Shown in pieces: positions 1-64,000 of a DNA stretch of 64,000 nucleotides. How positions within the stretch are numbered: position 1 is the first letter of the stretch; each line of letters begins with the position of its first letter. A model generated the notes under the pieces. The model did not search any database and had not been told where the DNA came from. It worked only from the letters and a program-made list of their open reading frames with translations. The translations under genes and the position numbers were made by a program. Source of the stretch: Crossiella sp. SN42 (GTDB lineage Bacteria > Actinomycetota > Actinomycetes > Mycobacteriales > Pseudonocardiaceae); NCBI RefSeq assembly GCF_023897065.1, contig NZ_JAMHIV010000018.1, forward strand, positions 1 through 64,000. Reading direction: 5' to 3'.

Positions 1-55
1 CCGCCAGCGGCCAAACCGATCACGACTCCCGCAGACGGGGCTTTAACGACACGGC

Positions 56-1045
56 CTAGAGCAAGAGCAGCCCGCCCAGCGCCGGCACCGACACCACGGC
101 GAGCACGCCGACCGCGGTGGTCACCCGGTACTGCATGAGCAGCGCGACGAACTCGCGGATGAACGCACTCGGCAGGAAGTACAGCGCGGTGCGCGAGCCG
201 ACCACCCGCATCCGCAGCTTCAGCTGGTAGGACAGCACCGCGGTGCGGAAGACGTGGTAGTTGTTGGTCACCGCGACGATCCGCGCCCCCGGCCTGGTCA
301 CCAGCGCAGCGCTGAACGTCAGGTTCTCCTCGGTGGTGCGGGCCCGGTCCTCCAGCACGATGTGCTCGGCGGGCACCCCTCGGGCCAGCAGGTAGTCCCG
401 CATGGCCGCCGCCTCGGTGGTGGTCTCCCCCGGCCCCTGGCCGCCCGAGACCACCAGCACGGGTTCACCCCCGGCCGCGCGGTCGCGGCGGTACAGCGCC
501 AGGCCGCGGTCGATCCGGGCGGCCAGCAGCGGCGGCACCCGGTCGCCGATCAGCCCGCAGCCCAGCACCACCACCGCGTCGGCCCTGGCCCGGCTGCTCA
601 GCCTGCCGTACACAAAGGAGTAGGCGAGCAGGCTGGCGAACAGGAACGCGAAGTAGCCGGTCACCAGGATCACCGCGATCAACACGAGTTGCGCGGCCCG
701 GTCCAGCCGGGGCCCGAACACCACGGTGAACCCGATCAGTCCCAGCACGGCCAGTCCGGTCAGCAGGGACAGCAGGTTGGCCGGCCGGAAGGACTCCCGG
801 CGTAACATGATCACTCCGTTGGCGACCATGGCGAACGGCAGCACCAGACCGATGAGCAGCACCAGCAGCCCGAGCACCACCACGATCTCGCCGTAGCCGT
901 ACTTGCCCAGCTCCCACAACGCCCACAGGCCGCCGAAGAACAGCAGGATGCCGAACCAGACCGCGTTGCTCACCCGGCGCGGTTCGCGCATCACCCGCAC
1001 CAGGAAGACGAGGCCCGCGATTCCCGCCAGGATTCCGAACAGCAC
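56..1045 (-). CDS. YdcF/SanA-like (DUF218) membrane protein
   Basis: Predicted 329-aa integral membrane protein. The N-terminal half has about five hydrophobic segments. The C-terminal half carries the DUF218/YdcF fold: DAVVVLGCGL, then LVVSGGQGPGE, TEAAAMRDYL and VTNNYHVFRT, followed by a last hydrophobic tail. Family members such as SanA, ElyC and YdcF act at the cell envelope, and their exact reaction is mostly unknown. I chose the GTG at 1045 because GGGAGAGG lies just upstream and the first hydrophobic segment begins there. A longer reading to 1180 would add a non-hydrophobic, low-complexity N-terminus. It is divergent from the methyltransferase gene. Confidence 0.75.
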   Translation of the reverse strand: MLFGILAGIAGLVFLVRVMREPRRVSNAVWFGILLFFGGLWALWELGKYGYGEIVVVLGLLVLLIGLVLPFAMVANGVIMLRRESFRPANLLSLLTGLAVLGLIGFTVVFGPRLDRAAQLVLIAVILVTGYFAFLFASLLAYSFVYGRLSSRARADAVVVLGCGLIGDRVPPLLAARIDRGLALYRRDRAAGGEPVLVVSGGQGPGETTTEAAAMRDYLLARGVPAEHIVLEDRARTTEENLTFSAALVTRPGARIVAVTNNYHVFRTAVLSYQLKLRMRVVGSRTALYFLPSAFIREFVALLMQYRVTTAVGVLAVVSVPALGGLLLL

Positions 1046-1205
1046 GTCAGCCCTCTCCCACCCGACCGGCGACCGTCCACAGTGTGCAGTACCGCCCGGG
1101 AGCGCGGACAGCGGGCTCCCCGGGCCGGATCCGCGACCGGATGGCCCCGCCGACTTTCGCCGGAGCCCGCCAGCCGTCAAGGTAATAGCCGGACCAGGAG
1201 GCGCG

Positions 1206-1988
1206 GTGGGCAGTTATCCCTTCGACAACGCGGTGGACGCCGCACGAACACGCATGGCGGCGCTGGAGGCCACCTACGACGCGGTGACCACGCCGCTGCT
1301 GGCCGAGCTCGGCGTGCGGCCGGGTCAGCGCTGCTGGGAGGTCGGCGCGGGCGGCGGCTCGGTCGCGCGCTGGCTGGGCGAGCGGGTCGGCCCGGACGGC
1401 TACGTGCTGGCCACCGACCTGGACACCCGGCTGCTGGAGCTCTCCGCGCCGGTGGAGGTCCGGCGGCACGACGTGCTCACCGACCCGCTGCCCACCCCCG
1501 GCTTCGACCTGATCCACTGCCGCCTGGTGCTCATCCACCACCCGGCGCGGGATGCCGCGGTGGCCAAGCTGACCGCCGCGCTCAACCCCGGCGGGGTGCT
1601 GCTGCTGGAGGAGATCCTGCCCAAGGAGCAGCGGGTGCTCAGCACCGACGACCGCAGGCAGGAGGCGTTCTGGACGGTGCAGACCCAGGTGCTGGACGTG
1701 CTGACCAAGCTCGGCTCCGACGACCTGGACTGGGCGCTGGGCGTGGAGAAACTGTTTGTCCACTGTGGACTGGAGCAGGTCGCGGCCAGCCGGTCCACGC
1801 CGATCTGGGTCGGCGGCGGTGAGGGCAGCAGGCTGCTGCTGGCCAACGCCTGGGAGCTGCGGGAGAAGCTGCGCGCGGCCGGGGTCGGGCCGGGCGAGCT
1901 GGCCCAGTTCACCCGGCTGCTGCGCGATCCGGGGTTCAGCGTCACCGCCTATCCGCTGGTCAGCACCTGGGGGCGGGCGCCGCGCTAG
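1206..1988 (+). CDS. Class I SAM-dependent methyltransferase
   Basis: 260-aa protein with the Rossmann motif I CWEVGAGGGSVARWL near residue 45, an acidic residue after strand 2 (LATDLDTRLLEL), and a motif-IV-like stretch FDLIHCRLVLIHHP. This is typical of small-molecule methyltransferases (Methyltransf_11/25). The substrate cannot be read from the sequence. The GTG at 1206 follows AGGAGG at 1196-1201. The TAG stop is the first triplet of a 166-bp inverted repeat shared with the convergent TetR gene. A copy of the 13-bp palindrome GTCCACTGTGGAC lies inside the gene at 1758-1770. Confidence 0.8.
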   Translation: MGSYPFDNAVDAARTRMAALEATYDAVTTPLLAELGVRPGQRCWEVGAGGGSVARWLGERVGPDGYVLATDLDTRLLELSAPVEVRRHDVLTDPLPTPGFDLIHCRLVLIHHPARDAAVAKLTAALNPGGVLLLEEILPKEQRVLSTDDRRQEAFWTVQTQVLDVLTKLGSDDLDWALGVEKLFVHCGLEQVAASRSTPIWVGGGEGSRLLLANAWELREKLRAAGVGPGELAQFTRLLRDPGFSVTAYPLVSTWGRAPR

Positions 1989-2151
1989 TGGCCTGAATCG
2001 GAGGTGCGGTGGCGGTATCGGCGGTCCAGCTTTCCGCTGGGCGTGCCGAGGGGAAGCCCTCGTACCGGGTTGTACGTGGGCTTTCCCGCGGTGCGGCCAG
2101 CGGGAAGCTGGGCCGTCGAGACCGCTGGCGCACCTCCGATTCAGGCCACTA
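1986..2151. repeat. 166-bp imperfect inverted repeat spanning two convergent stop codons
   Basis: The ends are perfect 23-nt inverted copies starting TAGTGGCCTGAATCGG and ending with its complement, so the first TAG is the stop of the methyltransferase gene and the last three bases are the stop of the TetR gene. Inside, CGGTCCAGCTTTCCGCTGG (2020-2040) pairs imperfectly with CCAGCGGGAAGCTGGGCCG (2097-2115), so almost the whole element folds on itself. It may act as a bidirectional terminator. Its length, arm structure and absence of coding also fit a MITE-like element or its relic. No flanking target duplication was established. Confidence 0.8.
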
Positions 2152-2694
2152 GGGCGCGAGCGCCTTGCACAGCAGCGGGATCAGCCGCGCGCCTGCTTCG
2201 CCCCGGTAGTTGAGCATGGCCTGGCCGCCGATCATCAGCGCCTTGACGTCGGCGACGTCCACGTCCGCGCGCACCGCGCCTGCCTGCTGCGCGCGGGCCA
2301 GCAGCACGCCGATGGCCTGCTTGAACTCCGCGGTGCGCTCGGGTTCGGCGGTCTCGATGTCGAACTTGCTGCCCGCGAAGGCCTCCATCAGGCCCTGGTC
2401 GGTGACGTAGTCCTGGATGAACCGGCTGAAGTAGCCGTAGAAGGCCGCGCCGGGGTCCGCCGCCCCGGCCAGCTCGGTGGCACGGGCGATGAGCTGGTCG
2501 AACTGGTCGGCCACGATCGCCCGGAACAGCGCGTCCTTGGTCGGGAAGTGCCGGTACACGGTGCCCGCGCCCACCCCGGCCCGGCGCGCGATCTCGTCGA
2601 TCGGCACCGAGAGGCCCTCGGTCGCGAAGGTCTCGTAGGCGACCCGCAACACGCGTTCCCGGTTGCGCACGGCATCCGACCTGAGCTTCTTCAC
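2149..2694 (-). CDS. TetR-family transcriptional repressor
   Basis: 181-aa regulator. The N-terminal helix-turn-helix is clear: PIDEIARRAGVGAGTVYRHFPTKDALF at about residues 30-57. The C-terminal part is a ligand-binding domain of the kind seen in SDR-associated TetR proteins. I set the start at the GTG at 2694 because GGAGG lies 5 nt upstream. A longer in-frame start at 2754 would run through the operator. The gene is divergent from an SDR gene and a long palindrome lies between them, so it probably represses itself and the SDR. Confidence 0.85.
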   Translation of the reverse strand: MKKLRSDAVRNRERVLRVAYETFATEGLSVPIDEIARRAGVGAGTVYRHFPTKDALFRAIVADQFDQLIARATELAGAADPGAAFYGYFSRFIQDYVTDQGLMEAFAGSKFDIETAEPERTAEFKQAIGVLLARAQQAGAVRADVDVADVKALMIGGQAMLNYRGEAGARLIPLLCKALAP

Positions 2695-2716
2695 ACGGCC
2701 CTCCACTGGACAAACG

Positions 2717-2756
2717 GGGCGTGCGTTCCGTATGTTCGTAAACGGAACGCACACCC
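2717..2756. promoter_or_regulatory. TetR operator palindrome
   Basis: Perfect 11-nt arms, GTGCGTTCCGT (2721-2731) and ACGGAACGCAC (2742-2752), are separated by ATGTTCGTAA. The symmetry extends outward to GGGG/CCCC with one mismatch. It sits between the TetR gene and the divergent SDR gene, close to both start codons, as expected for an autorepressor site. Confidence 0.75.
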
Positions 2757-2778
2757 CGGATTATAGGTGGGAGCTGTC

Positions 2779-3696
2779 ATGACCAAGCTGTGGAGCGCGG
2801 CCGAGGTGCCGGGCCAGACCGGGCGGGTCGCGATCGTCACCGGCGCCAACACCGGCATCGGCTTCCCCACCGCCCAGGTGCTGGCCCAGCGCGGCGCGAC
2901 CGTGGTGCTGGCGGTGCGGGACCTGGAGAAGGGCAAGCGGGCCGCGGCCAGGATCGCCGAGACCGCGCCCGGCGCGCAGGTAGTGGTGCAGCGCCTGGAC
3001 CTGACCTCGCTGGACTCGGTGCGCGAGGCCGCGGGCGAGCTGCGCGACTCCTTCGAGCGGATCGACCTGCTGATCAACAACGCCGGGGTGATGTACACCC
3101 CCAAGCAGCTCACCCAGGACGGTTTCGAGCTCCAGTTCGGCACCAACCACCTCGGCCACTTCGCCTTCACCGGCCTGCTGGTCGACCGCCTGGCGGAGAC
3201 GCCCGGCGCGCGGATCGTCACCGTGGCCAGCATCGCGCACAACCTGCGCGCGCGGATCCACTTCGACGACCTGCAGTGGAGCCGCTCCTACGACCGGGTC
3301 GCCGCCTACGGGCAGAGCAAGCTGGCGAATCTGATGTTCACCTACGAGCTGGCCCGCCGGCTGAGCGCGCACGGCAGCCCGGCGCTGGCGCTGGCCGCGC
3401 ACCCCGGCATCTCCATGACCGAACTGGTCCGCAACTCCCCCGCGCCGTTCCGCCTCGGCATGCGCCTGTTCGGCAGGCTGTTCACCCAGCCCGCCGAGCA
3501 GGGCGCGCTGCCGACCCTGCGCGCGGCCACCGACCCGGCCGCGGTGACCGGCCAGTACTACGGGCCCAACGGGTTCCGCGAGCTGCGCGGCGCGCCGGTG
3601 GTGGTGCGCTCCAGCAGGCAGTCCCGCGACGAGGAGCAGCAGCGGCGGCTGTGGGCGGAGTCCGAGCGCCTCACCGGTGTGATCTTCCCCGTGTGA
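2779..3696 (+). CDS. Short-chain dehydrogenase/reductase (retinol dehydrogenase/WWOX-like)
   Basis: 305-aa SDR. It has the NAD(P)-binding motif TGANTGIG near residue 22, NNAG near 95, an active-site Ser in TVASIAH and the catalytic pair YGQSK. The FGTNHLGHFAFTGLL stretch is typical of the retinol dehydrogenase/protochlorophyllide-reductase-like SDR branch. The ATG at 2779 follows GGGAG; an in-frame GTG at 2767 is possible but poorly spaced. It is probably repressed by the divergent TetR through the palindrome at 2717-2756. A second SDR of the same length and type lies at 14511-15428. The substrate is unknown. Confidence 0.85.
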   Translation: MTKLWSAAEVPGQTGRVAIVTGANTGIGFPTAQVLAQRGATVVLAVRDLEKGKRAAARIAETAPGAQVVVQRLDLTSLDSVREAAGELRDSFERIDLLINNAGVMYTPKQLTQDGFELQFGTNHLGHFAFTGLLVDRLAETPGARIVTVASIAHNLRARIHFDDLQWSRSYDRVAAYGQSKLANLMFTYELARRLSAHGSPALALAAHPGISMTELVRNSPAPFRLGMRLFGRLFTQPAEQGALPTLRAATDPAAVTGQYYGPNGFRELRGAPVVVRSSRQSRDEEQQRRLWAESERLTGVIFPV

Positions 3697-3767
3697 GCCG
3701 CCGGTTTCACCGAGCCGTCCCCGGTGGTATTCGGCAAGCTGAACCCACGCGACACTAGGGAGGCGGC

Positions 3768-4217
3768 ATGGCCGGAACGATCGTGGTGGGCGTGGACGGC
3801 TCCACCGAGAGCCTGCGCGCCCTGGGCTGGTCCCTGACCGAGGCCCGCCGCCGGGACGCCGAGGTGGTCGCGGTGATCGCCTGGATGCCCAACCCGGTGC
3901 CGTCCTCGGCGACCCCGTTCACCGTGGTCGAGCCCACGGACCTGGACGTGGACCACGACAAGGTGCACCGGGAACGCCTGGACGAGGCGATCGCCGAAGT
4001 CACCGGCGGCGAGCCGCACCCGGTGCGCACGGTGGTGCGGCAGGGCTACGCCGGTGACGTGCTGACCGAGGAGGCCGCCCAGGCGGACCTGCTGGTGGTG
4101 GGCAGCCACGGGCACGGACGGCTCTACCGCGCGGTGCTCGGCTCGATCAGCGCGGAGTGCATCCGCAAGGCGACCTGCCCGGTGGTGGTGATCCCGCCGA
4201 AGCTGGTGCCCCGCTAG
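3768..4217 (+). CDS. Universal stress protein (UspA family)
   Basis: 149-aa single-domain USP. The start TIVVGVDGS and the ATP-binding signature G-x2-G-x9-G-S (GSHGHGRLYRAVLGSIS near residues 113-129) are both present, followed by CPVVVIPP. This places it in the nucleotide-binding class of UspA proteins, which are cytoplasmic stress-response proteins. ATG at 3768 has AGGGAGG upstream. It ends 6 nt before the convergent GNAT gene. Confidence 0.9.
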   Translation: MAGTIVVGVDGSTESLRALGWSLTEARRRDAEVVAVIAWMPNPVPSSATPFTVVEPTDLDVDHDKVHRERLDEAIAEVTGGEPHPVRTVVRQGYAGDVLTEEAAQADLLVVGSHGHGRLYRAVLGSISAECIRKATCPVVVIPPKLVPR

Positions 4218-4223
4218 CGGCGC

Positions 4224-4679
4224 CTACAGCTGCCGCCGGTAGCAGCGGGACAGCTCCGAACCCACGTACGGGCCGAAGTTCGCCACCGCGTGGTAGCCCT
4301 CGCGCTCGTAGAAACGCATCGCGTCCGGCTGCGCGGTGCCGGTCTCCAGCAGCAGGGTGCGCAGCGAGCGCCGCCGCGCCTCGTTCTCCAGTGCCCGCAG
4401 CACCACCACCGCCACCCCGGTGCCGCGCGCCCGCGGCGTGACGTACATCCGCTTGATCTCTGCCGAGTCCGGCCCGCGCAGCCGCAGCCCGCCGCAGCCG
4501 ACCGCCTGGCCCTGCTCGTCCCTGGCCAGCAGGAACACCTCGATGTCGGCCGCCGTGGGTGGCGCGCCCGGTTCGTGGTCGGCGAAGCCGTAGCGGGCGT
4601 CCAGCTCCGCCCGCTGGGCCGCCCGCAGCGCCGCGCCCTCGGGATCCGCCCAGCTCACCTCGGTCACCCGCACCGTCAT
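4224..4679 (-). CDS. GNAT-family N-acetyltransferase
   Basis: 151-aa protein with the GNAT core. IKRMYVTPRARGTGVAVVVLRALENEA near residues 75-101 is the acetyl-CoA-binding motif A, although the usual R/Q-x-x-G-x-G/A is slightly degenerate (ARGTGV). AMRFYEREGYHAV is motif B. The acceptor is unknown. The gene is divergent from a TetR gene, with two tandem palindromic operators between them, so it is a likely target of that regulator. Confidence 0.85.
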   Translation of the reverse strand: MTVRVTEVSWADPEGAALRAAQRAELDARYGFADHEPGAPPTAADIEVFLLARDEQGQAVGCGGLRLRGPDSAEIKRMYVTPRARGTGVAVVVLRALENEARRRSLRTLLLETGTAQPDAMRFYEREGYHAVANFGPYVGSELSRCYRRQL

Positions 4680-4693
4680 CGACTGCCCCTCTC

Positions 4694-4728
4694 CTCGTAA
4701 CAGGCGTTACGGTAACATGTGTTACGAG
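4694..4728. promoter_or_regulatory. Tandem TetR operators between GNAT and tetR
   Basis: Two palindromes lie 15 bp apart: GTAACAGGCGTTAC (4697-4710) and GTAACATGTGTTAC (4712-4725). The outermost CTCGTAACA/TGTTACGAG arms (4694-4702, 4720-4728) are also inverted. The array lies between two divergent starts (4679 and 4741), so it could control both genes. Confidence 0.7.
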
Positions 4729-4740
4729 AGGTGGTGGCCG

Positions 4741-5331
4741 ATGGCGAGGACGGCGGATCGGGCGGAGCAGGGCGAGCGGATCTCCGCGGCGGTGTGGCGG
4801 CTGATGGCCGAGTCCGGGCCGCAGGGGCTGACCCTGCGGGCGGTGGCCGCGGCGGCGGGCTGCACCACCGGGCTGGTGCTGCACCGCTTCCCGGACAAGC
4901 GGGCGCTGCTGCGGCACGCCAGGGACCTGCTGCACCAGCGCACCGGCGCGGCGATGGACGAGCTGACCGCCGGGGGCGGCCCACCGGCGGCGGTGCTGCG
5001 CGCGGTGCTGCGGCACGCCGCCTCGGTGGATCCGGCGAAGCAGCAGGAGGCCAGGGTGTGGCTGGGCTATCTGGCCGCCGCGCTGGGTGATGACGAGCTG
5101 GCCGAGCGGCACCGCGCGGCCAACCAGTCCTTCCTCCGCCGGATCGAGCGACTGATCGCCCAGGTCCGTCCACAGTGGACCAGGGCCCGGCGGGCGACCG
5201 CCGCGCTGACCCTGGTCTCACTCATCGAGGGGATGAACACCTTGGCCACGGCCGATCCGGCGACCTACCGGCCGACCCGGCAGACCGCGGTGCTCGACAC
5301 CGCGCTGGCCGCCCTGGACCTGACCGGCTGA
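4741..5331 (+). CDS. TetR-family transcriptional regulator
   Basis: 196-aa regulator with an N-terminal HTH (LTLRAVAAAAGCTTGLVLHRFPDKRALL, about residues 31-58). I chose the ATG at 4741 because a GAGAGGTGG ribosome binding site precedes it; the in-frame extension to 4717 would overlap the operator. It is divergent from the GNAT gene. The stop is 1 nt from the stop of the convergent ABC permease gene. The 13-bp palindrome GTCCACAGTGGAC occurs inside it at 5168-5180. Confidence 0.85.
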   Translation: MARTADRAEQGERISAAVWRLMAESGPQGLTLRAVAAAAGCTTGLVLHRFPDKRALLRHARDLLHQRTGAAMDELTAGGGPPAAVLRAVLRHAASVDPAKQQEARVWLGYLAAALGDDELAERHRAANQSFLRRIERLIAQVRPQWTRARRATAALTLVSLIEGMNTLATADPATYRPTRQTAVLDTALAALDLTG

Positions 5332-5332
5332 G

Positions 5333-6379
5333 TCAGAGCGTGGCGGTGCGCCGCACCAGCCGCACCGCCAGCACCAGCAGCACGATCGCCAGCCCGAGGT
5401 AGAGGCCGGTCTCGACGAGCTGGATCGGCAGCACGCGCGCGTCGGGCTGGTAGTCGAGGTAGGTCTGCGTCCAGCCGCGTTCGGTGAGGCACTTGGACAT
5501 CTCCGCCTGCACCTGGCTGTAGGTGGCGTTCGACGGGCTGACCTGCTCGGCCAGCTTGCGGCATTCGGCCACCAGTTCGCCGTTCTGCGGCATGGTCGCG
5601 CCCGAGGTGTGCAGGTACCCGGTGCCGGTGATCAGGTTGGCGCCCTCCAGCTTCGCCTGCTGTCCCAGCGGGGTGGCCTGGCGCAGCGGGGTCAGGTAGT
5701 GCGGGCGCAGGAACTCGGCCACGAACACCCGCACCGCGGCGAAGCCGAGCACGGTGACCAGCATGGCGATGACCGTGCGCCGGGCCACCGCGCTCACCGC
5801 GACGCCGAGGGCGAACCCGAAGAGCACGTAGCCGATCTGCAGCGGCGGCCACAGGTCGAAGGACATGCTCTGGTACGGGTGGAAGGCCGAGCTGTCCTGG
5901 CTGTGCAGGTACTGGGTGACCAGGGTGCCGGTGAGGCCGAGCAGGCCGGTGAGCACGGTGAGGGTCGCGCACAGCGCCAGCAGCCGGGTGCTCAGCCAGC
6001 GAGTGGGCGAGACGTCCTGGGTCCAGGCCCACAGGTGGGTGCGGTGCTCGTACTCCTGGGACAGCAGCGGCGCGCCCCAGAACGCCGCGACCAGCCCGGC
6101 GAAGAGCAGCACCGGGTACTCCAGCAGGCCGACCCGCCGGGCGATCGCCTCCAGGCCCGGCGAGGCGCCGCCGTCCGGGCAGGCGTTGCCGCAGGGCGGC
6201 AGTCCGCTGGCGGCGAAGTGGCTCCACAGGAGGAAGCCGGAGACCGCGGCCACCGCGAGGGCGGTGCCCAGGACCAGCCAGCGGTATTGGCGCCAGGTCA
6301 CCCAGGCGAGGTCGAGGAATCCCGCGCCACCGCGCTTGCTCGTGGCGGGCGGGTCGGTGCGCAGCGTGCTGGTGGTCAT
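5333..6379 (-). CDS. ABC-2 type transporter permease
   Basis: 348-aa membrane protein with about six hydrophobic segments, the first near residues 35-55 (YRWLVLGTALAVAAVSGFLL) and the last near the C-terminus (YLGLAIVLLVLAVRLV). A large extracytoplasmic loop follows segment 1, and another precedes the last helix. It starts at ATG 6379 after GAGGAGG and overlaps the ATPase gene by 4 nt. With the GntR regulator and the ATPase it forms a three-gene operon like Bacillus ytrA-ytrBC, which answers cell-envelope stress. The exported substrate is unknown. Confidence 0.85.
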   Translation of the reverse strand: MTTSTLRTDPPATSKRGGAGFLDLAWVTWRQYRWLVLGTALAVAAVSGFLLWSHFAASGLPPCGNACPDGGASPGLEAIARRVGLLEYPVLLFAGLVAAFWGAPLLSQEYEHRTHLWAWTQDVSPTRWLSTRLLALCATLTVLTGLLGLTGTLVTQYLHSQDSSAFHPYQSMSFDLWPPLQIGYVLFGFALGVAVSAVARRTVIAMLVTVLGFAAVRVFVAEFLRPHYLTPLRQATPLGQQAKLEGANLITGTGYLHTSGATMPQNGELVAECRKLAEQVSPSNATYSQVQAEMSKCLTERGWTQTYLDYQPDARVLPIQLVETGLYLGLAIVLLVLAVRLVRRTATL

Positions 6380-7281
6380 GCCGCCCTCCTCTTGCTCGCG
6401 CGGCTGTTCTCCAGCTGTGCCAGCACGAACTCCTCCAGCGTCATCTCGCGGCCGCGCCACGGCGGGCTGACCTCCGGCGGCCGCCACGGCGGGGCGAAGC
6501 CCATCAGGTAGCTGGACTGGCGGTCGCTGTGCTTGGCCTGCACCACTTCTCCGGGCACGGGCGGGGTCGAGGAGCGCGGGCCGTCGTAGAAGCGGTGGCG
6601 CTCCAGGATGTCGTCCACCGGCCCGTCGGCCAGCAGCGCGCCGTCAGCCAGCAGCACCAGGTGGTCGGCGACCCCGCCGAGCTCGGCGACGACGTGCGTG
6701 GACAGCAGCACGGTCATCCCGGTCTCGGCCGCCTCGCCGAGCAGCTCCTGGGTGACCTCGTTGCGCGCCAACGGGTCCAGGTTCGCCAGCGGTTCGTCCA
6801 GCAGCAGCACCGAGGGGCAGGAGCCCAGCGCGATGGCGAAGGCCACCTGGGCCTGCTGCCCGCCGGAAAGCCTGCCGCACGGCCGGTCCAGCGGGATCTC
6901 GAAACGCTCCAGCCAGCGCGTCGCGCGCCGCTGGTCCCACTCGTGGTTGAGCCGGGCGGCCACCGCGAGCATGGTCGCCACGCTCAGCTGCCGGTACAGC
7001 GGTTTCTCTTGAGCGACAAAGGAAACCCGGCCCGCGGCGCGGCCCCGGCCGGCGGTGACCAGCCTGCCGCCGACCTTGGCGGTGCCCTCGGTGGGGGCCA
7101 GTAGGCCGGCCAGCATGCTCAGCAGGGTGGTCTTGCCCGCGCCGTTCGGGCCGACCAGCGCGGCCACCCGGCCGGCCGGCACCTCGAAGGTGCAGTCCCG
7201 CAGCGCCCAGTTCGAGCCGCGGCCGAAGCGGCGCCGGTACTGCTTGCCGATGCCGGCGACCTCCAGCGCGTTGCCGGTCAC
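6376..7281 (-). CDS. ABC transporter ATP-binding protein
   Basis: 301-aa ATPase. It has Walker A GPNGAGKTTLL near residue 43, Q-loop SFVAQEKP, signature LSGGQQAQV, Walker B VLLLDEPLANLDPL and the switch His in LLSTHVVAEL. The C-terminal tail beyond residue 230 is unrelated to the core. It overlaps the GntR gene and the permease gene by 4 nt at each end, so translation of the three genes is probably coupled. Confidence 0.92.
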   Translation of the reverse strand: MTGNALEVAGIGKQYRRRFGRGSNWALRDCTFEVPAGRVAALVGPNGAGKTTLLSMLAGLLAPTEGTAKVGGRLVTAGRGRAAGRVSFVAQEKPLYRQLSVATMLAVAARLNHEWDQRRATRWLERFEIPLDRPCGRLSGGQQAQVAFAIALGSCPSVLLLDEPLANLDPLARNEVTQELLGEAAETGMTVLLSTHVVAELGGVADHLVLLADGALLADGPVDDILERHRFYDGPRSSTPPVPGEVVQAKHSDRQSSYLMGFAPPWRPPEVSPPWRGREMTLEEFVLAQLENSRASKRRAA

Positions 7282-7661
7282 TCCTGCCCCGCCCGGCCGG
7301 AGAGCGCCGCGCCCAGCAGTGCCCGCATGTCCTCGTCGTTCAGTCCAGCCTCGCGTGCCGTTCGCACCCAGTCCTCCAGTCGTTCCCGCAGCTCCGGCGG
7401 AAGCTGCGCGGGGGCGGGGGCGCCGGAGTCCCGGACGTAGGTGCCCGAGCCCTGACGGACCTCGAGCACCCCGGCCAGCTCCAGCTCCCGGTAGGCCTTG
7501 AGCACGGTGTTCTGGTTCACCGCGCAGGTGGCCACTACCTCCCGGACGGTCGGCAGGCGGTCACCCGGCTTGATCCAGCCGAGCCGCACCGCGTCGCGGA
7601 CCTGGTGCATGAGCTGCCGGTAGGCGGGCATACCCGCTGATCGATCAACCCGGAACTCCAC
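7278..7661 (-). CDS. GntR-family regulator, YtrA subfamily
   Basis: 127-aa regulator with the GntR winged helix (RLPTVREVVATCAVNQNTVLKAYRELELAGVLEVRQGSGTYV, about residues 36-78) and almost no effector domain, which is the hallmark of the YtrA subfamily. It is the first gene of the ABC operon and probably controls it through the palindrome just upstream. The start is the GTG at 7661 and its ribosome binding site is weak. Confidence 0.88.
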   Translation of the reverse strand: MEFRVDRSAGMPAYRQLMHQVRDAVRLGWIKPGDRLPTVREVVATCAVNQNTVLKAYRELELAGVLEVRQGSGTYVRDSGAPAPAQLPPELRERLEDWVRTAREAGLNDEDMRALLGAALSGRAGQE

Positions 7662-7678
7662 CGCACCGCCCCTGAATT

Positions 7679-7701
7679 GTGCTAGTCAACTGTAACACTA
7701 G
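7679..7701. promoter_or_regulatory. Likely YtrA-type operator/promoter of the GntR-ABC operon
   Basis: CTAGT (7682-7686) and ACTAG (7697-7701) are inverted arms around a 10-nt spacer. The wider GTGCTA...TAACAC half-sites are also nearly symmetric. The AT-rich segment lies 20-40 nt upstream of the regulator's start, in otherwise G+C-rich DNA. Confidence 0.5.
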
Positions 7702-7737
7702 AAGACTGTAGCAAAGCTGGGTCGCCGAGGTCGGCTA

Positions 7738-7824
7738 GACCATGCCGCCGTAGGCGACCACCACGGCCTGCCCGTCGGCGGCCAGCCGCAGCGCGCTCGC
7801 CCGGCCGATGCCGCGCGGTCCGGA
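7738..7824 (-). pseudogene. Remnant of an SDR gene (N-terminal fragment)
   Basis: On the minus strand this stretch reads SGPRGIGRASALRLAADG followed by QAVVVAYGGMV and a stop. That is the conserved glycine-rich NAD(P)-binding beta-alpha-beta start of a classical SDR (TGGxxGIGRA...LA..G..VVVAYGG), cut off after about 28 codons. No downstream SDR sequence follows. It sits head-to-head with a TetR gene, the usual place of a TetR-repressed SDR, so it is probably the stub of a deleted target gene. Confidence 0.6.
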
Positions 7825-7827
7825 ACG

Positions 7828-7851
7828 ATGCTACTGGGTGTTTGTTAGCAT
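7828..7851. promoter_or_regulatory. Inverted repeat upstream of tetR (7858)
   Basis: ATGCTA (7828-7833) and TAGCAT (7846-7851) flank a 12-nt spacer, 7 nt before the TetR start codon and between it and the SDR remnant. It is a plausible TetR operator. The lack of a Shine-Dalgarno before ATG 7858 suggests a leaderless transcript starting near here. Confidence 0.5.
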
Positions 7852-7857
7852 TGATTC

Positions 7858-8556
7858 ATGACCGAGAAGAGCGCCGAGTCCACCAGGGAACGCCTGGTCA
7901 AGGCTGCGGCGGAGCTGCTGGCCGAGGGCGGGAGGGACGCGGTGTCCACCCGTGCGGTGAGCGCCGCGGCCGGTGTGCAGGCGCCCACCCTCTACCGCCT
8001 GTTCGGGGACAAGGACGGGCTGCTGGAGGCGGTGGCCGCGCACGCCTTCGCCGAGTACCTGACCGGCAAGGCCGCCCTCGGCGAGAGCGCGGACCCGATC
8101 GAGGACCTGCGCCGCGGCTGGGACCTGCACGTCCAGTTCGGTCTCAGCCATCCCGCCTTCTACCTGCTGATGTACGGCGACACCCGGGCCGGTTCCTCGG
8201 GCGCGGGCAAGGAGTCCGAAGCGCGGCTGCACCGGATCGTGCAGCGGATCGCCGAGGCCGGGCTGCTGCGGGTGAGCGTGAGCCGGGGCGCGGACCTGGT
8301 GCACGCCACCGGCAAGGGCGTTGTGCTGACCCTGATCGCGAAGCCGGAGGACCAGCGGGACCTGGAGCTGTCCACGGCGGCCAGGGAGCACGTGATCAGC
8401 TCGATCACCACCGGCGGGCAGGCCGTCGGCGACACCGATGTGCCCGCCCGCGCCGCCGGGCTGGCCGCCGCGCTGCGCCGGGACCCGGCGGGCGCGTTGT
8501 CTCCGGCGGAGCAGGCGCTGCTGGTGGAGTGGCTGGACCGGATCGCCGACGCCTGA
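7858..8556 (+). CDS. TetR-family transcriptional regulator
   Basis: 232-aa regulator with an N-terminal HTH (VSTRAVSAAAGVQAPTLYRLFGDKDGLLEAV, about residues 28-58). The C-terminal domain resembles TetR_C proteins linked to SDR genes. It faces a truncated SDR gene on the other strand, so its original target may be lost. No clear ribosome binding site precedes ATG 7858. Confidence 0.85.
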   Translation: MTEKSAESTRERLVKAAAELLAEGGRDAVSTRAVSAAAGVQAPTLYRLFGDKDGLLEAVAAHAFAEYLTGKAALGESADPIEDLRRGWDLHVQFGLSHPAFYLLMYGDTRAGSSGAGKESEARLHRIVQRIAEAGLLRVSVSRGADLVHATGKGVVLTLIAKPEDQRDLELSTAAREHVISSITTGGQAVGDTDVPARAAGLAAALRRDPAGALSPAEQALLVEWLDRIADA

Positions 8557-8600
8557 AATCCGCTGGCCGCGACGGCGCAGGCGGCACTAGCCTCCGCCGG

Positions 8601-9101
8601 GTGGCTGGTGATCGTTTCCCGGTGCTGTGGCTGTGCGGGCCGTCCGGCGTCGGCAAGTCCACGGTGGGCTGGGAGATCCACACCCAGCTGGACCGCTCCG
8701 GCTTCGTGGACACCGACCAGCTCGGCCTGTGCTCACCCGCGCCCGCCGATGACCCGGCGCAGCACCGGATCAAGGCGCGCAACCTGGCCGCGATGTGGCC
8801 GCACTACCGGGAGGCGGGCGCGGATCGCCTTGTGGTGTCCGGAATCCTGGAGTCGGCCGCGGTCGCCCGGAGCTACACCCGGGCGCTGCCGGGCGCGGCG
8901 GTGACGCTGTGCCGGTTGCGCGCGGGCTCCTCGGAGCTGCGGGAGCGGTACCTGCGCCGGGGCTGGCTCACCCACCTGGCCGAGGCCGCGCTGCGCGAGG
9001 CGGCGGAGCTGGACCGGGAGGACTTCGCCGACCTGTGCGTGGACACCACCGGACTGCCCGTGGTGGCCGTGGCGCGGATGGTGCTGGAGCGCTGGGTCTG
9101 A
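8601..9101 (+). CDS. P-loop ATP-binding protein (kinase-like), copy 1
   Basis: 166-aa protein with Walker A GPSGVGKS near residue 13 and a conserved FVDTDQLGLC stretch in the position of a P-loop kinase substrate/Walker B region. It resembles AAA/shikimate- or gluconate-kinase-like small P-loop proteins annotated only as ATP-binding. It overlaps the next gene by 1 nt (TGATG). The two share GVGKS, QLGxC, KARNLAA and CRLRA/CRLHA blocks in the same order, so they are tandem paralogues. The start GTG 8601 is inferred from the position of the P-loop. Function is unknown. Confidence 0.7.
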   Translation: MAGDRFPVLWLCGPSGVGKSTVGWEIHTQLDRSGFVDTDQLGLCSPAPADDPAQHRIKARNLAAMWPHYREAGADRLVVSGILESAAVARSYTRALPGAAVTLCRLRAGSSELRERYLRRGWLTHLAEAALREAAELDREDFADLCVDTTGLPVVAVARMVLERWV

Positions 9102-9619
9102 TGAAGGCGCTGCTGCTGTGCGGCCCCAGGGGTGTCGGCAAGTCCGTGGTCGCCTGGGCGGTCTTCGCTCACCTGGCCCGGACCGGGCAGCCCGCCGCCT
9201 ACCTCGACCTCGCCCAGCTCGGCTTCTGCCGCCCGGACCAGGGCTGGGTGAAGGCTCGCAACCTGGCCGCCGCCTGGCGCACCTTCCGCGCCACCGGCGC
9301 CCGCTACCTGGTCCTCTCCGGCGAGGTCAGCGATGCCGCCACCCTGGACGCCTACGCGGCGGCGCTGCCGGGGGTGCCGCTGACGGTGTGCCGGTTGCAC
9401 GCCGACCAGGACCGGCTGACCGAGCGGTTGCTGGCCAGGGGGCGCGGCGAGGGGCCGCCGATCCCCGGCGACGACCTGCGCGGCAGGCCCCCGGCGGAGC
9501 TGCGCCGCCTGGCCGCGACGGCGTCCCACCCGCCGCTCGGCGACCTGTGCCTGGACTCGACCGACCGGTCGGTGGCGGAGGTGGCCGCGCTGGCCCGCGT
9601 GGCCTGGCTCGGCGACTAG
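9101..9619 (+). CDS. P-loop ATP-binding protein (kinase-like), copy 2
   Basis: 172-aa paralogue of the upstream gene, with Walker A GPRGVGKS at about residues 8-15, then AAYLDLAQLGFC and KARNLAAAWRTFRATGARYLVLSGE. ATG 9101 overlaps the upstream TGA by 1 nt, so the two are probably co-translated and may form a heterodimer. It has a longer insert near residues 110-130. Reaction and substrate are unknown. Confidence 0.7.
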   Translation: MKALLLCGPRGVGKSVVAWAVFAHLARTGQPAAYLDLAQLGFCRPDQGWVKARNLAAAWRTFRATGARYLVLSGEVSDAATLDAYAAALPGVPLTVCRLHADQDRLTERLLARGRGEGPPIPGDDLRGRPPAELRRLAATASHPPLGDLCLDSTDRSVAEVAALARVAWLGD

Positions 9620-9659
9620 GCTGATCATCCCGGGCAGCGGTGTGGATGAGGTGGTGGGC

Positions 9660-10685
9660 GTGACCCAAGGTGACCTGCGGCCGACGCTGGAAGACGTCGC
9701 CGCCTACGCGGGTGTGTCGCGCTCGACCGCGTCCCGGGCGCTCAACGAGGAGGCCTACGTCAGCTCCCGGGCCAGGGAGAAGGTCCTCGACGCCGCCCGC
9801 GAGCTGGGCTACTCCCCCAACCAGGCCGCCCGCTCGCTGGTCACCCGCCGCACCAACGCCATCGCGCTGGTGCTCTCCGAACCGGAGACCAAGGTCCTGG
9901 AGGACCCCTACTTCGCCGAGATCGTCCGCGGCGCCTTCCGCGAGCTGTCGGCCCGCCGCAGCCAGATGCTGATGATGCTGGTGGACAGCCGCGAGGACGT
10001 GCCGGGCACGGTGCGCTTCCTGGACGGCGGCCACGTCGACGGCGCGCTGGTCTTCGCCTCCCACCGGGCCGACCCACTGCCGTCCGCGCTGCGCTCGCTG
10101 CGACTGCCGATCGTCTTCGGCGGCGGCAGGCCCGGCGGCGCCACCCGCGGCCTGCACCTGGTCGACTTCGACAACGAGGGCGGCGCGAAGCTGGCGGTGC
10201 AGCACCTGTTGTCGTTGGGGCGCAAGCGAATTGGCACCGTCGCCGGTCCGCAGGACCAGCGTTCCGCGGTGGACCGGCTCACCGGCTGGCGCAAGACCCT
10301 CGGCTTGGACGACCGCGCCGCGAACCGGCTGTCCGAGGAAGGCGACTTCAGCACCGAAAGCGGCGAACAGGCCATGATCCGCCTGCTCGCCCGGGTGCCC
10401 AACCTGGACGCGGTCTTCGCCGCCAACGACCCCATGGCCGCCGGTGCGCTCCGCGCCCTGCACGCCGCCGGACGGCGGGTGCCCGAGGACGTGGCCGTGG
10501 TCGGCTTCGACGACCACCGGGGCATCGCCGAGGCGACCACTCCCCCGCTGACCACCGTGCACCAGGACCCGCGCGAGCAGGTCCGGCAGATGGTCGACAC
10601 CCTGTGCCAGCTCATCGAGGGCGAGAACCCGCCGCCGCGGCGCAAGGTCCTGCCGGTCAGCCTCGTGCACCGCGCCTCGGCCTGA
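9660..10685 (+). CDS. LacI-family regulator, probably CebR-like
   Basis: 341-aa LacI-type repressor. The N-terminal HTH with hinge helix (TLEDVAAYAGVSRSTASRALN, and SPNQAARSLVTRRTNAIALV) is followed by a periplasmic-binding-protein-like sensor domain ending in VGFDDHRGIAEATTPPLTTVHQDPREQ. GTG 9660 is preceded by GAGGTGG; a longer start at 9642 is possible. A perfect CebR-type box lies 54 nt downstream of its stop, in front of a cellulase gene. This suggests it is the cellobiose-responsive repressor CebR or a close relative. Confidence 0.85.
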   Translation: MTQGDLRPTLEDVAAYAGVSRSTASRALNEEAYVSSRAREKVLDAARELGYSPNQAARSLVTRRTNAIALVLSEPETKVLEDPYFAEIVRGAFRELSARRSQMLMMLVDSREDVPGTVRFLDGGHVDGALVFASHRADPLPSALRSLRLPIVFGGGRPGGATRGLHLVDFDNEGGAKLAVQHLLSLGRKRIGTVAGPQDQRSAVDRLTGWRKTLGLDDRAANRLSEEGDFSTESGEQAMIRLLARVPNLDAVFAANDPMAAGALRALHAAGRRVPEDVAVVGFDDHRGIAEATTPPLTTVHQDPREQVRQMVDTLCQLIEGENPPPRRKVLPVSLVHRASA

Positions 10686-11741
<1,056 letters not shown>

Positions 11742-11780
11742 CCGGCCCCCGGGGCGAGCCCCCAACCCGCCCCGGGCATC

Positions 11781-11810
11781 GGCCCGCTACCGACCGGTCG
11801 GTAGCGGGCC
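11781..11810. terminator. Bidirectional hairpin terminator
   Basis: A perfect palindrome with 15-nt arms (GGCCCGCTACCGACC and its complement) lies between the convergent cellulase and aldo/keto reductase genes. There is no T tract, as is common in high-G+C actinobacteria. Confidence 0.7.
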
Positions 11811-11832
11811 ACCCAACTTTGTCCCCCGCCGC

Positions 11833-12828
11833 TCAGCGCGCGCCGAGCAACCCCTCGATCTCCGCCAGCTCCTCCGCCGCGAAGTCGAGGTTCGCGGTGG
11901 CCGCGACGTTGTCGGTCAACTGCTTGACGCTGCTGGCCCCGATCAACGCCGAGGTCACCCGCTCCCCGCGCAACACCCACGCCAGCGCCAGCTGCGCCAA
12001 GGTCTGCCCGCGCCGCTTCGCGACCTCGTTGAGCCCCCTGGCCACCGCGAGCTGCGCCTCGGTGATGCCCTCGGCCTGCAGGAACGGACTGGCCCCCGCG
12101 GCCCGCGAGTCAGCCGGAATGCCGTCCAGGTACCGATCGGTCAGCAGCCCCTGCGCCAACGGCGAGAACGCGATCGACCCCGCCCCCACCTCGTCCAGCA
12201 CGTCCTGCAACCCGTCCTCGATCCACCGGTTGACCATCGAGTACGAAGGCTGGTGGATCAACAACGGCGTGCCCAGCTCCGCCAGCACCGCCGCGGCTTC
12301 CCTGGTCTGCTCCGCCGAGTAGTTGGACACCCCGACGTAAAGCGCTTTCCCCTGCCGCACCAAGGAGTCCAGCGCCCCCATGGTCTCCTCGATCGGGGTG
12401 TCCGGGTCCGGCCGGTGGTGGTAGTAGATGTCCACGTAGTCCAGCCCGAGCCGGGCCAGGCTGGCCTCCAGCGAGGACACCAGGTACTTGCGCGACCCCC
12501 ACTCGCCATACGGCCCCGGATGCATGAGGTACCCGGCCTTGGTCGAAACCAGCACCTCGTCCCGGTAGTTCCGCAGATCCGCGGCGAACAACCGCCCGAA
12601 GTTCTCCTCCGCGGCGCCGGGCGGCGGACCGTAGTTGTTGGCCAGGTCGAAGTGCGTGACCCCGAGGTCAAAAGCGGCTCGCACGATGTCACGCTGGGTG
12701 TCCAGCGCCTTCTCATGGCCGAAGTTGTGCCACAACCCCAACGAGATCGCGGGCAGCTTCAGCCCACTGCGACCACACCGGCGGTAGGTCATGGCGTCAT
12801 AACGCGCATCAGCGGCGACGTAGGTCAT
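11833..12828 (-). CDS. Aldo/keto reductase (YghZ/GPR-like)
   Basis: 331-aa AKR. It has the catalytic Asp/Tyr motif FDLANNYGPPPGAAEENFGR, Lys in VLVSTKAGYLMHPGPYGEWGSRKYL, the catalytic His in YYHHRPDPDTP, and the NADPH-binding block ALAWVLRGERVTSALIGASS near the end. The long MHPGPYGEWGS loop is typical of the YghZ/Kv-beta-like AKR14 group, which reduces glyceraldehyde-3-phosphate and methylglyoxal. ATG 12828 follows AAGGAG. It is transcribed towards the cellulase gene and the palindromic terminator. Confidence 0.88.
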   Translation of the reverse strand: MTYVAADARYDAMTYRRCGRSGLKLPAISLGLWHNFGHEKALDTQRDIVRAAFDLGVTHFDLANNYGPPPGAAEENFGRLFAADLRNYRDEVLVSTKAGYLMHPGPYGEWGSRKYLVSSLEASLARLGLDYVDIYYHHRPDPDTPIEETMGALDSLVRQGKALYVGVSNYSAEQTREAAAVLAELGTPLLIHQPSYSMVNRWIEDGLQDVLDEVGAGSIAFSPLAQGLLTDRYLDGIPADSRAAGASPFLQAEGITEAQLAVARGLNEVAKRRGQTLAQLALAWVLRGERVTSALIGASSVKQLTDNVAATANLDFAAEELAEIEGLLGAR

Positions 12829-13029
12829 CGTGCTCCTTGTGGCCAGTCGAAACTACGCGAACGCTAACCCATCCCCGCCAGCCACCGCCCCACCGCGCAC
12901 ACCCGCCCCGCCGACCCACCCCGCGACCCGGCCCCAACTCCGCCTGCGCCCCACCAACTCTCCTGCACACTGGATGGCGAGCCCCCACCAACCCCAGCCC
13001 CACCCCGGACCCGCCAAGGAGGCCCGCCC

Positions 13030-13431
13030 ATGACCACCCGGAAACCCGCAGACGCGACCTGGGAAACCTGGGTCGAGCGCCAGATCCGCGAAGCCATGGA
13101 ACGCGGCGAGTTCGACAACCTGCCCGGCGCCGGCAAACCCCTCCCCGACGCCAACCAGCCGTACCAGGAACTGTGGTGGATCAACCGGAAACTGGCTGAC
13201 GAGAAGCTCACCAACCTGCCCCCGAGCCTGATCCTGCGCAGGGACGCGGCCACGGCGTATGAGGCGGCTCTCGCCGCGCCGACGGAGGATCGTGCCCGGG
13301 CGATCATTGAAGCGATCAACATCCGGATCGCCGCGGCCATCCGCAACCCGCCTCCGGGGCCGGGCCTGGACCTGGTGCCGTTCAACATCCGCAAGGTGCT
13401 CAAGACGCGCCGCAGCAACCAGGCTGGCTAA
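13030..13431 (+). CDS. DUF1992 / DnaJC28-like protein
   Basis: 133-aa cytosolic protein matching the DUF1992 pattern throughout: WVERQIREAMERGEFDNLPGAGKPL, then WWINRKLADEKL and LPPSLILRRDA. The family is shared with the C-terminal domain of DNAJC28 and has no established biochemical role. ATG 13030 follows AAGGAGG. Downstream DNA is non-coding and repetitive. Confidence 0.85.
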   Translation: MTTRKPADATWETWVERQIREAMERGEFDNLPGAGKPLPDANQPYQELWWINRKLADEKLTNLPPSLILRRDAATAYEAALAAPTEDRARAIIEAINIRIAAAIRNPPPGPGLDLVPFNIRKVLKTRRSNQAG

Positions 13432-13490
13432 CGCACGAATCCGGTTGCCGCTCACGTGCCCCAGCCCTGGCCCAGCTCGGCCCGCCCCCG

Positions 13491-13586
13491 GCACGCGCGG
13501 TCCGGGCCGCCACTCCCGCCCGGCACGCGCGGTCCGGGCCGCCACTCCCGCCCGGCACGCGCGGTCCGGGCCGCCACTCCCGCCCG
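13491..13586. repeat. 32-bp tandem repeat, three copies
   Basis: Three consecutive 32-bp copies start at 13491, 13523 and 13555, each reading GCACGCGCGGTCCGGGCCGC then CACTCCCGCCCG. The copies are identical over nearly all positions except at the end of the last. Degenerate relatives continue to about 13800. Confidence 0.85.
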
Positions 13587-13989
13587 GCTCGCGCGGCTCG
13601 ACCCGGCGCCGCCCGACCCGACCCGGCACTGCACGGCTCGGCCCGACCCGGCACGGCACGGCTCGGCCCGACCCGGCACGCGCAGCCCGGCCCGGCACTG
13701 CGCCCGGCTCGCCCGGCTCGCGCGCTCAGCGCGGCACGGCCCGCGCGGTCCGGTACTGCTCGACTCGCACGGCTCGGCTGGATCGGCACGCGCGGCTAGC
13801 GCGGCTCGGCGCGCCCGCCCGGCCCCGCAGCGAGCCGCCGTCCCCGCCAGCCAGCGCCACGGGGTCACGTCGACCGGCCGCCGTTCTCACCCGGCCTGCC
13901 ACGTCTGCCCCGCCTCCGCGACTTTCCGACTGCCGTCGCTTCCGGTGTGCGCCCTGCCCTGGCCGCCGAGGTCCGCTCTCGCGTGGGCT

Positions 13990-14178
13990 CTCGCCGGTTG
14001 CCGACGGGGCGCGGGCTCTTGCCAGTTGCCGGCGGGGCTGTCGCCGGTTGCCGGCGGGGCTGTCGCCGGTTGCCGTGGGGCTGTCGCTGGTTGCCGTGGG
14101 GCTGTCGCTGGTTGCCGGTTGGTGTCGCTCGGTGCCGGTGCTGTCGCTCGGTGCCGTGCTGCCGCTCGGTGCCGGTGA
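13990..14178. repeat. 21-22-bp tandem repeat array (minisatellite)
   Basis: Units of the form GTTGCCGGCGGGGCTGTCGC plus CG repeat with 21-22-bp spacing from about 14027. Degraded copies lie on the left. On the right the array turns into a shorter GTCGCTCGGTGCCG unit. The mixed 21/22-bp period argues against coding. Confidence 0.8.
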
Positions 14179-14510
14179 CTGTTGTTCTTGGGTGGTTGCC
14201 TGGGGCGGGAGGGGGGAGCCGATCGTGGTGCCCTGCGCCGCCCTCCGCTTCCTACTGCGGTAACGAAATGATCATGGGTCAAAGTTCCGTGGGGCATTCA
14301 CTATGACCGGCATACCGACTCCACCCGGATTGGCGATAGGTGGTCGCTGGGGTGGTCACGCTGAGCGACGGGGTGTGGGCAGGTGGGGTTGGCGAACCGT
14401 GGTGGGGTTGGTTTTTGCGGGGCTCCGGTGGGGGTTTGGGGGTGGGTGGACGGGTCGCCAGTTGAACATAGCGGGGAAGTTGGAGTGGTGGGGGCGGCTG
14501 TCCACAGGGG

Positions 14511-15428
14511 CTAGGTGGTGGGGTTGCGGTCGGCGGGAAAGGGGGTGTTGGTGAGGGTTTCGGAGGTGGTCCAGAGGGTGGCGGCGGTGGTGGGGTTGGT
14601 GGCGTGGGGGCGGAGTGGTTCCGCGGTGAGACGGTGGGGGCGGAGGATGCCGCCGGGGGTGAGCATGACGCCTGCCGGAGCATCGGGAGCAGTGGCGGCG
14701 AAGATGATGGGGAGGGCGCCTTGTTCCACCGGGCGGCTGATCATTCCGGCGAGTGTGCTGGACAGGCGGCTGATCAGCGGGGAAGGGGCGCTGCCGAGCA
14801 TGGGGGTTCGGGCGACGCCCGGGTGGGTCAGCAGGCTGCGGATCGGGGACTTCGCGGCGCGCAGGCGGCGGTGGAGTTCCAGGGCGAACAGGACGTTGGC
14901 GAGCTTGGACTGGGCGTAGGCGCGGGCGGTGGTGTAGCCGCGGGTGATGGGCAGGTTGTCGAAGTCGAGCCTGCCGTAGCGGTACATCAGCGACGCGACC
15001 GTCACCACTCGCGGGTCGTTGCCCTTGGCCAGGTTGTCCAGCAGCAGGCCGGTCAGCAGGAAGTGGCCGAGGTGGTTGGTGGCGAAGTGGAGCTCGTGGC
15101 CCTGCGGTGAGTGGCTCTGCGGCTGGTTGCCGATGCCGGCGTTGTTGACCAGGACGTCGAGCTGGTCGCCGCGGGCCATCACATCCGCGGCGAAGGCGTG
15201 GACTGAGTCCAGGTTGGACAGGTCGAGCTCGCGGATGACCAGGTTGGCGTCGGGCAGCTGGGCGCGGATGCGTTCGGCCTTGGCGGGGTTGCGGACGGCC
15301 ATGATCACTCGGGCGCCGCGGGCGGCCAGGGCCTTGGTGACCGCCAGGCCCAGGCCGCTGGAGGCGCCGGTCACGACTGCGGTCCGGCCGGTCTGGTCTG
15401 GCATGTCCGCGACGGTCCAGTTCTGCAC
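14511..15428 (-). CDS. Short-chain dehydrogenase/reductase, paralogue of 2779-3696
   Basis: 305-aa SDR with TGASSGLG near residue 20, NNAG, ATNHLGHFLLTGLLLDNL, the catalytic Ser in VASLMYR and YAQSK. Length and blocks match the SDR at 2779-3696. GTG 15428 follows GGAGG by 5 nt. It begins 11 nt after the ACT-domain gene and could be co-transcribed with it, but an AT-rich palindrome at 15459-15478 offers a separate promoter/operator. It may be a border gene or a tailoring enzyme of the peptide cluster; the sequence does not decide this. Confidence 0.85.
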   Translation of the reverse strand: MQNWTVADMPDQTGRTAVVTGASSGLGLAVTKALAARGARVIMAVRNPAKAERIRAQLPDANLVIRELDLSNLDSVHAFAADVMARGDQLDVLVNNAGIGNQPQSHSPQGHELHFATNHLGHFLLTGLLLDNLAKGNDPRVVTVASLMYRYGRLDFDNLPITRGYTTARAYAQSKLANVLFALELHRRLRAAKSPIRSLLTHPGVARTPMLGSAPSPLISRLSSTLAGMISRPVEQGALPIIFAATAPDAPAGVMLTPGGILRPHRLTAEPLRPHATNPTTAATLWTTSETLTNTPFPADRNPTT

Positions 15429-15439
15429 GGCGACCTCCA

Positions 15440-15955
15440 CTAACCGGATTTTCTATCTACTTGTATCGTAACACAAGTGGATTGATCATCCGTTGGTCGC
15501 AGTCCGGTGACACCGATCGCCAGGGCCTCGCGCAGGGCGCGGGTGGCTGGGATCGCCTGGGAGTCGTGGCACAGCACGGAAAGGCGGTCGCCGGTGGCGG
15601 ACATCAGTTCCAGGTGCACGCCGATCCGGAGCAGGGTCTCGCAGAAGATCGGCCGGATGGCCGGGTCGGAGCGCAGGCCGGAGCCGGTGACGGCGACCTC
15701 GGCGATTCGCTCGTCCAGGGCCAGCCGGGCGAAGCCAAGGCGGGGCCTTGCCGACTGGAGGGTGGCGGCGACCAGCGCGCCCGCTGTCCTGGTCACGGTG
15801 AACGCCCACCCGGCCGGTCGGCGGGCCAGGGGGCCGAGCGGGATGTTCAGGTCGGCGATCGCGCGCAGCAGCGGGGGCAGGGTGACCTGGCCGGTGACGG
15901 TGATCTTGGCGTGGGTGTGCGAGCGGTGGATGCCGTGCAGGACTGCCTGTTCCAT
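15440..15955 (-). CDS. Stand-alone aspartokinase regulatory (beta-subunit-like) ACT protein
   Basis: 171-aa protein resembling the beta subunit/regulatory half of LysC, with no kinase domain. It starts VLHGIHRSHTHAKITVTG like the start of LysC-beta (first ACT). The second ACT reads VTGSGLRSDPAIRPIFCETL then LRIGVHLELMSATGDRLSVL, matching the GAGMRSHPGV...NIEMISTSEIRISVL pattern of LysC. ATG 15955 has GGAGGAACC upstream. The length fits LysC-beta (about 170-180 aa). In this cluster it may modulate the chromosomal aspartokinase and so the supply of aspartate semialdehyde for diaminobutyrate. The last 13 codons are unusually AT-rich and overlap a palindrome. Confidence 0.7.
   Translation of the reverse strand: MEQAVLHGIHRSHTHAKITVTGQVTLPPLLRAIADLNIPLGPLARRPAGWAFTVTRTAGALVAATLQSARPRLGFARLALDERIAEVAVTGSGLRSDPAIRPIFCETLLRIGVHLELMSATGDRLSVLCHDSQAIPATRALREALAIGVTGLRPTDDQSTCVTIQVDRKSG
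15459..15478. promoter_or_regulatory. Palindrome inside the 3' end of the ACT gene, upstream of the SDR
   Basis: ACTTGT (15459-15464) and ACAAGT (15473-15478) flank an 8-nt spacer in an AT-rich patch 31 nt upstream of the SDR start. The minus-strand core TGTGTTACGA is also found in the TetR operator at 4719-4728. It is likely a regulator site for the SDR. Confidence 0.5.
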
Positions 15956-15972
15956 GGTTCCTCCGCGGTGGG

Positions 15973-16008
15973 CCGGGCGCGGGCTCCGCCGCCGGAGTCC
16001 GCGCCCGG
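15973..16008. terminator. Strong hairpin between the oxygenase and ACT genes
   Basis: CCGGGCGCGGGCTCCG pairs with CGGAGTCCGCGCCCGG (one G-T), with a 4-nt loop. It lies after the oxygenase stop and just before the ACT ribosome binding site. It may end or attenuate the NRPS1-oxygenase transcript. Confidence 0.65.
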
Positions 16009-16013
16009 GGTGC

Positions 16014-17000
16014 TCAGCCGTACAGCACGTGGCCGTCGCCGATCCGGTGCGCCCGCGAGCGCCGCAGGTCCTGGGTGGCGAAGGTGCGTTGCAGCCAGCG
16101 GTCCTGGCCGTCGTAGCGCGGGGTGAACCCGGTGCGGCCGTGCACGGTGACGCGGTTGTCCACAATGGCCAGATCACCGGGCACCAGGTAGTGGGTCAAC
16201 GCGTTGGCCGCGAACAGGTTCCGCAGCTCGGCCATGGCGGTGCGGGCGGCTTCGGTGAGCGGGCTGGTGGCGGCGAAGTCGACCAGCACGTCGGGGTCGT
16301 CCGGGGCGCCGCTGAGCACCGCGTGCGGTTCGGTCTCGCCTGCGGGCAGGCCGAAGGACGGCGGGGGCGCGGTGACGAACTCCCTGCGGAACAACACTTC
16401 CCGGCTCTGGTCGCTGAGCTGGTCGTGCACCTGGCGGATGGACGCGGTGCGCAGCCCGGCCTCGCGGTCGTGGTCGGCGCGCAGGCACAGCAGCAGCACG
16501 TAGTCGGGGCGGTTGTCGTGGAAGGCGTTCTCGTTGTGGAAGGACAGCAGCACCGAGCCCTCGTTGCCCTGGAAGTCCTCGCTGCCGGGCACCGGAACCA
16601 CGTCGTGCACCAGCGCGCCGGACTTCTCCGGCCGGAAGGCGATCACGTCGCCGAGCAGGTGGGTGACCATCATCAGGGTGGCCGAGGGCACGGTGGCCGT
16701 GCGCTGCACCGAACCGCTGCGCGCCGGCGTCTCCGGCACCAGTGACTCGTCCACCGGCAGGCCGCGGATCACCATGGCGCCGCTGGGCCCGGAGTCCCGG
16801 CGGTACCCGGACAGGGCACGGCGCAAGGAGATCGGCAGCTCGTGCGCGCGTTCACCGGCGGCCCTGATCCAGCCCCGCTCGTCGATGTGTCCGTCCTCAA
16901 TGGACAGCAGGGTGGTCGCGACCTCCTCGACGGCGAGGGCGTTGGCGCGGTTGAGGGTCAGCACGCCGGTCGGCGCGTCGACCTCGAGGACCATCGACAT
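16014..17000 (-). CDS. Fe(II)/2-oxoglutarate amino acid beta-hydroxylase (VioC/AsnO type)
   Basis: 328-aa clavaminate-synthase-like dioxygenase. The facial triad is visible: HNENAF (His-x-Glu, as in VioC and AsnO rather than His-x-Asp) near residue 155 and the distal His in NRVTVHGRTGFTPRYDG. The Arg in DRWLQR is in place for 2-oxoglutarate. Family members hydroxylate the beta carbon of free Arg (VioC), Asn (AsnO) or enduracididine. Because both NRPSs have Asn-type adenylation domains, beta-hydroxylation of L-Asn is the best guess. ATG 17000 overlaps the NRPS1 stop by 1 nt (TGATG), so it is coupled to NRPS1. Confidence 0.85.
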   Translation of the reverse strand: MSMVLEVDAPTGVLTLNRANALAVEEVATTLLSIEDGHIDERGWIRAAGERAHELPISLRRALSGYRRDSGPSGAMVIRGLPVDESLVPETPARSGSVQRTATVPSATLMMVTHLLGDVIAFRPEKSGALVHDVVPVPGSEDFQGNEGSVLLSFHNENAFHDNRPDYVLLLCLRADHDREAGLRTASIRQVHDQLSDQSREVLFRREFVTAPPPSFGLPAGETEPHAVLSGAPDDPDVLVDFAATSPLTEAARTAMAELRNLFAANALTHYLVPGDLAIVDNRVTVHGRTGFTPRYDGQDRWLQRTFATQDLRRSRAHRIGDGHVLYG

Positions 17001-20000
17001 CAGTTCACATCCTTCTGCGCGTCTTCGGGGGTTGCCATCAGGCGGGTCAGCACCCGCGCCACCTCGCCGACGTGCGGTGGGCGCAGGACGCCGAGGTGGT
17101 TGCCGCTGACCCGGTGCACGTCGAGTCCGCCGGTGGCGAGTTCGGCCCAGCGCTGGGTGTAGTCGGTGAAGTCGACGCCGACGGCGACCTCGTGCTCACC
17201 GGCGGCCAGCTCGTCGCCCGCGATCAGGTGCAGGCGGCCCGGACAGGGTTCGTGTCGGTAGTTCAGGCGGGTGGCCAGCAGTTCGCGCCACACCCGCACC
17301 CTGGACGGCCAGAACTCGTCGCCCGGCACCGGCGGGTCGATGCGGCCGTCGTCGACGATCTGCTCCAGCACGCCGACCGCCCGGTCCTGGATGCCGGGGA
17401 CCTCCTCGGCGACCGCGGTGGCCAGCTCGGCCAGCAGGGCCTCGGCGCGGCGGAACCGGGTCATGAACTCGTGCATGTTGGCGCGATCATGGCTGTCCAG
17501 CGCGGGATCGAGCAGCATGAAGGTGACCTGCTCGCCCTCGGCGCGCAGCTGCCGGGTCATCTCGGTGGTGATCTGGCTGCCGCCGCACCAGCCGAGCAGC
17601 CGGTAGGGTCCGGTGGGTTGCAGGCGGCGCAGCTGGGCGAGGTTCAGTTCGGCGATCTGGTGCACGGTCTCCGGCGGCGGGCACTGGCGGCTCAGGCCGG
17701 GCCACTCGAAGGCGGCGACCGGCTGGTCGGGGCCGAGGTGCTCGGCCAGCTGGGTGAACCAGTGCGCGCTGCCGGGGTGCACGCAGAACAGCGGCGGCCT
17801 GCTTCCCCCACGGCGCAACCACACCACCGCGTCCAGGGTGTCCACATCGGACTGTGCCGTGCCGCCGATGACGCGGGCCAGTTCGGCGATGGTGCGGTGT
17901 TCGTAGAAGTCGCGGAAGGACAGCCGGATGCCGTGCTCCTCGCGGAGTTTCACGATGATCCGCATGACGCTGAGCGAGTGGCCGCCGAGCTCGGTGAAGC
18001 TGTCGTGCACGCCGATGCGGGGCAGCCGCAGGGCCTCGGCCCAGGCGCGGGCCAGGATGTTCTCCACCGCGGTGCGCGGCGCCTGGAACCTGGCGGCGGA
18101 CCGGGACAGCTCGGGCTGCGGCAGGCGCGCGGTGTCGACCTTGCCGTTGGCGGTCAGCGGCAGCTCGTCGAGCTCGAGGAAGGCTTGCGGCACCAGGTAG
18201 TCCGGCAGGATATCGGCGAGGCTGCCCGGCAACGCGGCCAGGTCCAGGGTGGTGCCGTCGGCGGGCACCAGGTAGGCGATGAGCTCCTTGTCGCCGGAGG
18301 GCGCGGTGTGCACGCGCACGGTGACGTCCTGGAGCGGGACCTGCCGGTGCAGCGCGGCCTCGATCTCGCCCAGCTCGATCCGGTAGCCGCGGATCTTGAC
18401 CTGGTGGTCGACCCGGCCGGCGAACTCCAGCACCCCGTCGGCGCGGTAGCGGGCCAGGTCGCCGGTGCGGTACAGCCGCGCACCTGCTTGTCCGGCATAG
18501 GGATCGGGGATGAACCGGGCCGCGGTCAGCTCGGGCCGCTCGACGTAGCCGCGGGCCAGCTGGGCACCGCCGATGTAGAGCTCCCCCGCCACCCCGACCG
18601 GCACCAGTTCCAGGTTGGCGTCCAGTACCCGCATCACGGTGTTGGCGATGGGCTTGCCGATCGGCAGCACGCCGGGTTCGAGCCGGTCCGGGGTCGCTTC
18701 CAGCCAGGAGCAGCCGACGGTGGTCTCGGTGGGGCCGTACTCGTTGTCCACCACCGTGTCCGGGGCGTGTTGTGCCCAGCTGGACACCATGTCCCGGACC
18801 AGTTCCTCGCCACCGGCGATGATCCTGCCAGTGGCCCGGCGGATCGCGTCCGGGGACAGCGACTGGTTGAGCACCGCCAGGTGTGAGGGGGTCAGCTTGA
18901 GCAGGCCGAACTCGCCGTGCTCCAAAGCGTCCACGAGCGCGTCGATGCCGGGGGTGCCGTCGTCGGCGGTGATGGTGACCGGCTGGCCGGTGAGCAGCGC
19001 GGGGAACACCGAGGTGACCGGCAGGTCGAAGGCGACCGAGGAGTACAGCGGCGAACCCTTGCCGCGCAACGGGGTGTAGGCACCGAGGCACCAGAGCACG
19101 TAGTTGACCAGGTTGCGATGCTCGATCATGACGCCCTTGGGCGTGCCGGTCGAGCCCGAGGTGTAGATGATGTAGGCGAGCGACTCTGGGGTCGCGGTCC
19201 GAGCCAGGTCCACTGTGGACAGTTTGGTGAGGTCGGTTTGGTCCAGGAGAACGGTCTTGTGGCCGGACACCAGGGGTGCGGTCGCGGACTCGGCCAGCAC
19301 CACCTCGGCGCGGGCCTCGGCGAGCAGGCCGGCGAGCCGCTGGGCCGGGTGGGCGGGGTCGAGTGGCAGGTAGGCCGCACCGGCCTTGAGCACGCCGAGC
19401 ATCGCGGCCACCAGGTCGGGACCGCGGCGCAGCAGGATGCCGACCCGGGACTCCTGGCCGACGCCGAGATCGCGGAGGTGGCGGGCGATCCGGTTGGCGC
19501 GGGCGTTGAGCGCGGAATAGTCCACAGTGGACCCGTCGGGGCAGCGCAGGGCGACCGCGTCCGGGGTCCGGCTGACCTGCTGCTCGAACAGCTCGTGCAG
19601 GCACAGGTCCGGGTACGCCACGGGTTCACCGTTGGCGAAGGACAGCAGTCGCGCGGTCTCGTCCTCGTCCAGGCCGTTGTTCCTGGCCGCGCCGAGCGGG
19701 TCGGCGGCCATGAGCTCCAGGATCCGCCGGTACAGCCGGGCCAGGCGTTCGCCGTTGGCGCGGCTGATCCGCTCAGGCCGGGCGGCCAGGAACAGCGCGC
19801 CGGGGAAGGTCCACACGTCCAGGGCGAACTCGTTCGGGCTGACGTCGACCACGCCCGCCGACTCGATCCGCCGCGCGTCCAGCACGTGGAAGTCCAGGTA
19901 GGTGAACGCGGTCTCCACCAGCGACGCGCCGCCGCCCCACTCGCGCTGCATCTCCGGCAGCGGGAAGCGGCGGTGCGGCCACACCGCGACCTCCTCGGCG

Positions 20001-23000
20001 AAGACCTGCCGCACCAGGTCGATCCAGGTGGTCCCGGTCAGCTCGACGCCGACCGGCACGGTGTTGAGGTGCATGCCGCGCACGGTCTCGCCACCGCTGG
20101 TCTCAAGGCGGCCGTTGCACACCAGGCCGGTGTGGAAGCGGGGCGAACCGCTGAGCACACTGAGGGCCTTGAGATGCGCGGTGAACAGCACGCTCTTGAG
20201 CGAGACCCCGGCCACCACGGCCAGCGCGCGCAGGCCGGGTTCGAGGTCGCCGATCGGCACGCCGATCTTGTAGGCCGTCTCGCCCTGCTCCGGGTCCGCG
20301 GCCCAGCCCTCGGGCAGCTCGACCCGGTCGAACCGGTTCAGGCGGTCCCGCCAGAACTCGCGGTCCCCGGATTCGCTGAGGGAGCGCCGTTCCAGCGCGA
20401 TGTAGTCGGCGAACCGGACACTGTGGACGGTCGGTGCGGCCGGTTCGCGGCCGTCGCGCAGGGCGCGGTAGTCGGCCATCAGCTCGGTGATCAGGGAGTG
20501 GTGGCTCCAGCCGTCCAGGATGGCGTGGCATTCGATGAAGGAGAACGTCCAGCGGTCCTCGGCGGTCTGGTGCGCGTGGAACCGCAGCATCGGCGCCTTG
20601 GTGACGTCGAACGGCGTGGCGCGGGTGGCGGTGATGAAGCGCTGGATCTCGGCGTCCGGGTCGGCGGTGTGCCGGAGGTCGTGGTAGCCGACCTCGATGG
20701 TCCCGGCCGGGTGCACCAGCTGGAGGGGTTCGCTGAAACCGTTGAGATTGAAGGAGGTGCGCAGGATCTCGTGCCGCTGGGCCAGCAGTGCCGCGGCCTG
20801 GCGCAGGGCGGGCAGGTCGAACGGGCCGTCGTCGTTGATCGGCAGCAGGGTGATGTTGTGGTACGGGCTTTCCTCGCTGTCGGCGATCATCTGGTAGACC
20901 ATGGCCGCCTGCACCATGGAGATCGGATAGGCGTCGACCAGCCCGGCGGGCAGCGCGCGCCGATCGGCCGGGGACAGCAGCGCGAAGGCTTCGACCCGTT
21001 GTTCCTCCGCATTGTCCACAGTGGACTGGACGCGGGTTTCGCTGAACCGGGCCAGTTCCTCGACGGTCTGGTGCAGCAGCAGGTTCTGCACGGACAGGTC
21101 GATGCCGCGCGGGCGGAGCGCGCCGACCACCCGGATGGCGCGGATGGAGTCGCCGCCGAGGGTGAAGAAGTTGTCCCGCACGCCGACCTCGGGCACGCCG
21201 AGCACCTCGGCCCAGGTCTCGGCGATGACCTGTTCCACCGGGTTGCGCGGGGCGACCCGCTCGGCGGAGTCCTGGCCGCGGTGGGTGTCCGGGTCGGGCA
21301 GGGCGGCGTGGTCGATCTTGCCGTTGACCGTGAGCGGGAACTCGGCCACCGGGACGAACAGCGCCGGGACCATGTAGGCAGGCAGCGTCCGGCCGAGGTG
21401 TTCGCGCAGCTCGGTGACCGCTACCGACCGGCCGGTGAGGTAGGCGACCAGCCGGGATCGGTGGGCCAGGACCAGGGCCTTGTCCACCGAGGGGTGGGTG
21501 GACAAGGCCGCCTCGATCTCGCCGGGTTCGATGCGGTGGCCGCGGATCTTGAGCTGGTTGTCGGCGCGGCCGAGGAACTCCAGGTCGCCGTCCGCGCGGT
21601 AGCGGGCCAGGTCTCCGGTGCGGTACATGCGCGCGCCCGGGGTGGTGGCGTAGGGGTCGGGGCCGAAGCGGTCGGCGGTGAGCGCGGGCCTGCCGAGGTA
21701 GCCGCGGGCCAGGCCGGGGCCGGAGACGTGGACCTGGCCGGGCACCCCGATCGGCACCGGGTTCAGCTCCCCGTCCAGCACGTACAGCCGGAGGTCGCGG
21801 AGCGCGCCGCCGACCGGGCTGCGCTGCTCCCCGTCCAGGTCCGCCCGGCCGATCGGCCGGTAGGTGACGTGCACGGTGGTCTCGGTGATCCCGTACATGT
21901 TGACCAGCTCGGGCCGCTGGTCGCCGAAGCGGTAGAACCAGGGCGCCAGCTCGGTCACGTCCAGGGCCTCGCCGCCGAAGACCACGGTGCGCAGGGCGAG
22001 CGCGTCGGCAGGCAGGCCCGCCTGGGTGACCGCCTCGACCAGGCCGCGGAAGGCGGAGGGGGTCTGGTTGAGCACGGTGACCTGTTCGCTGATGAGCAGG
22101 TCGAGGAAGTCCTGCGGGGAGCGGGAAATCTCGTAGGGCACCACCACGGCGGTGCCGCCGTGCAGCAGCGCGCCCCACAGTTCCCAGACGGAGAAGTCGA
22201 AGGCGTAGGAGTGGAACAGGGTCCACACGTCGGTGGGGCCGAAGCCGAAGTCCGGTTCGCAGGCGCGCAGCAGGCGCAGCACGTTGGCGTGGGTGACCTG
22301 CACGCCCTTGGGGCGGCCGGTGGAGCCGGAGGTGTAGATAACGTAGGCGAGGTTGTCCGGCGTGGCCAGGTTTTCCGGGTCGGTGTCCGGGTGGCCGGGC
22401 TGGTCCACCGGCAGGCAGGTGACCCCGGGCAACGCGGCGTCGGTGACCGCGAGGGAGACCTCGGCGTCCTCCACCAAGTAGGCCAACCGGTCGGCGGGCG
22501 CGGCCGGGTCCAGCGGCAGGTAGCCCGCGCCGGACTTGAGCACCGCGAGCAGGGCGACCACCAGGTCCGGGCCGCGGTCCAGGCAGACGCCGACCGGGTG
22601 GTCCGGTCCGGCGCCACGGGCGCGCAGCGCGTGGGCGAGGCGGTTGGCCCGTGCGTTCAGCTCGGCGTAGCTGAGGTGCTGGCCGCGGTGGCGCAGCGCG
22701 GTCGCCCCGGGGACGCGGCGGACCTGGGCCTGGAACACCTCGTGCAGGCACTCCGCGGCGGGGAAGGTCCTGGCCGCGCCCGCCCACGGGCCGAGCAGCT
22801 GGGCGCGTTCCGGTGCGGTGAGCAGGTCGAGCGCGCCCACTCGAACGGTCGGCTGGGCGGCGATGCTGGTCAGCAGCTGGGTGAAGTGACCGATCATCCG
22901 GCGGATCGTGCTCGCGTCGAACAGCGCGGTGGCGTACTCGAGCTGGCCGGTCAGCGAGCCGTCGGGGTGGGCGGCCAGGGCCAGGCCGAGGTCGAACTTG

Positions 23001-24382
23001 GCCGCGCTCCAGGCGACCGGTTCCTGTTCGGCGCGCAGGCCGGGCAGCTCGGTGGGGGTGCCGCTGGTGAGCTGGAAGGCGACCTGGAACAGCGGGTTGC
23101 GGGACGGGTCGCGTTCGGGGGCCAGCTCGTCCACGATGCGCTCGAACGGGGTGTGCTGGTGCGCGTAGGCGGTCAGGGCGGTCTCCCGGACCCTGGCCAC
23201 CAGGTCGCGGAAGGTCGGGTCGCCGGAGAGGTCGGTGCGCAGCAGCACGGTGTTGACGAACAGGCCGACGAGGTGCTGGAGCTCGGCGCGGTCGCGACCG
23301 GCCACCGGGCTGCCCACCACCACGTCGTGTTGTCCGGCGTAGCGGCCGAGCAGCAGCTGGAAAGCGGCCAGCAGCACCATGAACGGGGTGGCGCCCACCT
23401 CGCGGCCGGTGCGCAGCAGCGGTTCGACCAGCCGGGCCGGCAGGGTGAAGGTCTCGGTGGCGCCGCGGCTGTCCCGGACCGGGCCTCTGGGCCGATCGGT
23501 CGGCAGGGCCAGCGGGGTAAGTCCGGCGAGGGTCTTGCGCCAGTGCGCGAGCTGCTCGGCCAGGCGCGGGCCGGTGAGCTGTTCGCGCTGCCAGGCGGCG
23601 TAGTCGGCGTACTGCACCGGGACCGGGGGCAGCGGGGAGGGCATGCCGGCGGCGAGGGTGGCGTAGAGGCGGTCCAGCTCGGTCAGCAGCACCGACTCCG
23701 ACCAGCCGTCGGCGGCGATGTGGTGGGTGGTGATCAGCAGGATCGTCTCGTCCGCGGCGAGCCGGATCAGCAGGGCGCGGATCGGGTGCTCGGTGGCCAG
23801 GTCGATCGGACGGCGGCCGTCGGCCTCGATCAGCTTGCCGATCCGGGCCTCGGAGTTCGCGCCGCGCAGGTCGGCCTCGCGCCAGGCGATCGGGCCGGGC
23901 GGGTCGATGATCTGCACCGGCTCACCGTCCACAGTGGAGTACCGGGTGCGCAGGATCTCGTGGCGGGCCACGATCTGCGCCAGCGCGGCGCGCAGCGCGA
24001 CCACGTTGACCAGGCCGCGCAGCCGCAGCCGCAGCGGCATCAGGTACTCGGTGCCGCCGGGCTGGATCTGGTCCAGCACCCACAGCCGCCGCTGGGCGAA
24101 CGACAGCGGCAGCACGCCGTCCCTGGGCACCGGGGTGATCCCGTGCTCCGGTGCGGCCGGGGCGAGGCCGCGCAGCCTGCGCTGGAGCAGCTCCGCGCGG
24201 GAGATCGAGCGAGGGCCAGTCCCCGAAATCCCGTCCACGAGAGTCGTGATCGAGGTGGTTCCTGGCGGTGCGGCCGGACCGCCCTCATACAGGGCGTATT
24301 CGGGCGGTTCGGTCGTGCCGCCAGGGACCACCTCGGCGCGGCTATCGTGGACGGGATTTTGGGGACTGGCCCTCTTGCTCAT
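17000..24382 (-). CDS. NRPS1: C-A(Thr)-T-C-A(Asn)-T-TE
   Basis: 2460-aa two-module nonribosomal peptide synthetase with thioesterase. C1 has HHIAADGW near residue 220. A1 has FDFSVWE near 728; hand-aligned code DFWNVGMVH(K), essentially the Thr code. T1 is GGDSIRA near 1077. C2 has ECHAILDGW near 1288 (first His of HHxxxDG is Cys). A2 has FDLPVTS near 1786; code DLTKIGEVG(K), Asn type. T2 is GGHSLSV near 2134. The TE has GWCGGSQ near 2266, with Cys instead of the usual Ser nucleophile. The termination domain makes this the last synthetase of the line. ATG 24382 follows AGGAAGG. Residues about 4-57 are encoded by a 164-bp palindrome and match no NRPS domain. Confidence 0.93.
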   Translation of the reverse strand: MSKRASPQNPVHDSRAEVVPGGTTEPPEYALYEGGPAAPPGTTSITTLVDGISGTGPRSISRAELLQRRLRGLAPAAPEHGITPVPRDGVLPLSFAQRRLWVLDQIQPGGTEYLMPLRLRLRGLVNVVALRAALAQIVARHEILRTRYSTVDGEPVQIIDPPGPIAWREADLRGANSEARIGKLIEADGRRPIDLATEHPIRALLIRLAADETILLITTHHIAADGWSESVLLTELDRLYATLAAGMPSPLPPVPVQYADYAAWQREQLTGPRLAEQLAHWRKTLAGLTPLALPTDRPRGPVRDSRGATETFTLPARLVEPLLRTGREVGATPFMVLLAAFQLLLGRYAGQHDVVVGSPVAGRDRAELQHLVGLFVNTVLLRTDLSGDPTFRDLVARVRETALTAYAHQHTPFERIVDELAPERDPSRNPLFQVAFQLTSGTPTELPGLRAEQEPVAWSAAKFDLGLALAAHPDGSLTGQLEYATALFDASTIRRMIGHFTQLLTSIAAQPTVRVGALDLLTAPERAQLLGPWAGAARTFPAAECLHEVFQAQVRRVPGATALRHRGQHLSYAELNARANRLAHALRARGAGPDHPVGVCLDRGPDLVVALLAVLKSGAGYLPLDPAAPADRLAYLVEDAEVSLAVTDAALPGVTCLPVDQPGHPDTDPENLATPDNLAYVIYTSGSTGRPKGVQVTHANVLRLLRACEPDFGFGPTDVWTLFHSYAFDFSVWELWGALLHGGTAVVVPYEISRSPQDFLDLLISEQVTVLNQTPSAFRGLVEAVTQAGLPADALALRTVVFGGEALDVTELAPWFYRFGDQRPELVNMYGITETTVHVTYRPIGRADLDGEQRSPVGGALRDLRLYVLDGELNPVPIGVPGQVHVSGPGLARGYLGRPALTADRFGPDPYATTPGARMYRTGDLARYRADGDLEFLGRADNQLKIRGHRIEPGEIEAALSTHPSVDKALVLAHRSRLVAYLTGRSVAVTELREHLGRTLPAYMVPALFVPVAEFPLTVNGKIDHAALPDPDTHRGQDSAERVAPRNPVEQVIAETWAEVLGVPEVGVRDNFFTLGGDSIRAIRVVGALRPRGIDLSVQNLLLHQTVEELARFSETRVQSTVDNAEEQRVEAFALLSPADRRALPAGLVDAYPISMVQAAMVYQMIADSEESPYHNITLLPINDDGPFDLPALRQAAALLAQRHEILRTSFNLNGFSEPLQLVHPAGTIEVGYHDLRHTADPDAEIQRFITATRATPFDVTKAPMLRFHAHQTAEDRWTFSFIECHAILDGWSHHSLITELMADYRALRDGREPAAPTVHSVRFADYIALERRSLSESGDREFWRDRLNRFDRVELPEGWAADPEQGETAYKIGVPIGDLEPGLRALAVVAGVSLKSVLFTAHLKALSVLSGSPRFHTGLVCNGRLETSGGETVRGMHLNTVPVGVELTGTTWIDLVRQVFAEEVAVWPHRRFPLPEMQREWGGGASLVETAFTYLDFHVLDARRIESAGVVDVSPNEFALDVWTFPGALFLAARPERISRANGERLARLYRRILELMAADPLGAARNNGLDEDETARLLSFANGEPVAYPDLCLHELFEQQVSRTPDAVALRCPDGSTVDYSALNARANRIARHLRDLGVGQESRVGILLRRGPDLVAAMLGVLKAGAAYLPLDPAHPAQRLAGLLAEARAEVVLAESATAPLVSGHKTVLLDQTDLTKLSTVDLARTATPESLAYIIYTSGSTGTPKGVMIEHRNLVNYVLWCLGAYTPLRGKGSPLYSSVAFDLPVTSVFPALLTGQPVTITADDGTPGIDALVDALEHGEFGLLKLTPSHLAVLNQSLSPDAIRRATGRIIAGGEELVRDMVSSWAQHAPDTVVDNEYGPTETTVGCSWLEATPDRLEPGVLPIGKPIANTVMRVLDANLELVPVGVAGELYIGGAQLARGYVERPELTAARFIPDPYAGQAGARLYRTGDLARYRADGVLEFAGRVDHQVKIRGYRIELGEIEAALHRQVPLQDVTVRVHTAPSGDKELIAYLVPADGTTLDLAALPGSLADILPDYLVPQAFLELDELPLTANGKVDTARLPQPELSRSAARFQAPRTAVENILARAWAEALRLPRIGVHDSFTELGGHSLSVMRIIVKLREEHGIRLSFRDFYEHRTIAELARVIGGTAQSDVDTLDAVVWLRRGGSRPPLFCVHPGSAHWFTQLAEHLGPDQPVAAFEWPGLSRQCPPPETVHQIAELNLAQLRRLQPTGPYRLLGWCGGSQITTEMTRQLRAEGEQVTFMLLDPALDSHDRANMHEFMTRFRRAEALLAELATAVAEEVPGIQDRAVGVLEQIVDDGRIDPPVPGDEFWPSRVRVWRELLATRLNYRHEPCPGRLHLIAGDELAAGEHEVAVGVDFTDYTQRWAELATGGLDVHRVSGNHLGVLRPPHVGEVARVLTRLMATPEDAQKDVN
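24211..24374. repeat. 164-bp imperfect palindrome within the NRPS1 5' coding end
   Basis: Left arm starts GAGGGCCAGTCCCC (24211-24224) and the right arm ends with its exact complement (24361-24374). Pairing continues inward with few mismatches: ATCCCGTCCACGA against TCGTGGACGGGAT, CGAGGTGGTTCCTGGCGGT against its near-complement, ACCGCCC against GGGCGGT, and a centre near 24290. It is translated as the unusual N-terminus of NRPS1. It is similar in size to the 166-bp element at 1986-2151 but different in sequence. It could be a MITE-like insertion or an mRNA structure limiting translation. Confidence 0.85.
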
Positions 24383-24523
24383 CGTTCGCCTTCCTGTCTA
24401 CCGGTCGGCCGATCAGGGGATAGCCTGCCGAGCGCGCGGGGTGCGGGAGCAGAGTCAGCGCGGTACCTCTGTCGGCAGGTGGGACTGCCTGCGTGGGTGC
24501 CGGTCCTTCTCTGTGGAGGCGGG
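24383..24523. promoter_or_regulatory. Divergent promoter region, NRPS1 / MFS exporter
   Basis: 141 nt separate the divergent starts of NRPS1 and the MFS gene, so promoters for both must lie here or in the palindrome next to it. I could not assign -35/-10 boxes with confidence. Confidence 0.4.
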
Positions 24524-25783
24524 GTGGGCGCGAGAAGCATCGGGCGCATGAGCGAAGAGGTGCCGCCGCTGCGGCGCAATCGGGACTTCCTGTTGCTGTG
24601 GTCGGGTTCGGCGGTGTCCAGCCTCGGCGCGAACGCCTCCAGCGTGGCCTATCCCCTGCTGGTGCTGGCGCTGACCGGGTCGCCGGTGGACGCGGGCCTG
24701 AGCGGGTTCGTCGCGCTGCTGCCCCAGCTGATCTGCCAGGTGCCGGCCGGGGCGTTGGTGGATCGGTGGAACCGGAAGCGGGTGATGATCTGGTGTGACG
24801 TCCTGCGCGCGCTGGCCATCGGCACGCTGGCCGCGGCGCTGGTGCTGGATGCGCTGACGTTGCCGCACATCCTGGCCGTCGGGTTCACCGAGGGCGTGCT
24901 GACCGTGACGTTCAAGATCGCCGCGGCGGCCGCGGTGCCGAACGTGGTGCATCCGAGCCATCTGACCTTCGCGTTGTCCCGCAACGAGGCCAGGGAGCGG
25001 GGCGCGGCGATGCTGGGGCAGCCGCTGGGCGGGATGCTGTTCGGGCTGGGGCGGGCGGTGCCGTTCCTGTTCGACGCGCTGACCTACCTGGTGTCGCTGG
25101 TCTCGTTGTTGTTGATCCGCAAGGACTTCCAGGCTTCCCGGAAGCGGCAGCCGGTGGACCTGTCGGCCGGGATCACCTGGTTGTGGCGGCAGCCGTTCCT
25201 GCGGATGACCACGTTCCTGGTGGCGGGCAGCAACTTCCTGTTCCGGGCGCTGTTCCTGGTGGTGATCGTGATCGCCGCGGACTACGGGGCCTCGCCGACG
25301 CTGGTGGGGGTGATGTTCGGGCTGGCTGCGGTCGGCGGGGTGCTGGGGTCCCTCGCCGCGCCCGCGCTGGAGCGGCGGCTGTCCATGCGGGTGGTGGTGG
25401 TCGGGGCCAACTGGGCCTGGGGACTGCTGGTGCCGATGGTGTTGCTGGTGCCCAATGCCTATGTGCTGGGCGCGGTGTACGCGCTGATGTGCTTCGTCGG
25501 CCCGGTGTGGAACGTGGCGATCTCGGCCTACCAACTGGCGGTCACCCCGGACCACATCCAGGGGCGGGTGCTGGGGGCGGCGGGGATGATCGCGTTCGGC
25601 GCGGTGCCGCTGGGGTCGTTGCTGGGCGGGTTCGCGCTGGAGTGGATCGGGGCGCGGGCGACGGTGTGGGCGCTGGCGGTGTGGATGATCGGGCTGGCGG
25701 TGCTGGCCACGGTGAGCCCGGCGGTGCGGGACGCGCCCAGTCTGGCGCGGGCGGTGGCGGAACGCGAGGCGGTCGTCCGGTGA
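24524..25783 (+). CDS. MFS exporter (EntS/MFS_3 type)
   Basis: About 419-aa major facilitator protein with about 12 hydrophobic segments. The start RNRDFLLLWSGSAVSSLGANAS and the loop VDRWNRKRVMIWCDVLRA (motif A-like, DRWNRKR) are typical of the EntS/MFS_3 exporters that secrete siderophores and nonribosomal peptides. Its place between the two NRPS operons suggests export of, or self-resistance to, the cluster product. GTG 24524 is chosen for GGAGG four bases upstream; ATG 24548 (411 aa) is the alternative. It is convergent with the LanB-like gene, with a terminator between. Confidence 0.88.
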   Translation: MGARSIGRMSEEVPPLRRNRDFLLLWSGSAVSSLGANASSVAYPLLVLALTGSPVDAGLSGFVALLPQLICQVPAGALVDRWNRKRVMIWCDVLRALAIGTLAAALVLDALTLPHILAVGFTEGVLTVTFKIAAAAAVPNVVHPSHLTFALSRNEARERGAAMLGQPLGGMLFGLGRAVPFLFDALTYLVSLVSLLLIRKDFQASRKRQPVDLSAGITWLWRQPFLRMTTFLVAGSNFLFRALFLVVIVIAADYGASPTLVGVMFGLAAVGGVLGSLAAPALERRLSMRVVVVGANWAWGLLVPMVLLVPNAYVLGAVYALMCFVGPVWNVAISAYQLAVTPDHIQGRVLGAAGMIAFGAVPLGSLLGGFALEWIGARATVWALAVWMIGLAVLATVSPAVRDAPSLARAVAEREAVVR

Positions 25784-25794
25784 TCGCGGAAGTG

Positions 25795-25826
25795 AGCCCC
25801 CGCCCGGGTTGTCCGGGGCGGGGGCT
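25795..25826. terminator. Bidirectional terminator
   Basis: AGCCCCCGCCC pairs perfectly with GGGCGGGGGCT, followed by TTTG, between the convergent MFS and LanB-like genes. Confidence 0.8.
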
Positions 25827-25841
25827 TTGTGGTGACCGCGG

Positions 25842-28082
25842 TTACTGGGGATCGGCGACCGCGACGAAGCGGAGTTCGGCGGTGTAGGACTCGCCGTGGT
25901 GGTCGGGCAGCCAGGCCTGGTCCGGGGTGGGCAGCATCTCGGTGAGGGTGAGCTGGCCGGCCGGGTCCTTGCGGGCGAGGCGGCGGATGGCCTTGGCCAG
26001 GATGGTGAGGTAGACCGGGCTGTCGAAGTCGACGTAGAACGGGCGGGGTTCGGTCGGGCAGGTGACGAAGACGAACCTGGGCAGGCGGTGGGTTTCCCGC
26101 CACTGGCGCAGGCGGACGAACCGGCGCGGTTCGGACTTCTCCTCGGCCGCGGTGATCTCGACAGCGGGGAAGCGCCAGGTCTCCCTGGTGACCACCAGGT
26201 CGTCGATGGTGATCCGCGGGGTGTGCGGGGCGTCCGCGGTGAGGCGGAACAGGTCCATGGCCAGGGTGGTCAGCACGTGGCCGAAGACGTCGACCACCGG
26301 GAACCGGGTGCCGTCGGGCAGCACGGCCGACAGGGTGTCGTGGCGTTCGACCAGGATGTCGGCGCTGGCATGGGTTCGCGGGCGGGCCGGGTCTGCGGTG
26401 TGGTCGACCAGGGCGACGTAGTGGTCCTCGGGGCGGACCAGCGTCTGGCGGGTCCTGGCTGACAGGCGGGAGCGGTGTTCCTTGGGCAGCAACGGAAGCA
26501 GCCGCGGTCCGGGGTGGTCGCGGGTGGTGCGGGCGAGCAGCTCGGCCTGGTCTGGGTGCTGGTTGACGAACAGCGAGGAGCCCAGGCTGTTGGTGGCCAG
26601 GTGGAGCTCGCCGAGGACGAGCTGGTCCCCGGTGAGCAGGATGTCGGGGCTGAGGTAGCGGGCCGCGGTCCAGCCGGGTTCCCGGTTGCCGAAGGCCAGC
26701 TCCACCTGATTCCCAATGTCCTTTGTGGACCTTCGAACCCTGCTGGCGTCTGCCGGGTCGAGGATGGTCTGCCAGCGGCGCTGGAACTCCTGTTGCAGCT
26801 CGGTGGCGTCCTGGACGGCGGCGCCGTGCAGAATGGGCATGCAGGCGAACCAGAACTCGGCCAGGTTGACCGGGCCGTTGGCGGCCAGCCGGTCGAAGAC
26901 CTCCTCGGCGCGCTGCAACACGCGGTCGGCGAGGGTGGCGGTCAGCCAGTTCGCGCTGGCCAGCAACAGCGGCAGTGGGTCCAGCGCGTCCAGGACGCGG
27001 CGGCCTGCGGTGGCGGTGGCGGTGCGGCGGCAGTCGGCGTAGACCAGGGCGCGGCAGGGTGCGGTGCCCGCGGACTTCTCCCGGACCGCGGCGGTGTCGG
27101 TGCAGGCGAGGAAGTCCTGCTCCAGCCGAGCGAGCGCGGCGGCCAGGGTGTCCGCGTCGGTGGCGGCCGCGACCTGGGACCGGCCTTGTTCCAGCAGGTC
27201 CAGTGCGGCTTCGGCGCGGATGCGCTGGGGTTCGTCCTCGACGGTGGCCAGCCAGGAGCGCAGCCAGCGTTCCGGGTGCGCGTCGGCGGGCACCTCCAGG
27301 CGCCACACCAGCCAGCGGCGGCCGACCAGCTCGGTCAGCAGGGCTGGAACGTCCAGGTCCGGGTTCGCGCGGGCCAGGTGGTGCGCGGAGCGGGTGCCGT
27401 CGCACTGGGTCAGCAGGCGGTGCTGGTCGGTGGTGATCGGCTGCGGTGGGCGGCCGGGAATGGTGACCTCGGTCTGTCCGATGTGGACGAACGGGACGCG
27501 GCGGGGCGCGATCCACTGGCGCAGTCCGGGTTCGAGGGTGCGGGCCAGGGTGTCGATGGACCAGCTGGCGAAGTAGACGGTGGTGTCGGCGATCAGGGAG
27601 TCGCCGGGGTCAACCGCGATGTCGGGCTGATCGAGGTTCCAGTGCCCCCAGCCGACCGGGCCGAAGAAGCCGATGGTGTCGTTCTTGACGCAGAATCGCT
27701 GCCAGTAGTGCGCCACCAGCTCCTCGCGCTGGCGGGGCATGCTGGTGCGACCGGTCGCGGTGGGGGTCCAGTCCAGGAACGGCTTGATGCCGGTGGTCAG
27801 CACCGGGCGGTTCTGCCAGGCCACCGCGGCCCGGAAGTCGGGCCGGGCCGCGATGTCCTGGAGCTGGCGCGCGCTCCGCACCGCGGCTTCGTGGTAGGTC
27901 TCCTCGAAGGCGGTCCAGTCCACTCCGGACAGTGCCACGTCCTGGTCGAACTTGTCCGCGGCCTCGGCGAGTCCGTCCGGGGCGAGCCGCAGCACCCCGT
28001 TGGCCGGGAAACCCGGTCCGCGCAGGGCGAACTGGTCCCACAGCCGCCAGGTCCGGTCCAGGCGCACCTCCACCGGCCTCAC
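25842..28082 (-). CDS. LanB-like glutamylation-domain protein 1 (split LanB/PEARL-like)
   Basis: 746-aa protein of the Lant_dehydr_N family. Evidence: the RFCVKNDTIGFFGPVGWG block near residue 135 in place of the LanB RxTPFGxF block; a winged-helix-like stretch near residue 240 (QHRLLTQCDGTRSAHHLA); and the C-terminal series LVVTRETWRFP, LRQWRETHRLPRFVFV, LTLTEMLP, WLPDHHG, ELRFVAV, which follows the LanB pattern GRVVLSPARW...WR...LPR.V...L.E...W..G..E. It lacks the SpaB_C elimination domain, so it has the size of split LanBs (TbtB) and PEARLs, which use aminoacyl-tRNA. GTG 28082 overlaps the carrier protein stop by 4 nt. Substrate is unknown and no precursor peptide gene is nearby. Confidence 0.78.
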   Translation of the reverse strand: MRPVEVRLDRTWRLWDQFALRGPGFPANGVLRLAPDGLAEAADKFDQDVALSGVDWTAFEETYHEAAVRSARQLQDIAARPDFRAAVAWQNRPVLTTGIKPFLDWTPTATGRTSMPRQREELVAHYWQRFCVKNDTIGFFGPVGWGHWNLDQPDIAVDPGDSLIADTTVYFASWSIDTLARTLEPGLRQWIAPRRVPFVHIGQTEVTIPGRPPQPITTDQHRLLTQCDGTRSAHHLARANPDLDVPALLTELVGRRWLVWRLEVPADAHPERWLRSWLATVEDEPQRIRAEAALDLLEQGRSQVAAATDADTLAAALARLEQDFLACTDTAAVREKSAGTAPCRALVYADCRRTATATAGRRVLDALDPLPLLLASANWLTATLADRVLQRAEEVFDRLAANGPVNLAEFWFACMPILHGAAVQDATELQQEFQRRWQTILDPADASRVRRSTKDIGNQVELAFGNREPGWTAARYLSPDILLTGDQLVLGELHLATNSLGSSLFVNQHPDQAELLARTTRDHPGPRLLPLLPKEHRSRLSARTRQTLVRPEDHYVALVDHTADPARPRTHASADILVERHDTLSAVLPDGTRFPVVDVFGHVLTTLAMDLFRLTADAPHTPRITIDDLVVTRETWRFPAVEITAAEEKSEPRRFVRLRQWRETHRLPRFVFVTCPTEPRPFYVDFDSPVYLTILAKAIRRLARKDPAGQLTLTEMLPTPDQAWLPDHHGESYTAELRFVAVADPQ

Positions 28083-28327
28083 CCCTGGGCCGGTTCGAGG
28101 TCCACCACACTCGCCAAGTCGGCGGGCGAGGGGTAGGCGAACACCAGGGCCACCGGCACCTCCGCGCCCAGGGACTCCTGGATGCGGGCGGTGATCTGGA
28201 ACGCGGCCAGGGAGTCACCACCGGCCTCGAAGAAGTCGCTGCCGGTGTCCAGGGTGGCGTCGCCCAGGGTTTCGCGGTAGATGGCGGCGATCAGTTCGGG
28301 CACGTCTACCTTGAGGTTGCTGGTCAC
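28079..28327 (-). CDS. Stand-alone peptidyl/acyl carrier protein
   Basis: 82-aa carrier protein with the phosphopantetheine site DFFEAGGDSLAAFQ; the Ser lies near residue 39. Helices I-III match PCP proportions. GTG 28327 overlaps the dehydratase stop and its own stop overlaps the next LanB-like start, each by 4 nt. It is presumably loaded by the stand-alone A domain two genes upstream, giving a carrier-bound amino acid for use by the LanB-like proteins or by NRPS2. Confidence 0.9.
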   Translation of the reverse strand: MTSNLKVDVPELIAAIYRETLGDATLDTGSDFFEAGGDSLAAFQITARIQESLGAEVPVALVFAYPSPADLASVVDLEPAQG

Positions 28328-29229
28328 GGGAGTCCTTTCGGTGTGGTGTTTCCGCCGGAGACGATCGCGACGGTGTCGGCGTGCCACCCGGCGCGCAGTG
28401 CGCCCGCGAAGGCGACCGCCCCGCTGGGTTCGGCGTTGACTCCGTTGCGCCGCAACAGGTCGAGCGCGTGGTTGATGTCCTCATCGGACACCGCGACCAG
28501 GTCGTCGACCCGGTGCTGGATGATGGGGAACGGGACCTCGCCGGGGCGCTGGCCGCGCAGGCCGTCGGCGACGGTGTCCGGCGGCGGGAGCTCGACCGGG
28601 TGGCCGGCGGCCAGTGAGCGGGCGTAGCGGCGGCAGGCGGCCGGTTCGACGCCGATCACCCGGACCGGGTGGTCCAGCGCGGCCAGGCACGCGCCCGCGA
28701 GCAGGCCACCGCCGCCGGTGGGCACGAAGAGGGCGGCGGTGTCCGGCGCGTCGGTCAGGATCTCCAGGGTCACCGTGCCCGCGCCCGCGACCACCAGGTC
28801 GTGGTCGGAGGAGGGCAGCAGGAACGCGCCGGTGCGGGCGGCCAGGTCGCGGGCGTGGCGTTCGCGGGCGGCCACTCCCCCGGGCACGGCGACGACGGTC
28901 GCGCCCAGGTCACGGATCTTGGCCGCCTTGGCCTGGCTGGCGGCCTCGGCCATGACGACGGTGACGGGGATGCCGAGGCGGGCGCCGAGGGTGGCCACCG
29001 CGATGCCGTGGTTGCCGGAGGAGCCGGTGACGACCGCGGTGGCCGGGGTGCCGAGCAGGGCGTTGGCCGCGCCGCGGAACTTGAAGGAGCCGCCGCGCTG
29101 CTGGTGCTCCGCCTTCAGCCGCAAGCCCGGTTGGCACGGCAGCAGCGGGGTGGGCCTGATGTGGTCGGCGATTCGCTCGGCGGCGGCGCGGACGTCGGCG
29201 CGGCCCAGGCGCAGGGTGGGCGCGGTCAT
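28324..29229 (-). CDS. PLP-dependent threonine/serine dehydratase-like enzyme
   Basis: 301-aa fold-type II PLP enzyme. It has the Schiff-base Lys in GGSFKFRGA (near residue 50), the phosphate-binding SGNHG, the glycine loop PTGGGGLLAG and C-terminal SGGNTTP. There is no regulatory ACT tail, as in catabolic threonine dehydratases and serine racemases. In this cluster it could make a 2-oxo acid or dehydroamino acid precursor, racemise Ser, or act on a diamino acid. ATG 29229 overlaps the A-domain stop and its stop overlaps the carrier protein start (4 nt each). Confidence 0.82.
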   Translation of the reverse strand: MTAPTLRLGRADVRAAAERIADHIRPTPLLPCQPGLRLKAEHQQRGGSFKFRGAANALLGTPATAVVTGSSGNHGIAVATLGARLGIPVTVVMAEAASQAKAAKIRDLGATVVAVPGGVAARERHARDLAARTGAFLLPSSDHDLVVAGAGTVTLEILTDAPDTAALFVPTGGGGLLAGACLAALDHPVRVIGVEPAACRRYARSLAAGHPVELPPPDTVADGLRGQRPGEVPFPIIQHRVDDLVAVSDEDINHALDLLRRNGVNAEPSGAVAFAGALRAGWHADTVAIVSGGNTTPKGLP

Positions 29230-30668
29230 CGGGCCAGGGCCTTGCGGTCGGTCTTGCCGGTGCTGGTGGTGGGCAGGCGGTCGATCCGGGCGAACCGGCG
29301 CGGCATCAGGTGTGGCGGCAGGGTTTTGCCGAGGTGGGCGCGCAGTTCGGCGTCGGTGGTCGCCGCCAGGTCGCCGGTGAGGTGGGCGACCAGGTGCACC
29401 CGGCCGCGGTCGTCGGTGGCCGCGGTGAGCACAGCCCCGGTGACCGCGGGATGGGTCAGCAGCGCCGATTCCACCTCGGCCGGGTCGACCCGGTAGCCGC
29501 GGATCTTGACCTGGCGGTCCAGCCGGCCCAGGTACTCCAGGCCGTTGTCGGTGCGGCGGGCCAGGTCGCCGGTGCGGTACCGGCGGGAGCCGGGCTCGCC
29601 GAAGGGGTCGGGGCGGAAGCGGTCGGCGGTCAGCGCGGGGCGGTTCGCATAGCCGCGGGCGAGGCCGATGCCGCCGAGGTGGATCTCGCCGATGGCGTTG
29701 TCGGGCACCGGGTTGCCCTGCTCGTCGAGCAGGTGCGCGGTGACGCCGTGGATCGGGTCGCCGATGTGGTCGGCGCCGAGGTCCGGGGTTGCCGGGACGT
29801 GGTGCCGGGTGGAGGTCATGGTGCATTCGGTGGGGCCGTACTGGTTGACCAGGTCGCCGGTGATCAGCTCGCGGCCGCCCGCGGTGAGGAACGGGCGCAG
29901 GGACTCGCCGCTGGCGACCACCAGGCGAAGTCCGTCGAAGGATCCTTGGTACTGGGCCAGGAAGGTGAGGAACGAGGGCGTCACGCTCAGCACGGAGTTG
30001 ACCTGGTAGCGCCGGATGACCTCGGCGAACCCGTTGGCGCGCAGCAGGTCGGCGCGTGGGGCCAAGACCAGGCGGCCACCAGCGAGCAGTGGGGCGAAGG
30101 TGTCGCGGATCGAGGCGTCGTAGCCGAGCGGGGCCAGCTGCACGGCGACCGTGTCCGGGCCGAGGCGGTAGTCGCGGACCAGGAAGCGCAGGTAGGAGTC
30201 CAGGCCGCGGCGTTCGATGAGGACGGCGTTGGGGGTGCCGGTGGAGCCGGAGGTGTGGCTGACGTAGGCCAGGGATCGTGGTGGCACCGCGGCAAGTGGG
30301 GCGGTGGACGGGGCGAGCTGGTCGAGCAAGGTGGTGGGGCCGGTGAACGGGAGGCCGGTGTCGCTGGTGGTGAGCAGGTGGGTCGCGCAGCCCAGCAGGG
30401 TGGCGAGGCGTTGGGGTGGCTGGTCGAGGTCCAGGGTGAGGAACGCGCCGCCGGCGTGCAGCACGGCGGCCATGGCCACCACGGCGTCGACGGATCTGGG
30501 TACGGCGATGGCGCACACCTGCTCGGGGTGCACGCCGTCGGACACCAAGCATTGGGCCAAGTGGACGATTCGGTTGCGGAGTTCGCCGTAGGACACCTGG
30601 TGATCCGGGGTGATGATCGCGGTGGCCTCGGGCGGGTGGTTGAGGATGTCGTCGACGAACCCGGTCAT
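29226..30668 (-). CDS. Stand-alone NRPS adenylation domain
   Basis: 480-aa A domain without C or T domain. Core motifs: SHTSGSTGTPNAVLIE (A3), GYDASIRDTF (A4), NQYGPTE (A5), RYRTGDLARR (A7), GRLDRQVKIRGYRVDPAEVE (A8), STGKTDRKAL (A10, catalytic Lys present). Hand-read code D-A-R-S-V-S-Q-M-T-(K) matches no code I recognise. It probably loads the discrete carrier protein encoded two genes downstream. ATG 30668 overlaps the LanB-like stop and its own stop overlaps the dehydratase start (4 nt each). Confidence 0.9.
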   Translation of the reverse strand: MTGFVDDILNHPPEATAIITPDHQVSYGELRNRIVHLAQCLVSDGVHPEQVCAIAVPRSVDAVVAMAAVLHAGGAFLTLDLDQPPQRLATLLGCATHLLTTSDTGLPFTGPTTLLDQLAPSTAPLAAVPPRSLAYVSHTSGSTGTPNAVLIERRGLDSYLRFLVRDYRLGPDTVAVQLAPLGYDASIRDTFAPLLAGGRLVLAPRADLLRANGFAEVIRRYQVNSVLSVTPSFLTFLAQYQGSFDGLRLVVASGESLRPFLTAGGRELITGDLVNQYGPTECTMTSTRHHVPATPDLGADHIGDPIHGVTAHLLDEQGNPVPDNAIGEIHLGGIGLARGYANRPALTADRFRPDPFGEPGSRRYRTGDLARRTDNGLEYLGRLDRQVKIRGYRVDPAEVESALLTHPAVTGAVLTAATDDRGRVHLVAHLTGDLAATTDAELRAHLGKTLPPHLMPRRFARIDRLPTTSTGKTDRKALAR

Positions 30669-32962
30669 ACCGCACCGCCGGTCTGGTCCACCGCGACGAA
30701 GCGGAGCTCCGAGGTGTAGCGGTTGCCCTGGTCGTCGGTGAGCCAGGTTTGTTCCGGGTTGGGCAGCATCTCGCTGATGGTGAGCCTGCCGTCCGGGTCG
30801 GTGCGGGCCAGGCGGCGGGCGGCCTTGGCCAGGATGGTGACGTAGACCGGGCTGTCGAAGTCGACGTAGAACGGCCGGGGTTCGGCAGGCGAGGTGACGA
30901 AGACGAACCGGGGCAGGTCCAGCTCTTCCCGCCACTGCCGGGCCCGGACGAAGCGGCGGGACTCGGTCTTCGCCGCGGCGAAGGCCAGGTCCGCGGCCGG
31001 GATCCGCCAGGTCTCGCGCGCGATGATCATGCGGTCGACGGTGATCCGTGGACCGTGATCAGCGTGGGGGCGCAGGGAGAACCGGTCCATGACGCGGTTG
31101 GTGAGGGCGTTGCCGAAGACGTCCAGCAGCGGGAACTCGTTGCCGTCGGGCAGGATGAGCAGCAGTTCGCCGTCGCGGTCGACCACTTCGACGTCGGCGC
31201 TGTTGAGGGCGCGCGGGTTGTGCGGGTCGGCGGTGTAGTCGACCATGCCGATGAAGTAGTCCTCTGGCCGCACCAGCGCTGGGCGGCTGCGGGTGGACCA
31301 GCGCGGCGGCTGTTCCTTGGGCAGCATGGGCATCACCCGGGGGCCGGGGAAGTCCCTGGTGGTCTCGGCGAGCAGTTCGGCGATGTCGGGGTGCTGCATG
31401 GCGAACAGCGAGGCGCCCACGGTGTTCATGGCCACGTGCAGCTCACCGAGCACCAGCTCGAACTCGCCGCGGGCGACCGCTTCGGCGTTCTCGGCCAGGA
31501 TCAACACGTCGGGGCTGACGTAGCGGGCGATGTTCCAGGCCCGCCCTGGTTCGCCGAACTCCGCGCGCACCCGGTCCGCGATGTCCACAGTGGACAGTCG
31601 AACGCGTCGGACACCCTCGGGGGCGTTGATGATCCTGGCCCAGCGTGCCTGTAGTTCGGCCTGGATGCGGTCGATCTCGGCTGTGGAGTCGGGGTGCGGC
31701 ACCGGCAGGCACTCGAACCAGAGCGCGCCCAGGTCGACCCGGCCGTGCCGGTCCAGCAGCTTCCGGTGCGCGACGCGGATGCGCTCGGTCATCGCCTCGG
31801 CGAAGCGGTTGGTCAGCCAGCGGGCCGCGGTCAGGCACAGGGCGAGCGGGGTGAGCTCGGCCAGGACCGCGGCGCCGAGGGTGGCGGTGGCCGAGCGGCG
31901 GCAGTCGGCGTAGACCAGGGAGCGGCAGGGTGCGGTGCGGCTGTTCTTGGCGCGCACGGCCGCGGTCTCGGTGAGGGTGGCGAAGTCTTGTTCCAGTGCG
32001 GCCATCGCGGCGGACAGGGCGGCGGAGTCGCCGTAGGCGTCGTGGATGCGTTGTTTGGCCTGTTCCAGCACGGCCAGCTTGGCCAGTGCCCGCTCGCGCA
32101 CCTCGGGATCGCCGACTCGCTCCACTGTGGACCGGAGGTGCTGCTCGGGGTGCGCGCTGGTCGGCACTTCCAGCCGCCACACCGCCCACCGCCGTCGTAC
32201 TATGTCCTCGATCCCGGCCAGCACCTCCGCCTCCGGCCGGTTGAGCTGTGCGGCCAGCTCGGCCGGGGATCGGGTGCCGTCGCAGCGCAGCAGCAGCTCG
32301 CGCTGGTCCGCGGTGAGCGGCTGGGCTGGGCGGCCGGGCAGGTGCACGGAGTCGGTGGCGATGCGGATGAAGGAGACCCGGCGGGGCGGGATCCAGCGGC
32401 GCAGTGCTGGATCCTCGCCGAGCACACGGGCCAGGGTGTCGATGGCCCAGCTGGAGAAGTACACGGTGGACTCGGCGATCAGGCCGGTGCCGGGGTCGAC
32501 CGTGACACCGGACTGAGCGAGGTCCCACCGGCCCCAGCCGACCGGGCCGAAGAAGCCGATGGTGTCGTTCTTGACGCAGAACCGCTGCCAGTAGTGCGCG
32601 ACCAGCTCCTCCCGCTGGCGGGGCATGCTGCTGCGGTTGTCCGCGCTGGGTGTCCAGGCCAGGAAGGGTTTGATGCCGGTGTCCAGCACGGTGCGGTTCT
32701 GCCAGGCCACCGCGGCGCGGAAGTCCGGCCGGGCCGCGATGTCCTGGAGCTCCCGCGCGGTGCGCACCGCGGCCGCGCCGAACTCCTCCTCGAATGCGGT
32801 CCAGTCCGCGCCGGTGAGCTGCTCGTCGAACTTGTCCGCGGCCGCGGCGAGTCCGTCCGGCGCGAGCCGCAGCACCCCGGTGGCGGGGAAACCGGGTCCG
32901 CGCAAGGAGAACTGGGACCACAGCCGCCAGTCGCCGGTGGGTAGGAACACGTTGTCGGACAT
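30665..32962 (-). CDS. LanB-like glutamylation-domain protein 2 (split LanB/PEARL-like)
   Basis: 765-aa paralogue of the protein at 25842-28082. Long blocks are the same, for example PDFRAAVAWQN, GIKPFL, SMPRQREELVAHYWQRF, KNDTIGFFGPVGWG and PFYVDFDSPVY. Like its partner it has the Lant_dehydr_N fold without an elimination domain. It begins the tightly overlapping set LanB2, A, dehydratase, PCP, LanB1. ATG 32962 is chosen by alignment with LanB1 (DWRLWSQFSLRGPGF); an in-frame ATG at 32998 overlaps the carbamoyltransferase stop. A palindrome copy GTCCACAGTGGAC lies at 31583-31595. Confidence 0.78.
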   Translation of the reverse strand: MSDNVFLPTGDWRLWSQFSLRGPGFPATGVLRLAPDGLAAAADKFDEQLTGADWTAFEEEFGAAAVRTARELQDIAARPDFRAAVAWQNRTVLDTGIKPFLAWTPSADNRSSMPRQREELVAHYWQRFCVKNDTIGFFGPVGWGRWDLAQSGVTVDPGTGLIAESTVYFSSWAIDTLARVLGEDPALRRWIPPRRVSFIRIATDSVHLPGRPAQPLTADQRELLLRCDGTRSPAELAAQLNRPEAEVLAGIEDIVRRRWAVWRLEVPTSAHPEQHLRSTVERVGDPEVRERALAKLAVLEQAKQRIHDAYGDSAALSAAMAALEQDFATLTETAAVRAKNSRTAPCRSLVYADCRRSATATLGAAVLAELTPLALCLTAARWLTNRFAEAMTERIRVAHRKLLDRHGRVDLGALWFECLPVPHPDSTAEIDRIQAELQARWARIINAPEGVRRVRLSTVDIADRVRAEFGEPGRAWNIARYVSPDVLILAENAEAVARGEFELVLGELHVAMNTVGASLFAMQHPDIAELLAETTRDFPGPRVMPMLPKEQPPRWSTRSRPALVRPEDYFIGMVDYTADPHNPRALNSADVEVVDRDGELLLILPDGNEFPLLDVFGNALTNRVMDRFSLRPHADHGPRITVDRMIIARETWRIPAADLAFAAAKTESRRFVRARQWREELDLPRFVFVTSPAEPRPFYVDFDSPVYVTILAKAARRLARTDPDGRLTISEMLPNPEQTWLTDDQGNRYTSELRFVAVDQTGGAV

Positions 32963-32982
32963 CGCCTCAGACACCTTTCGGT

Positions 32983-33903
32983 TCAGGCCGTGCACCATTC
33001 CAGGACGGCGCGGGCGCTGTGGTACTTGTTCTCCGCCTGGGCGAAGGCGATGCCGGCCGGACCGTCGAGCACCTCGGCGGTGACCTCCTCGCCGCGGTGC
33101 GCGGGCAGGTCGTGCATGAACACCGCGCCGGGGCAGGACTCCATCAGCCGACTGTCCACTTGGAACGGTGCGAACCGCGCGCGCCAGTCCGGGTCGGGTT
33201 TGCTGGTGCCGGTGGTCTGCCAGCGGGTGGTGTAGACGACGTCGACCTCGGGCAGGTCGGCCAGGTCGTGCCGCTGCTCGATCCGGCCGTCGCCGCGTTT
33301 GGCGCTGATGGCGCCGCGTTCCAGGAAGCTCGCCGGGACGCCGTAGCCGTTCGGGGTGCGCAGGTGCAGCTCGGTGCCGGGGAAGCGGGTCAGGGCGAGG
33401 GACAGCGCGGTGGCGGTGTTGTTGCCCTCCCCCACGTACAGCACGCGCAGGCCTTCGACCCGGCCGAAGTGGCGGGTCATCGTGGTGAGGTCGGTGAGGG
33501 CCTGGGTGGGGTGTTCCGCGGCGGTCATCGCGTTGATCACCGACATGCGTTGCTGCGCCGCGTACTCGCGCAGTTCCCGTTCCGGGCCTGCGGTGCGGGC
33601 GACCAGGACGTCCAGCATCCCGGAGAGCACCGCGCCGGTGTCGGCCACCGACTCGCCGGTGTTCTCCTGGAGGTCGCCGGGCCCGTAGGTGATCAGCTGG
33701 GCGCCCAGGCGCAGCGCGCCGGCGGAGAAGGCGGTGCGGGTGCGGGTGGAGGTGCGCCGGAACAGCACGGCCACCACCAGGTCCCGCAACGGTTTTGCCC
33801 CTTCGAGCCGTCCTGCGGAATAGTCCGCGCCGCGTTGGACCAGCCAGCGCAGGTCTTCCTCGGACAGGTCGTCGATGGAGATCAGGTGCCGTCGGTCGGC
33901 CAT
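32983..33903 (-). CDS. OTC-like carbamoyltransferase, probably acting on 2,4-diaminobutyrate
   Basis: 306-aa aspartate/ornithine carbamoyltransferase family protein. The carbamoyl-phosphate loop STRTRT is near residue 52, HPTQALTDL near 140 and YVGEGNNTATAL near 163. The ornithine-binding HCLP of true OTCases reads HDLPAHRGEEVT here (Cys to Asp), so a different amine acceptor is likely. The upstream gene makes diaminobutyrate, and a Dab N-carbamoyltransferase is known from padanamide biosynthesis. The predicted product is 2-amino-4-ureidobutyrate. Carbamoylation of diaminopropionate, as by VioL in viomycin, is the alternative. ATG follows GAGGAG. Confidence 0.8.
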   Translation of the reverse strand: MADRRHLISIDDLSEEDLRWLVQRGADYSAGRLEGAKPLRDLVVAVLFRRTSTRTRTAFSAGALRLGAQLITYGPGDLQENTGESVADTGAVLSGMLDVLVARTAGPERELREYAAQQRMSVINAMTAAEHPTQALTDLTTMTRHFGRVEGLRVLYVGEGNNTATALSLALTRFPGTELHLRTPNGYGVPASFLERGAISAKRGDGRIEQRHDLADLPEVDVVYTTRWQTTGTSKPDPDWRARFAPFQVDSRLMESCPGAVFMHDLPAHRGEEVTAEVLDGPAGIAFAQAENKYHSARAVLEWCTA

Positions 33904-33913
33904 GGTCGGCTCC

Positions 33914-35203
33914 TCACCGGGTGGTGTGCAGGGCGTCGCGCAGCACGTCGAGGCCGCGGTCCAGCCGGGCGATGTCGATGGTCAGCGGCGGCAGCACCTT
34001 GACCACCTCGTCGTGGCGGCCGCACAGCTCCACGATCAGGCCGTGCTCGAAGGCGTGCCGCTGCACCCGGTCCGCGCGCTCCGGGCCACCGGCCTGGGCG
34101 AGGTCGATGCCCAAGGCCATGCCCAGGCCGCGGGTGCTGATCACCGGTTCGGCCAGTTCGGTGCGGAAGCGGTCCAGGCGGCGGCTGGCCACGGCGAGGT
34201 CGGTGTGGAACTTGGTCTGCCGCCACAGGTCCAGGGCCGCGGTGGCGGCGACGAAGGCGAGCTGGTTGCCGCGGAAGGTGCCGGTGTGCTCGCCCGGTTC
34301 CCACACGTCCAGGTCGCGGCGGAACAGGGTCAGTGACAGCGGAAGCCCGTAGCCGCCAATGGACTTGGACACGGTGACCAGGTCGGGCACCACGCCGGCA
34401 TGCTCGAAGCAGAAGAAGGTGCCGGTGCGGCCGCAGCCGGCCTGGATCTCGTCGAAGATCAGCAGGATGCCGTGCCGCTCGGTGAGCGCGCGCAGGCTGC
34501 GCAGCCAGTCCGGGGAGGCCGGGTAGATGCCGCCCTCCATCTGCATCGGCTCCACGATAACCGCGGCCGGGACCTCGAACCCGGAGGACGGGTCGGCGAG
34601 CATCCGCTCCAGGTATCCAATCGAGTCGAATGTCCCTTGTGGACCGTCCTCATAGGGCACAAAGGTCACTTCTGATGGCCCGATGCCACCGGCGCGGCGG
34701 GCCCGGCGGCTGCCGGTGACCGCGAGCGAGCCGCGGGACATGCCGTGGTAGGCGCCGGTGAAGGCGACCACGCCGGTGCGGCCGGTCGCCTTGCGGGCCA
34801 GCTTCAGCGCCGCCTCCACCGCGTCCGTGCCGGTCGGTCCGCAGAACTGGATCTTGTAGTCCAGGTCGCGCGGCCGCAGCACGGTCTCGGCGAAGGCGCT
34901 GAGGAACTCGCGTTTGGCCACGGTGTGCATGTCCAGGCCGTGCACGATCCCGTCGGCGGCCAGGTACTCGGTGAGACGGCGTTTGATGAAGTCGTTGTTG
35001 TGCCCGTAGTTCAGGGTGCCCGCGCCGCAGAAGAAGTCGATGAAGACCCGGCCGTCCTCGCCGTGCAGCTCGGCGCCCTTGGCGCGGTGGAAGACGATCG
35101 GGAACTTCCGGCAGTAGCTGCGCACCTCGGACTCGAGGTCCTGGAACACCGAGAAATCGGTGGCCGCGGTGTGCGTGCCGGGGTGGTGCGCGGTGACGGT
35201 CAT
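33914..35203 (-). CDS. Diaminobutyrate-2-oxoglutarate aminotransferase (EctB/Dat-like)
   Basis: 429-aa class III PLP aminotransferase. It has FFCGAGTLNYGHNN near residue 58, FCGPTGTDAVEAALKLAR near 120, FDEIQAGCGRTGTFFCFEH with the PLP Asp near 245, and the Schiff-base Lys in TVSKSIGGYGLPLSL. These blocks are characteristic of EctB/Dat enzymes that convert aspartate 4-semialdehyde and glutamate into L-2,4-diaminobutyrate. ATG 35203 follows GAGAGG. No ectA or ectC lies nearby, so this Dab is for the peptide, not for ectoine. The gene lies between NRPS2 and the carbamoyltransferase. Confidence 0.88.
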   Translation of the reverse strand: MTVTAHHPGTHTAATDFSVFQDLESEVRSYCRKFPIVFHRAKGAELHGEDGRVFIDFFCGAGTLNYGHNNDFIKRRLTEYLAADGIVHGLDMHTVAKREFLSAFAETVLRPRDLDYKIQFCGPTGTDAVEAALKLARKATGRTGVVAFTGAYHGMSRGSLAVTGSRRARRAGGIGPSEVTFVPYEDGPQGTFDSIGYLERMLADPSSGFEVPAAVIVEPMQMEGGIYPASPDWLRSLRALTERHGILLIFDEIQAGCGRTGTFFCFEHAGVVPDLVTVSKSIGGYGLPLSLTLFRRDLDVWEPGEHTGTFRGNQLAFVAATAALDLWRQTKFHTDLAVASRRLDRFRTELAEPVISTRGLGMALGIDLAQAGGPERADRVQRHAFEHGLIVELCGRHDEVVKVLPPLTIDIARLDRGLDVLRDALHTTR

Positions 35204-35224
35204 GGCGGGTCCTCTCGGTGGCGG

Positions 35225-44671
<9,447 letters not shown>

Positions 44672-44850
44672 CGGTCACCTCCACCTGCTCGGCCCTGGTC
44701 CACCGAAGACTGCGGCCCGCACCGGCACCGCCACCAGGGAAGGAGCGGCAGCGCTCGCCCGCCACCTCGGGTGCGCGTTTGTCCCTATCTCGCACGGGAT
44801 GCCAAACGGCACGCTCGGCGGGCCAGTACCCCGACCCCCGGAGGACGGTC
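44672..44850. promoter_or_regulatory. Divergent promoter region, NRPS2 / mbtH
   Basis: 179 nt separate the starts of NRPS2 and the mbtH-like gene and must hold promoters for both arms of the cluster. Imperfect inverted GCGTTTG/CAAACGG half-sites are present near 44775 and 44810. No promoter boxes could be assigned with confidence. Confidence 0.4.
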
Positions 44851-45060
44851 ATGACCGAGGAGAACGACGAGGCCGTGTACCGCGTCGTGCGCAACGACGA
44901 GGAGCAGTACTCGATCTGGCGGGCCGACCGCGAGCTGCCGCTGGGCTGGCACGCCGAGGGCACCGAGGGTTCCCGCCAGGAGTGCCTTGACCACATCGGC
45001 CGGGTGTGGACCGACATGCGCCCGCTGAGCCTGCGCCGCCGCATGGAACAGGTGAGCTGA
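44851..45060 (+). CDS. MbtH-like protein
   Basis: 69-aa MbtH protein: EEQYSIWRADRELPLGWHAEG then CLDHIGRVWTDMRPLSLRRRM, which matches the family signature NxExQYSLW...P.GW...CL..I...WTDxRPxSLR. MbtH proteins bind A domains and are needed for their folding or activity, so this one probably serves some of the cluster's A domains. ATG 44851 has GGAGG upstream. It is first in a three-gene operon with the Dap biosynthesis genes. Confidence 0.95.
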   Translation: MTEENDEAVYRVVRNDEEQYSIWRADRELPLGWHAEGTEGSRQECLDHIGRVWTDMRPLSLRRRMEQVS

Positions 45061-45065
45061 CCGGC

Positions 45066-46079
45066 ATGAGCGGCTACGGCGCCGGTTCGGCCGGGGTGCT
45101 CGGCACGATCGGCGGGACCCCGCTGGTCGAGCTGACCAGGTTGTGGCCCGGCAGCGGGTTCCGGGTGCACGCGAAGCTGGAGGCGGCCAATCCCGGTGGC
45201 AGCATCAAGGACCGGTCCGCGCACGCGATGCTGACCGAGGCGGTGCGCACCGGCGCGGTGGTGCCCGGCCGGTCGGTGGTGGTGGAGTCCAGCTCCGGCA
45301 ACCTCGGCATCGGTCTGGCCCAGGTGTGCCGGCTGCTGGACCTGCGGTTCGTGTGCGTGGTCGACCCGCGCACCAACCCGCAGAACATCGCGATCATGCG
45401 GGCCTACGGCGCCGAGGTGCACACCGTCACCGAGCGGGACCCGGCCACCGGCGAGTACCTGCCGGTGCGCAGGCGCCGGGTGCTGGAACTGCTCGCGACC
45501 ATCCCGGATGCCTACTGCCCCAACCAGTACGGCAACCCGCGCAACGCGTGGGCGCACCGCGGCACCATGCGGGAGATCGTGGACGCGCTGGACGGCCGGC
45601 TGGACTTCCTGCTGTGCACGGTCAGTTCGGCAGGCACGCTGCGCGGCTGCGCGGAGTACGCGCGCGAGCACGCGCTGGGCGTGCGGATCATCGCGGTGGA
45701 CGCGGAGAGCAGCGCGATCTTCCACCCACCGGTCGGCAGGCGGCTGATCCCCGGGCACGGCGCGGCGGTGCCGCCGGAGCTGTTCCGGCCGGGGCTGGCC
45801 GATGAGGTGGTGCACGTCAACGACCTGGACTGCGTGGTCGGTTGCCGCAGGCTCGCGGTGCGGGAGGCGATCCTGGCCGGTGGCTCCTCCGGCGCGGTGG
45901 TCAGCGCGCTGCACCGGCTGCGGGAGCGGATCCCGGCCGGGGCGAACTGCGCGCTGATCCTGCCCGACCGCGGTGAGCGGTACCTCGACACGATCTACGA
46001 CGACGACTGGGTCGCGGCCCAGTTCGGCGACGTCACCGAGCTGTGGAAGGACGACGCGATGGAGGGGGCCAGGTGCTGA
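45066..46079 (+). CDS. sbnA: SbnA-like N-(2-amino-2-carboxyethyl)-L-glutamate synthase
   Basis: 337-aa cysteine-synthase-fold PLP enzyme. It has the PLP Lys in NPGGSIKDRSA near residue 44, SSSGNLGIGLAQVC and AGGSSGAVVSAL, plus the longer C-terminus of SbnA proteins. SbnA condenses O-phospho-L-serine with L-glutamate. Cysteine or cystathionine synthase would be the alternative, but the overlapping SbnB-like partner makes diaminopropionate synthesis far more likely. It overlaps the next gene by 7 nt. It provides L-2,3-diaminopropionate for the NRPS line. Confidence 0.88.
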   Translation: MSGYGAGSAGVLGTIGGTPLVELTRLWPGSGFRVHAKLEAANPGGSIKDRSAHAMLTEAVRTGAVVPGRSVVVESSSGNLGIGLAQVCRLLDLRFVCVVDPRTNPQNIAIMRAYGAEVHTVTERDPATGEYLPVRRRRVLELLATIPDAYCPNQYGNPRNAWAHRGTMREIVDALDGRLDFLLCTVSSAGTLRGCAEYAREHALGVRIIAVDAESSAIFHPPVGRRLIPGHGAAVPPELFRPGLADEVVHVNDLDCVVGCRRLAVREAILAGGSSGAVVSALHRLRERIPAGANCALILPDRGERYLDTIYDDDWVAAQFGDVTELWKDDAMEGARC

Positions 46080-47083
46080 TCCTCGGCAACGACGCGGTCC
46101 GGCGGGTGCTGGACGGGCGGGAGCTGGAGGTGCTGGCCGCGGTGCGGCAGGCCTACGTGCAGCACGCGCGGGGTGAGACCGCGTTGCCGCACTCGGTGTT
46201 CCTGCGCTTCCCCGACGACACCCGCAACCGGATCATCGGGCTGCCCGCCTATCTCGGTGGGGCGCAGGCGGTGGCCGGGATGAAGTGGATCGCCAGCTTC
46301 CCCGGCAACGTCGAGCTCGGCCTGCAGCGGGCCTCGGCGGCGATCGTGCTGAACTCCATGCGCACCGGCAATCCCGTTGCGCTGCTGGAGGGTTCGACGA
46401 TCTCCGCGCGCCGCACCGCGGCCAGCGCGGCCCTGGCCGCGGCCACCCTGCCCGGCGCCACACCGGATTCCGGGGTGACGCTGGTCGGCACCGGGGTGAT
46501 CAACCGGGAGGTGCTGCGGTTCCTGCGGGTGGTGCGGCCGGAGCTGCGCGCGGTGACCGTGTTCGACCTGGACCGCGACCGGGCGGAGTCCTTCGCTACC
46601 CGCTGCGGCCCCGGCCTGACCGTCACGGTGGCCGCCGAGCTGGCCGAGGCCCTTGCCGCGCACCGGCTGGTCTCCTTCGCCACCACCGCCTCCGTGCCGC
46701 ACACCGACCTGAGCGCCTGCCATCCCGGCACGCTGGTGCTGGGCCTGTCCCTGCGGGATGTCACCATCGACGGGGTCCGCGCGGCGGTGAACATCGTCGA
46801 CGACCACGACCACGTGTGCCGCGCCGCCACCTCGCTGCACCTGGCCGAGCAGCACCTGGGCCACCGCGAGTTCATCACCGGCGCGCTCGGCGACCTGCTC
46901 ACCTCCGGCACCGAGCACCACCGGCATCCGGACCGGGTGACCCTGTTCTCCCCCTTCGGTCTCGGCGTGCTCGACCTGGCGGTGTCCGCGCTGGTGCTGC
47001 GGCTGGCGCGGGAGTCGGGGCTCGGGGTGGAGCTGACCGACTTCCTGCCCGCCGGGGAGGCCGCGATGAGCTCCACCGGCTGA
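46073..47083 (+). CDS. sbnB: SbnB-like N-(2-amino-2-carboxyethyl)-L-glutamate dehydrogenase
   Basis: 336-aa ornithine cyclodeaminase/mu-crystallin family enzyme: GMKWIASFPGN near residue 71, EGSTISARRTAASAALAA, and the Rossmann start VTLVGTGVINREVLRFL near 140. SbnB oxidatively splits the SbnA product to L-2,3-diaminopropionate and 2-oxoglutarate with NAD. GTG 46073 is preceded by GGAGGGG and lies inside the 3' end of the SbnA gene. It is followed by a strong rho-independent terminator. Confidence 0.88.
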   Translation: MLILGNDAVRRVLDGRELEVLAAVRQAYVQHARGETALPHSVFLRFPDDTRNRIIGLPAYLGGAQAVAGMKWIASFPGNVELGLQRASAAIVLNSMRTGNPVALLEGSTISARRTAASAALAAATLPGATPDSGVTLVGTGVINREVLRFLRVVRPELRAVTVFDLDRDRAESFATRCGPGLTVTVAAELAEALAAHRLVSFATTASVPHTDLSACHPGTLVLGLSLRDVTIDGVRAAVNIVDDHDHVCRAATSLHLAEQHLGHREFITGALGDLLTSGTEHHRHPDRVTLFSPFGLGVLDLAVSALVLRLARESGLGVELTDFLPAGEAAMSSTG

Positions 47084-47090
47084 CCCGAGA

Positions 47091-47120
47091 AGGCCCCGTC
47101 GTCGCCGACGGGGCCTTTTT
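47091..47120 (+). terminator. Rho-independent terminator after sbnB
   Basis: AGGCCCCGTCG pairs with CCGACGGGGCCT and is followed by TTTTT, directly after the SbnB-like stop and before the convergent LuxR gene. Confidence 0.9.
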
Positions 47121-47133
47121 CCTTGGCAGGGCG

Positions 47134-47709
47134 TCAGATCAGTCCGGCCCGGACCGCGCGGGCCACCGCGTGCGAGCGGTTGCGCACCTGCAACCGGGCC
47201 ATCAGCTCGTAGATCACGTTCTTCACGGTGTGCTCGGAACAGGACAGCGAGCGGGCGATCGCGGCGTTGCCGTGCCCGTCGGCCATCAGGGTGAGCACCG
47301 CGGTCTGCCGCGCGGTGAGCGTGCGCGGCGCGGTCACCGCCGCCGGTTCCGGCCCGGACAGCAGGCGGACCAGCACCTCCGAGGGCAGGCGGCCGTCACC
47401 GTGCCGGGCCGAGTGCACCGCGGCGACCAACTGGTCAGTCGTGGTGCGCCGGGCGTGCAGCAGCACGCTGACCCCGGTGCGCACCGCGCGCAGCACCCCG
47501 GCCGGGGCGAAGGTGTCGGCCAGCACCATCACCGGCCGGTCGCCCGGGTCCGCCGTGGCGTCCAGGGCCTCCTCCACGGTGCCGCCCGCGGCCAGGGTGA
47601 CCGGCGCGGCGGCCGGGTCGACCGCGATCCCCGCCCTGGCCAGCAGTTCCAGCGCGCCTGCCCTGGCCAGGGCGTCGGTGGCGGCCAGCCGCACCCGCAG
47701 CGCGGTCAC
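47134..47709 (-). CDS. LuxR-family regulator 2 (degenerate receiver)
   Basis: 191-aa protein with a C-terminal LuxR HTH: LTARQTAVLTLMADGHGNAAIARSLSCSEHTVKNVIYELMARL near residues 130-172. The N-terminal 110 residues have receiver-like proportions but lack the acidic pocket and phospho-acceptor Asp in the usual places. GTG 47709 overlaps the upstream LuxR stop by 4 nt (GTGA). It is a paralogue of that gene and the pair may form a heterodimer. Its place at the end of the NRPS cluster suggests pathway control. Confidence 0.85.
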   Translation of the reverse strand: MTALRVRLAATDALARAGALELLARAGIAVDPAAAPVTLAAGGTVEEALDATADPGDRPVMVLADTFAPAGVLRAVRTGVSVLLHARRTTTDQLVAAVHSARHGDGRLPSEVLVRLLSGPEPAAVTAPRTLTARQTAVLTLMADGHGNAAIARSLSCSEHTVKNVIYELMARLQVRNRSHAVARAVRAGLI

Positions 47710-48317
47710 AGCAGGCCCGCCCGCAGCGCGTAGGCCACCGCGTGCGCCCGGTTGCGCAGCCGGAACCGGTGCGTGATGTCGTGCACCACGCTCACCACCG
47801 TCCGCGGCGAGTAGCACAGCTGCTGGGCGATCTCCCCGGTCTCCCGGCCGTCGGCGACCAGCCGCAGCACCTCGCGTTCCCGCTCGTTCAGCGCCACCCC
47901 GCCGATCCCCGCGCGCGGCACCGGCCGGGCGCGGTGTTCCAGCAGCTCGTCCAGCAGGTCGGGCGGCACCGTGCAGTCCCCGCCCGCGGCGGCCAGCACG
48001 GTGCGGGCCAGCCGGTCCGCGCTGGCCTCCCGGCGGCGCAGCAGGCCGCGGGCGCCCGCGGCGATGGCGTGCAGGGCCTCCGCCGGGGCCAGGTCGGTGG
48101 CCACCAGCACCACCTCGGGCCGGTCCGGCCCGTCGCGGGTCTCGCGCACCAGGTCGAGCACGCTGTCGGCGACCGCGTCCACGATCACCACGGTCACCTC
48201 TGGCGGCTCCCCCGGCCCGGCCACGGCCAGATCGGGGCAGCTGTGCAGCGCACCGGTCGCGCCGGCTTCCAGCATCGGGTCCAGCGCCACCACGCTGACC
48301 CGTACCGGCTCACCCAT
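47706..48317 (-). CDS. LuxR-family regulator 1 (degenerate receiver)
   Basis: 203-aa protein with a C-terminal LuxR HTH (LNEREREVLRLVADGRETGEIAQQLCYSPRTVVSVVHDITHRF near residues 142-184) and an N-terminal receiver-like domain (VSVVALDPMLEAGATGAL...VVIVDA) with a weak match to the phosphorylation site. No histidine kinase is adjacent. ATG 48317 follows GAGGAGG. It is first in the two-gene luxR operon. Direct repeats lie 70-115 nt upstream. Confidence 0.85.
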   Translation of the reverse strand: MGEPVRVSVVALDPMLEAGATGALHSCPDLAVAGPGEPPEVTVVIVDAVADSVLDLVRETRDGPDRPEVVLVATDLAPAEALHAIAAGARGLLRRREASADRLARTVLAAAGGDCTVPPDLLDELLEHRARPVPRAGIGGVALNEREREVLRLVADGRETGEIAQQLCYSPRTVVSVVHDITHRFRLRNRAHAVAYALRAGLL

Positions 48318-48388
48318 CCGGTTCCTCCTCGCTCGTGTTGCCTCCTGCCGTCAGCCAATACGTGCCGGCGCGGCGGCACATCGGGTCC

Positions 48389-48430
48389 GACCACCCACAT
48401 TTCCGCGGGGCCGGGCGCTGACCACCCACA
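48389..48430. promoter_or_regulatory. Direct repeats upstream of the luxR pair
   Basis: GACCACCCACA occurs at 48389-48399 and again at 48420-48430, exactly 31 bp apart (about three helical turns), between 72 and 113 nt upstream of the first luxR start on the minus strand. It is a plausible activator or autoregulation site. Confidence 0.45.
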
Positions 48431-48450
48431 ATCGCCCGGACAGCGCGAGG

Positions 48451-48484
48451 CCCGGCGGTCCAGGGTGAGCAGTGGACCGCCGGG
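48451..48484 (-). terminator. Terminator after cbtA
   Basis: CCCGGCGGTCCA and TGGACCGCCGGG form a perfect 12-bp stem with a 10-nt loop just beyond the cbtA stop. Confidence 0.75.
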
Positions 48485-48493
48485 CAGGGTGGT

Positions 48494-49243
48494 TCAGGCC
48501 GCGAGCGCGGGCGCCTCCGCCGTGCGCTGCTGACGGTCCAGCAGCAGGCCGAAGGCCGCCGCCAGCACCGCCCACACGGTGGCCAGCTGGATCAGCGAGT
48601 ACAGCCGGAACTGCCACAGCAGCGTGCCGGGGATGTCCGCCGGGATCGGGTCGTTGTTGGCCGGCAGCAGGAACACCACCAGCGCCAGCAGGACCACAGT
48701 GGACAGTCCGGTGACCGCGAGCCTGCTGGAGCGGTCCCAGCCCTTGCCCGCCAGGAACCGGTTGAACCACGGCGCGAGGTTGGCCAGCACCAGCCCGGCG
48801 ACGATGACCGCCAGGTACAGCAGGGTGCGTTCCTCCACTGTGGACGGATCACCGACACCGGGCGGGTTGGCCGGATACTTCAGGCCTGGCAACAGGGAGA
48901 CGACCAGGAAGCCGACGCCGCCCAGCAGCAGCGCACGGTCGAAGTCGGCCCGGCCGGGCAGCCGGTGCCGCAGCCGCGCGTAGACGACCGCGAACACCGC
49001 GCCGATGGCCAGTCCGAACACCACGGTGGCCAGCAGTCCGCCGAGCAGCTGGGTGCCCCGGTCGAACAGCTCGCCATGGTGCCCGGCCGCGGCGGGATCG
49101 GCCGGGCGGGCCTCCTCCACCGCCAGCGCGGCCTCCAGTGGGACCTCGGTGAGGAAGTACTGCACCGCGGCGCCTGCCAGTCCGGCCAGGACTCCGGCCA
49201 GTGCGCCGCGGGCCAGGGTGGATCCGAAGGTGGGCGTGCTCAT
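48494..49243 (-). CDS. cbtA: CbtA cobalt transporter subunit
   Basis: 249-aa membrane protein with about six hydrophobic segments. The first is GALAGVLAGLAGAAVQYFL, which matches the CbtA start. A loop with GHHGELFDRGTQLLGG lies near residue 55. CbtA with CbtB forms a predicted B12-regulated cobalt uptake system. It lies directly after cbtB and both are behind a cobalamin riboswitch. ATG 49243 is used. Confidence 0.88.
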   Translation of the reverse strand: MSTPTFGSTLARGALAGVLAGLAGAAVQYFLTEVPLEAALAVEEARPADPAAAGHHGELFDRGTQLLGGLLATVVFGLAIGAVFAVVYARLRHRLPGRADFDRALLLGGVGFLVVSLLPGLKYPANPPGVGDPSTVEERTLLYLAVIVAGLVLANLAPWFNRFLAGKGWDRSSRLAVTGLSTVVLLALVVFLLPANNDPIPADIPGTLLWQFRLYSLIQLATVWAVLAAAFGLLLDRQQRTAEAPALAA

Positions 49244-49257
49244 CAACGCGCCCCCGC

Positions 49258-49455
49258 TCAGTGGCACGGGACGCCGAGCGCGTGCCGCCCGTCGTGCGCG
49301 AACTCGTGGATGAGCTCCGAAGCGTGCGCCAGCACCAGGCCGTTCTCCTGGAGCAGCACGTACAGCACGATCAGCGCGGCGGCGGCGACCAGGTAGGACC
49401 AGGCGGGCACCGGGATGGCGGTGGGACGATCGGGGGACGCGGCGGATGCCGACAT
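49258..49455 (-). CDS. cbtB: CbtB cobalt transporter small subunit
   Basis: 65-aa protein with one transmembrane helix (WSYLVAAAALIVLYVLL) and the His-rich C-terminal motif HEFAHDGRHALGVPCH typical of CbtB, thought to bind cobalt. It precedes cbtA by 14 nt. The cobalamin riboswitch upstream supports its role. Confidence 0.92.
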   Translation of the reverse strand: MSASAASPDRPTAIPVPAWSYLVAAAALIVLYVLLQENGLVLAHASELIHEFAHDGRHALGVPCH

Positions 49456-49489
49456 GTTCTTCCTCCATGCCTCGTGGACGGTTCCAGAC

Positions 49490-49662
49490 GCGCCGCAGCC
49501 GGTCTCCTGGCTCCCGGATCACGGCCACGTCTCTCGCCTTCCCAGACGGCGAACCGTCCAGTGGCCTGGATCGAGACGGGCTTCCCCGGTCACAGTGGCG
49601 AGGACCACGCCGGAATCGCACCGGCTTCCCGAACACTGCGGCCCCGTGACGGTAGGCCACCG
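49490..49662 (-). promoter_or_regulatory. Cobalamin (AdoCbl/B12) riboswitch
   Basis: The minus strand carries the cobalamin riboswitch sequence series: GGGAAGCCGGTGCGATTCCG (5' paired region), GACCGGGGAAGCCC, the B12-box-like GGCCACTGG, TGGGAAGGCGAG and the 3' AGCCAGGAGACCGGC. It ends about 35-40 nt before the CbtB start, so it probably acts on translation initiation or early termination, shutting off cobalt uptake when B12 is plentiful. Confidence 0.9.
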
Positions 49663-49753
49663 CACGGCGGCCCAGCCAGCGCCGAACGGGTCATCAGCAT
49701 CACGATCAGGCCGCGAAGCGGTGGCGGGCGGAACTTTCGTCGCGCTCGCGCGT

Positions 49754-50275
49754 TCAGGCGGCAGGATCGGGGGCCGGGTCGCTGCGCAGCCTGCTGTACA
49801 GGTAGCCGTCCCGCCACTGGCCCGCGCGCCATTCCACCGCGCGCAGCACGCCCTCGTGCTGGAAACCGGCCTTCACCAGGGAACGCTGTTCAGCGTGGTT
49901 CTCCGGGTGGGTGCCGGCCTGGATCCGCTCGGCCGGGGTGTGCAGGAACAGGTAGTCGCACAGCATCGCCTGCGCCCGCCAGCCGATGCCCTGGCCGCGC
50001 CACTCCGGCAGCAGCACGATGCCGATCTCCCAGTACCGGCCGCGGCCGTGGCTCCTGCTGTCCCAGCTGACCGAACCCGTCGCGGTGTCCTCGACCTCGA
50101 CGATCAGCCGGCCGCCGTCCTCGCCGAGGTAGCCGTCCACCGGGAACCGCCGGGTGGCCGCGCCGGGATCGCGGAAACCGTGCCAGTCCAGGCCGACCAG
50201 CCAGGGTTCGGTGGCGAACCGGCGGAACAGGGCCAGATCCGGCTCGGTCACCGGGCGCAGGGCCGGCACGGGCAC
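49754..50275 (-). CDS. GNAT-family N-acetyltransferase (RimJ/RimL type)
   Basis: 173-aa acetyltransferase: YWEIGIVLLPEWRGQGIGWRAQAML contains motif A with the R-G-Q-G-I-G acetyl-CoA loop, and NHAEQRSLVKAGFQHEGVLR is motif B typical of RimL-like enzymes. The substrate may be a protein N-terminus or a small amine. The next upstream gene is TetR, only 3 nt away. Confidence 0.85.
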   Translation of the reverse strand: MPVPALRPVTEPDLALFRRFATEPWLVGLDWHGFRDPGAATRRFPVDGYLGEDGGRLIVEVEDTATGSVSWDSRSHGRGRYWEIGIVLLPEWRGQGIGWRAQAMLCDYLFLHTPAERIQAGTHPENHAEQRSLVKAGFQHEGVLRAVEWRAGQWRDGYLYSRLRSDPAPDPAA

Positions 50276-50278
50276 CGC

Positions 50279-50935
50279 TCACACCTCCGGGGCGATGCGG
50301 GTGAGCAGTTCCGCGACCACCGGATCGCGGGTGGCGGTGGCCGCGGTCATCGCGGCCAGTTGGTCGATCAGCCAGCCGATCAGCTCCTCGCGGGTGTGGT
50401 CGCGTTCCTGCAACCAGATCAGCAGGCTGCCCTCGACCACCGCGACCCAGCAGCGCAGGGTCAGCAGCAGGAACGGGCTCGGCTCGGTGACGCCGGTGAC
50501 GTCCAGGATCTCCTGCACCGCGAGGTGGCGGACCTCGTCGACCAGCGCGTCGGTGTCCCTGGTGGCGACCACGGATCCGCTGCGCAGCAAGGCGATGTAG
50601 GCGGTGGCGTAGGTGTCGGCGACGTCGACGAACACGCCGAGGGAGCGCCGCAGCTGGTCCAGCAGGGTGCCGGGCTCGCGCCGGGTGAGCCGGTCGACCA
50701 GCTCGTCCACCGCGGTGCGCAGCGCGGCCACGTGCAGTTCGCGCAGGCTGCCGAAGTAGCGGTAGAACAGGGCCCTGGAGACCTCGGCGTGGGTGATGAT
50801 GTCCTCGATCGACACCAGTTCCGGGGCGCGGCTGCTGTACAGCTCCAGGGCGGCGCTGATCAGGTCGTCCCGGCGTTCGGCCGGGGACATCCGGCGTTTG
50901 CGCCGGGGCTGGCTGGTCTCGGTCAGTTCAGTCAT
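50279..50935 (-). CDS. TetR-family transcriptional regulator
   Basis: 218-aa TetR protein with the HTH at about residues 43-70 (SIEDIITHAEVSRALFYRYFGSLRELH). It is 13 nt downstream of the ferredoxin reductase gene and likely ends the operon ephD-like, PF10118, reductase, tetR. It may bind the tandem GACAT/TGTC palindromes upstream of that operon (54608-54635). Confidence 0.85.
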   Translation of the reverse strand: MTELTETSQPRRKRRMSPAERRDDLISAALELYSSRAPELVSIEDIITHAEVSRALFYRYFGSLRELHVAALRTAVDELVDRLTRREPGTLLDQLRRSLGVFVDVADTYATAYIALLRSGSVVATRDTDALVDEVRHLAVQEILDVTGVTEPSPFLLLTLRCWVAVVEGSLLIWLQERDHTREELIGWLIDQLAAMTAATATRDPVVAELLTRIAPEV

Positions 50936-50948
50936 GTCCGGTTCATCA

Positions 50949-51956
50949 TCACAGATCCAGCGTCAGCCGGGTGTGCGCTCGGACCACGCAGATGCGCGCC
51001 TGGTCCGGATCATCGGCCAGATGGCGGCGGTCGGGCACACCGTCGAGCACCCGGACCCGGCAGGTGCCGCAGAAGCCCTGCCGGCAGGAGTAGCCGACCT
51101 CGGGCAGCACGGCGCGGATCGCGGTGAGCGCGGAGACATCGGCCGGTACCGGCACGGTGATGCCCGTGCGGCGCAGCTCGACCTCGAACGGCGCGCCGCC
51201 GAGCACCGGTGGCGGGCTGAAGCGTTCCCGGTAGAGCGGCCGGGACACCGGCACGGCCCGGCGGACCGCGGCGAGCATGGGTGGCGGGCCGCAGCAGTAG
51301 ACCACCGAGTCGGCGGCATCGACCAGGTCGGCGGCCGAGGGCGGGCCGCCCTGCTCGTCGTCGGCGTGCACCCGCACCCGGTCGCCGTGACCGGCGAGCT
51401 CGGCCAGGAACGGCATACTGGCCCTCGACCGTCCACTGTAGACAAGCCGCCAGTCCGCGCCGGCCCTGGCCGCGGCCTGCGCCATCGGCAGGATCGGGGT
51501 GATCCCGATACCGCCGGCCAGGAACAGGTAGCGCGGGGCGGGCACGAACGGGAAGGCGTTGCGCGGTCCCCGGATGCCCAGTTCGTCCCCGGCGCGCAGC
51601 TCGTGCACCTCGCGGGAGCCGCCACCGCCGTCGGCGATCCGGCGGACCGCGATCCGGTAGGCCGTCCGGTCCGCCGGGTCCCCGCACAGCGAGTACTGCC
51701 GCCACCGGCCGGAGGGCAGGCAGAGGTCCAGGTGGTGCCCCGGCTGCCAGGCGGGCAGCGCGGCGCCGTCGGCGGCGACCAGGCGCAGGCTCACCACGTC
51801 CTCGGCCTCGGCGCTGACCCGCTCGACCCGCACCCGCCGCGGCGGCTCGGGCGGCAGGTCGACCGGCCGGCGACCGCGCAGCAGCCGGATGTAGCGGTCC
51901 ATCGCGCGGGCCGCCCACCCGGCCAGCCGGTCGGGCGGCGCGTCCTGGTGGGCCAT
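50949..51956 (-). CDS. Ferredoxin reductase with C-terminal 2Fe-2S domain (PDR/VanB type)
   Basis: 335-aa class IA-like dioxygenase reductase. It has the FMN/FAD-binding RQYSLCGDP near residue 105, the pyridine-nucleotide block LFLAGGIGITPILPM near 160, YCCGPPPML, and the plant-type 2Fe-2S cluster with CRQGFCGTC plus a distal Cys in RICVV. It moves electrons from NAD(P)H to a partner oxygenase. The upstream PF10118 gene overlaps it by 1 nt (TGATG) and is a candidate diiron-type partner. Confidence 0.88.
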   Translation of the reverse strand: MAHQDAPPDRLAGWAARAMDRYIRLLRGRRPVDLPPEPPRRVRVERVSAEAEDVVSLRLVAADGAALPAWQPGHHLDLCLPSGRWRQYSLCGDPADRTAYRIAVRRIADGGGGSREVHELRAGDELGIRGPRNAFPFVPAPRYLFLAGGIGITPILPMAQAAARAGADWRLVYSGRSRASMPFLAELAGHGDRVRVHADDEQGGPPSAADLVDAADSVVYCCGPPPMLAAVRRAVPVSRPLYRERFSPPPVLGGAPFEVELRRTGITVPVPADVSALTAIRAVLPEVGYSCRQGFCGTCRVRVLDGVPDRRHLADDPDQARICVVRAHTRLTLDL

Positions 51957-52828
51957 CAGTGCTCCGCGGCCCGCGCGGCGGGCGAGGTCGCCAGGTAGGC
52001 CACGGCCTGGGCGGTGGAACCCTCCTGGGAGGGGTGGTAGGAGCGGCGGAAGAAGGTGGCCATCTTGCGCAGCAGCTGGCCGTAGCTGGGCAGCAGACCC
52101 TTGCGAGCACCGCGGCTGACGTCGCGCCAGCGCGGCCGGACCCGCCCGCCCAGCTCCGGATCGGCCCGCAGCAGGTGCTTGAGGCCGCGCACCCACAGCA
52201 GCACCAGCACCGGTCCCACGATCACCATCGCGCGCAGCCGGCGCAGGTAGCTACTGTCAACGTGGGTGTACAGGTCGAAGGCGACCGAGCGGTGCTCGAC
52301 CTCCTCCGCGCCGTGCCAGCGCAGCAGGTCCAGCATGGTCGGATCGGCGCCCGCCCGGTCCAGGCCGCGCGCGTCCAGGATCCACTGGCCGAGGAAGGCG
52401 GTGACGTGTTCCACCGCGGCCACGTAGGCCAGCCGTTCCACCAGCCAGGCCCGCTGACCCCGGGCGTCCAGGTCCCGGTCGCCGAGGATCCTGGCGAACA
52501 TCCACTCCACCTGCCGCACGTACGGGTCCGGGTCGATGCCCTGTGCCCGCAGGTGTTCCTGCGCGCCTTGGTGGGACTCGGCGTGCACCGCCTCCTGCCC
52601 GACAAAGCCGATCACCTGCTCGCGCAGCTCCGCGTCCCTGATCAGCGGCAGGGCCTGCTGGAAGACCTTGACGAACCAGCGCTCGCCCTCGGGCAGCAGC
52701 AGGTGCATGACGTTGATGATGTGGGTGGCGAACGGCTCGCCCGGCACCCAGTGCAGCGGGGTGCGGCTCCAGTCGAAGTGCACGTCGCGGGCGCTGAGGA
52801 CCAGGCGGTCGGGTTGCTCGTGGCTCAT
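51956..52828 (-). CDS. PF10118 metal-dependent hydrolase-like (ferritin-like) protein
   Basis: 290-aa helical protein of the predicted metal-dependent hydrolase family. Metal-ligand-like pairs are clear: FVGQEAVHAESHQ near residue 70, VEHVTAF near 130 and EEVEHRSVAFD near 168, spaced as in diiron ferritin-like oxygenases. The overlap with a ferredoxin reductase gene suggests a redox role rather than hydrolysis. ATG 52828 follows GGAG and lies 17 nt after the EphD-like stop. Confidence 0.8.
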   Translation of the reverse strand: MSHEQPDRLVLSARDVHFDWSRTPLHWVPGEPFATHIINVMHLLLPEGERWFVKVFQQALPLIRDAELREQVIGFVGQEAVHAESHQGAQEHLRAQGIDPDPYVRQVEWMFARILGDRDLDARGQRAWLVERLAYVAAVEHVTAFLGQWILDARGLDRAGADPTMLDLLRWHGAEEVEHRSVAFDLYTHVDSSYLRRLRAMVIVGPVLVLLWVRGLKHLLRADPELGGRVRPRWRDVSRGARKGLLPSYGQLLRKMATFFRRSYHPSQEGSTAQAVAYLATSPAARAAEH

Positions 52829-52845
52829 GGGTCGCTCCGGTGCGG

Positions 52846-54612
52846 TCAGTGCGGGGTCAGGTCGCGGCGGGCGGCGGCGCGCAGCAGACCGGGGGTCAGG
52901 CGGGAGAGCAGCAGCCCGGCGTGCGCCTCCGGGGTGACCGGCGCGAGCGGTTTGTCCTGCTGCACGGCCAGCAGGATGGCGCGCGCGACCTTCGCGGGCG
53001 GGTAGTTCCGCCTGCGGTACAGGGCGGCGGTGCGGTCCCGGCTGCGCTGCTGCTGACTGTCGTCGAGGCCGACGAAACGGGTGCTGCGGGTGATGTTGGT
53101 GTTGACGATGCCGGGGCAGACCGCGGTGACGCCGATGCGGTGCGGGGCCAGCTCGGCGCGCAGGCACTGGGTCAGGGTGAGCACCGCGGACTTGGTGGTG
53201 GCGTAGGCGGGCAGGGTGCGCGAGTAGAGGTAGGCCGCGGCGGAGGCGATGTTGACCAGGTGCCCGCCCTCGCCGCGCTCGACCAGCTGGTCGGCGAACA
53301 GGCGCGAGCCGTGGATGACGCCCCACAGGTTGACGTCGATGACCCGCTGCCAGTCCTCGGTGCTGGTGTCCAGCAGCGCCCCGGCCATGCCGATGCCGGC
53401 GTTGTTGACCACCACGTCCGGCACTCCCCTGCCCCGCCGGACCTCCTCGGCGAAGGCGGTCATGGCCTTCTCGTCGGCCACGTCCACGGTGTGCGCGCTG
53501 GCGGTGACGCCGAACCGCTCGGCCAGCTCGGCCGTGCGCGCCGCCGACTCACCGTCCACATCGGACACCACGACGTCGGCGCCGTGCTCGGCGAAGGCCA
53601 GCGCGGTCTCCCGCCCGATGCCGCTGCCCGCGCCGGTGACCAGCACCAGGTGGTCGGCCCAGCGCTGCTTGGGCCGGATCGGGCGGATCCGGCGCAGCGA
53701 CCGGGTTTCCGGGCCGCCGTCGACGTGCTCGGCGAACTCGGTGACGCAGCGCGCGATGACCTCGGGCCTGCTGCGCGGCAGCCAGTGCCCACCGGCGATC
53801 CGCCGTACCCGCAGGTCGCTGACCCAGCGGGCGAGGTCGGTCTGCACCGGCGTGCTGACGAACGGGTCCCTGGTCGGCGCCAGCACCTGCACCGGCACCT
53901 CGGTGCGCCGCTGGGCGGGCCGGGCGAACCGGGGCGGCATGTTGGCCCGGTACAGCTGGAGTCCGTGCAGACCGTCGGCGAGCACCGGCGGCGGGATGGC
54001 GACCCCGTCGCCGAGCTTGACCAGGCGTCCCATCACCTTCGGCAGGATTCCGGTGCGCCAGGCCAGTTCCGGCGCGAACGGCAGCTGGAAGAAGCCGATG
54101 TAGCCGGAGAACACCAGCTGTCGCAGCAGTTCCCGCAACCCGCGGGGGCTCGGCCTGCGCAGCCGGTCCCGGATCCAGTGCCCGGCGTGGTCCAGGCAGG
54201 GCCCGGAAATCGAGGTGTAGGAACGGATCCGGGCCTTCAGCGCCGGGTCGGTGACCGCGTGCCAGGCTTGAATCGAGCCCCAGTCGTGGGCCAGCAGGTG
54301 CACCGGTTCGTCCGGGCTCACCGCCGCCGCCACGGCTACCAGGTCGGCGACCAGCCGGTCCAGGAGGTAGTCCGCGCGCGCCGTGGGCTTGCCGGACTCC
54401 CCCGCGCCGCGCACGTCGTAGGCGACCACGTGGAACCGCTCGGCCAGCCGCGCCGCGACGTCCGTCCACACCGAACTGTCGTCCGGGTAGCCGTGCACGC
54501 AGAGGACGGTCGGCGCGGCGGGGTCGCCCCATTCCCGCACGGCCAGCCGGACCCCGTCACCCTGGACGAACCGGGTGCGCCCGGCCTCCGCAGGCACCAC
54601 GTTGTGAGACAT
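52846..54612 (-). CDS. EphD-like alpha/beta-hydrolase-SDR fusion
   Basis: 588-aa bifunctional protein. The N-terminal half is an epoxide-hydrolase-type alpha/beta hydrolase (HGYPDDSS oxyanion region, nucleophile Asp in HDWGS near residue 109, late His in GGHWLPRSRP). The C-terminal half is an SDR (TGAGSGIG near 325, NNAGIG, Ser in IASAAAY, YATTK). The architecture and length match mycobacterial EphD (Rv2214c). It heads an operon with the PF10118 protein, ferredoxin reductase and TetR, suggesting oxidation then epoxide/alcohol processing of a lipid or hydrophobic substrate. Confidence 0.85.
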   Translation of the reverse strand: MSHNVVPAEAGRTRFVQGDGVRLAVREWGDPAAPTVLCVHGYPDDSSVWTDVAARLAERFHVVAYDVRGAGESGKPTARADYLLDRLVADLVAVAAAVSPDEPVHLLAHDWGSIQAWHAVTDPALKARIRSYTSISGPCLDHAGHWIRDRLRRPSPRGLRELLRQLVFSGYIGFFQLPFAPELAWRTGILPKVMGRLVKLGDGVAIPPPVLADGLHGLQLYRANMPPRFARPAQRRTEVPVQVLAPTRDPFVSTPVQTDLARWVSDLRVRRIAGGHWLPRSRPEVIARCVTEFAEHVDGGPETRSLRRIRPIRPKQRWADHLVLVTGAGSGIGRETALAFAEHGADVVVSDVDGESAARTAELAERFGVTASAHTVDVADEKAMTAFAEEVRRGRGVPDVVVNNAGIGMAGALLDTSTEDWQRVIDVNLWGVIHGSRLFADQLVERGEGGHLVNIASAAAYLYSRTLPAYATTKSAVLTLTQCLRAELAPHRIGVTAVCPGIVNTNITRSTRFVGLDDSQQQRSRDRTAALYRRRNYPPAKVARAILLAVQQDKPLAPVTPEAHAGLLLSRLTPGLLRAAARRDLTPH

Positions 54613-54635
54613 AATGTCATGTTAGACATTCTGTC
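54608..54635. promoter_or_regulatory. Tandem TetR-type operators upstream of the ephD-like operon
   Basis: GACATAATGTC (54608-54618) and GACATTCTGTC (54625-54635) are two palindromes 17 bp apart; the first overlaps the start codon region of the EphD-like gene. They are probably bound by the TetR at the operon's end. Confidence 0.65.
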
Positions 54636-54653
54636 AATAGGGGTCGGCCGGGC

Positions 54654-55454
54654 TCACTCCACCGGGAACGGATCGTCGAGCAAGCCCAGGTCCGGCGGCA
54701 CCAGCGTGGTGGAGAGCACCAGCTCGCGCAGCAGGTTGTCGTTGAGCGCGTTGCCCACCGGCTCGCCCACCTCGGCCTTGGTCAGCCCGGCCACTCCCCC
54801 GGCCGACAGGCGCGCCCGCACCTCGGTGACCATGTGCTCGACCCGCTTGATCGTCCACCCGGCGCCCGGCTGCAAGCCGGCCAGCACCTCCGCGGTGTGC
54901 TGCCGGGACATCGGCTGCGGCCGCGCGTCGTGCAGCAGGTACCGCTGGCCCAGCACGACCAGCATCAGCTTCTCCTCCGGCCGCAGCACCCAGGTCCGCG
55001 GCGGCCGGGTCTGCTCGCCGTGCCGGGGCTGCGGACGGCCGCCGTCGGAACCGGCGACGTAGACCTCCAGCAGGTGCTCACGGTTGCGCGCGCCGCGGAT
55101 GAACAGCGGCGTGTAGCCCTCCTCCAGCGGCACCTCGTCCTCGCCGCCGCACAGCAGCAGCGCGCCGGGGAACCTGATCGGCAACCGGCCGGTGTTGCCC
55201 ACCCACCACTGGCCGAACCGCCTGGTCAGCACGCCGTGCCGCCGGCTCACCTGCACGTCGTCCTCGCCGACGCAGACGTCGACGTCCGGCCGGTTGCGCC
55301 CGAAGCGGACCTGCTGGCCCTCCATCGGCGCCATCCGCACGCCGCCGGTCACGGTCAGCGCGTACACCTCGCCCGGCGCGGCGCGTTCCACGCCGTGGGC
55401 CAGGCTGCGGTGCTTGCGGGGCAGCAGCACGCCGCCCGCTCTGGGTGTGGTCAT
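54654..55454 (-). CDS. FHA-domain protein
   Basis: 266-aa protein. The central FHA domain has the phosphothreonine-binding residues in VRFGRN near residue 50 and VSRRHG near 70. The C-terminal region (about 160-250) is helical and probably a DNA-binding or effector part. FHA domains read phosphothreonine, and a Ser/Thr kinase gene lies 61 nt upstream on the same strand, so the two may form a signalling pair. ATG follows GAGGAGG. Confidence 0.8.
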   Translation of the reverse strand: MTTPRAGGVLLPRKHRSLAHGVERAAPGEVYALTVTGGVRMAPMEGQQVRFGRNRPDVDVCVGEDDVQVSRRHGVLTRRFGQWWVGNTGRLPIRFPGALLLCGGEDEVPLEEGYTPLFIRGARNREHLLEVYVAGSDGGRPQPRHGEQTRPPRTWVLRPEEKLMLVVLGQRYLLHDARPQPMSRQHTAEVLAGLQPGAGWTIKRVEHMVTEVRARLSAGGVAGLTKAEVGEPVGNALNDNLLRELVLSTTLVPPDLGLLDDPFPVE

Positions 55455-55515
55455 TCCGGCCTCCTCGCACCGTCGTGGGGCCAGTCTGCGCCCGCGCTGC
55501 CGGGACCCCTCCCGA

Positions 55516-57273
55516 TCACCGTGCCAGGCGCGCCGCCACCTGGCCAGCCGCGGCCCGCGCCGGTGCGCACAGCTGTTCGCCGGGCTGGTCGTCGCGCAGC
55601 ACCACCCGCACCACCTCGATCATCGGCTTGCCGTCGGGACCGGTGTAGTCGCGGTGCACGATGGCCGCCTCGCAGGTCCGCTCGCCGTAGCCGTCGGCCT
55701 CGACGTAGGTGGCCCGGCCGCTGAGGTCGATCCGGTCGCCGTCCCGCTCACCCATCGGCTGGTCCCGGTCGAAGATCACCAGCAGCGTGCGGCGGCCGCG
55801 TTCCCACTCGCAGAGCCAGTTCCCGAACCCCGGGCCGGGCGTGGCCGCGCCGCCCAGGGCGGTGGCGACCTCCTGCTCCGAGACCAGCGCGCAGGCGTCC
55901 AGACCGGCCAGTGAGCCGGGCGGAGGTTCGGCCTGGCGGAGCGGGATCTGCCCCCGGCCCAGCACGAGCACCGCGCCGCTGGTCACCGCGTCGGCCATCG
56001 CGCACAGCTCGGCCCGCCGGTTGTCGATGTGCTTGGCGCTGACCACGATCCGGTAGCCGTCGTTGAGCTGGACGGTCCGCCGGCACTGGCCGTTGCGCTC
56101 CGGGGCGCGGTCGATCGAGGCGACCGGGGTAGCGGTGACCGCGGCCGGCGCGTTGCCCGCGCGCGGTTCCAGCTCGACCCGGACATCGGCCTCGTCCCTG
56201 GGGTCGGGGCTGAGCCGCACCAGCACGTCGCAGCGGTTGAAGTTGCCGTAGTCCGCGTCCAGCCGGGCCTGGCCGAACCGGCTCAGCGCGGCCGGATCGG
56301 TGAGCGCGCACGGGTCCGCGGTCCGCGGGTCGCCGGTGACGGAGTCCGGTTCACTTCCGGCGTGGCGCCACACCAGCGTGCCCGCGACGAGCCCGGCCGC
56401 CACCGCGGCGGCGGCCAGCGCGAACCCCCAGCGGCGGCGGCGCACCGCAGGCGGGATCCGGATGGTGGCCTCGCTGCCGCTGGCCACCTCGCGCAACATC
56501 GACTCGGCCTCGGCCGCACTGGGCCGGTCCCTGGGTCGCTTGCGCAGCAAGGCTGCCAGCACCGGGCCGAGTGATCCGGCCAGTCGCCACGGCTCCAGCT
56601 GATAGCCGGCCGCGCGGTGCACCTGGCCATACGGGTTGACCGTGGCCTGGCCCCACGGCGAGCAGCCCTCCACCGCCGCGAACAGCGTGGCGCCCAAGGA
56701 GAACACGTCCGCCGGGGAGTCACCGGCCTCGCCCTTGGCGACCTCGGGGGCGAGGAACCCGGGCGTGCCGTCCAGCTCGGCGCCGCCCGCGCGGGTCTCC
56801 TCGGTCCAGCGGGCGATGCCGAGGTCGGTCAGCTTCGCGGTGTCCTTCGCGGTGAGCAGGACGTTGCCCGGCTTGACATCCCGGTGCACCAGGCCGTCCT
56901 CGTGCATGGCGGCCAGCGCGGCGGCCAGCTGCGCGCCGATCCGGGCGACCCGCTCCGGCGGCAGCGGACCGTCCTCGGCGAGCACCCGGCCGAGGTCGCG
57001 GGACTCCAGGTATTCCATGACCAGCCAACGGTCCTCGCCGTCGAGCAGCACGTCGAAGACGGTGACCACGTTGGGGTGGTTGAGCCCCGCGCCGAGCCGG
57101 GCCTCCCTCCTGGTCTGGCTGCCCCCGTGCCCGTTGTCCGCCGACTGCGACCGCTTGAGCGCCACCGTGCGGTTCAGCTCCAGGTCGGTCGCCCGCCAGA
57201 CGACCCCCATCCCCCCGGCGCCCAACCGCTCCTCCAAGCGGTAACGCCCAGCGATCAGGTGACCACTGCGCAT
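55516..57273 (-). CDS. Membrane Ser/Thr protein kinase with DUF3558-like sensor
   Basis: 585-aa PknB-type kinase. The kinase domain (about 10-265) has the glycine loop LGAGGMGVVW, VALKRS, HRDVKPGN, DLGIA in the DFG position and APEVA. One transmembrane helix (GFALAAAAVAAGLVAGTLVW) is near residue 290. The extracellular part has no PASTA repeats but two DUF3558-like halves starting DPCALTDPAAL and LDACALVSEQEV, with several Cys. The start has no clear ribosome binding site; TACACT 7 nt upstream suggests a leaderless mRNA. Confidence 0.9.
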   Translation of the reverse strand: MRSGHLIAGRYRLEERLGAGGMGVVWRATDLELNRTVALKRSQSADNGHGGSQTRREARLGAGLNHPNVVTVFDVLLDGEDRWLVMEYLESRDLGRVLAEDGPLPPERVARIGAQLAAALAAMHEDGLVHRDVKPGNVLLTAKDTAKLTDLGIARWTEETRAGGAELDGTPGFLAPEVAKGEAGDSPADVFSLGATLFAAVEGCSPWGQATVNPYGQVHRAAGYQLEPWRLAGSLGPVLAALLRKRPRDRPSAAEAESMLREVASGSEATIRIPPAVRRRRWGFALAAAAVAAGLVAGTLVWRHAGSEPDSVTGDPRTADPCALTDPAALSRFGQARLDADYGNFNRCDVLVRLSPDPRDEADVRVELEPRAGNAPAAVTATPVASIDRAPERNGQCRRTVQLNDGYRIVVSAKHIDNRRAELCAMADAVTSGAVLVLGRGQIPLRQAEPPPGSLAGLDACALVSEQEVATALGGAATPGPGFGNWLCEWERGRRTLLVIFDRDQPMGERDGDRIDLSGRATYVEADGYGERTCEAAIVHRDYTGPDGKPMIEVVRVVLRDDQPGEQLCAPARAAAGQVAARLAR

Positions 57274-57416
57274 GCGGTCAGTGTAGGGAGCCGGGGAATG
57301 GCCGGCGGCCGGGTTCTCCAGTCAGCCCGGTGCCGGGAACCCTCCCGTCCGCCGGACCTAGCGTCCGCGGCCTCCGGTGCGGCAACCCGCCGGGGAGGTG
57401 AAGAGGAGGGATCCAC

Positions 57417-58193
57417 ATGATCGGAAAGGTGTCGGCGGTCATCGCGGCGGCGGGGGTCGTCGTGCTGCTCGCCCCGGCCGGGGTCGCGGGACCGGCCAAG
57501 TCACGATTGGTGATCAGCAAGGGCGGCACGGCGGAGCGGCCGCTGGTCGTCGACGGCACGGGCAAGGACGTCGGCGGCATCACCGTCAACGCCAGCCACG
57601 TGGTGATCCGCAACTTCCGGCTGGTCCAGCCCGAGGCGCCGGGGATTCGCGCGCAGGGCAACGACATCACCATCGAGGACAACACGATCACCAAGCCGCG
57701 CAACGGTGACGGCGACGGCATCCGGTTCTTCGGCACCGGGATCAAGATCCTGCGCAACACGGTGTCCGGCACCAGCAACAAGTTCGGGCACGCCGACTGC
57801 ATGCAGACCTACGCCACCAACACCCCGGCCAGTCAGGACGTGCTGATCGAGGGCAACCGGTGCGAGCAGATCGACAACATGTGCCTGATGGCCGAGGGCC
57901 CGAACGAAGGGGAAGGCAGCGGACGCGGGCACTCGCACCACTTCACCATCCGCGGCAACTACTGCGAGACGCTGAAGGCCGCGCAGGCGCTGATGTTCGA
58001 GGACATCCAGCACGCCACCATCGAGCGGAACACCTTCGCCGCCTCGCCGGTGAAGGCGATCGGCCTGGCGATCAAGTCCACCAACGCGACCGTGCGCGAG
58101 AACAAGGTCAGCCCGGGTATCCGGTACGAGGTCGGCATCGACAGCTCCTCCCGGCCGGGCTACCAGGGCCCCAAGCCCGGCGGCCGCCCTTGA
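57417..58193 (+). CDS. Secreted right-handed beta-helix protein
   Basis: 258-aa exported protein. A signal peptide covers about residues 1-25. The rest consists of short repeats with the parallel beta-helix pattern (VVIRNFRL, ITIEDNTI, IKILRNTV, VLIEGNRC, FTIRGNYC, ATIERNTF, ATVRENKV) as in NosD/pectate-lyase-like proteins. Two Cys pairs may form disulfides. A polysaccharide-binding or lyase role is possible; no catalytic site can be assigned. ATG follows GAGGAGGG and the gene is divergent from the kinase gene. Confidence 0.8.
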   Translation: MIGKVSAVIAAAGVVVLLAPAGVAGPAKSRLVISKGGTAERPLVVDGTGKDVGGITVNASHVVIRNFRLVQPEAPGIRAQGNDITIEDNTITKPRNGDGDGIRFFGTGIKILRNTVSGTSNKFGHADCMQTYATNTPASQDVLIEGNRCEQIDNMCLMAEGPNEGEGSGRGHSHHFTIRGNYCETLKAAQALMFEDIQHATIERNTFAASPVKAIGLAIKSTNATVRENKVSPGIRYEVGIDSSSRPGYQGPKPGGRP

Positions 58194-58310
58194 CCCGCCG
58201 GGGTATGCGCGGAAGGCATCACCACCAGTAAGAACCGGCCTTGGACGCCTCCCCGGTCCGCCCCGGAAGCTGGCACCGACCGCAACACCGCAGCGACCGT
58301 GGAGGCAGCC

Positions 58311-58712
58311 ATGCCCGAACCGGCCCCACTCCTCGCCGACCACCAGGGCTGGACCGCCGAACTGCACGCGGAGTTCCGGCGCAACGAGCACAACGGCCAC
58401 GTCGGCGGCCGGCTGATCGAACAGACCAGGTGGACCCGCCTGTGGGAGATCCACCTGCGCCCCGGCGAACGCCTGCCCGCCCACCGCCACGTGCTCGACT
58501 ACTCCTGGACCGCCGTGCACAGTGGCCTCGGCCGTCAGCACAGCCACGACGGCACCACCCGCGAGGTGACCTACCGGTCGGGAGACAGCAGGTTCCTGCG
58601 TTTCCCGGCCGGCCACTTCCTGCTGCACGACCTGGAGAACATCGGCTCCACGCCGCTGTTGTTCATCACCACCGAGTTTCTGACCAGCCCCAACCCGCCC
58701 CTGCCGCTTTAG
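58311..58712 (+). CDS. Cupin-fold protein
   Basis: 133-aa single cupin domain: HLRPGERLPAHRHVLDYSW (metal-binding HxH) near residue 45 and FRFPAGHFLLHDLENIG in the second cupin motif position. Function is unknown; related proteins bind metal and act on small acids or sense ligands. ATG 58311 follows GGAGG. It overlaps the convergent LysR gene by 4 nt at the stop. Confidence 0.7.
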   Translation: MPEPAPLLADHQGWTAELHAEFRRNEHNGHVGGRLIEQTRWTRLWEIHLRPGERLPAHRHVLDYSWTAVHSGLGRQHSHDGTTREVTYRSGDSRFLRFPAGHFLLHDLENIGSTPLLFITTEFLTSPNPPLPL

Positions 58713-59617
58713 CACTCGGCGGGCGCGGGCAGGTGCGGCGGCACCACCTCGGCCGCGCGTTCGAGCAGGTCCAGGAAGGCCCCGGTCATCGGATCCGGCG
58801 CCCGCCGGGTGAACGCGGCCACCGGCCGCCGCACCGCGGGCTCCGGAAAGGCCACCGTCACCGCGTCGGTCGGCGCCAGGATGTTCGCCGGCACCAACGC
58901 GATCCCCAGCCCCGCCGCGGCCAGCCGGGGCGCGGCACTGGTCTGCGCCGTCCGCACCGACACCACCGGGCTGAACCCGGCGGCCGCGCAGGTCCGGTCC
59001 ACCACCTCGGCGAGCCCGTTGACCGGATCGAAGTGCACCCACCGCCGCTCCGCCAGCTCCGCCACCGGCAACCGCCGCCCGGCCGACGGCGCCTGCTCCC
59101 CCGCGGGCAGCACCAGCACGAACTCCTCCACCCCGAGCTCCCGCACCGGCCCGTCCCACTCCCTCGGCCGGGGCGAGACGGCGAGGTCGGCGAACCCGTC
59201 CCGCACCGCCTGCTCCAGCTGGTCCCGATGGGTGAACTCGGTGATCCGCAGCTCCACCCCGGGATGCTCCTCCCGCCACTGCCGCACCACCGGCAGCAAC
59301 GCCCCCAGGGTCAACGACTGCACCACCGCCACGTGCAGCTCCCCCGCCAGCAGCCCCGCGGCCCGCCGCCCGACCTCCCGCACCCGCCGGGCCTCGGCCA
59401 GCGCACTCCGCGCCGCGGGCAGCACCGCCCGCCCCACCGCGGTCAGTTCCACCCCGCGCGGCAACCGCTCCAGCAGCGGCGCGCCCACCACCCGCTCCAG
59501 CTCGCGCACGCTGCGCGACAAGGCGGGCTGGGTCAGCAACAACACCTCGGCCGCAGCCGTGAACGTGCCGCAGTCCACCACCCCGACAAAACACTCCAAC
59601 TGCCGCACCGTCACCAC
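58709..59617 (-). CDS. LysR-family transcriptional regulator
   Basis: 302-aa LysR regulator with an N-terminal winged HTH (VRQLECFVGVVDCGTFTAAAEVLLLTQPALSRSVRELERVVG) and a type 2 periplasmic-binding-like effector domain from about residue 90. It is divergent from the CoA-transferase operon at 59712, with 94 nt between, so it may regulate that operon together with the IclR protein. Confidence 0.88.
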   Translation of the reverse strand: MVTVRQLECFVGVVDCGTFTAAAEVLLLTQPALSRSVRELERVVGAPLLERLPRGVELTAVGRAVLPAARSALAEARRVREVGRRAAGLLAGELHVAVVQSLTLGALLPVVRQWREEHPGVELRITEFTHRDQLEQAVRDGFADLAVSPRPREWDGPVRELGVEEFVLVLPAGEQAPSAGRRLPVAELAERRWVHFDPVNGLAEVVDRTCAAAGFSPVVSVRTAQTSAAPRLAAAGLGIALVPANILAPTDAVTVAFPEPAVRRPVAAFTRRAPDPMTGAFLDLLERAAEVVPPHLPAPAEC

Positions 59618-59662
59618 GCCCGCACCCTAGGGCCGTTGTTGACGGGGTTTCCGGGCGGGACT

Positions 59663-59700
59663 ATGTTCGGATGTAGAACTTGTGTGCGCTATGCGAACAT
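59663..59700. promoter_or_regulatory. Inverted repeats upstream of the beta-ketoadipate operon
   Basis: GTTC-N7-GAAC lies at 59665-59679, nested in wider arms ATGTTCG (59663-59669) and CGAACAT (59694-59700). The latter ends 11 nt before the CoA-transferase start. Likely site for the downstream IclR (PcaR-like) or the divergent LysR. Confidence 0.55.
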
Positions 59701-59711
59701 TGGAGCGGGCG

Positions 59712-60533
59712 ATGGCGGAGATCGTGTCGCTGGCGGACGGGGTCAGCGAGCTGGTGCGGGACGGGGATGTCGTCGCGCTGGAGGGGTTCACCCACCTGAT
59801 CCCGATGGCGGCCGGGCGGGAGATCATCCGGCAGGGACGGCGCGACCTGACCCTGGTCCGGATGACGCCGGACCTGGTGTACGACCAGCTGATCGGGGCC
59901 GGCTGCGCGCGGAAGCTGGTCTTCTCCTGGGGCGGCAATCCCGGGGTGGGGTCGCTGCACCGGTTCCGGGACGCGGTGGAGCACGCGTGGCCCCGGGCAT
60001 TGGAGCTGGAGGAACACAGCCACGCGGGGATGGCCAACCGCTATGTCGCCGGGGCTTCCGGGTTGCCGTTCGCGGTGCTGCGCGGCTATTCCGGGACCGA
60101 TCTCGGCTCGGTGACCTCGACGATCCGGGCGATCGACTGCCCGTTCACCGGGGAGCGGCTGGCCGCGGTGCCCGCGCTGAACCCGGATGTGACCGTGGTG
60201 CACGCGCAGCGGGCCGATCGGCGCGGCAACGTGCAGCTGTGGGGGCTGCTCGGGGTGCAGAAAGAAGCGGTGCTGGCGGCTCGGCGGAGCTTGGTCACCG
60301 TTGAGGAGGTGGTGGAGAAGCTGACACCGGTGCCGGGGGCGATCGTGCTGCCGTCCTGGGTGGTCAGCCGGGTGGCGGTGGTGCCCGGTGGAGCCCATCC
60401 CTCCTACGCGCAAGGCTATTCCGAGCGGGACAACCAGTGGTACCAGGACTGGGACCCGATCTCGCGGGACCGGGAACGGTTCCAGGAGTGGTTGCGGGAC
60501 AACGTCTTCGCCCCGGCCGGGAGGATCGGATGA
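59712..60533 (+). CDS. catI: 3-oxoadipate CoA-transferase, subunit A (CatI-like)
   Basis: 273-aa family I CoA-transferase alpha subunit: DGDVVALEGFTHLIPMAAGREIIRQGRRDLTLVRMTPD, then the GCARKLVFSWGGNPGVGSL block. Length and sequence fit the glutaconate-CoA-transferase/CatI group rather than the shorter PcaI. It moves CoA from succinyl-CoA to 3-oxoadipate together with the B subunit, which it overlaps by 4 nt. ATG 59712 follows GGAG. The thiolase next in line makes 3-oxoadipate the probable substrate. Confidence 0.82.
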   Translation: MAEIVSLADGVSELVRDGDVVALEGFTHLIPMAAGREIIRQGRRDLTLVRMTPDLVYDQLIGAGCARKLVFSWGGNPGVGSLHRFRDAVEHAWPRALELEEHSHAGMANRYVAGASGLPFAVLRGYSGTDLGSVTSTIRAIDCPFTGERLAAVPALNPDVTVVHAQRADRRGNVQLWGLLGVQKEAVLAARRSLVTVEEVVEKLTPVPGAIVLPSWVVSRVAVVPGGAHPSYAQGYSERDNQWYQDWDPISRDRERFQEWLRDNVFAPAGRIG

Positions 60534-61279
60534 GCGGGTACACCGCGGATGAGATGATGACGGTGGCCGCCTCGCGGGCGTTGCGGGACGGCGTCCGGTG
60601 CTTCGTCGGGATCGGACTTCCTTCCACCGCCGCGAACCTGGCGCGCCTGACGCACGCGCCGGAACTGGTGCTGATCTACGAGTCGGGCACCCTGGGGTCC
60701 AAGCCGGACCGGCTGCCCGCCTCGATCGGGGACGGCATCCTCGGCGAGACTGCGGATGCGGTGATCAGCGTGCCCGAGGTGTTCAACTACTGGTTGCAGC
60801 CCGGACGGATCGACGTGGGCTTCCTGGGGGCGGCGCAGCTGGACCGGTTCGCCAACATCAACACGACCGTGGTCGGGGACTACCAGGACCCCAAGGTGCG
60901 GCTGCCGGGAGCCGGTGGCGCGCCGGAGATCGCGGCGTCCTGCCGGGAGGTCTTCGTGGTGGTGCGGCAGACCCGGCGCAGCTTCGTCGAGCGGGTGGAC
61001 TTCGTGACCTCGGTCGGACACGGGCGTGGCGCTGGTGATCGGGAGCGGCTGGGGTTGACTGGAGCCGGTCCCACAACGGTGATCACGGATCTCGGGGTGA
61101 TGCGGCCGGATCCGGAGACGCGGGAACTGACGCTGACGCAGGTGCACCCGGGTGTGTCGGTGGAGCAGGTGCGCGCGGCCACCGGGTGGGAGTTGCGGGT
61201 CTCCCCCGAGCTGGGTGAGACGCCCGCGCCGACCGCGGCGGAGCTGGCGGCGTTGCGGGAGCTGAAGGGGCGGTCATGA
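60530..61279 (+). CDS. catJ: 3-oxoadipate CoA-transferase, subunit B (CatJ-like)
   Basis: 249-aa family I CoA-transferase beta subunit. The catalytic-Glu region LIYESGTLGSKP lies near residue 50, followed by DVGFLGAAQLDRFANINTTVVGDY. It overlaps both neighbours (ATGA) and so is translationally coupled with subunit A and the thiolase. With CatI it activates 3-oxoadipate to 3-oxoadipyl-CoA. Confidence 0.85.
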   Translation: MSGYTADEMMTVAASRALRDGVRCFVGIGLPSTAANLARLTHAPELVLIYESGTLGSKPDRLPASIGDGILGETADAVISVPEVFNYWLQPGRIDVGFLGAAQLDRFANINTTVVGDYQDPKVRLPGAGGAPEIAASCREVFVVVRQTRRSFVERVDFVTSVGHGRGAGDRERLGLTGAGPTTVITDLGVMRPDPETRELTLTQVHPGVSVEQVRAATGWELRVSPELGETPAPTAAELAALRELKGRS

Positions 61280-62451
61280 CCGAGGTGTTCCTGCTGGACG
61301 GTCTGCGGACCCCGTTCGGGCGGCACGGCGGTGCGCTGTCGGGAGTTCGGCCGGATGACCTGGCGGCGCTGGTGTTGCGGTCGTTGACCGAGCGGACCGG
61401 GTTTGACCCTGGCGAGGTCGACGAGGTGGTTTTCGGGGCGGCCAACCAGTCCGGCGAGGACAACCGGAACGTGGCGCGGATGGCCGCGCTGCTGGCCGGG
61501 TGGCCGACCTCGGTGCCGGGGACCACGGTGAACCGCTTGTGCGGGTCGAGCCTGGACGCGGCGATGCACGCCTCGCGGATGATCGCGGTGGGTGACGCGT
61601 CACTGGTGGCCGTCGGCGGGGTGGAGTCGATGAGCCGGGCCCCGTGGGTGCTGCCCAAGCCCACCAAGGGTTTCCCGGCCGCCGACGCGACCCTGCACTC
61701 CACGACGCTGGGGTGGCGGATGGTGAACCCGGCGATGCCGCGGCAGTGGACGGTGTCGCTGGGCGAGAGCACCGAGATCCTGGCCGAACGGTCCGAAGTG
61801 GACAGAGCGAGCCAGGACGAGTTCGCGTTGCGCAGTCACCGGCTGGCCGCGGCGGCCTGGGACGCGGGGCACTACGACGACCACGTGGTGCCGGTGCCGG
61901 GCGTCGAGCTGGCTCGGGATGAGAGCATCCGGGCCGACACGACGGCGGCCAAGCTGGCCGGGCTGAAGCCGGTGTTCCGTCCACAAGGGACAGTCACGGC
62001 CGGGAACTCCTCGCCGCTGAACGACGGCGCTTCGGCGTTGTTGCTGGGCGATGAGGCGGCCGCACGACGGCTGGGCGTGACGCCGTTGGCGAGGATCGCG
62101 GGGCGGGGCGCGGCCGGGGTGGATCCGGATGTGTTCGGGCTGGGGCCGGTGCGGGCGGCGGAGATCGCGTTGCGGCGGGCCGGGATCGGATGGTCGGACC
62201 TGACCGCGGTTGAGCTGAACGAGGCGTTCGCGGCGCAGGCGCTGGCCTGCCTGCGCGCCTGGCCGGAGCTGGATCCGGAGATCGTCAACGCCGACGGCGG
62301 GGCGATCGCGCTGGGTCATCCGCTGGGCGCCTCGGGCGGGCGGTTGCTCGCGCAGCTGGCTTACCGGCTGCGGCGTGCCGGTGGCGGTTGGGGGCTTGCC
62401 ACACTGTGCATCGGGGTCGGGCAGGGCCTGGCCGTGGTGTTGCAGGCGTGA
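61276..62451 (+). CDS. pcaF: 3-oxoadipyl-CoA thiolase (PcaF-like)
   Basis: 391-aa thiolase. The nucleophilic Cys is in NRLCGSSLDA near residue 90, the second motif is NADGGAIALGHPLGASGGR with the catalytic His, and the last Cys lies in ATLCIGVGQG. It splits 3-oxoadipyl-CoA to succinyl-CoA and acetyl-CoA. It shares the operon with CatI and CatJ and precedes an IclR regulator. General acetyl-CoA acetyltransferases look similar, so the assignment rests mainly on context. Confidence 0.85.
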   Translation: MTEVFLLDGLRTPFGRHGGALSGVRPDDLAALVLRSLTERTGFDPGEVDEVVFGAANQSGEDNRNVARMAALLAGWPTSVPGTTVNRLCGSSLDAAMHASRMIAVGDASLVAVGGVESMSRAPWVLPKPTKGFPAADATLHSTTLGWRMVNPAMPRQWTVSLGESTEILAERSEVDRASQDEFALRSHRLAAAAWDAGHYDDHVVPVPGVELARDESIRADTTAAKLAGLKPVFRPQGTVTAGNSSPLNDGASALLLGDEAAARRLGVTPLARIAGRGAAGVDPDVFGLGPVRAAEIALRRAGIGWSDLTAVELNEAFAAQALACLRAWPELDPEIVNADGGAIALGHPLGASGGRLLAQLAYRLRRAGGGWGLATLCIGVGQGLAVVLQA

Positions 62452-62462
62452 GCAGGAGTGAG

Positions 62463-63239
62463 ATGGAGCAGGCGGAGTGGGGCGCGCACCACGTGCAGTC
62501 GTTGGCGCGCGGGCTGGCGGTGATCACCGCGTTCGGGCCCGACCGGCCGGAGCTGACCCTCAGCGAGGTGGCCAGGGAGACCGGGATGACCAGGGCCGCG
62601 GCCCGGCGGTTCCTGTTGACGCTGGTGGACCTGGGCTATGTGCGCACCGACGGCAAGCAGTTCACGCTGACCGCCCGGGTGCTGGAGCTGGGGTACGCCT
62701 ACCTGTCCAGCCAGTCGCTGCCGGAGGTGGCGCAGCCGCACCTGGAGCGGTTGTCGGCCGAGGTCGGCGAGTCCAGCTCGGTGTCGGTGCTCGACGGCGG
62801 CCATGTCGTGTACGTGGCGCGGGCGGCGGTGTCCCGGATCATGACGGTCGGCATCAGCGTGGGCACCCGGTTCCCGGCGTTCGCGACCTCGATGGGCCAG
62901 GTGTTGCTGGCGGAGCTGGACGAACCGGAGCTGGACGCGGCGCTGGCGGCCAGCGGGCTGACCCGGCTGACCTCGCGGACGATCACCTCGGCGGAGCGGT
63001 TGCGGGAGCAGCTGCGGGTGGTGCGGGCACAGGGCTGGGCGGTGGTGGACCAGGAGCTGGAGGAGGGGCTGCGGTCGGTCGCCGCGCCGATCCGGGACCG
63101 GGCCGGGCGGGTGGTGGCCGCGGCGAACATCGCCACGCACGCCAGCCGGGTGTCGGCGGGGGCGATGGAGGCGGAGTTGTTGCCGCGCTTGCTGGTGGCC
63201 TGCAAGGGGATCGAGGAGGACCTGCGGGCCCGGCGGTGA
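62463..63239 (+). CDS. IclR-family regulator (PcaR/PcaU-like)
   Basis: 258-aa IclR protein with an N-terminal winged HTH (LTLSEVARETGMTRAAARRFLLTLVDLGYV near residues 32-61) and a C-terminal effector domain (VSRIMTVGISVGTRFPAFATSMGQVLLA). This combination is typical of PcaR/PcaU/CatR regulators of aromatic catabolism. ATG 62463 follows AGGAG; a GTG at 62448 overlapping the thiolase stop is the alternative. Confidence 0.88.
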   Translation: MEQAEWGAHHVQSLARGLAVITAFGPDRPELTLSEVARETGMTRAAARRFLLTLVDLGYVRTDGKQFTLTARVLELGYAYLSSQSLPEVAQPHLERLSAEVGESSSVSVLDGGHVVYVARAAVSRIMTVGISVGTRFPAFATSMGQVLLAELDEPELDAALAASGLTRLTSRTITSAERLREQLRVVRAQGWAVVDQELEEGLRSVAAPIRDRAGRVVAAANIATHASRVSAGAMEAELLPRLLVACKGIEEDLRARR

Positions 63240-63245
63240 CTTCGC

Positions 63246-64000
63246 TCAGGCCACTCCCCCGTCGGGGCGCAGGTCGGGCGGGCCTGCTGCGGCCGGGGCG
63301 CGACCGTGCCAGGCGTCCTCAAGCAAGGCGGCGATGCCCTCGGCGGTGAGCGGGCGCGGGTTGGGGTACGGGGTGGCGGTGGCCAGCTCGACCGCACGCG
63401 GCAGATCGGCGGCGGCCAGCCCCAGTTCGCGCAGCGAGGTGGGGCCGCCGAGGCGGAGGACCAGCTCGTGCACGCCGCGGGGCGCGTCGGTGACGCCGAG
63501 GGCCTCGGCGACCTGGCTCATCGCGGCTGGGGCCGCCGGGGCGTTGTAGGCCATGGCGTGCGGCAGCAACACCGTGTGGGTTTCCGCGTGTGGCAGGTCG
63601 AAGGCGCCGCCGAGGGTGTGGCAGAGCTTGTGGTGCAGGCCCATGCCGACCGAACCGAGGCAGGTGCCGGCCAGCCACGCGCCCTGCAACGCCTCGGCGC
63701 GGGCGGCCAGGTCGGCCGGGTCTGCGGCGATGCGGGGCAGGGCGCGGCCGAGACGGGTGATCGCCTCCACCGCCAGCCGGTCGGTGACCGGGTTGGCCTG
63801 CGGCGCGTACAGGGCCTCCACGGCGTGCGCGAGGGCGTTGACGCCGCTGGTGACCGACCGGCGGGGCGGCAGGGCGAGGGTCAGCTCGACGTCGTAGAGG
63901 ACCGTCTCGGGCAACACCTCCGGCGAGGTCAGCGTGGTCTTGCCGCCCTGGTCGGTCTGGCCGAGCACCGCGGTGACCTCGGAACCCGCGTAGGTGGTGG
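63246..64000 (-). CDS. Maleylacetate reductase (partial, runs off the window)
   Basis: C-terminal part of an iron-containing alcohol dehydrogenase-like protein; the 5' end lies beyond 64000. The frame is open to the window edge (TTYAGSEVTAVLGQTDQGGK), the typical maleylacetate reductase nucleotide/substrate region. The metal/active-site block GLHHKLCHTLGGAFDLPHAETHTVLLPH follows. The enzyme reduces maleylacetate to 3-oxoadipate, which the neighbouring CoA-transferase and thiolase degrade. This points to a hydroxyquinol (resorcinol-type) pathway whose ring-cleavage genes may lie just outside the window. Confidence 0.88.
   Translation of the reverse strand, partial: TTYAGSEVTAVLGQTDQGGKTTLTSPEVLPETVLYDVELTLALPPRRSVTSGVNALAHAVEALYAPQANPVTDRLAVEAITRLGRALPRIAADPADLAARAEALQGAWLAGTCLGSVGMGLHHKLCHTLGGAFDLPHAETHTVLLPHAMAYNAPAAPAAMSQVAEALGVTDAPRGVHELVLRLGGPTSLRELGLAAADLPRAVELATATPYPNPRPLTAEGIAALLEDAWHGRAPAAAGPPDLRPDGGVA

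Follow-up and report, generated by a model that had tools for sequence, protein, structure and literature searches.

The window, by which we mean the whole stretch of 64,000 nucleotides from Crossiella sp. SN42 that was analysed, carries at 25842-32962 on the minus strand a cassette of five genes that is flanked by two NRPS genes and encodes, in this order, a LanB-like protein (LanB1), an A domain, a fold-type II PLP enzyme, a carrier protein (PCP) and a second LanB-like protein (LanB2). Judged by their sequences, both LanB-like proteins are PEARL-type and not dehydratase-type, and they are likely to be tRNA-dependent ligases. The conserved cassette, found in soil bacteria, suggests a form of hybrid peptide building in which a tRNA-using enzyme pair would be combined with a free-standing NRPS loading unit. 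The coordinates, the gene order, the setting in an NRPS cluster and the four overlaps of 4 nt, each between the start of one gene and the stop of the gene before it, bear out the preliminary description of this DNA.

Results

From NRPS 1 to LanB2 the intergenic gaps in the window measure -4 to 21 nt. In both NRPS proteins the first domain is a C domain, the last domain of NRPS 2 is a thioesterase, and apart from the A domain and PCP of the cassette no unfused A or T domain was seen in the window (Table 1).

Table 1. Features of the cassette and of its surroundings in the window
Feature	Position	Strand	Matches and remarks
Fe(II)/2-oxoglutarate dioxygenase, GntD/VioC-like	16014..17000	-	PF02668; NF041363 224 bits, under cut-off 345
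NRPS 2, C-A-T-C-A-T-TE	17000..24382	-	codes DFWNVGMVH, DLTKIGEVG
MFS exporter	24548..25783	+	PF07690, PF05977
LanB2, PEARL-like ligase, LanB1 paralogue, 746 aa	25842..28082	-	PF04738 107.8 bits; PEARL residues as in LanB1; separate paralogue clade
Free-standing peptidyl carrier protein, GGDSL site, 82 aa	28079..28327	-	PF00550 52.9 bits
Fold-type II PLP enzyme, serine racemase / threonine dehydratase group, 301 aa	28324..29229	-	PF00291 231 bits
Free-standing adenylation domain, 480 aa, code DARSVSQMT	29226..30668	-	PF00501, PF13193; TIGR01733 336 bits (cut-off 317)
LanB1, PEARL-like ligase, 765 aa	30665..32962	-	PF04738 188.7 bits; alternative upstream ATG at 32998
Carbamoyltransferase, ornithine/aspartate type	32983..33903	-	PF02729, PF00185; below cut-offs of NCBIfam models matched
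Diaminobutyrate aminotransferase	33914..35203	-	TIGR02407 574 bits (cut-off 552)
NRPS 1, C-A-T x3, C domain first	35225..44671	-	codes DLTKVGEVG, DAWQFATID, DVDENGNVT
MbtH-like protein	44851..45060	+	80% identity over 59 aa to annotated MbtH protein
SbnA-type 2,3-diaminopropionate synthesis enzyme	45066..46079	+	TIGR03945 399 bits (cut-off 350)
SbnB-type 2,3-diaminopropionate synthesis enzyme	46043..47083	+	TIGR03944 395 bits (cut-off 327)
Second regulator of a conserved pair, this or shorter reading	47134..47817	-	49% identity over 174 aa to second response regulator beside S. fungicidicus cassette
First regulator of the same conserved pair (S. fungicidicus cassette neighbours)	47706..48317	-	61% identity over 205 aa; weak response-regulator matches under cut-offs

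PF04738, which all 25 of 25 aligned relatives also match, is the only Pfam match of LanB1 and LanB2, and the elimination domain PF14028 had no match among the 18 cluster proteins of the window scanned with Pfam. Both proteins had been described as having the full glutamylation-domain pattern and no elimination domain; the second part stands, whereas the first hides PEARL-type residues that are absent from ordinary LanBs. The carboxylate-phosphorylation residues are given as Glu542, Glu801 and Arg803 of TglB and Asp558, Glu575, His577, Glu813 and Arg815 of BhaB7, and those for the tRNA 3' end or transfer as Tyr205, Arg208 and Arg34 of BhaB7 (PMC12945691, PMC11962472). Matched to BhaB7 and TglB by motif and spacing rather than by direct alignment, the corresponding residues of LanB1 are R21, Y124, R127, D485, E507, H509, E752 and R754, and LanB2 carries the same set; the positions of the BhaB7 tRNA contacts Gln201 and Arg197 are, by spacing, not kept. 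Among 132 cassette-type sequences, counted with the duplicate-genome rows L040, L043 and L055 left out, D485, E507 and H509 are each present in 131, E752 and R754 in 128 (with 4 gaps), Y124 in 131, R127 in all 132 and R21 in 126 (5 gaps). L048 is the odd one among the 132: most of its active-site residues are gone, and the sequence appears decayed.

Y124, R127 and mostly R21 are common to ordinary LanBs too and hence do not discriminate. In six ordinary full-length LanBs, D485 and H509 are missing throughout and E507 is missing in four, while the position of R754 is occupied by V or A in all six by local-pair alignment, with the motif E-I-(V/A)-V-P at that place in five. We preferred the local-pair alignment and the motif check to a second multiple alignment, which had set R754 of the ordinary LanBs on an unrelated Arg outside the domain. 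Because the tRNA residues are kept together with those for ATP-dependent carboxylate activation, and because the latter are mostly missing in the six ordinary LanBs, we assign both proteins to the PEARL type; the loss of tRNA and active-site residues in both, which the preliminary description had considered, is seen in neither. The predicted model of LanB1 (pLDDT 91) has the fold of MibB, TbtB and NisB, and Foldseek matched it to MibB (E 3.9e-23), TbtB (1.6e-22) and also NisB, at 10-16% identity in the structural matches. The LanB1 sequence alone found no LanB structure, and the family profile found TbtB only. In the tree, the relatives of LanB1 and of LanB2 form separate clades within the NRPS-LanB group that holds SnaE. 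The PEARL residues and this grouping make a tRNA-dependent ligase likely; the carrier-linked form raised earlier is supported as one option.

The A-domain code reads DARS[AVC]SQMT in 63 of 66 rows and is near-invariant across genera (the 66-row alignments used for the A code, the PLP enzyme and the PCP include duplicate genomes), and pocket position 239 is Arg. The GGDSL site of the PCP is conserved in 65 rows. In the PLP enzyme, GSFKxRGA, GSSGNH and the PSSD loop are conserved in the 66 rows; it has the catalytic Lys in SFKxRG and the SSGNH motif, scores under every NCBIfam cut-off seen and is predicted to be a fold-type II serine/threonine dehydratase or racemase. Its best PDB match is 1v71, identified through its species as a serine racemase, and the same source gives the loop as SSSD in aspartate racemase, HPNQ in the human and PPY in the S. 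pombe serine racemase (PMC6424897). Against the triple-serine SSS(D) of aspartate racemase, PSSD has two of the three serines and the D.

Loci of relatives were sampled from the best 80 of 126 matches, which represent 64 distinct loci with a bias towards close LanB1 relatives, and were judged where they extended at least 5.6 kb beyond the LanB match (51 of 64; the other 13 were too short). All five genes occur in order at 45 of the 51 judgeable loci from these best 80 of 126 matches, which argues that the cassette is not a chance assembly and answers the search for the set in other genomes that had been suggested. It is widespread in actinobacteria and occurs in several genera. Six loci are exceptions: three from Amycolatopsis keep LanB1-PLP-LanB2 together, with the A-PCP pair about 21 kb off on the same contig in A. 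azurea, the only one of the three checked; two (L106, L110) were matched via LanB2 close to a contig end; and one from Actinomadura (L113) has A-PCP-LanB, the LanB being of LanB2 type, while LanB1 and any close relative of the PLP enzyme are missing there. Since A. azurea and Actinomadura split the set, the five parts need not share one substrate molecule. Among 150 genomes of the family, the cassette-type A domain is found in 11 and the PLP enzyme (at least 63% identity) in 12, in each case only where a LanB relative was found. PLP relatives at E <= 1e-50 occur in 22 of the 150, and the 10 beyond these 12, at 45-50% identity, were taken for other enzymes. C-A-T-LanB fusions also exist (8 frames, of which 4 were tested by Pfam and all 4 confirmed).

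No gene for a precursor or scaffold peptide was seen in the window cluster, in agreement with the preliminary description, and none nearby or hidden turned up among the intergenic ORFs examined. The interval 24383-24600 fully contains no ORF of at least 20 aa. At 44.6-45.1 kb there are four small ORFs, three of which overlap the MbtH gene; the fourth, 45 aa long (44675-44812, minus strand), does not, and lies beyond the reach of the same-genus stretches. A LanM relative was not found in the window, and the sole match in the same genome is on another contig. Among the loci of at least 12 kb that were scanned, a LanM gene stands beside the cassette at 25 of 73 and a relative of a 65-residue peptide at 15 of 73.

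Discussion

NRPS-linked PEARLs are a known kind, which the preliminary description had overlooked. SnaE adds Thr in threopeptin biosynthesis by the sna cluster of Stackebrandtia nassauensis, and the same paper puts the number of NRPS/PKS clusters with a gene for a LanB-annotated enzyme at about two thousand (PMC11212132); NRPS-linked LanB proteins are also the subject of its preprint PMC10769383. The window cluster resembles sna in its NRPS-linked LanB-like PEARLs, in the missing elimination domain and in that no precursor was seen, and a candidate SnaE sequence has every PEARL residue compared and falls into the same large clade as LanB1 and LanB2. However, sna has one PEARL, a ureido-forming C domain and, by the gene list in the paper, no free A-PLP-PCP set (PMC11212132), whereas in the window cluster two PEARLs stand together with a free loading unit and a PLP enzyme. 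EHHxxHDG, the motif of ureido-forming C domains, is absent from the 5 C motifs in the window, and among the window and 206 loci (88 of them of at least 12 kb) it was found only at the candidate sna locus, as VEHHLVHDG, with a C-motif pattern that misses some C domains (2 found in A. azurea, against 4 NRPS modules). Ureido chain reversal as in sna was rejected because this motif was not found in the cassette clusters scanned.

The RiPP PEARLs TglB, AmmB2 and BhaB7 are alike, by motif, in the tRNA and carboxylate-phosphorylation residues, most of which three Salinispora PEARL-like proteins also keep, but they use a ribosomal scaffold peptide, of which none was seen here. NisB, MibB and TbtB share the fold of the LanB1 model, yet differ in the carboxylate-activating residues, and the cassette LanBs are without the elimination domain. 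A protease-inhibitor pathway of Streptomyces lividans likewise combines a tRNA-utilising enzyme with an NRPS-like protein, a C-minus NRPS, with no LanB link apparent in the part of the source available (PMC10548850). No described pathway with this five-gene set was found among the open-licence papers listed for the terms searched, as the preliminary description had supposed; PMC13311259 carries those terms in its reference list only. NRPS-linked PEARLs are common, and in the literature examined SnaE alone has a known role, which depends on a ureido-forming C domain. The cassette, in which no ureido-forming motif was found, ties two PEARLs to a carrier protein that has an A domain of its own, and is a direct test bed for whether tRNA-borne amino acids can be ligated onto carrier-bound residues. 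For many clusters annotated with a 'lantibiotic dehydratase', it is probable that this enzyme yields no dehydroamino acid and that no lanthipeptide is made.

We tentatively favour a reading in which the cassette would be a PEARL system built on a carrier protein and serving to prime an NRPS, with an acidic starter and two tRNA-borne additions. The C-first NRPS has no loading module; the free-standing A domain and PCP would take that part and would hold one fixed starter residue X. Because pocket position 239 is Arg, which is putatively acid-binding, and because the PSSD loop of the PLP enzyme may be aspartate-racemase-like, we infer from this one residue and this one loop that X has an acidic side chain; PCP-bound X would then keep one free carboxylate. 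The PLP enzyme may supply or epimerise X. LanB2 and LanB1 would each activate a carboxylate by phosphorylation and join it to the amino group of an aminoacyl-tRNA; in this way two amino acids borne by tRNA would be added opposite to the direction of NRPS growth, the chain being reversed via the acidic starter and not via a urea as in threopeptin. More doubtful is the full form of this proposal, in which the carrier protein replaces the ribosomal scaffold, two successive PEARLs build a short tRNA-derived arm on the free carboxylate of the acidic starter and the NRPS extends the thioester end. If this is true, one molecule would grow in two directions from two amino acid activation systems. Counted as support were the PEARL residues, which SnaE shares and ordinary LanBs mostly lack, the two clades in the group of SnaE, the C-first NRPSs, the cassette's unfused A and T domains, the near-invariant A code, the PSSD loop, the co-occurrence of A, PLP and LanB, and the C-A-T-LanB fusions.

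The PEARLs could instead act once the NRPS peptide is finished and released: each would add one tRNA-borne amino acid to a free carboxylate of it, be this C-terminal or in a side chain, and A-PLP-PCP would only supply the starter. We consider this rather unlikely. It fits the thioesterase end of NRPS 2, the separability of LanB1-PLP-LanB2 from A-PCP in A. azurea and the action of known PEARLs on free C-terminal carboxylates (PMC12945691, PMC11962472), but it leaves unexplained both the A and PCP genes between the LanB genes at 45 of 51 loci (from the best 80 of 126 matches) and the A-PCP-LanB2 set alone in Actinomadura, and ordinary modules could add two C-terminal residues. An improbable variant makes aminoacyl-PCP the amino donor in place of aminoacyl-tRNA, the PEARL-like enzymes coupling a non-proteinogenic, PCP-held X to a carboxylate; A, PCP and LanB are indeed together even in the smallest form, that of Actinomadura, and there are fusion proteins in which a PEARL-like domain follows a T domain, yet the near-universal retention of Y124 and R127, the putative residues for the tRNA CCA end, argues against it.

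The serine/threonine dehydratase group of the PLP enzyme encoded between the LanBs, and the match to PF04738 without an elimination domain, would agree with a dehydratase module, the other option of the preliminary description, in which LanB would use Glu-tRNA to glutamylate PCP-bound Ser/Thr, and glutamate would then be eliminated by the PLP enzyme or a partner to give a dehydroamino acid. We rejected this on residues and tree and grade it very unlikely: both cassette LanBs carry the PEARL carboxylate-activating residues, which are mostly missing from the six ordinary LanBs; the tree groups the two with the ligase SnaE; the PLP loop may be aspartate-racemase-like; and Pfam scans of cluster proteins gave no PF14028 match. 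Scarcely credible, and disfavoured, is an ordinary PEARL or lanthipeptide pathway whose precursor is hidden and which lies beside an unrelated NRPS. The LanM genes and peptide relatives beside some cassettes speak for it, but the narrow gaps from NRPS 1 to LanB2 leave no room for a precursor between the genes of the operon, on which ground it was rejected, the window has no LanM relative that we found, and the cassette-type A domain, PLP enzyme and LanB co-occur.

The fused C-A-T-LanB proteins differ in their A code, which is D(A/L)LWLGGTF in 8 of 8 and which we take to be Val-like; since this code is read as Val-like, the residue would offer no acidic side chain as acceptor in the fusion branch, which counts against the favoured reading.

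A five-gene cassette between two NRPSs

The preliminary description had placed a LanB-like gene, an A domain, a PLP enzyme, a PCP and a second LanB-like gene in this order, with four 4-nt overlaps between neighbouring genes, and this placement was borne out; all five are minus-strand genes (see table). LanB1 and LanB2 each gave PF04738 as their sole Pfam match. By the same analysis the A domain between them is free-standing and complete, and it is followed by a PLP enzyme of fold type II and a carrier protein. Upstream in the same operon lie an OTC-like carbamoyltransferase, a diaminobutyrate aminotransferase and the trimodular NRPS 1 (C-A-T x3), which is adjoined by divergent genes for MbtH, SbnA and SbnB. 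Downstream follow an exporter gene on the opposite strand and the bimodular NRPS 2 with a thioesterase (C-A-T-C-A-T-TE). Also downstream, on the cassette strand, is a protein resembling the C-terminal part of aspartate kinase (best 64 bits, below cut-offs); it may have a part in providing aspartate semialdehyde for diaminobutyrate.

Positions of the cassette, neighbouring genes and comparison genes
Feature	Location	Strand
LanB1	window 30665-32962	minus
A domain	window 29226-30668	minus
PLP enzyme	window 28324-29229	minus
PCP	window 28079-28327	minus
LanB2	window 25842-28082	minus
NRPS 1	window 35225-44671	minus
NRPS 2	window 17000-24382	minus
Aspartate-kinase-like protein	window 15440-16177	minus
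Ordinary full-length LanB, same genome, outside window	G000:C1:622856	
Ordinary full-length LanB, same genome, outside window	G000:C4:143832	
Ordinary full-length LanB, same genome, outside window	G000:C34:292587	
LanM-LuxR pair	G000:C8:32704	
Stretch with LanM gene, S. fungicidicus plasmid	L122:9529-17769	
Peptidase E gene, S. fungicidicus plasmid	L122:17843-18583	

LanB1 and LanB2 carry PEARL-type residues

Papers on the peptide aminoacyl-tRNA ligases (PEARLs) BhaB7 and TglB name the residues that bind the tRNA CCA end and serve ATP-dependent phosphorylation of the acceptor carboxylate (PMC12945691, PMC11962472). By motif and spacing, their counterparts in LanB1 are Y124 and R127 (tRNA), together with R21, D485, E507, H509, E752 and R754. 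R127 is present in all 132 cassette-type sequences, D485, E507 and H509 in 131 each; for E752 and R754 the count is 128, with four gaps. The single odd sequence, a LanB1-type protein of genome G066 (locus L048), has lost most active-site residues and lies beside a shortened A-domain match; its locus is probably a decayed cassette.

Six ordinary full-length LanBs, three of them from the window's own genome, served as controls. Y124 and R127 are present in these dehydratase-type proteins, D485 and H509 are missing from all six and E507 from four; the R754 position holds V or A in every case (motif E-I-(V/A)-V-P in five of six), one further alignment being misleading there. Three Salinispora PEARL-like proteins, which we take to come from a lymphostin-type locus, keep D485, H509 and R754 and vary at E507 (E, D or H), and the candidate SnaE, the PEARL of the threopeptin (sna) cluster of Stackebrandtia nassauensis, has every one of these residues. 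An AlphaFold2 model of LanB1 (pLDDT 91) had no structural matches below E 0.001 other than MibB, TbtB, MadB, GodF and NisB; a sequence search with LanB1 alone matched no LanB structure, and a family profile searched against structures gave TbtB as its sole LanB match. That LanB1 and LanB2 are dehydratases is unlikely, since they keep the PEARL-type residues for carboxylate activation, which the six ordinary LanBs mostly lack.

A midpoint-rooted tree separates relatives of LanB1 from those of LanB2 in two clades (28 rows in each; support of 99 and 78). Both lie inside an NRPS-linked LanB group that also contains the candidate SnaE, whose exact position is unsure on account of long branches, and the six ordinary LanBs fall outside this group. 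The single LanBs of Actinomadura and genome G131 group with LanB2.

Conservation and distribution

A LanB1 scan of the genome collection, of which the best 80 of 126 matches were kept, gave 64 loci from Streptomyces, Streptacidiphilus, Kitasatospora, Salinispora, Amycolatopsis, Saccharothrix, Actinosynnema, Actinokineospora, Kibdelosporangium, Actinomadura and Crossiella; all five genes occur in order at 45 of the 51 such loci with at least 5.6 kb beyond the match. Among 150 genomes of the window's family, where related species make co-occurrence counts less independent than they appear, a LanB1 relative (E ≤ 1e-20) was found in 35 and the A domain (E ≤ 1e-110) in 11 (5 of 46 genera), all 11 within those 35. 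PLP-enzyme relatives (E ≤ 1e-50) were found in 22: at least 63% identity was reached in 12, namely the 11 A-domain genomes and G011 (whose sequence is fragmented and includes a piece of a LanB), and the remaining ten gave matches of 45-50% only. The five-gene feature is real and widespread. It is a variant of the NRPS-linked PEARL kind, itself already known, and we found no description of the five-gene set in the searchable open-licence literature.

Cassette-type LanB genes also lie on three Streptomyces plasmids; two annotated records (NZ_CP023408.1 and NZ_CP139176.1) contain the complete five-gene set adjoining NRPS genes, and CP042595.1 is a record without annotation. A LanB1 relative (E ≤ 1e-20) also occurs in 150 of 354 genomes from the family to which Salinispora belongs, in some as neighbouring pairs of about 37% identity. 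It may be that NRPS-linked PEARLs are far commoner than the single characterised case.

A putative loading unit and its proposed acidic starter

Both NRPSs of the window start with a C domain and therefore lack a loading module, a gap for which the free A-PCP pair is the obvious candidate. The A-domain code DARS[AVC]SQMT recurs in 63 of 66 rows, suggesting that one residue stays the same from cluster to cluster even though the other modules vary: the window's NRPS modules, which by their codes we take to be Asn-(Gln-like)-(diamino-like)-Thr-Asn, have codes different from those of the Streptomyces and Salinispora clusters. Known Glu codes have Lys at position 239, and the Arg found there suggests that the proposed starter residue, X, is acidic in its side chain. 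Evidence independent of Arg239 comes from the PLP enzyme, whose loop reads P-S-S-D in an alignment to 1v71; the corresponding loop is S-S-S-D in aspartate racemase, H-P-N-Q in human and P-P-Y in S. pombe serine racemase (PMC6424897).

In sna, SnaE adds Thr to a free carboxylate that results from the action of a ureido-forming C domain (PMC10769383, PMC11212132). A scan for the EHHxxHDG motif of this domain, a pattern that misses some C domains, detected the candidate sna locus but gave no match in the window or the other cassette clusters (206 loci, 88 of at least 12 kb), and we propose on this ground that the starter itself provides the second carboxylate. The sequences display the PEARL-type residues, the co-conservation and the C-first NRPSs; we infer in addition that the A domain would load an acidic X on the PCP as starter, that X's own second carboxylate would be the acceptor, and that LanB2 and then LanB1 would extend it with tRNA-borne residues. 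Being compact, the five-gene unit lends itself to testing PEARL acceptor, donor and X.

Some results count against this proposal. In Actinomadura DC4 only A-PCP-LanB2 were found side by side; the PLP relatives of Actinomadura DC4, G131 and G066 reach 38-48% identity only; and in A. azurea about 21 kb separate LanB1-PLP-LanB2 from A-PCP. A separate NRPS-linked LanB branch is fused as C-A-T-LanB (loci L051, L052 and L218-L223; frames of about 1870-2130 aa from the families of the window and of Salinispora), as Pfam confirmed for all four frames searched of the eight. All eight have the A code D(A/L)LWLGGTF, presumably Val-like, so the residue of that module cannot offer an acidic side chain as acceptor there. 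The fusions show PEARL-like domains able to sit directly behind a T domain; fusions to thiolation or thioesterase domains are mentioned in an earlier account (PMC11212132).

LanM neighbours and other associated genes

Of the 73 scanned loci that measure 12 kb or more, 25 have a LanM gene adjoining the cassette or LanB, with two regulators in every such case; examples are the S. fungicidicus plasmid and its relatives L072-L105, L203, L047 and L048. Relatives of a 65-residue peptide (15/73) and of a large LuxR regulator (19/73) also occur. Of these neighbours the window has the regulator pair only; elsewhere in its genome, a different contig carries a LanM-LuxR pair of the same type. The LanM-associated peptide may be a signal controlling the NRPS cluster.

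Near the cassette, 20 of the 73 loci have a gene for peptidase E, a family that cuts N-terminal aspartyl peptides; its presence would fit an Asp starter. The last C domain of four cluster types (NRPS 2 of the window, A. azurea L201, L204 and L124) has (E/D)CHxxLDG instead of HHxxxDG. This domain, which could be a modifying C domain, presumably comes after a Thr module in the window, A. azurea and S. fungicidicus and after a Ser module in Salinispora.
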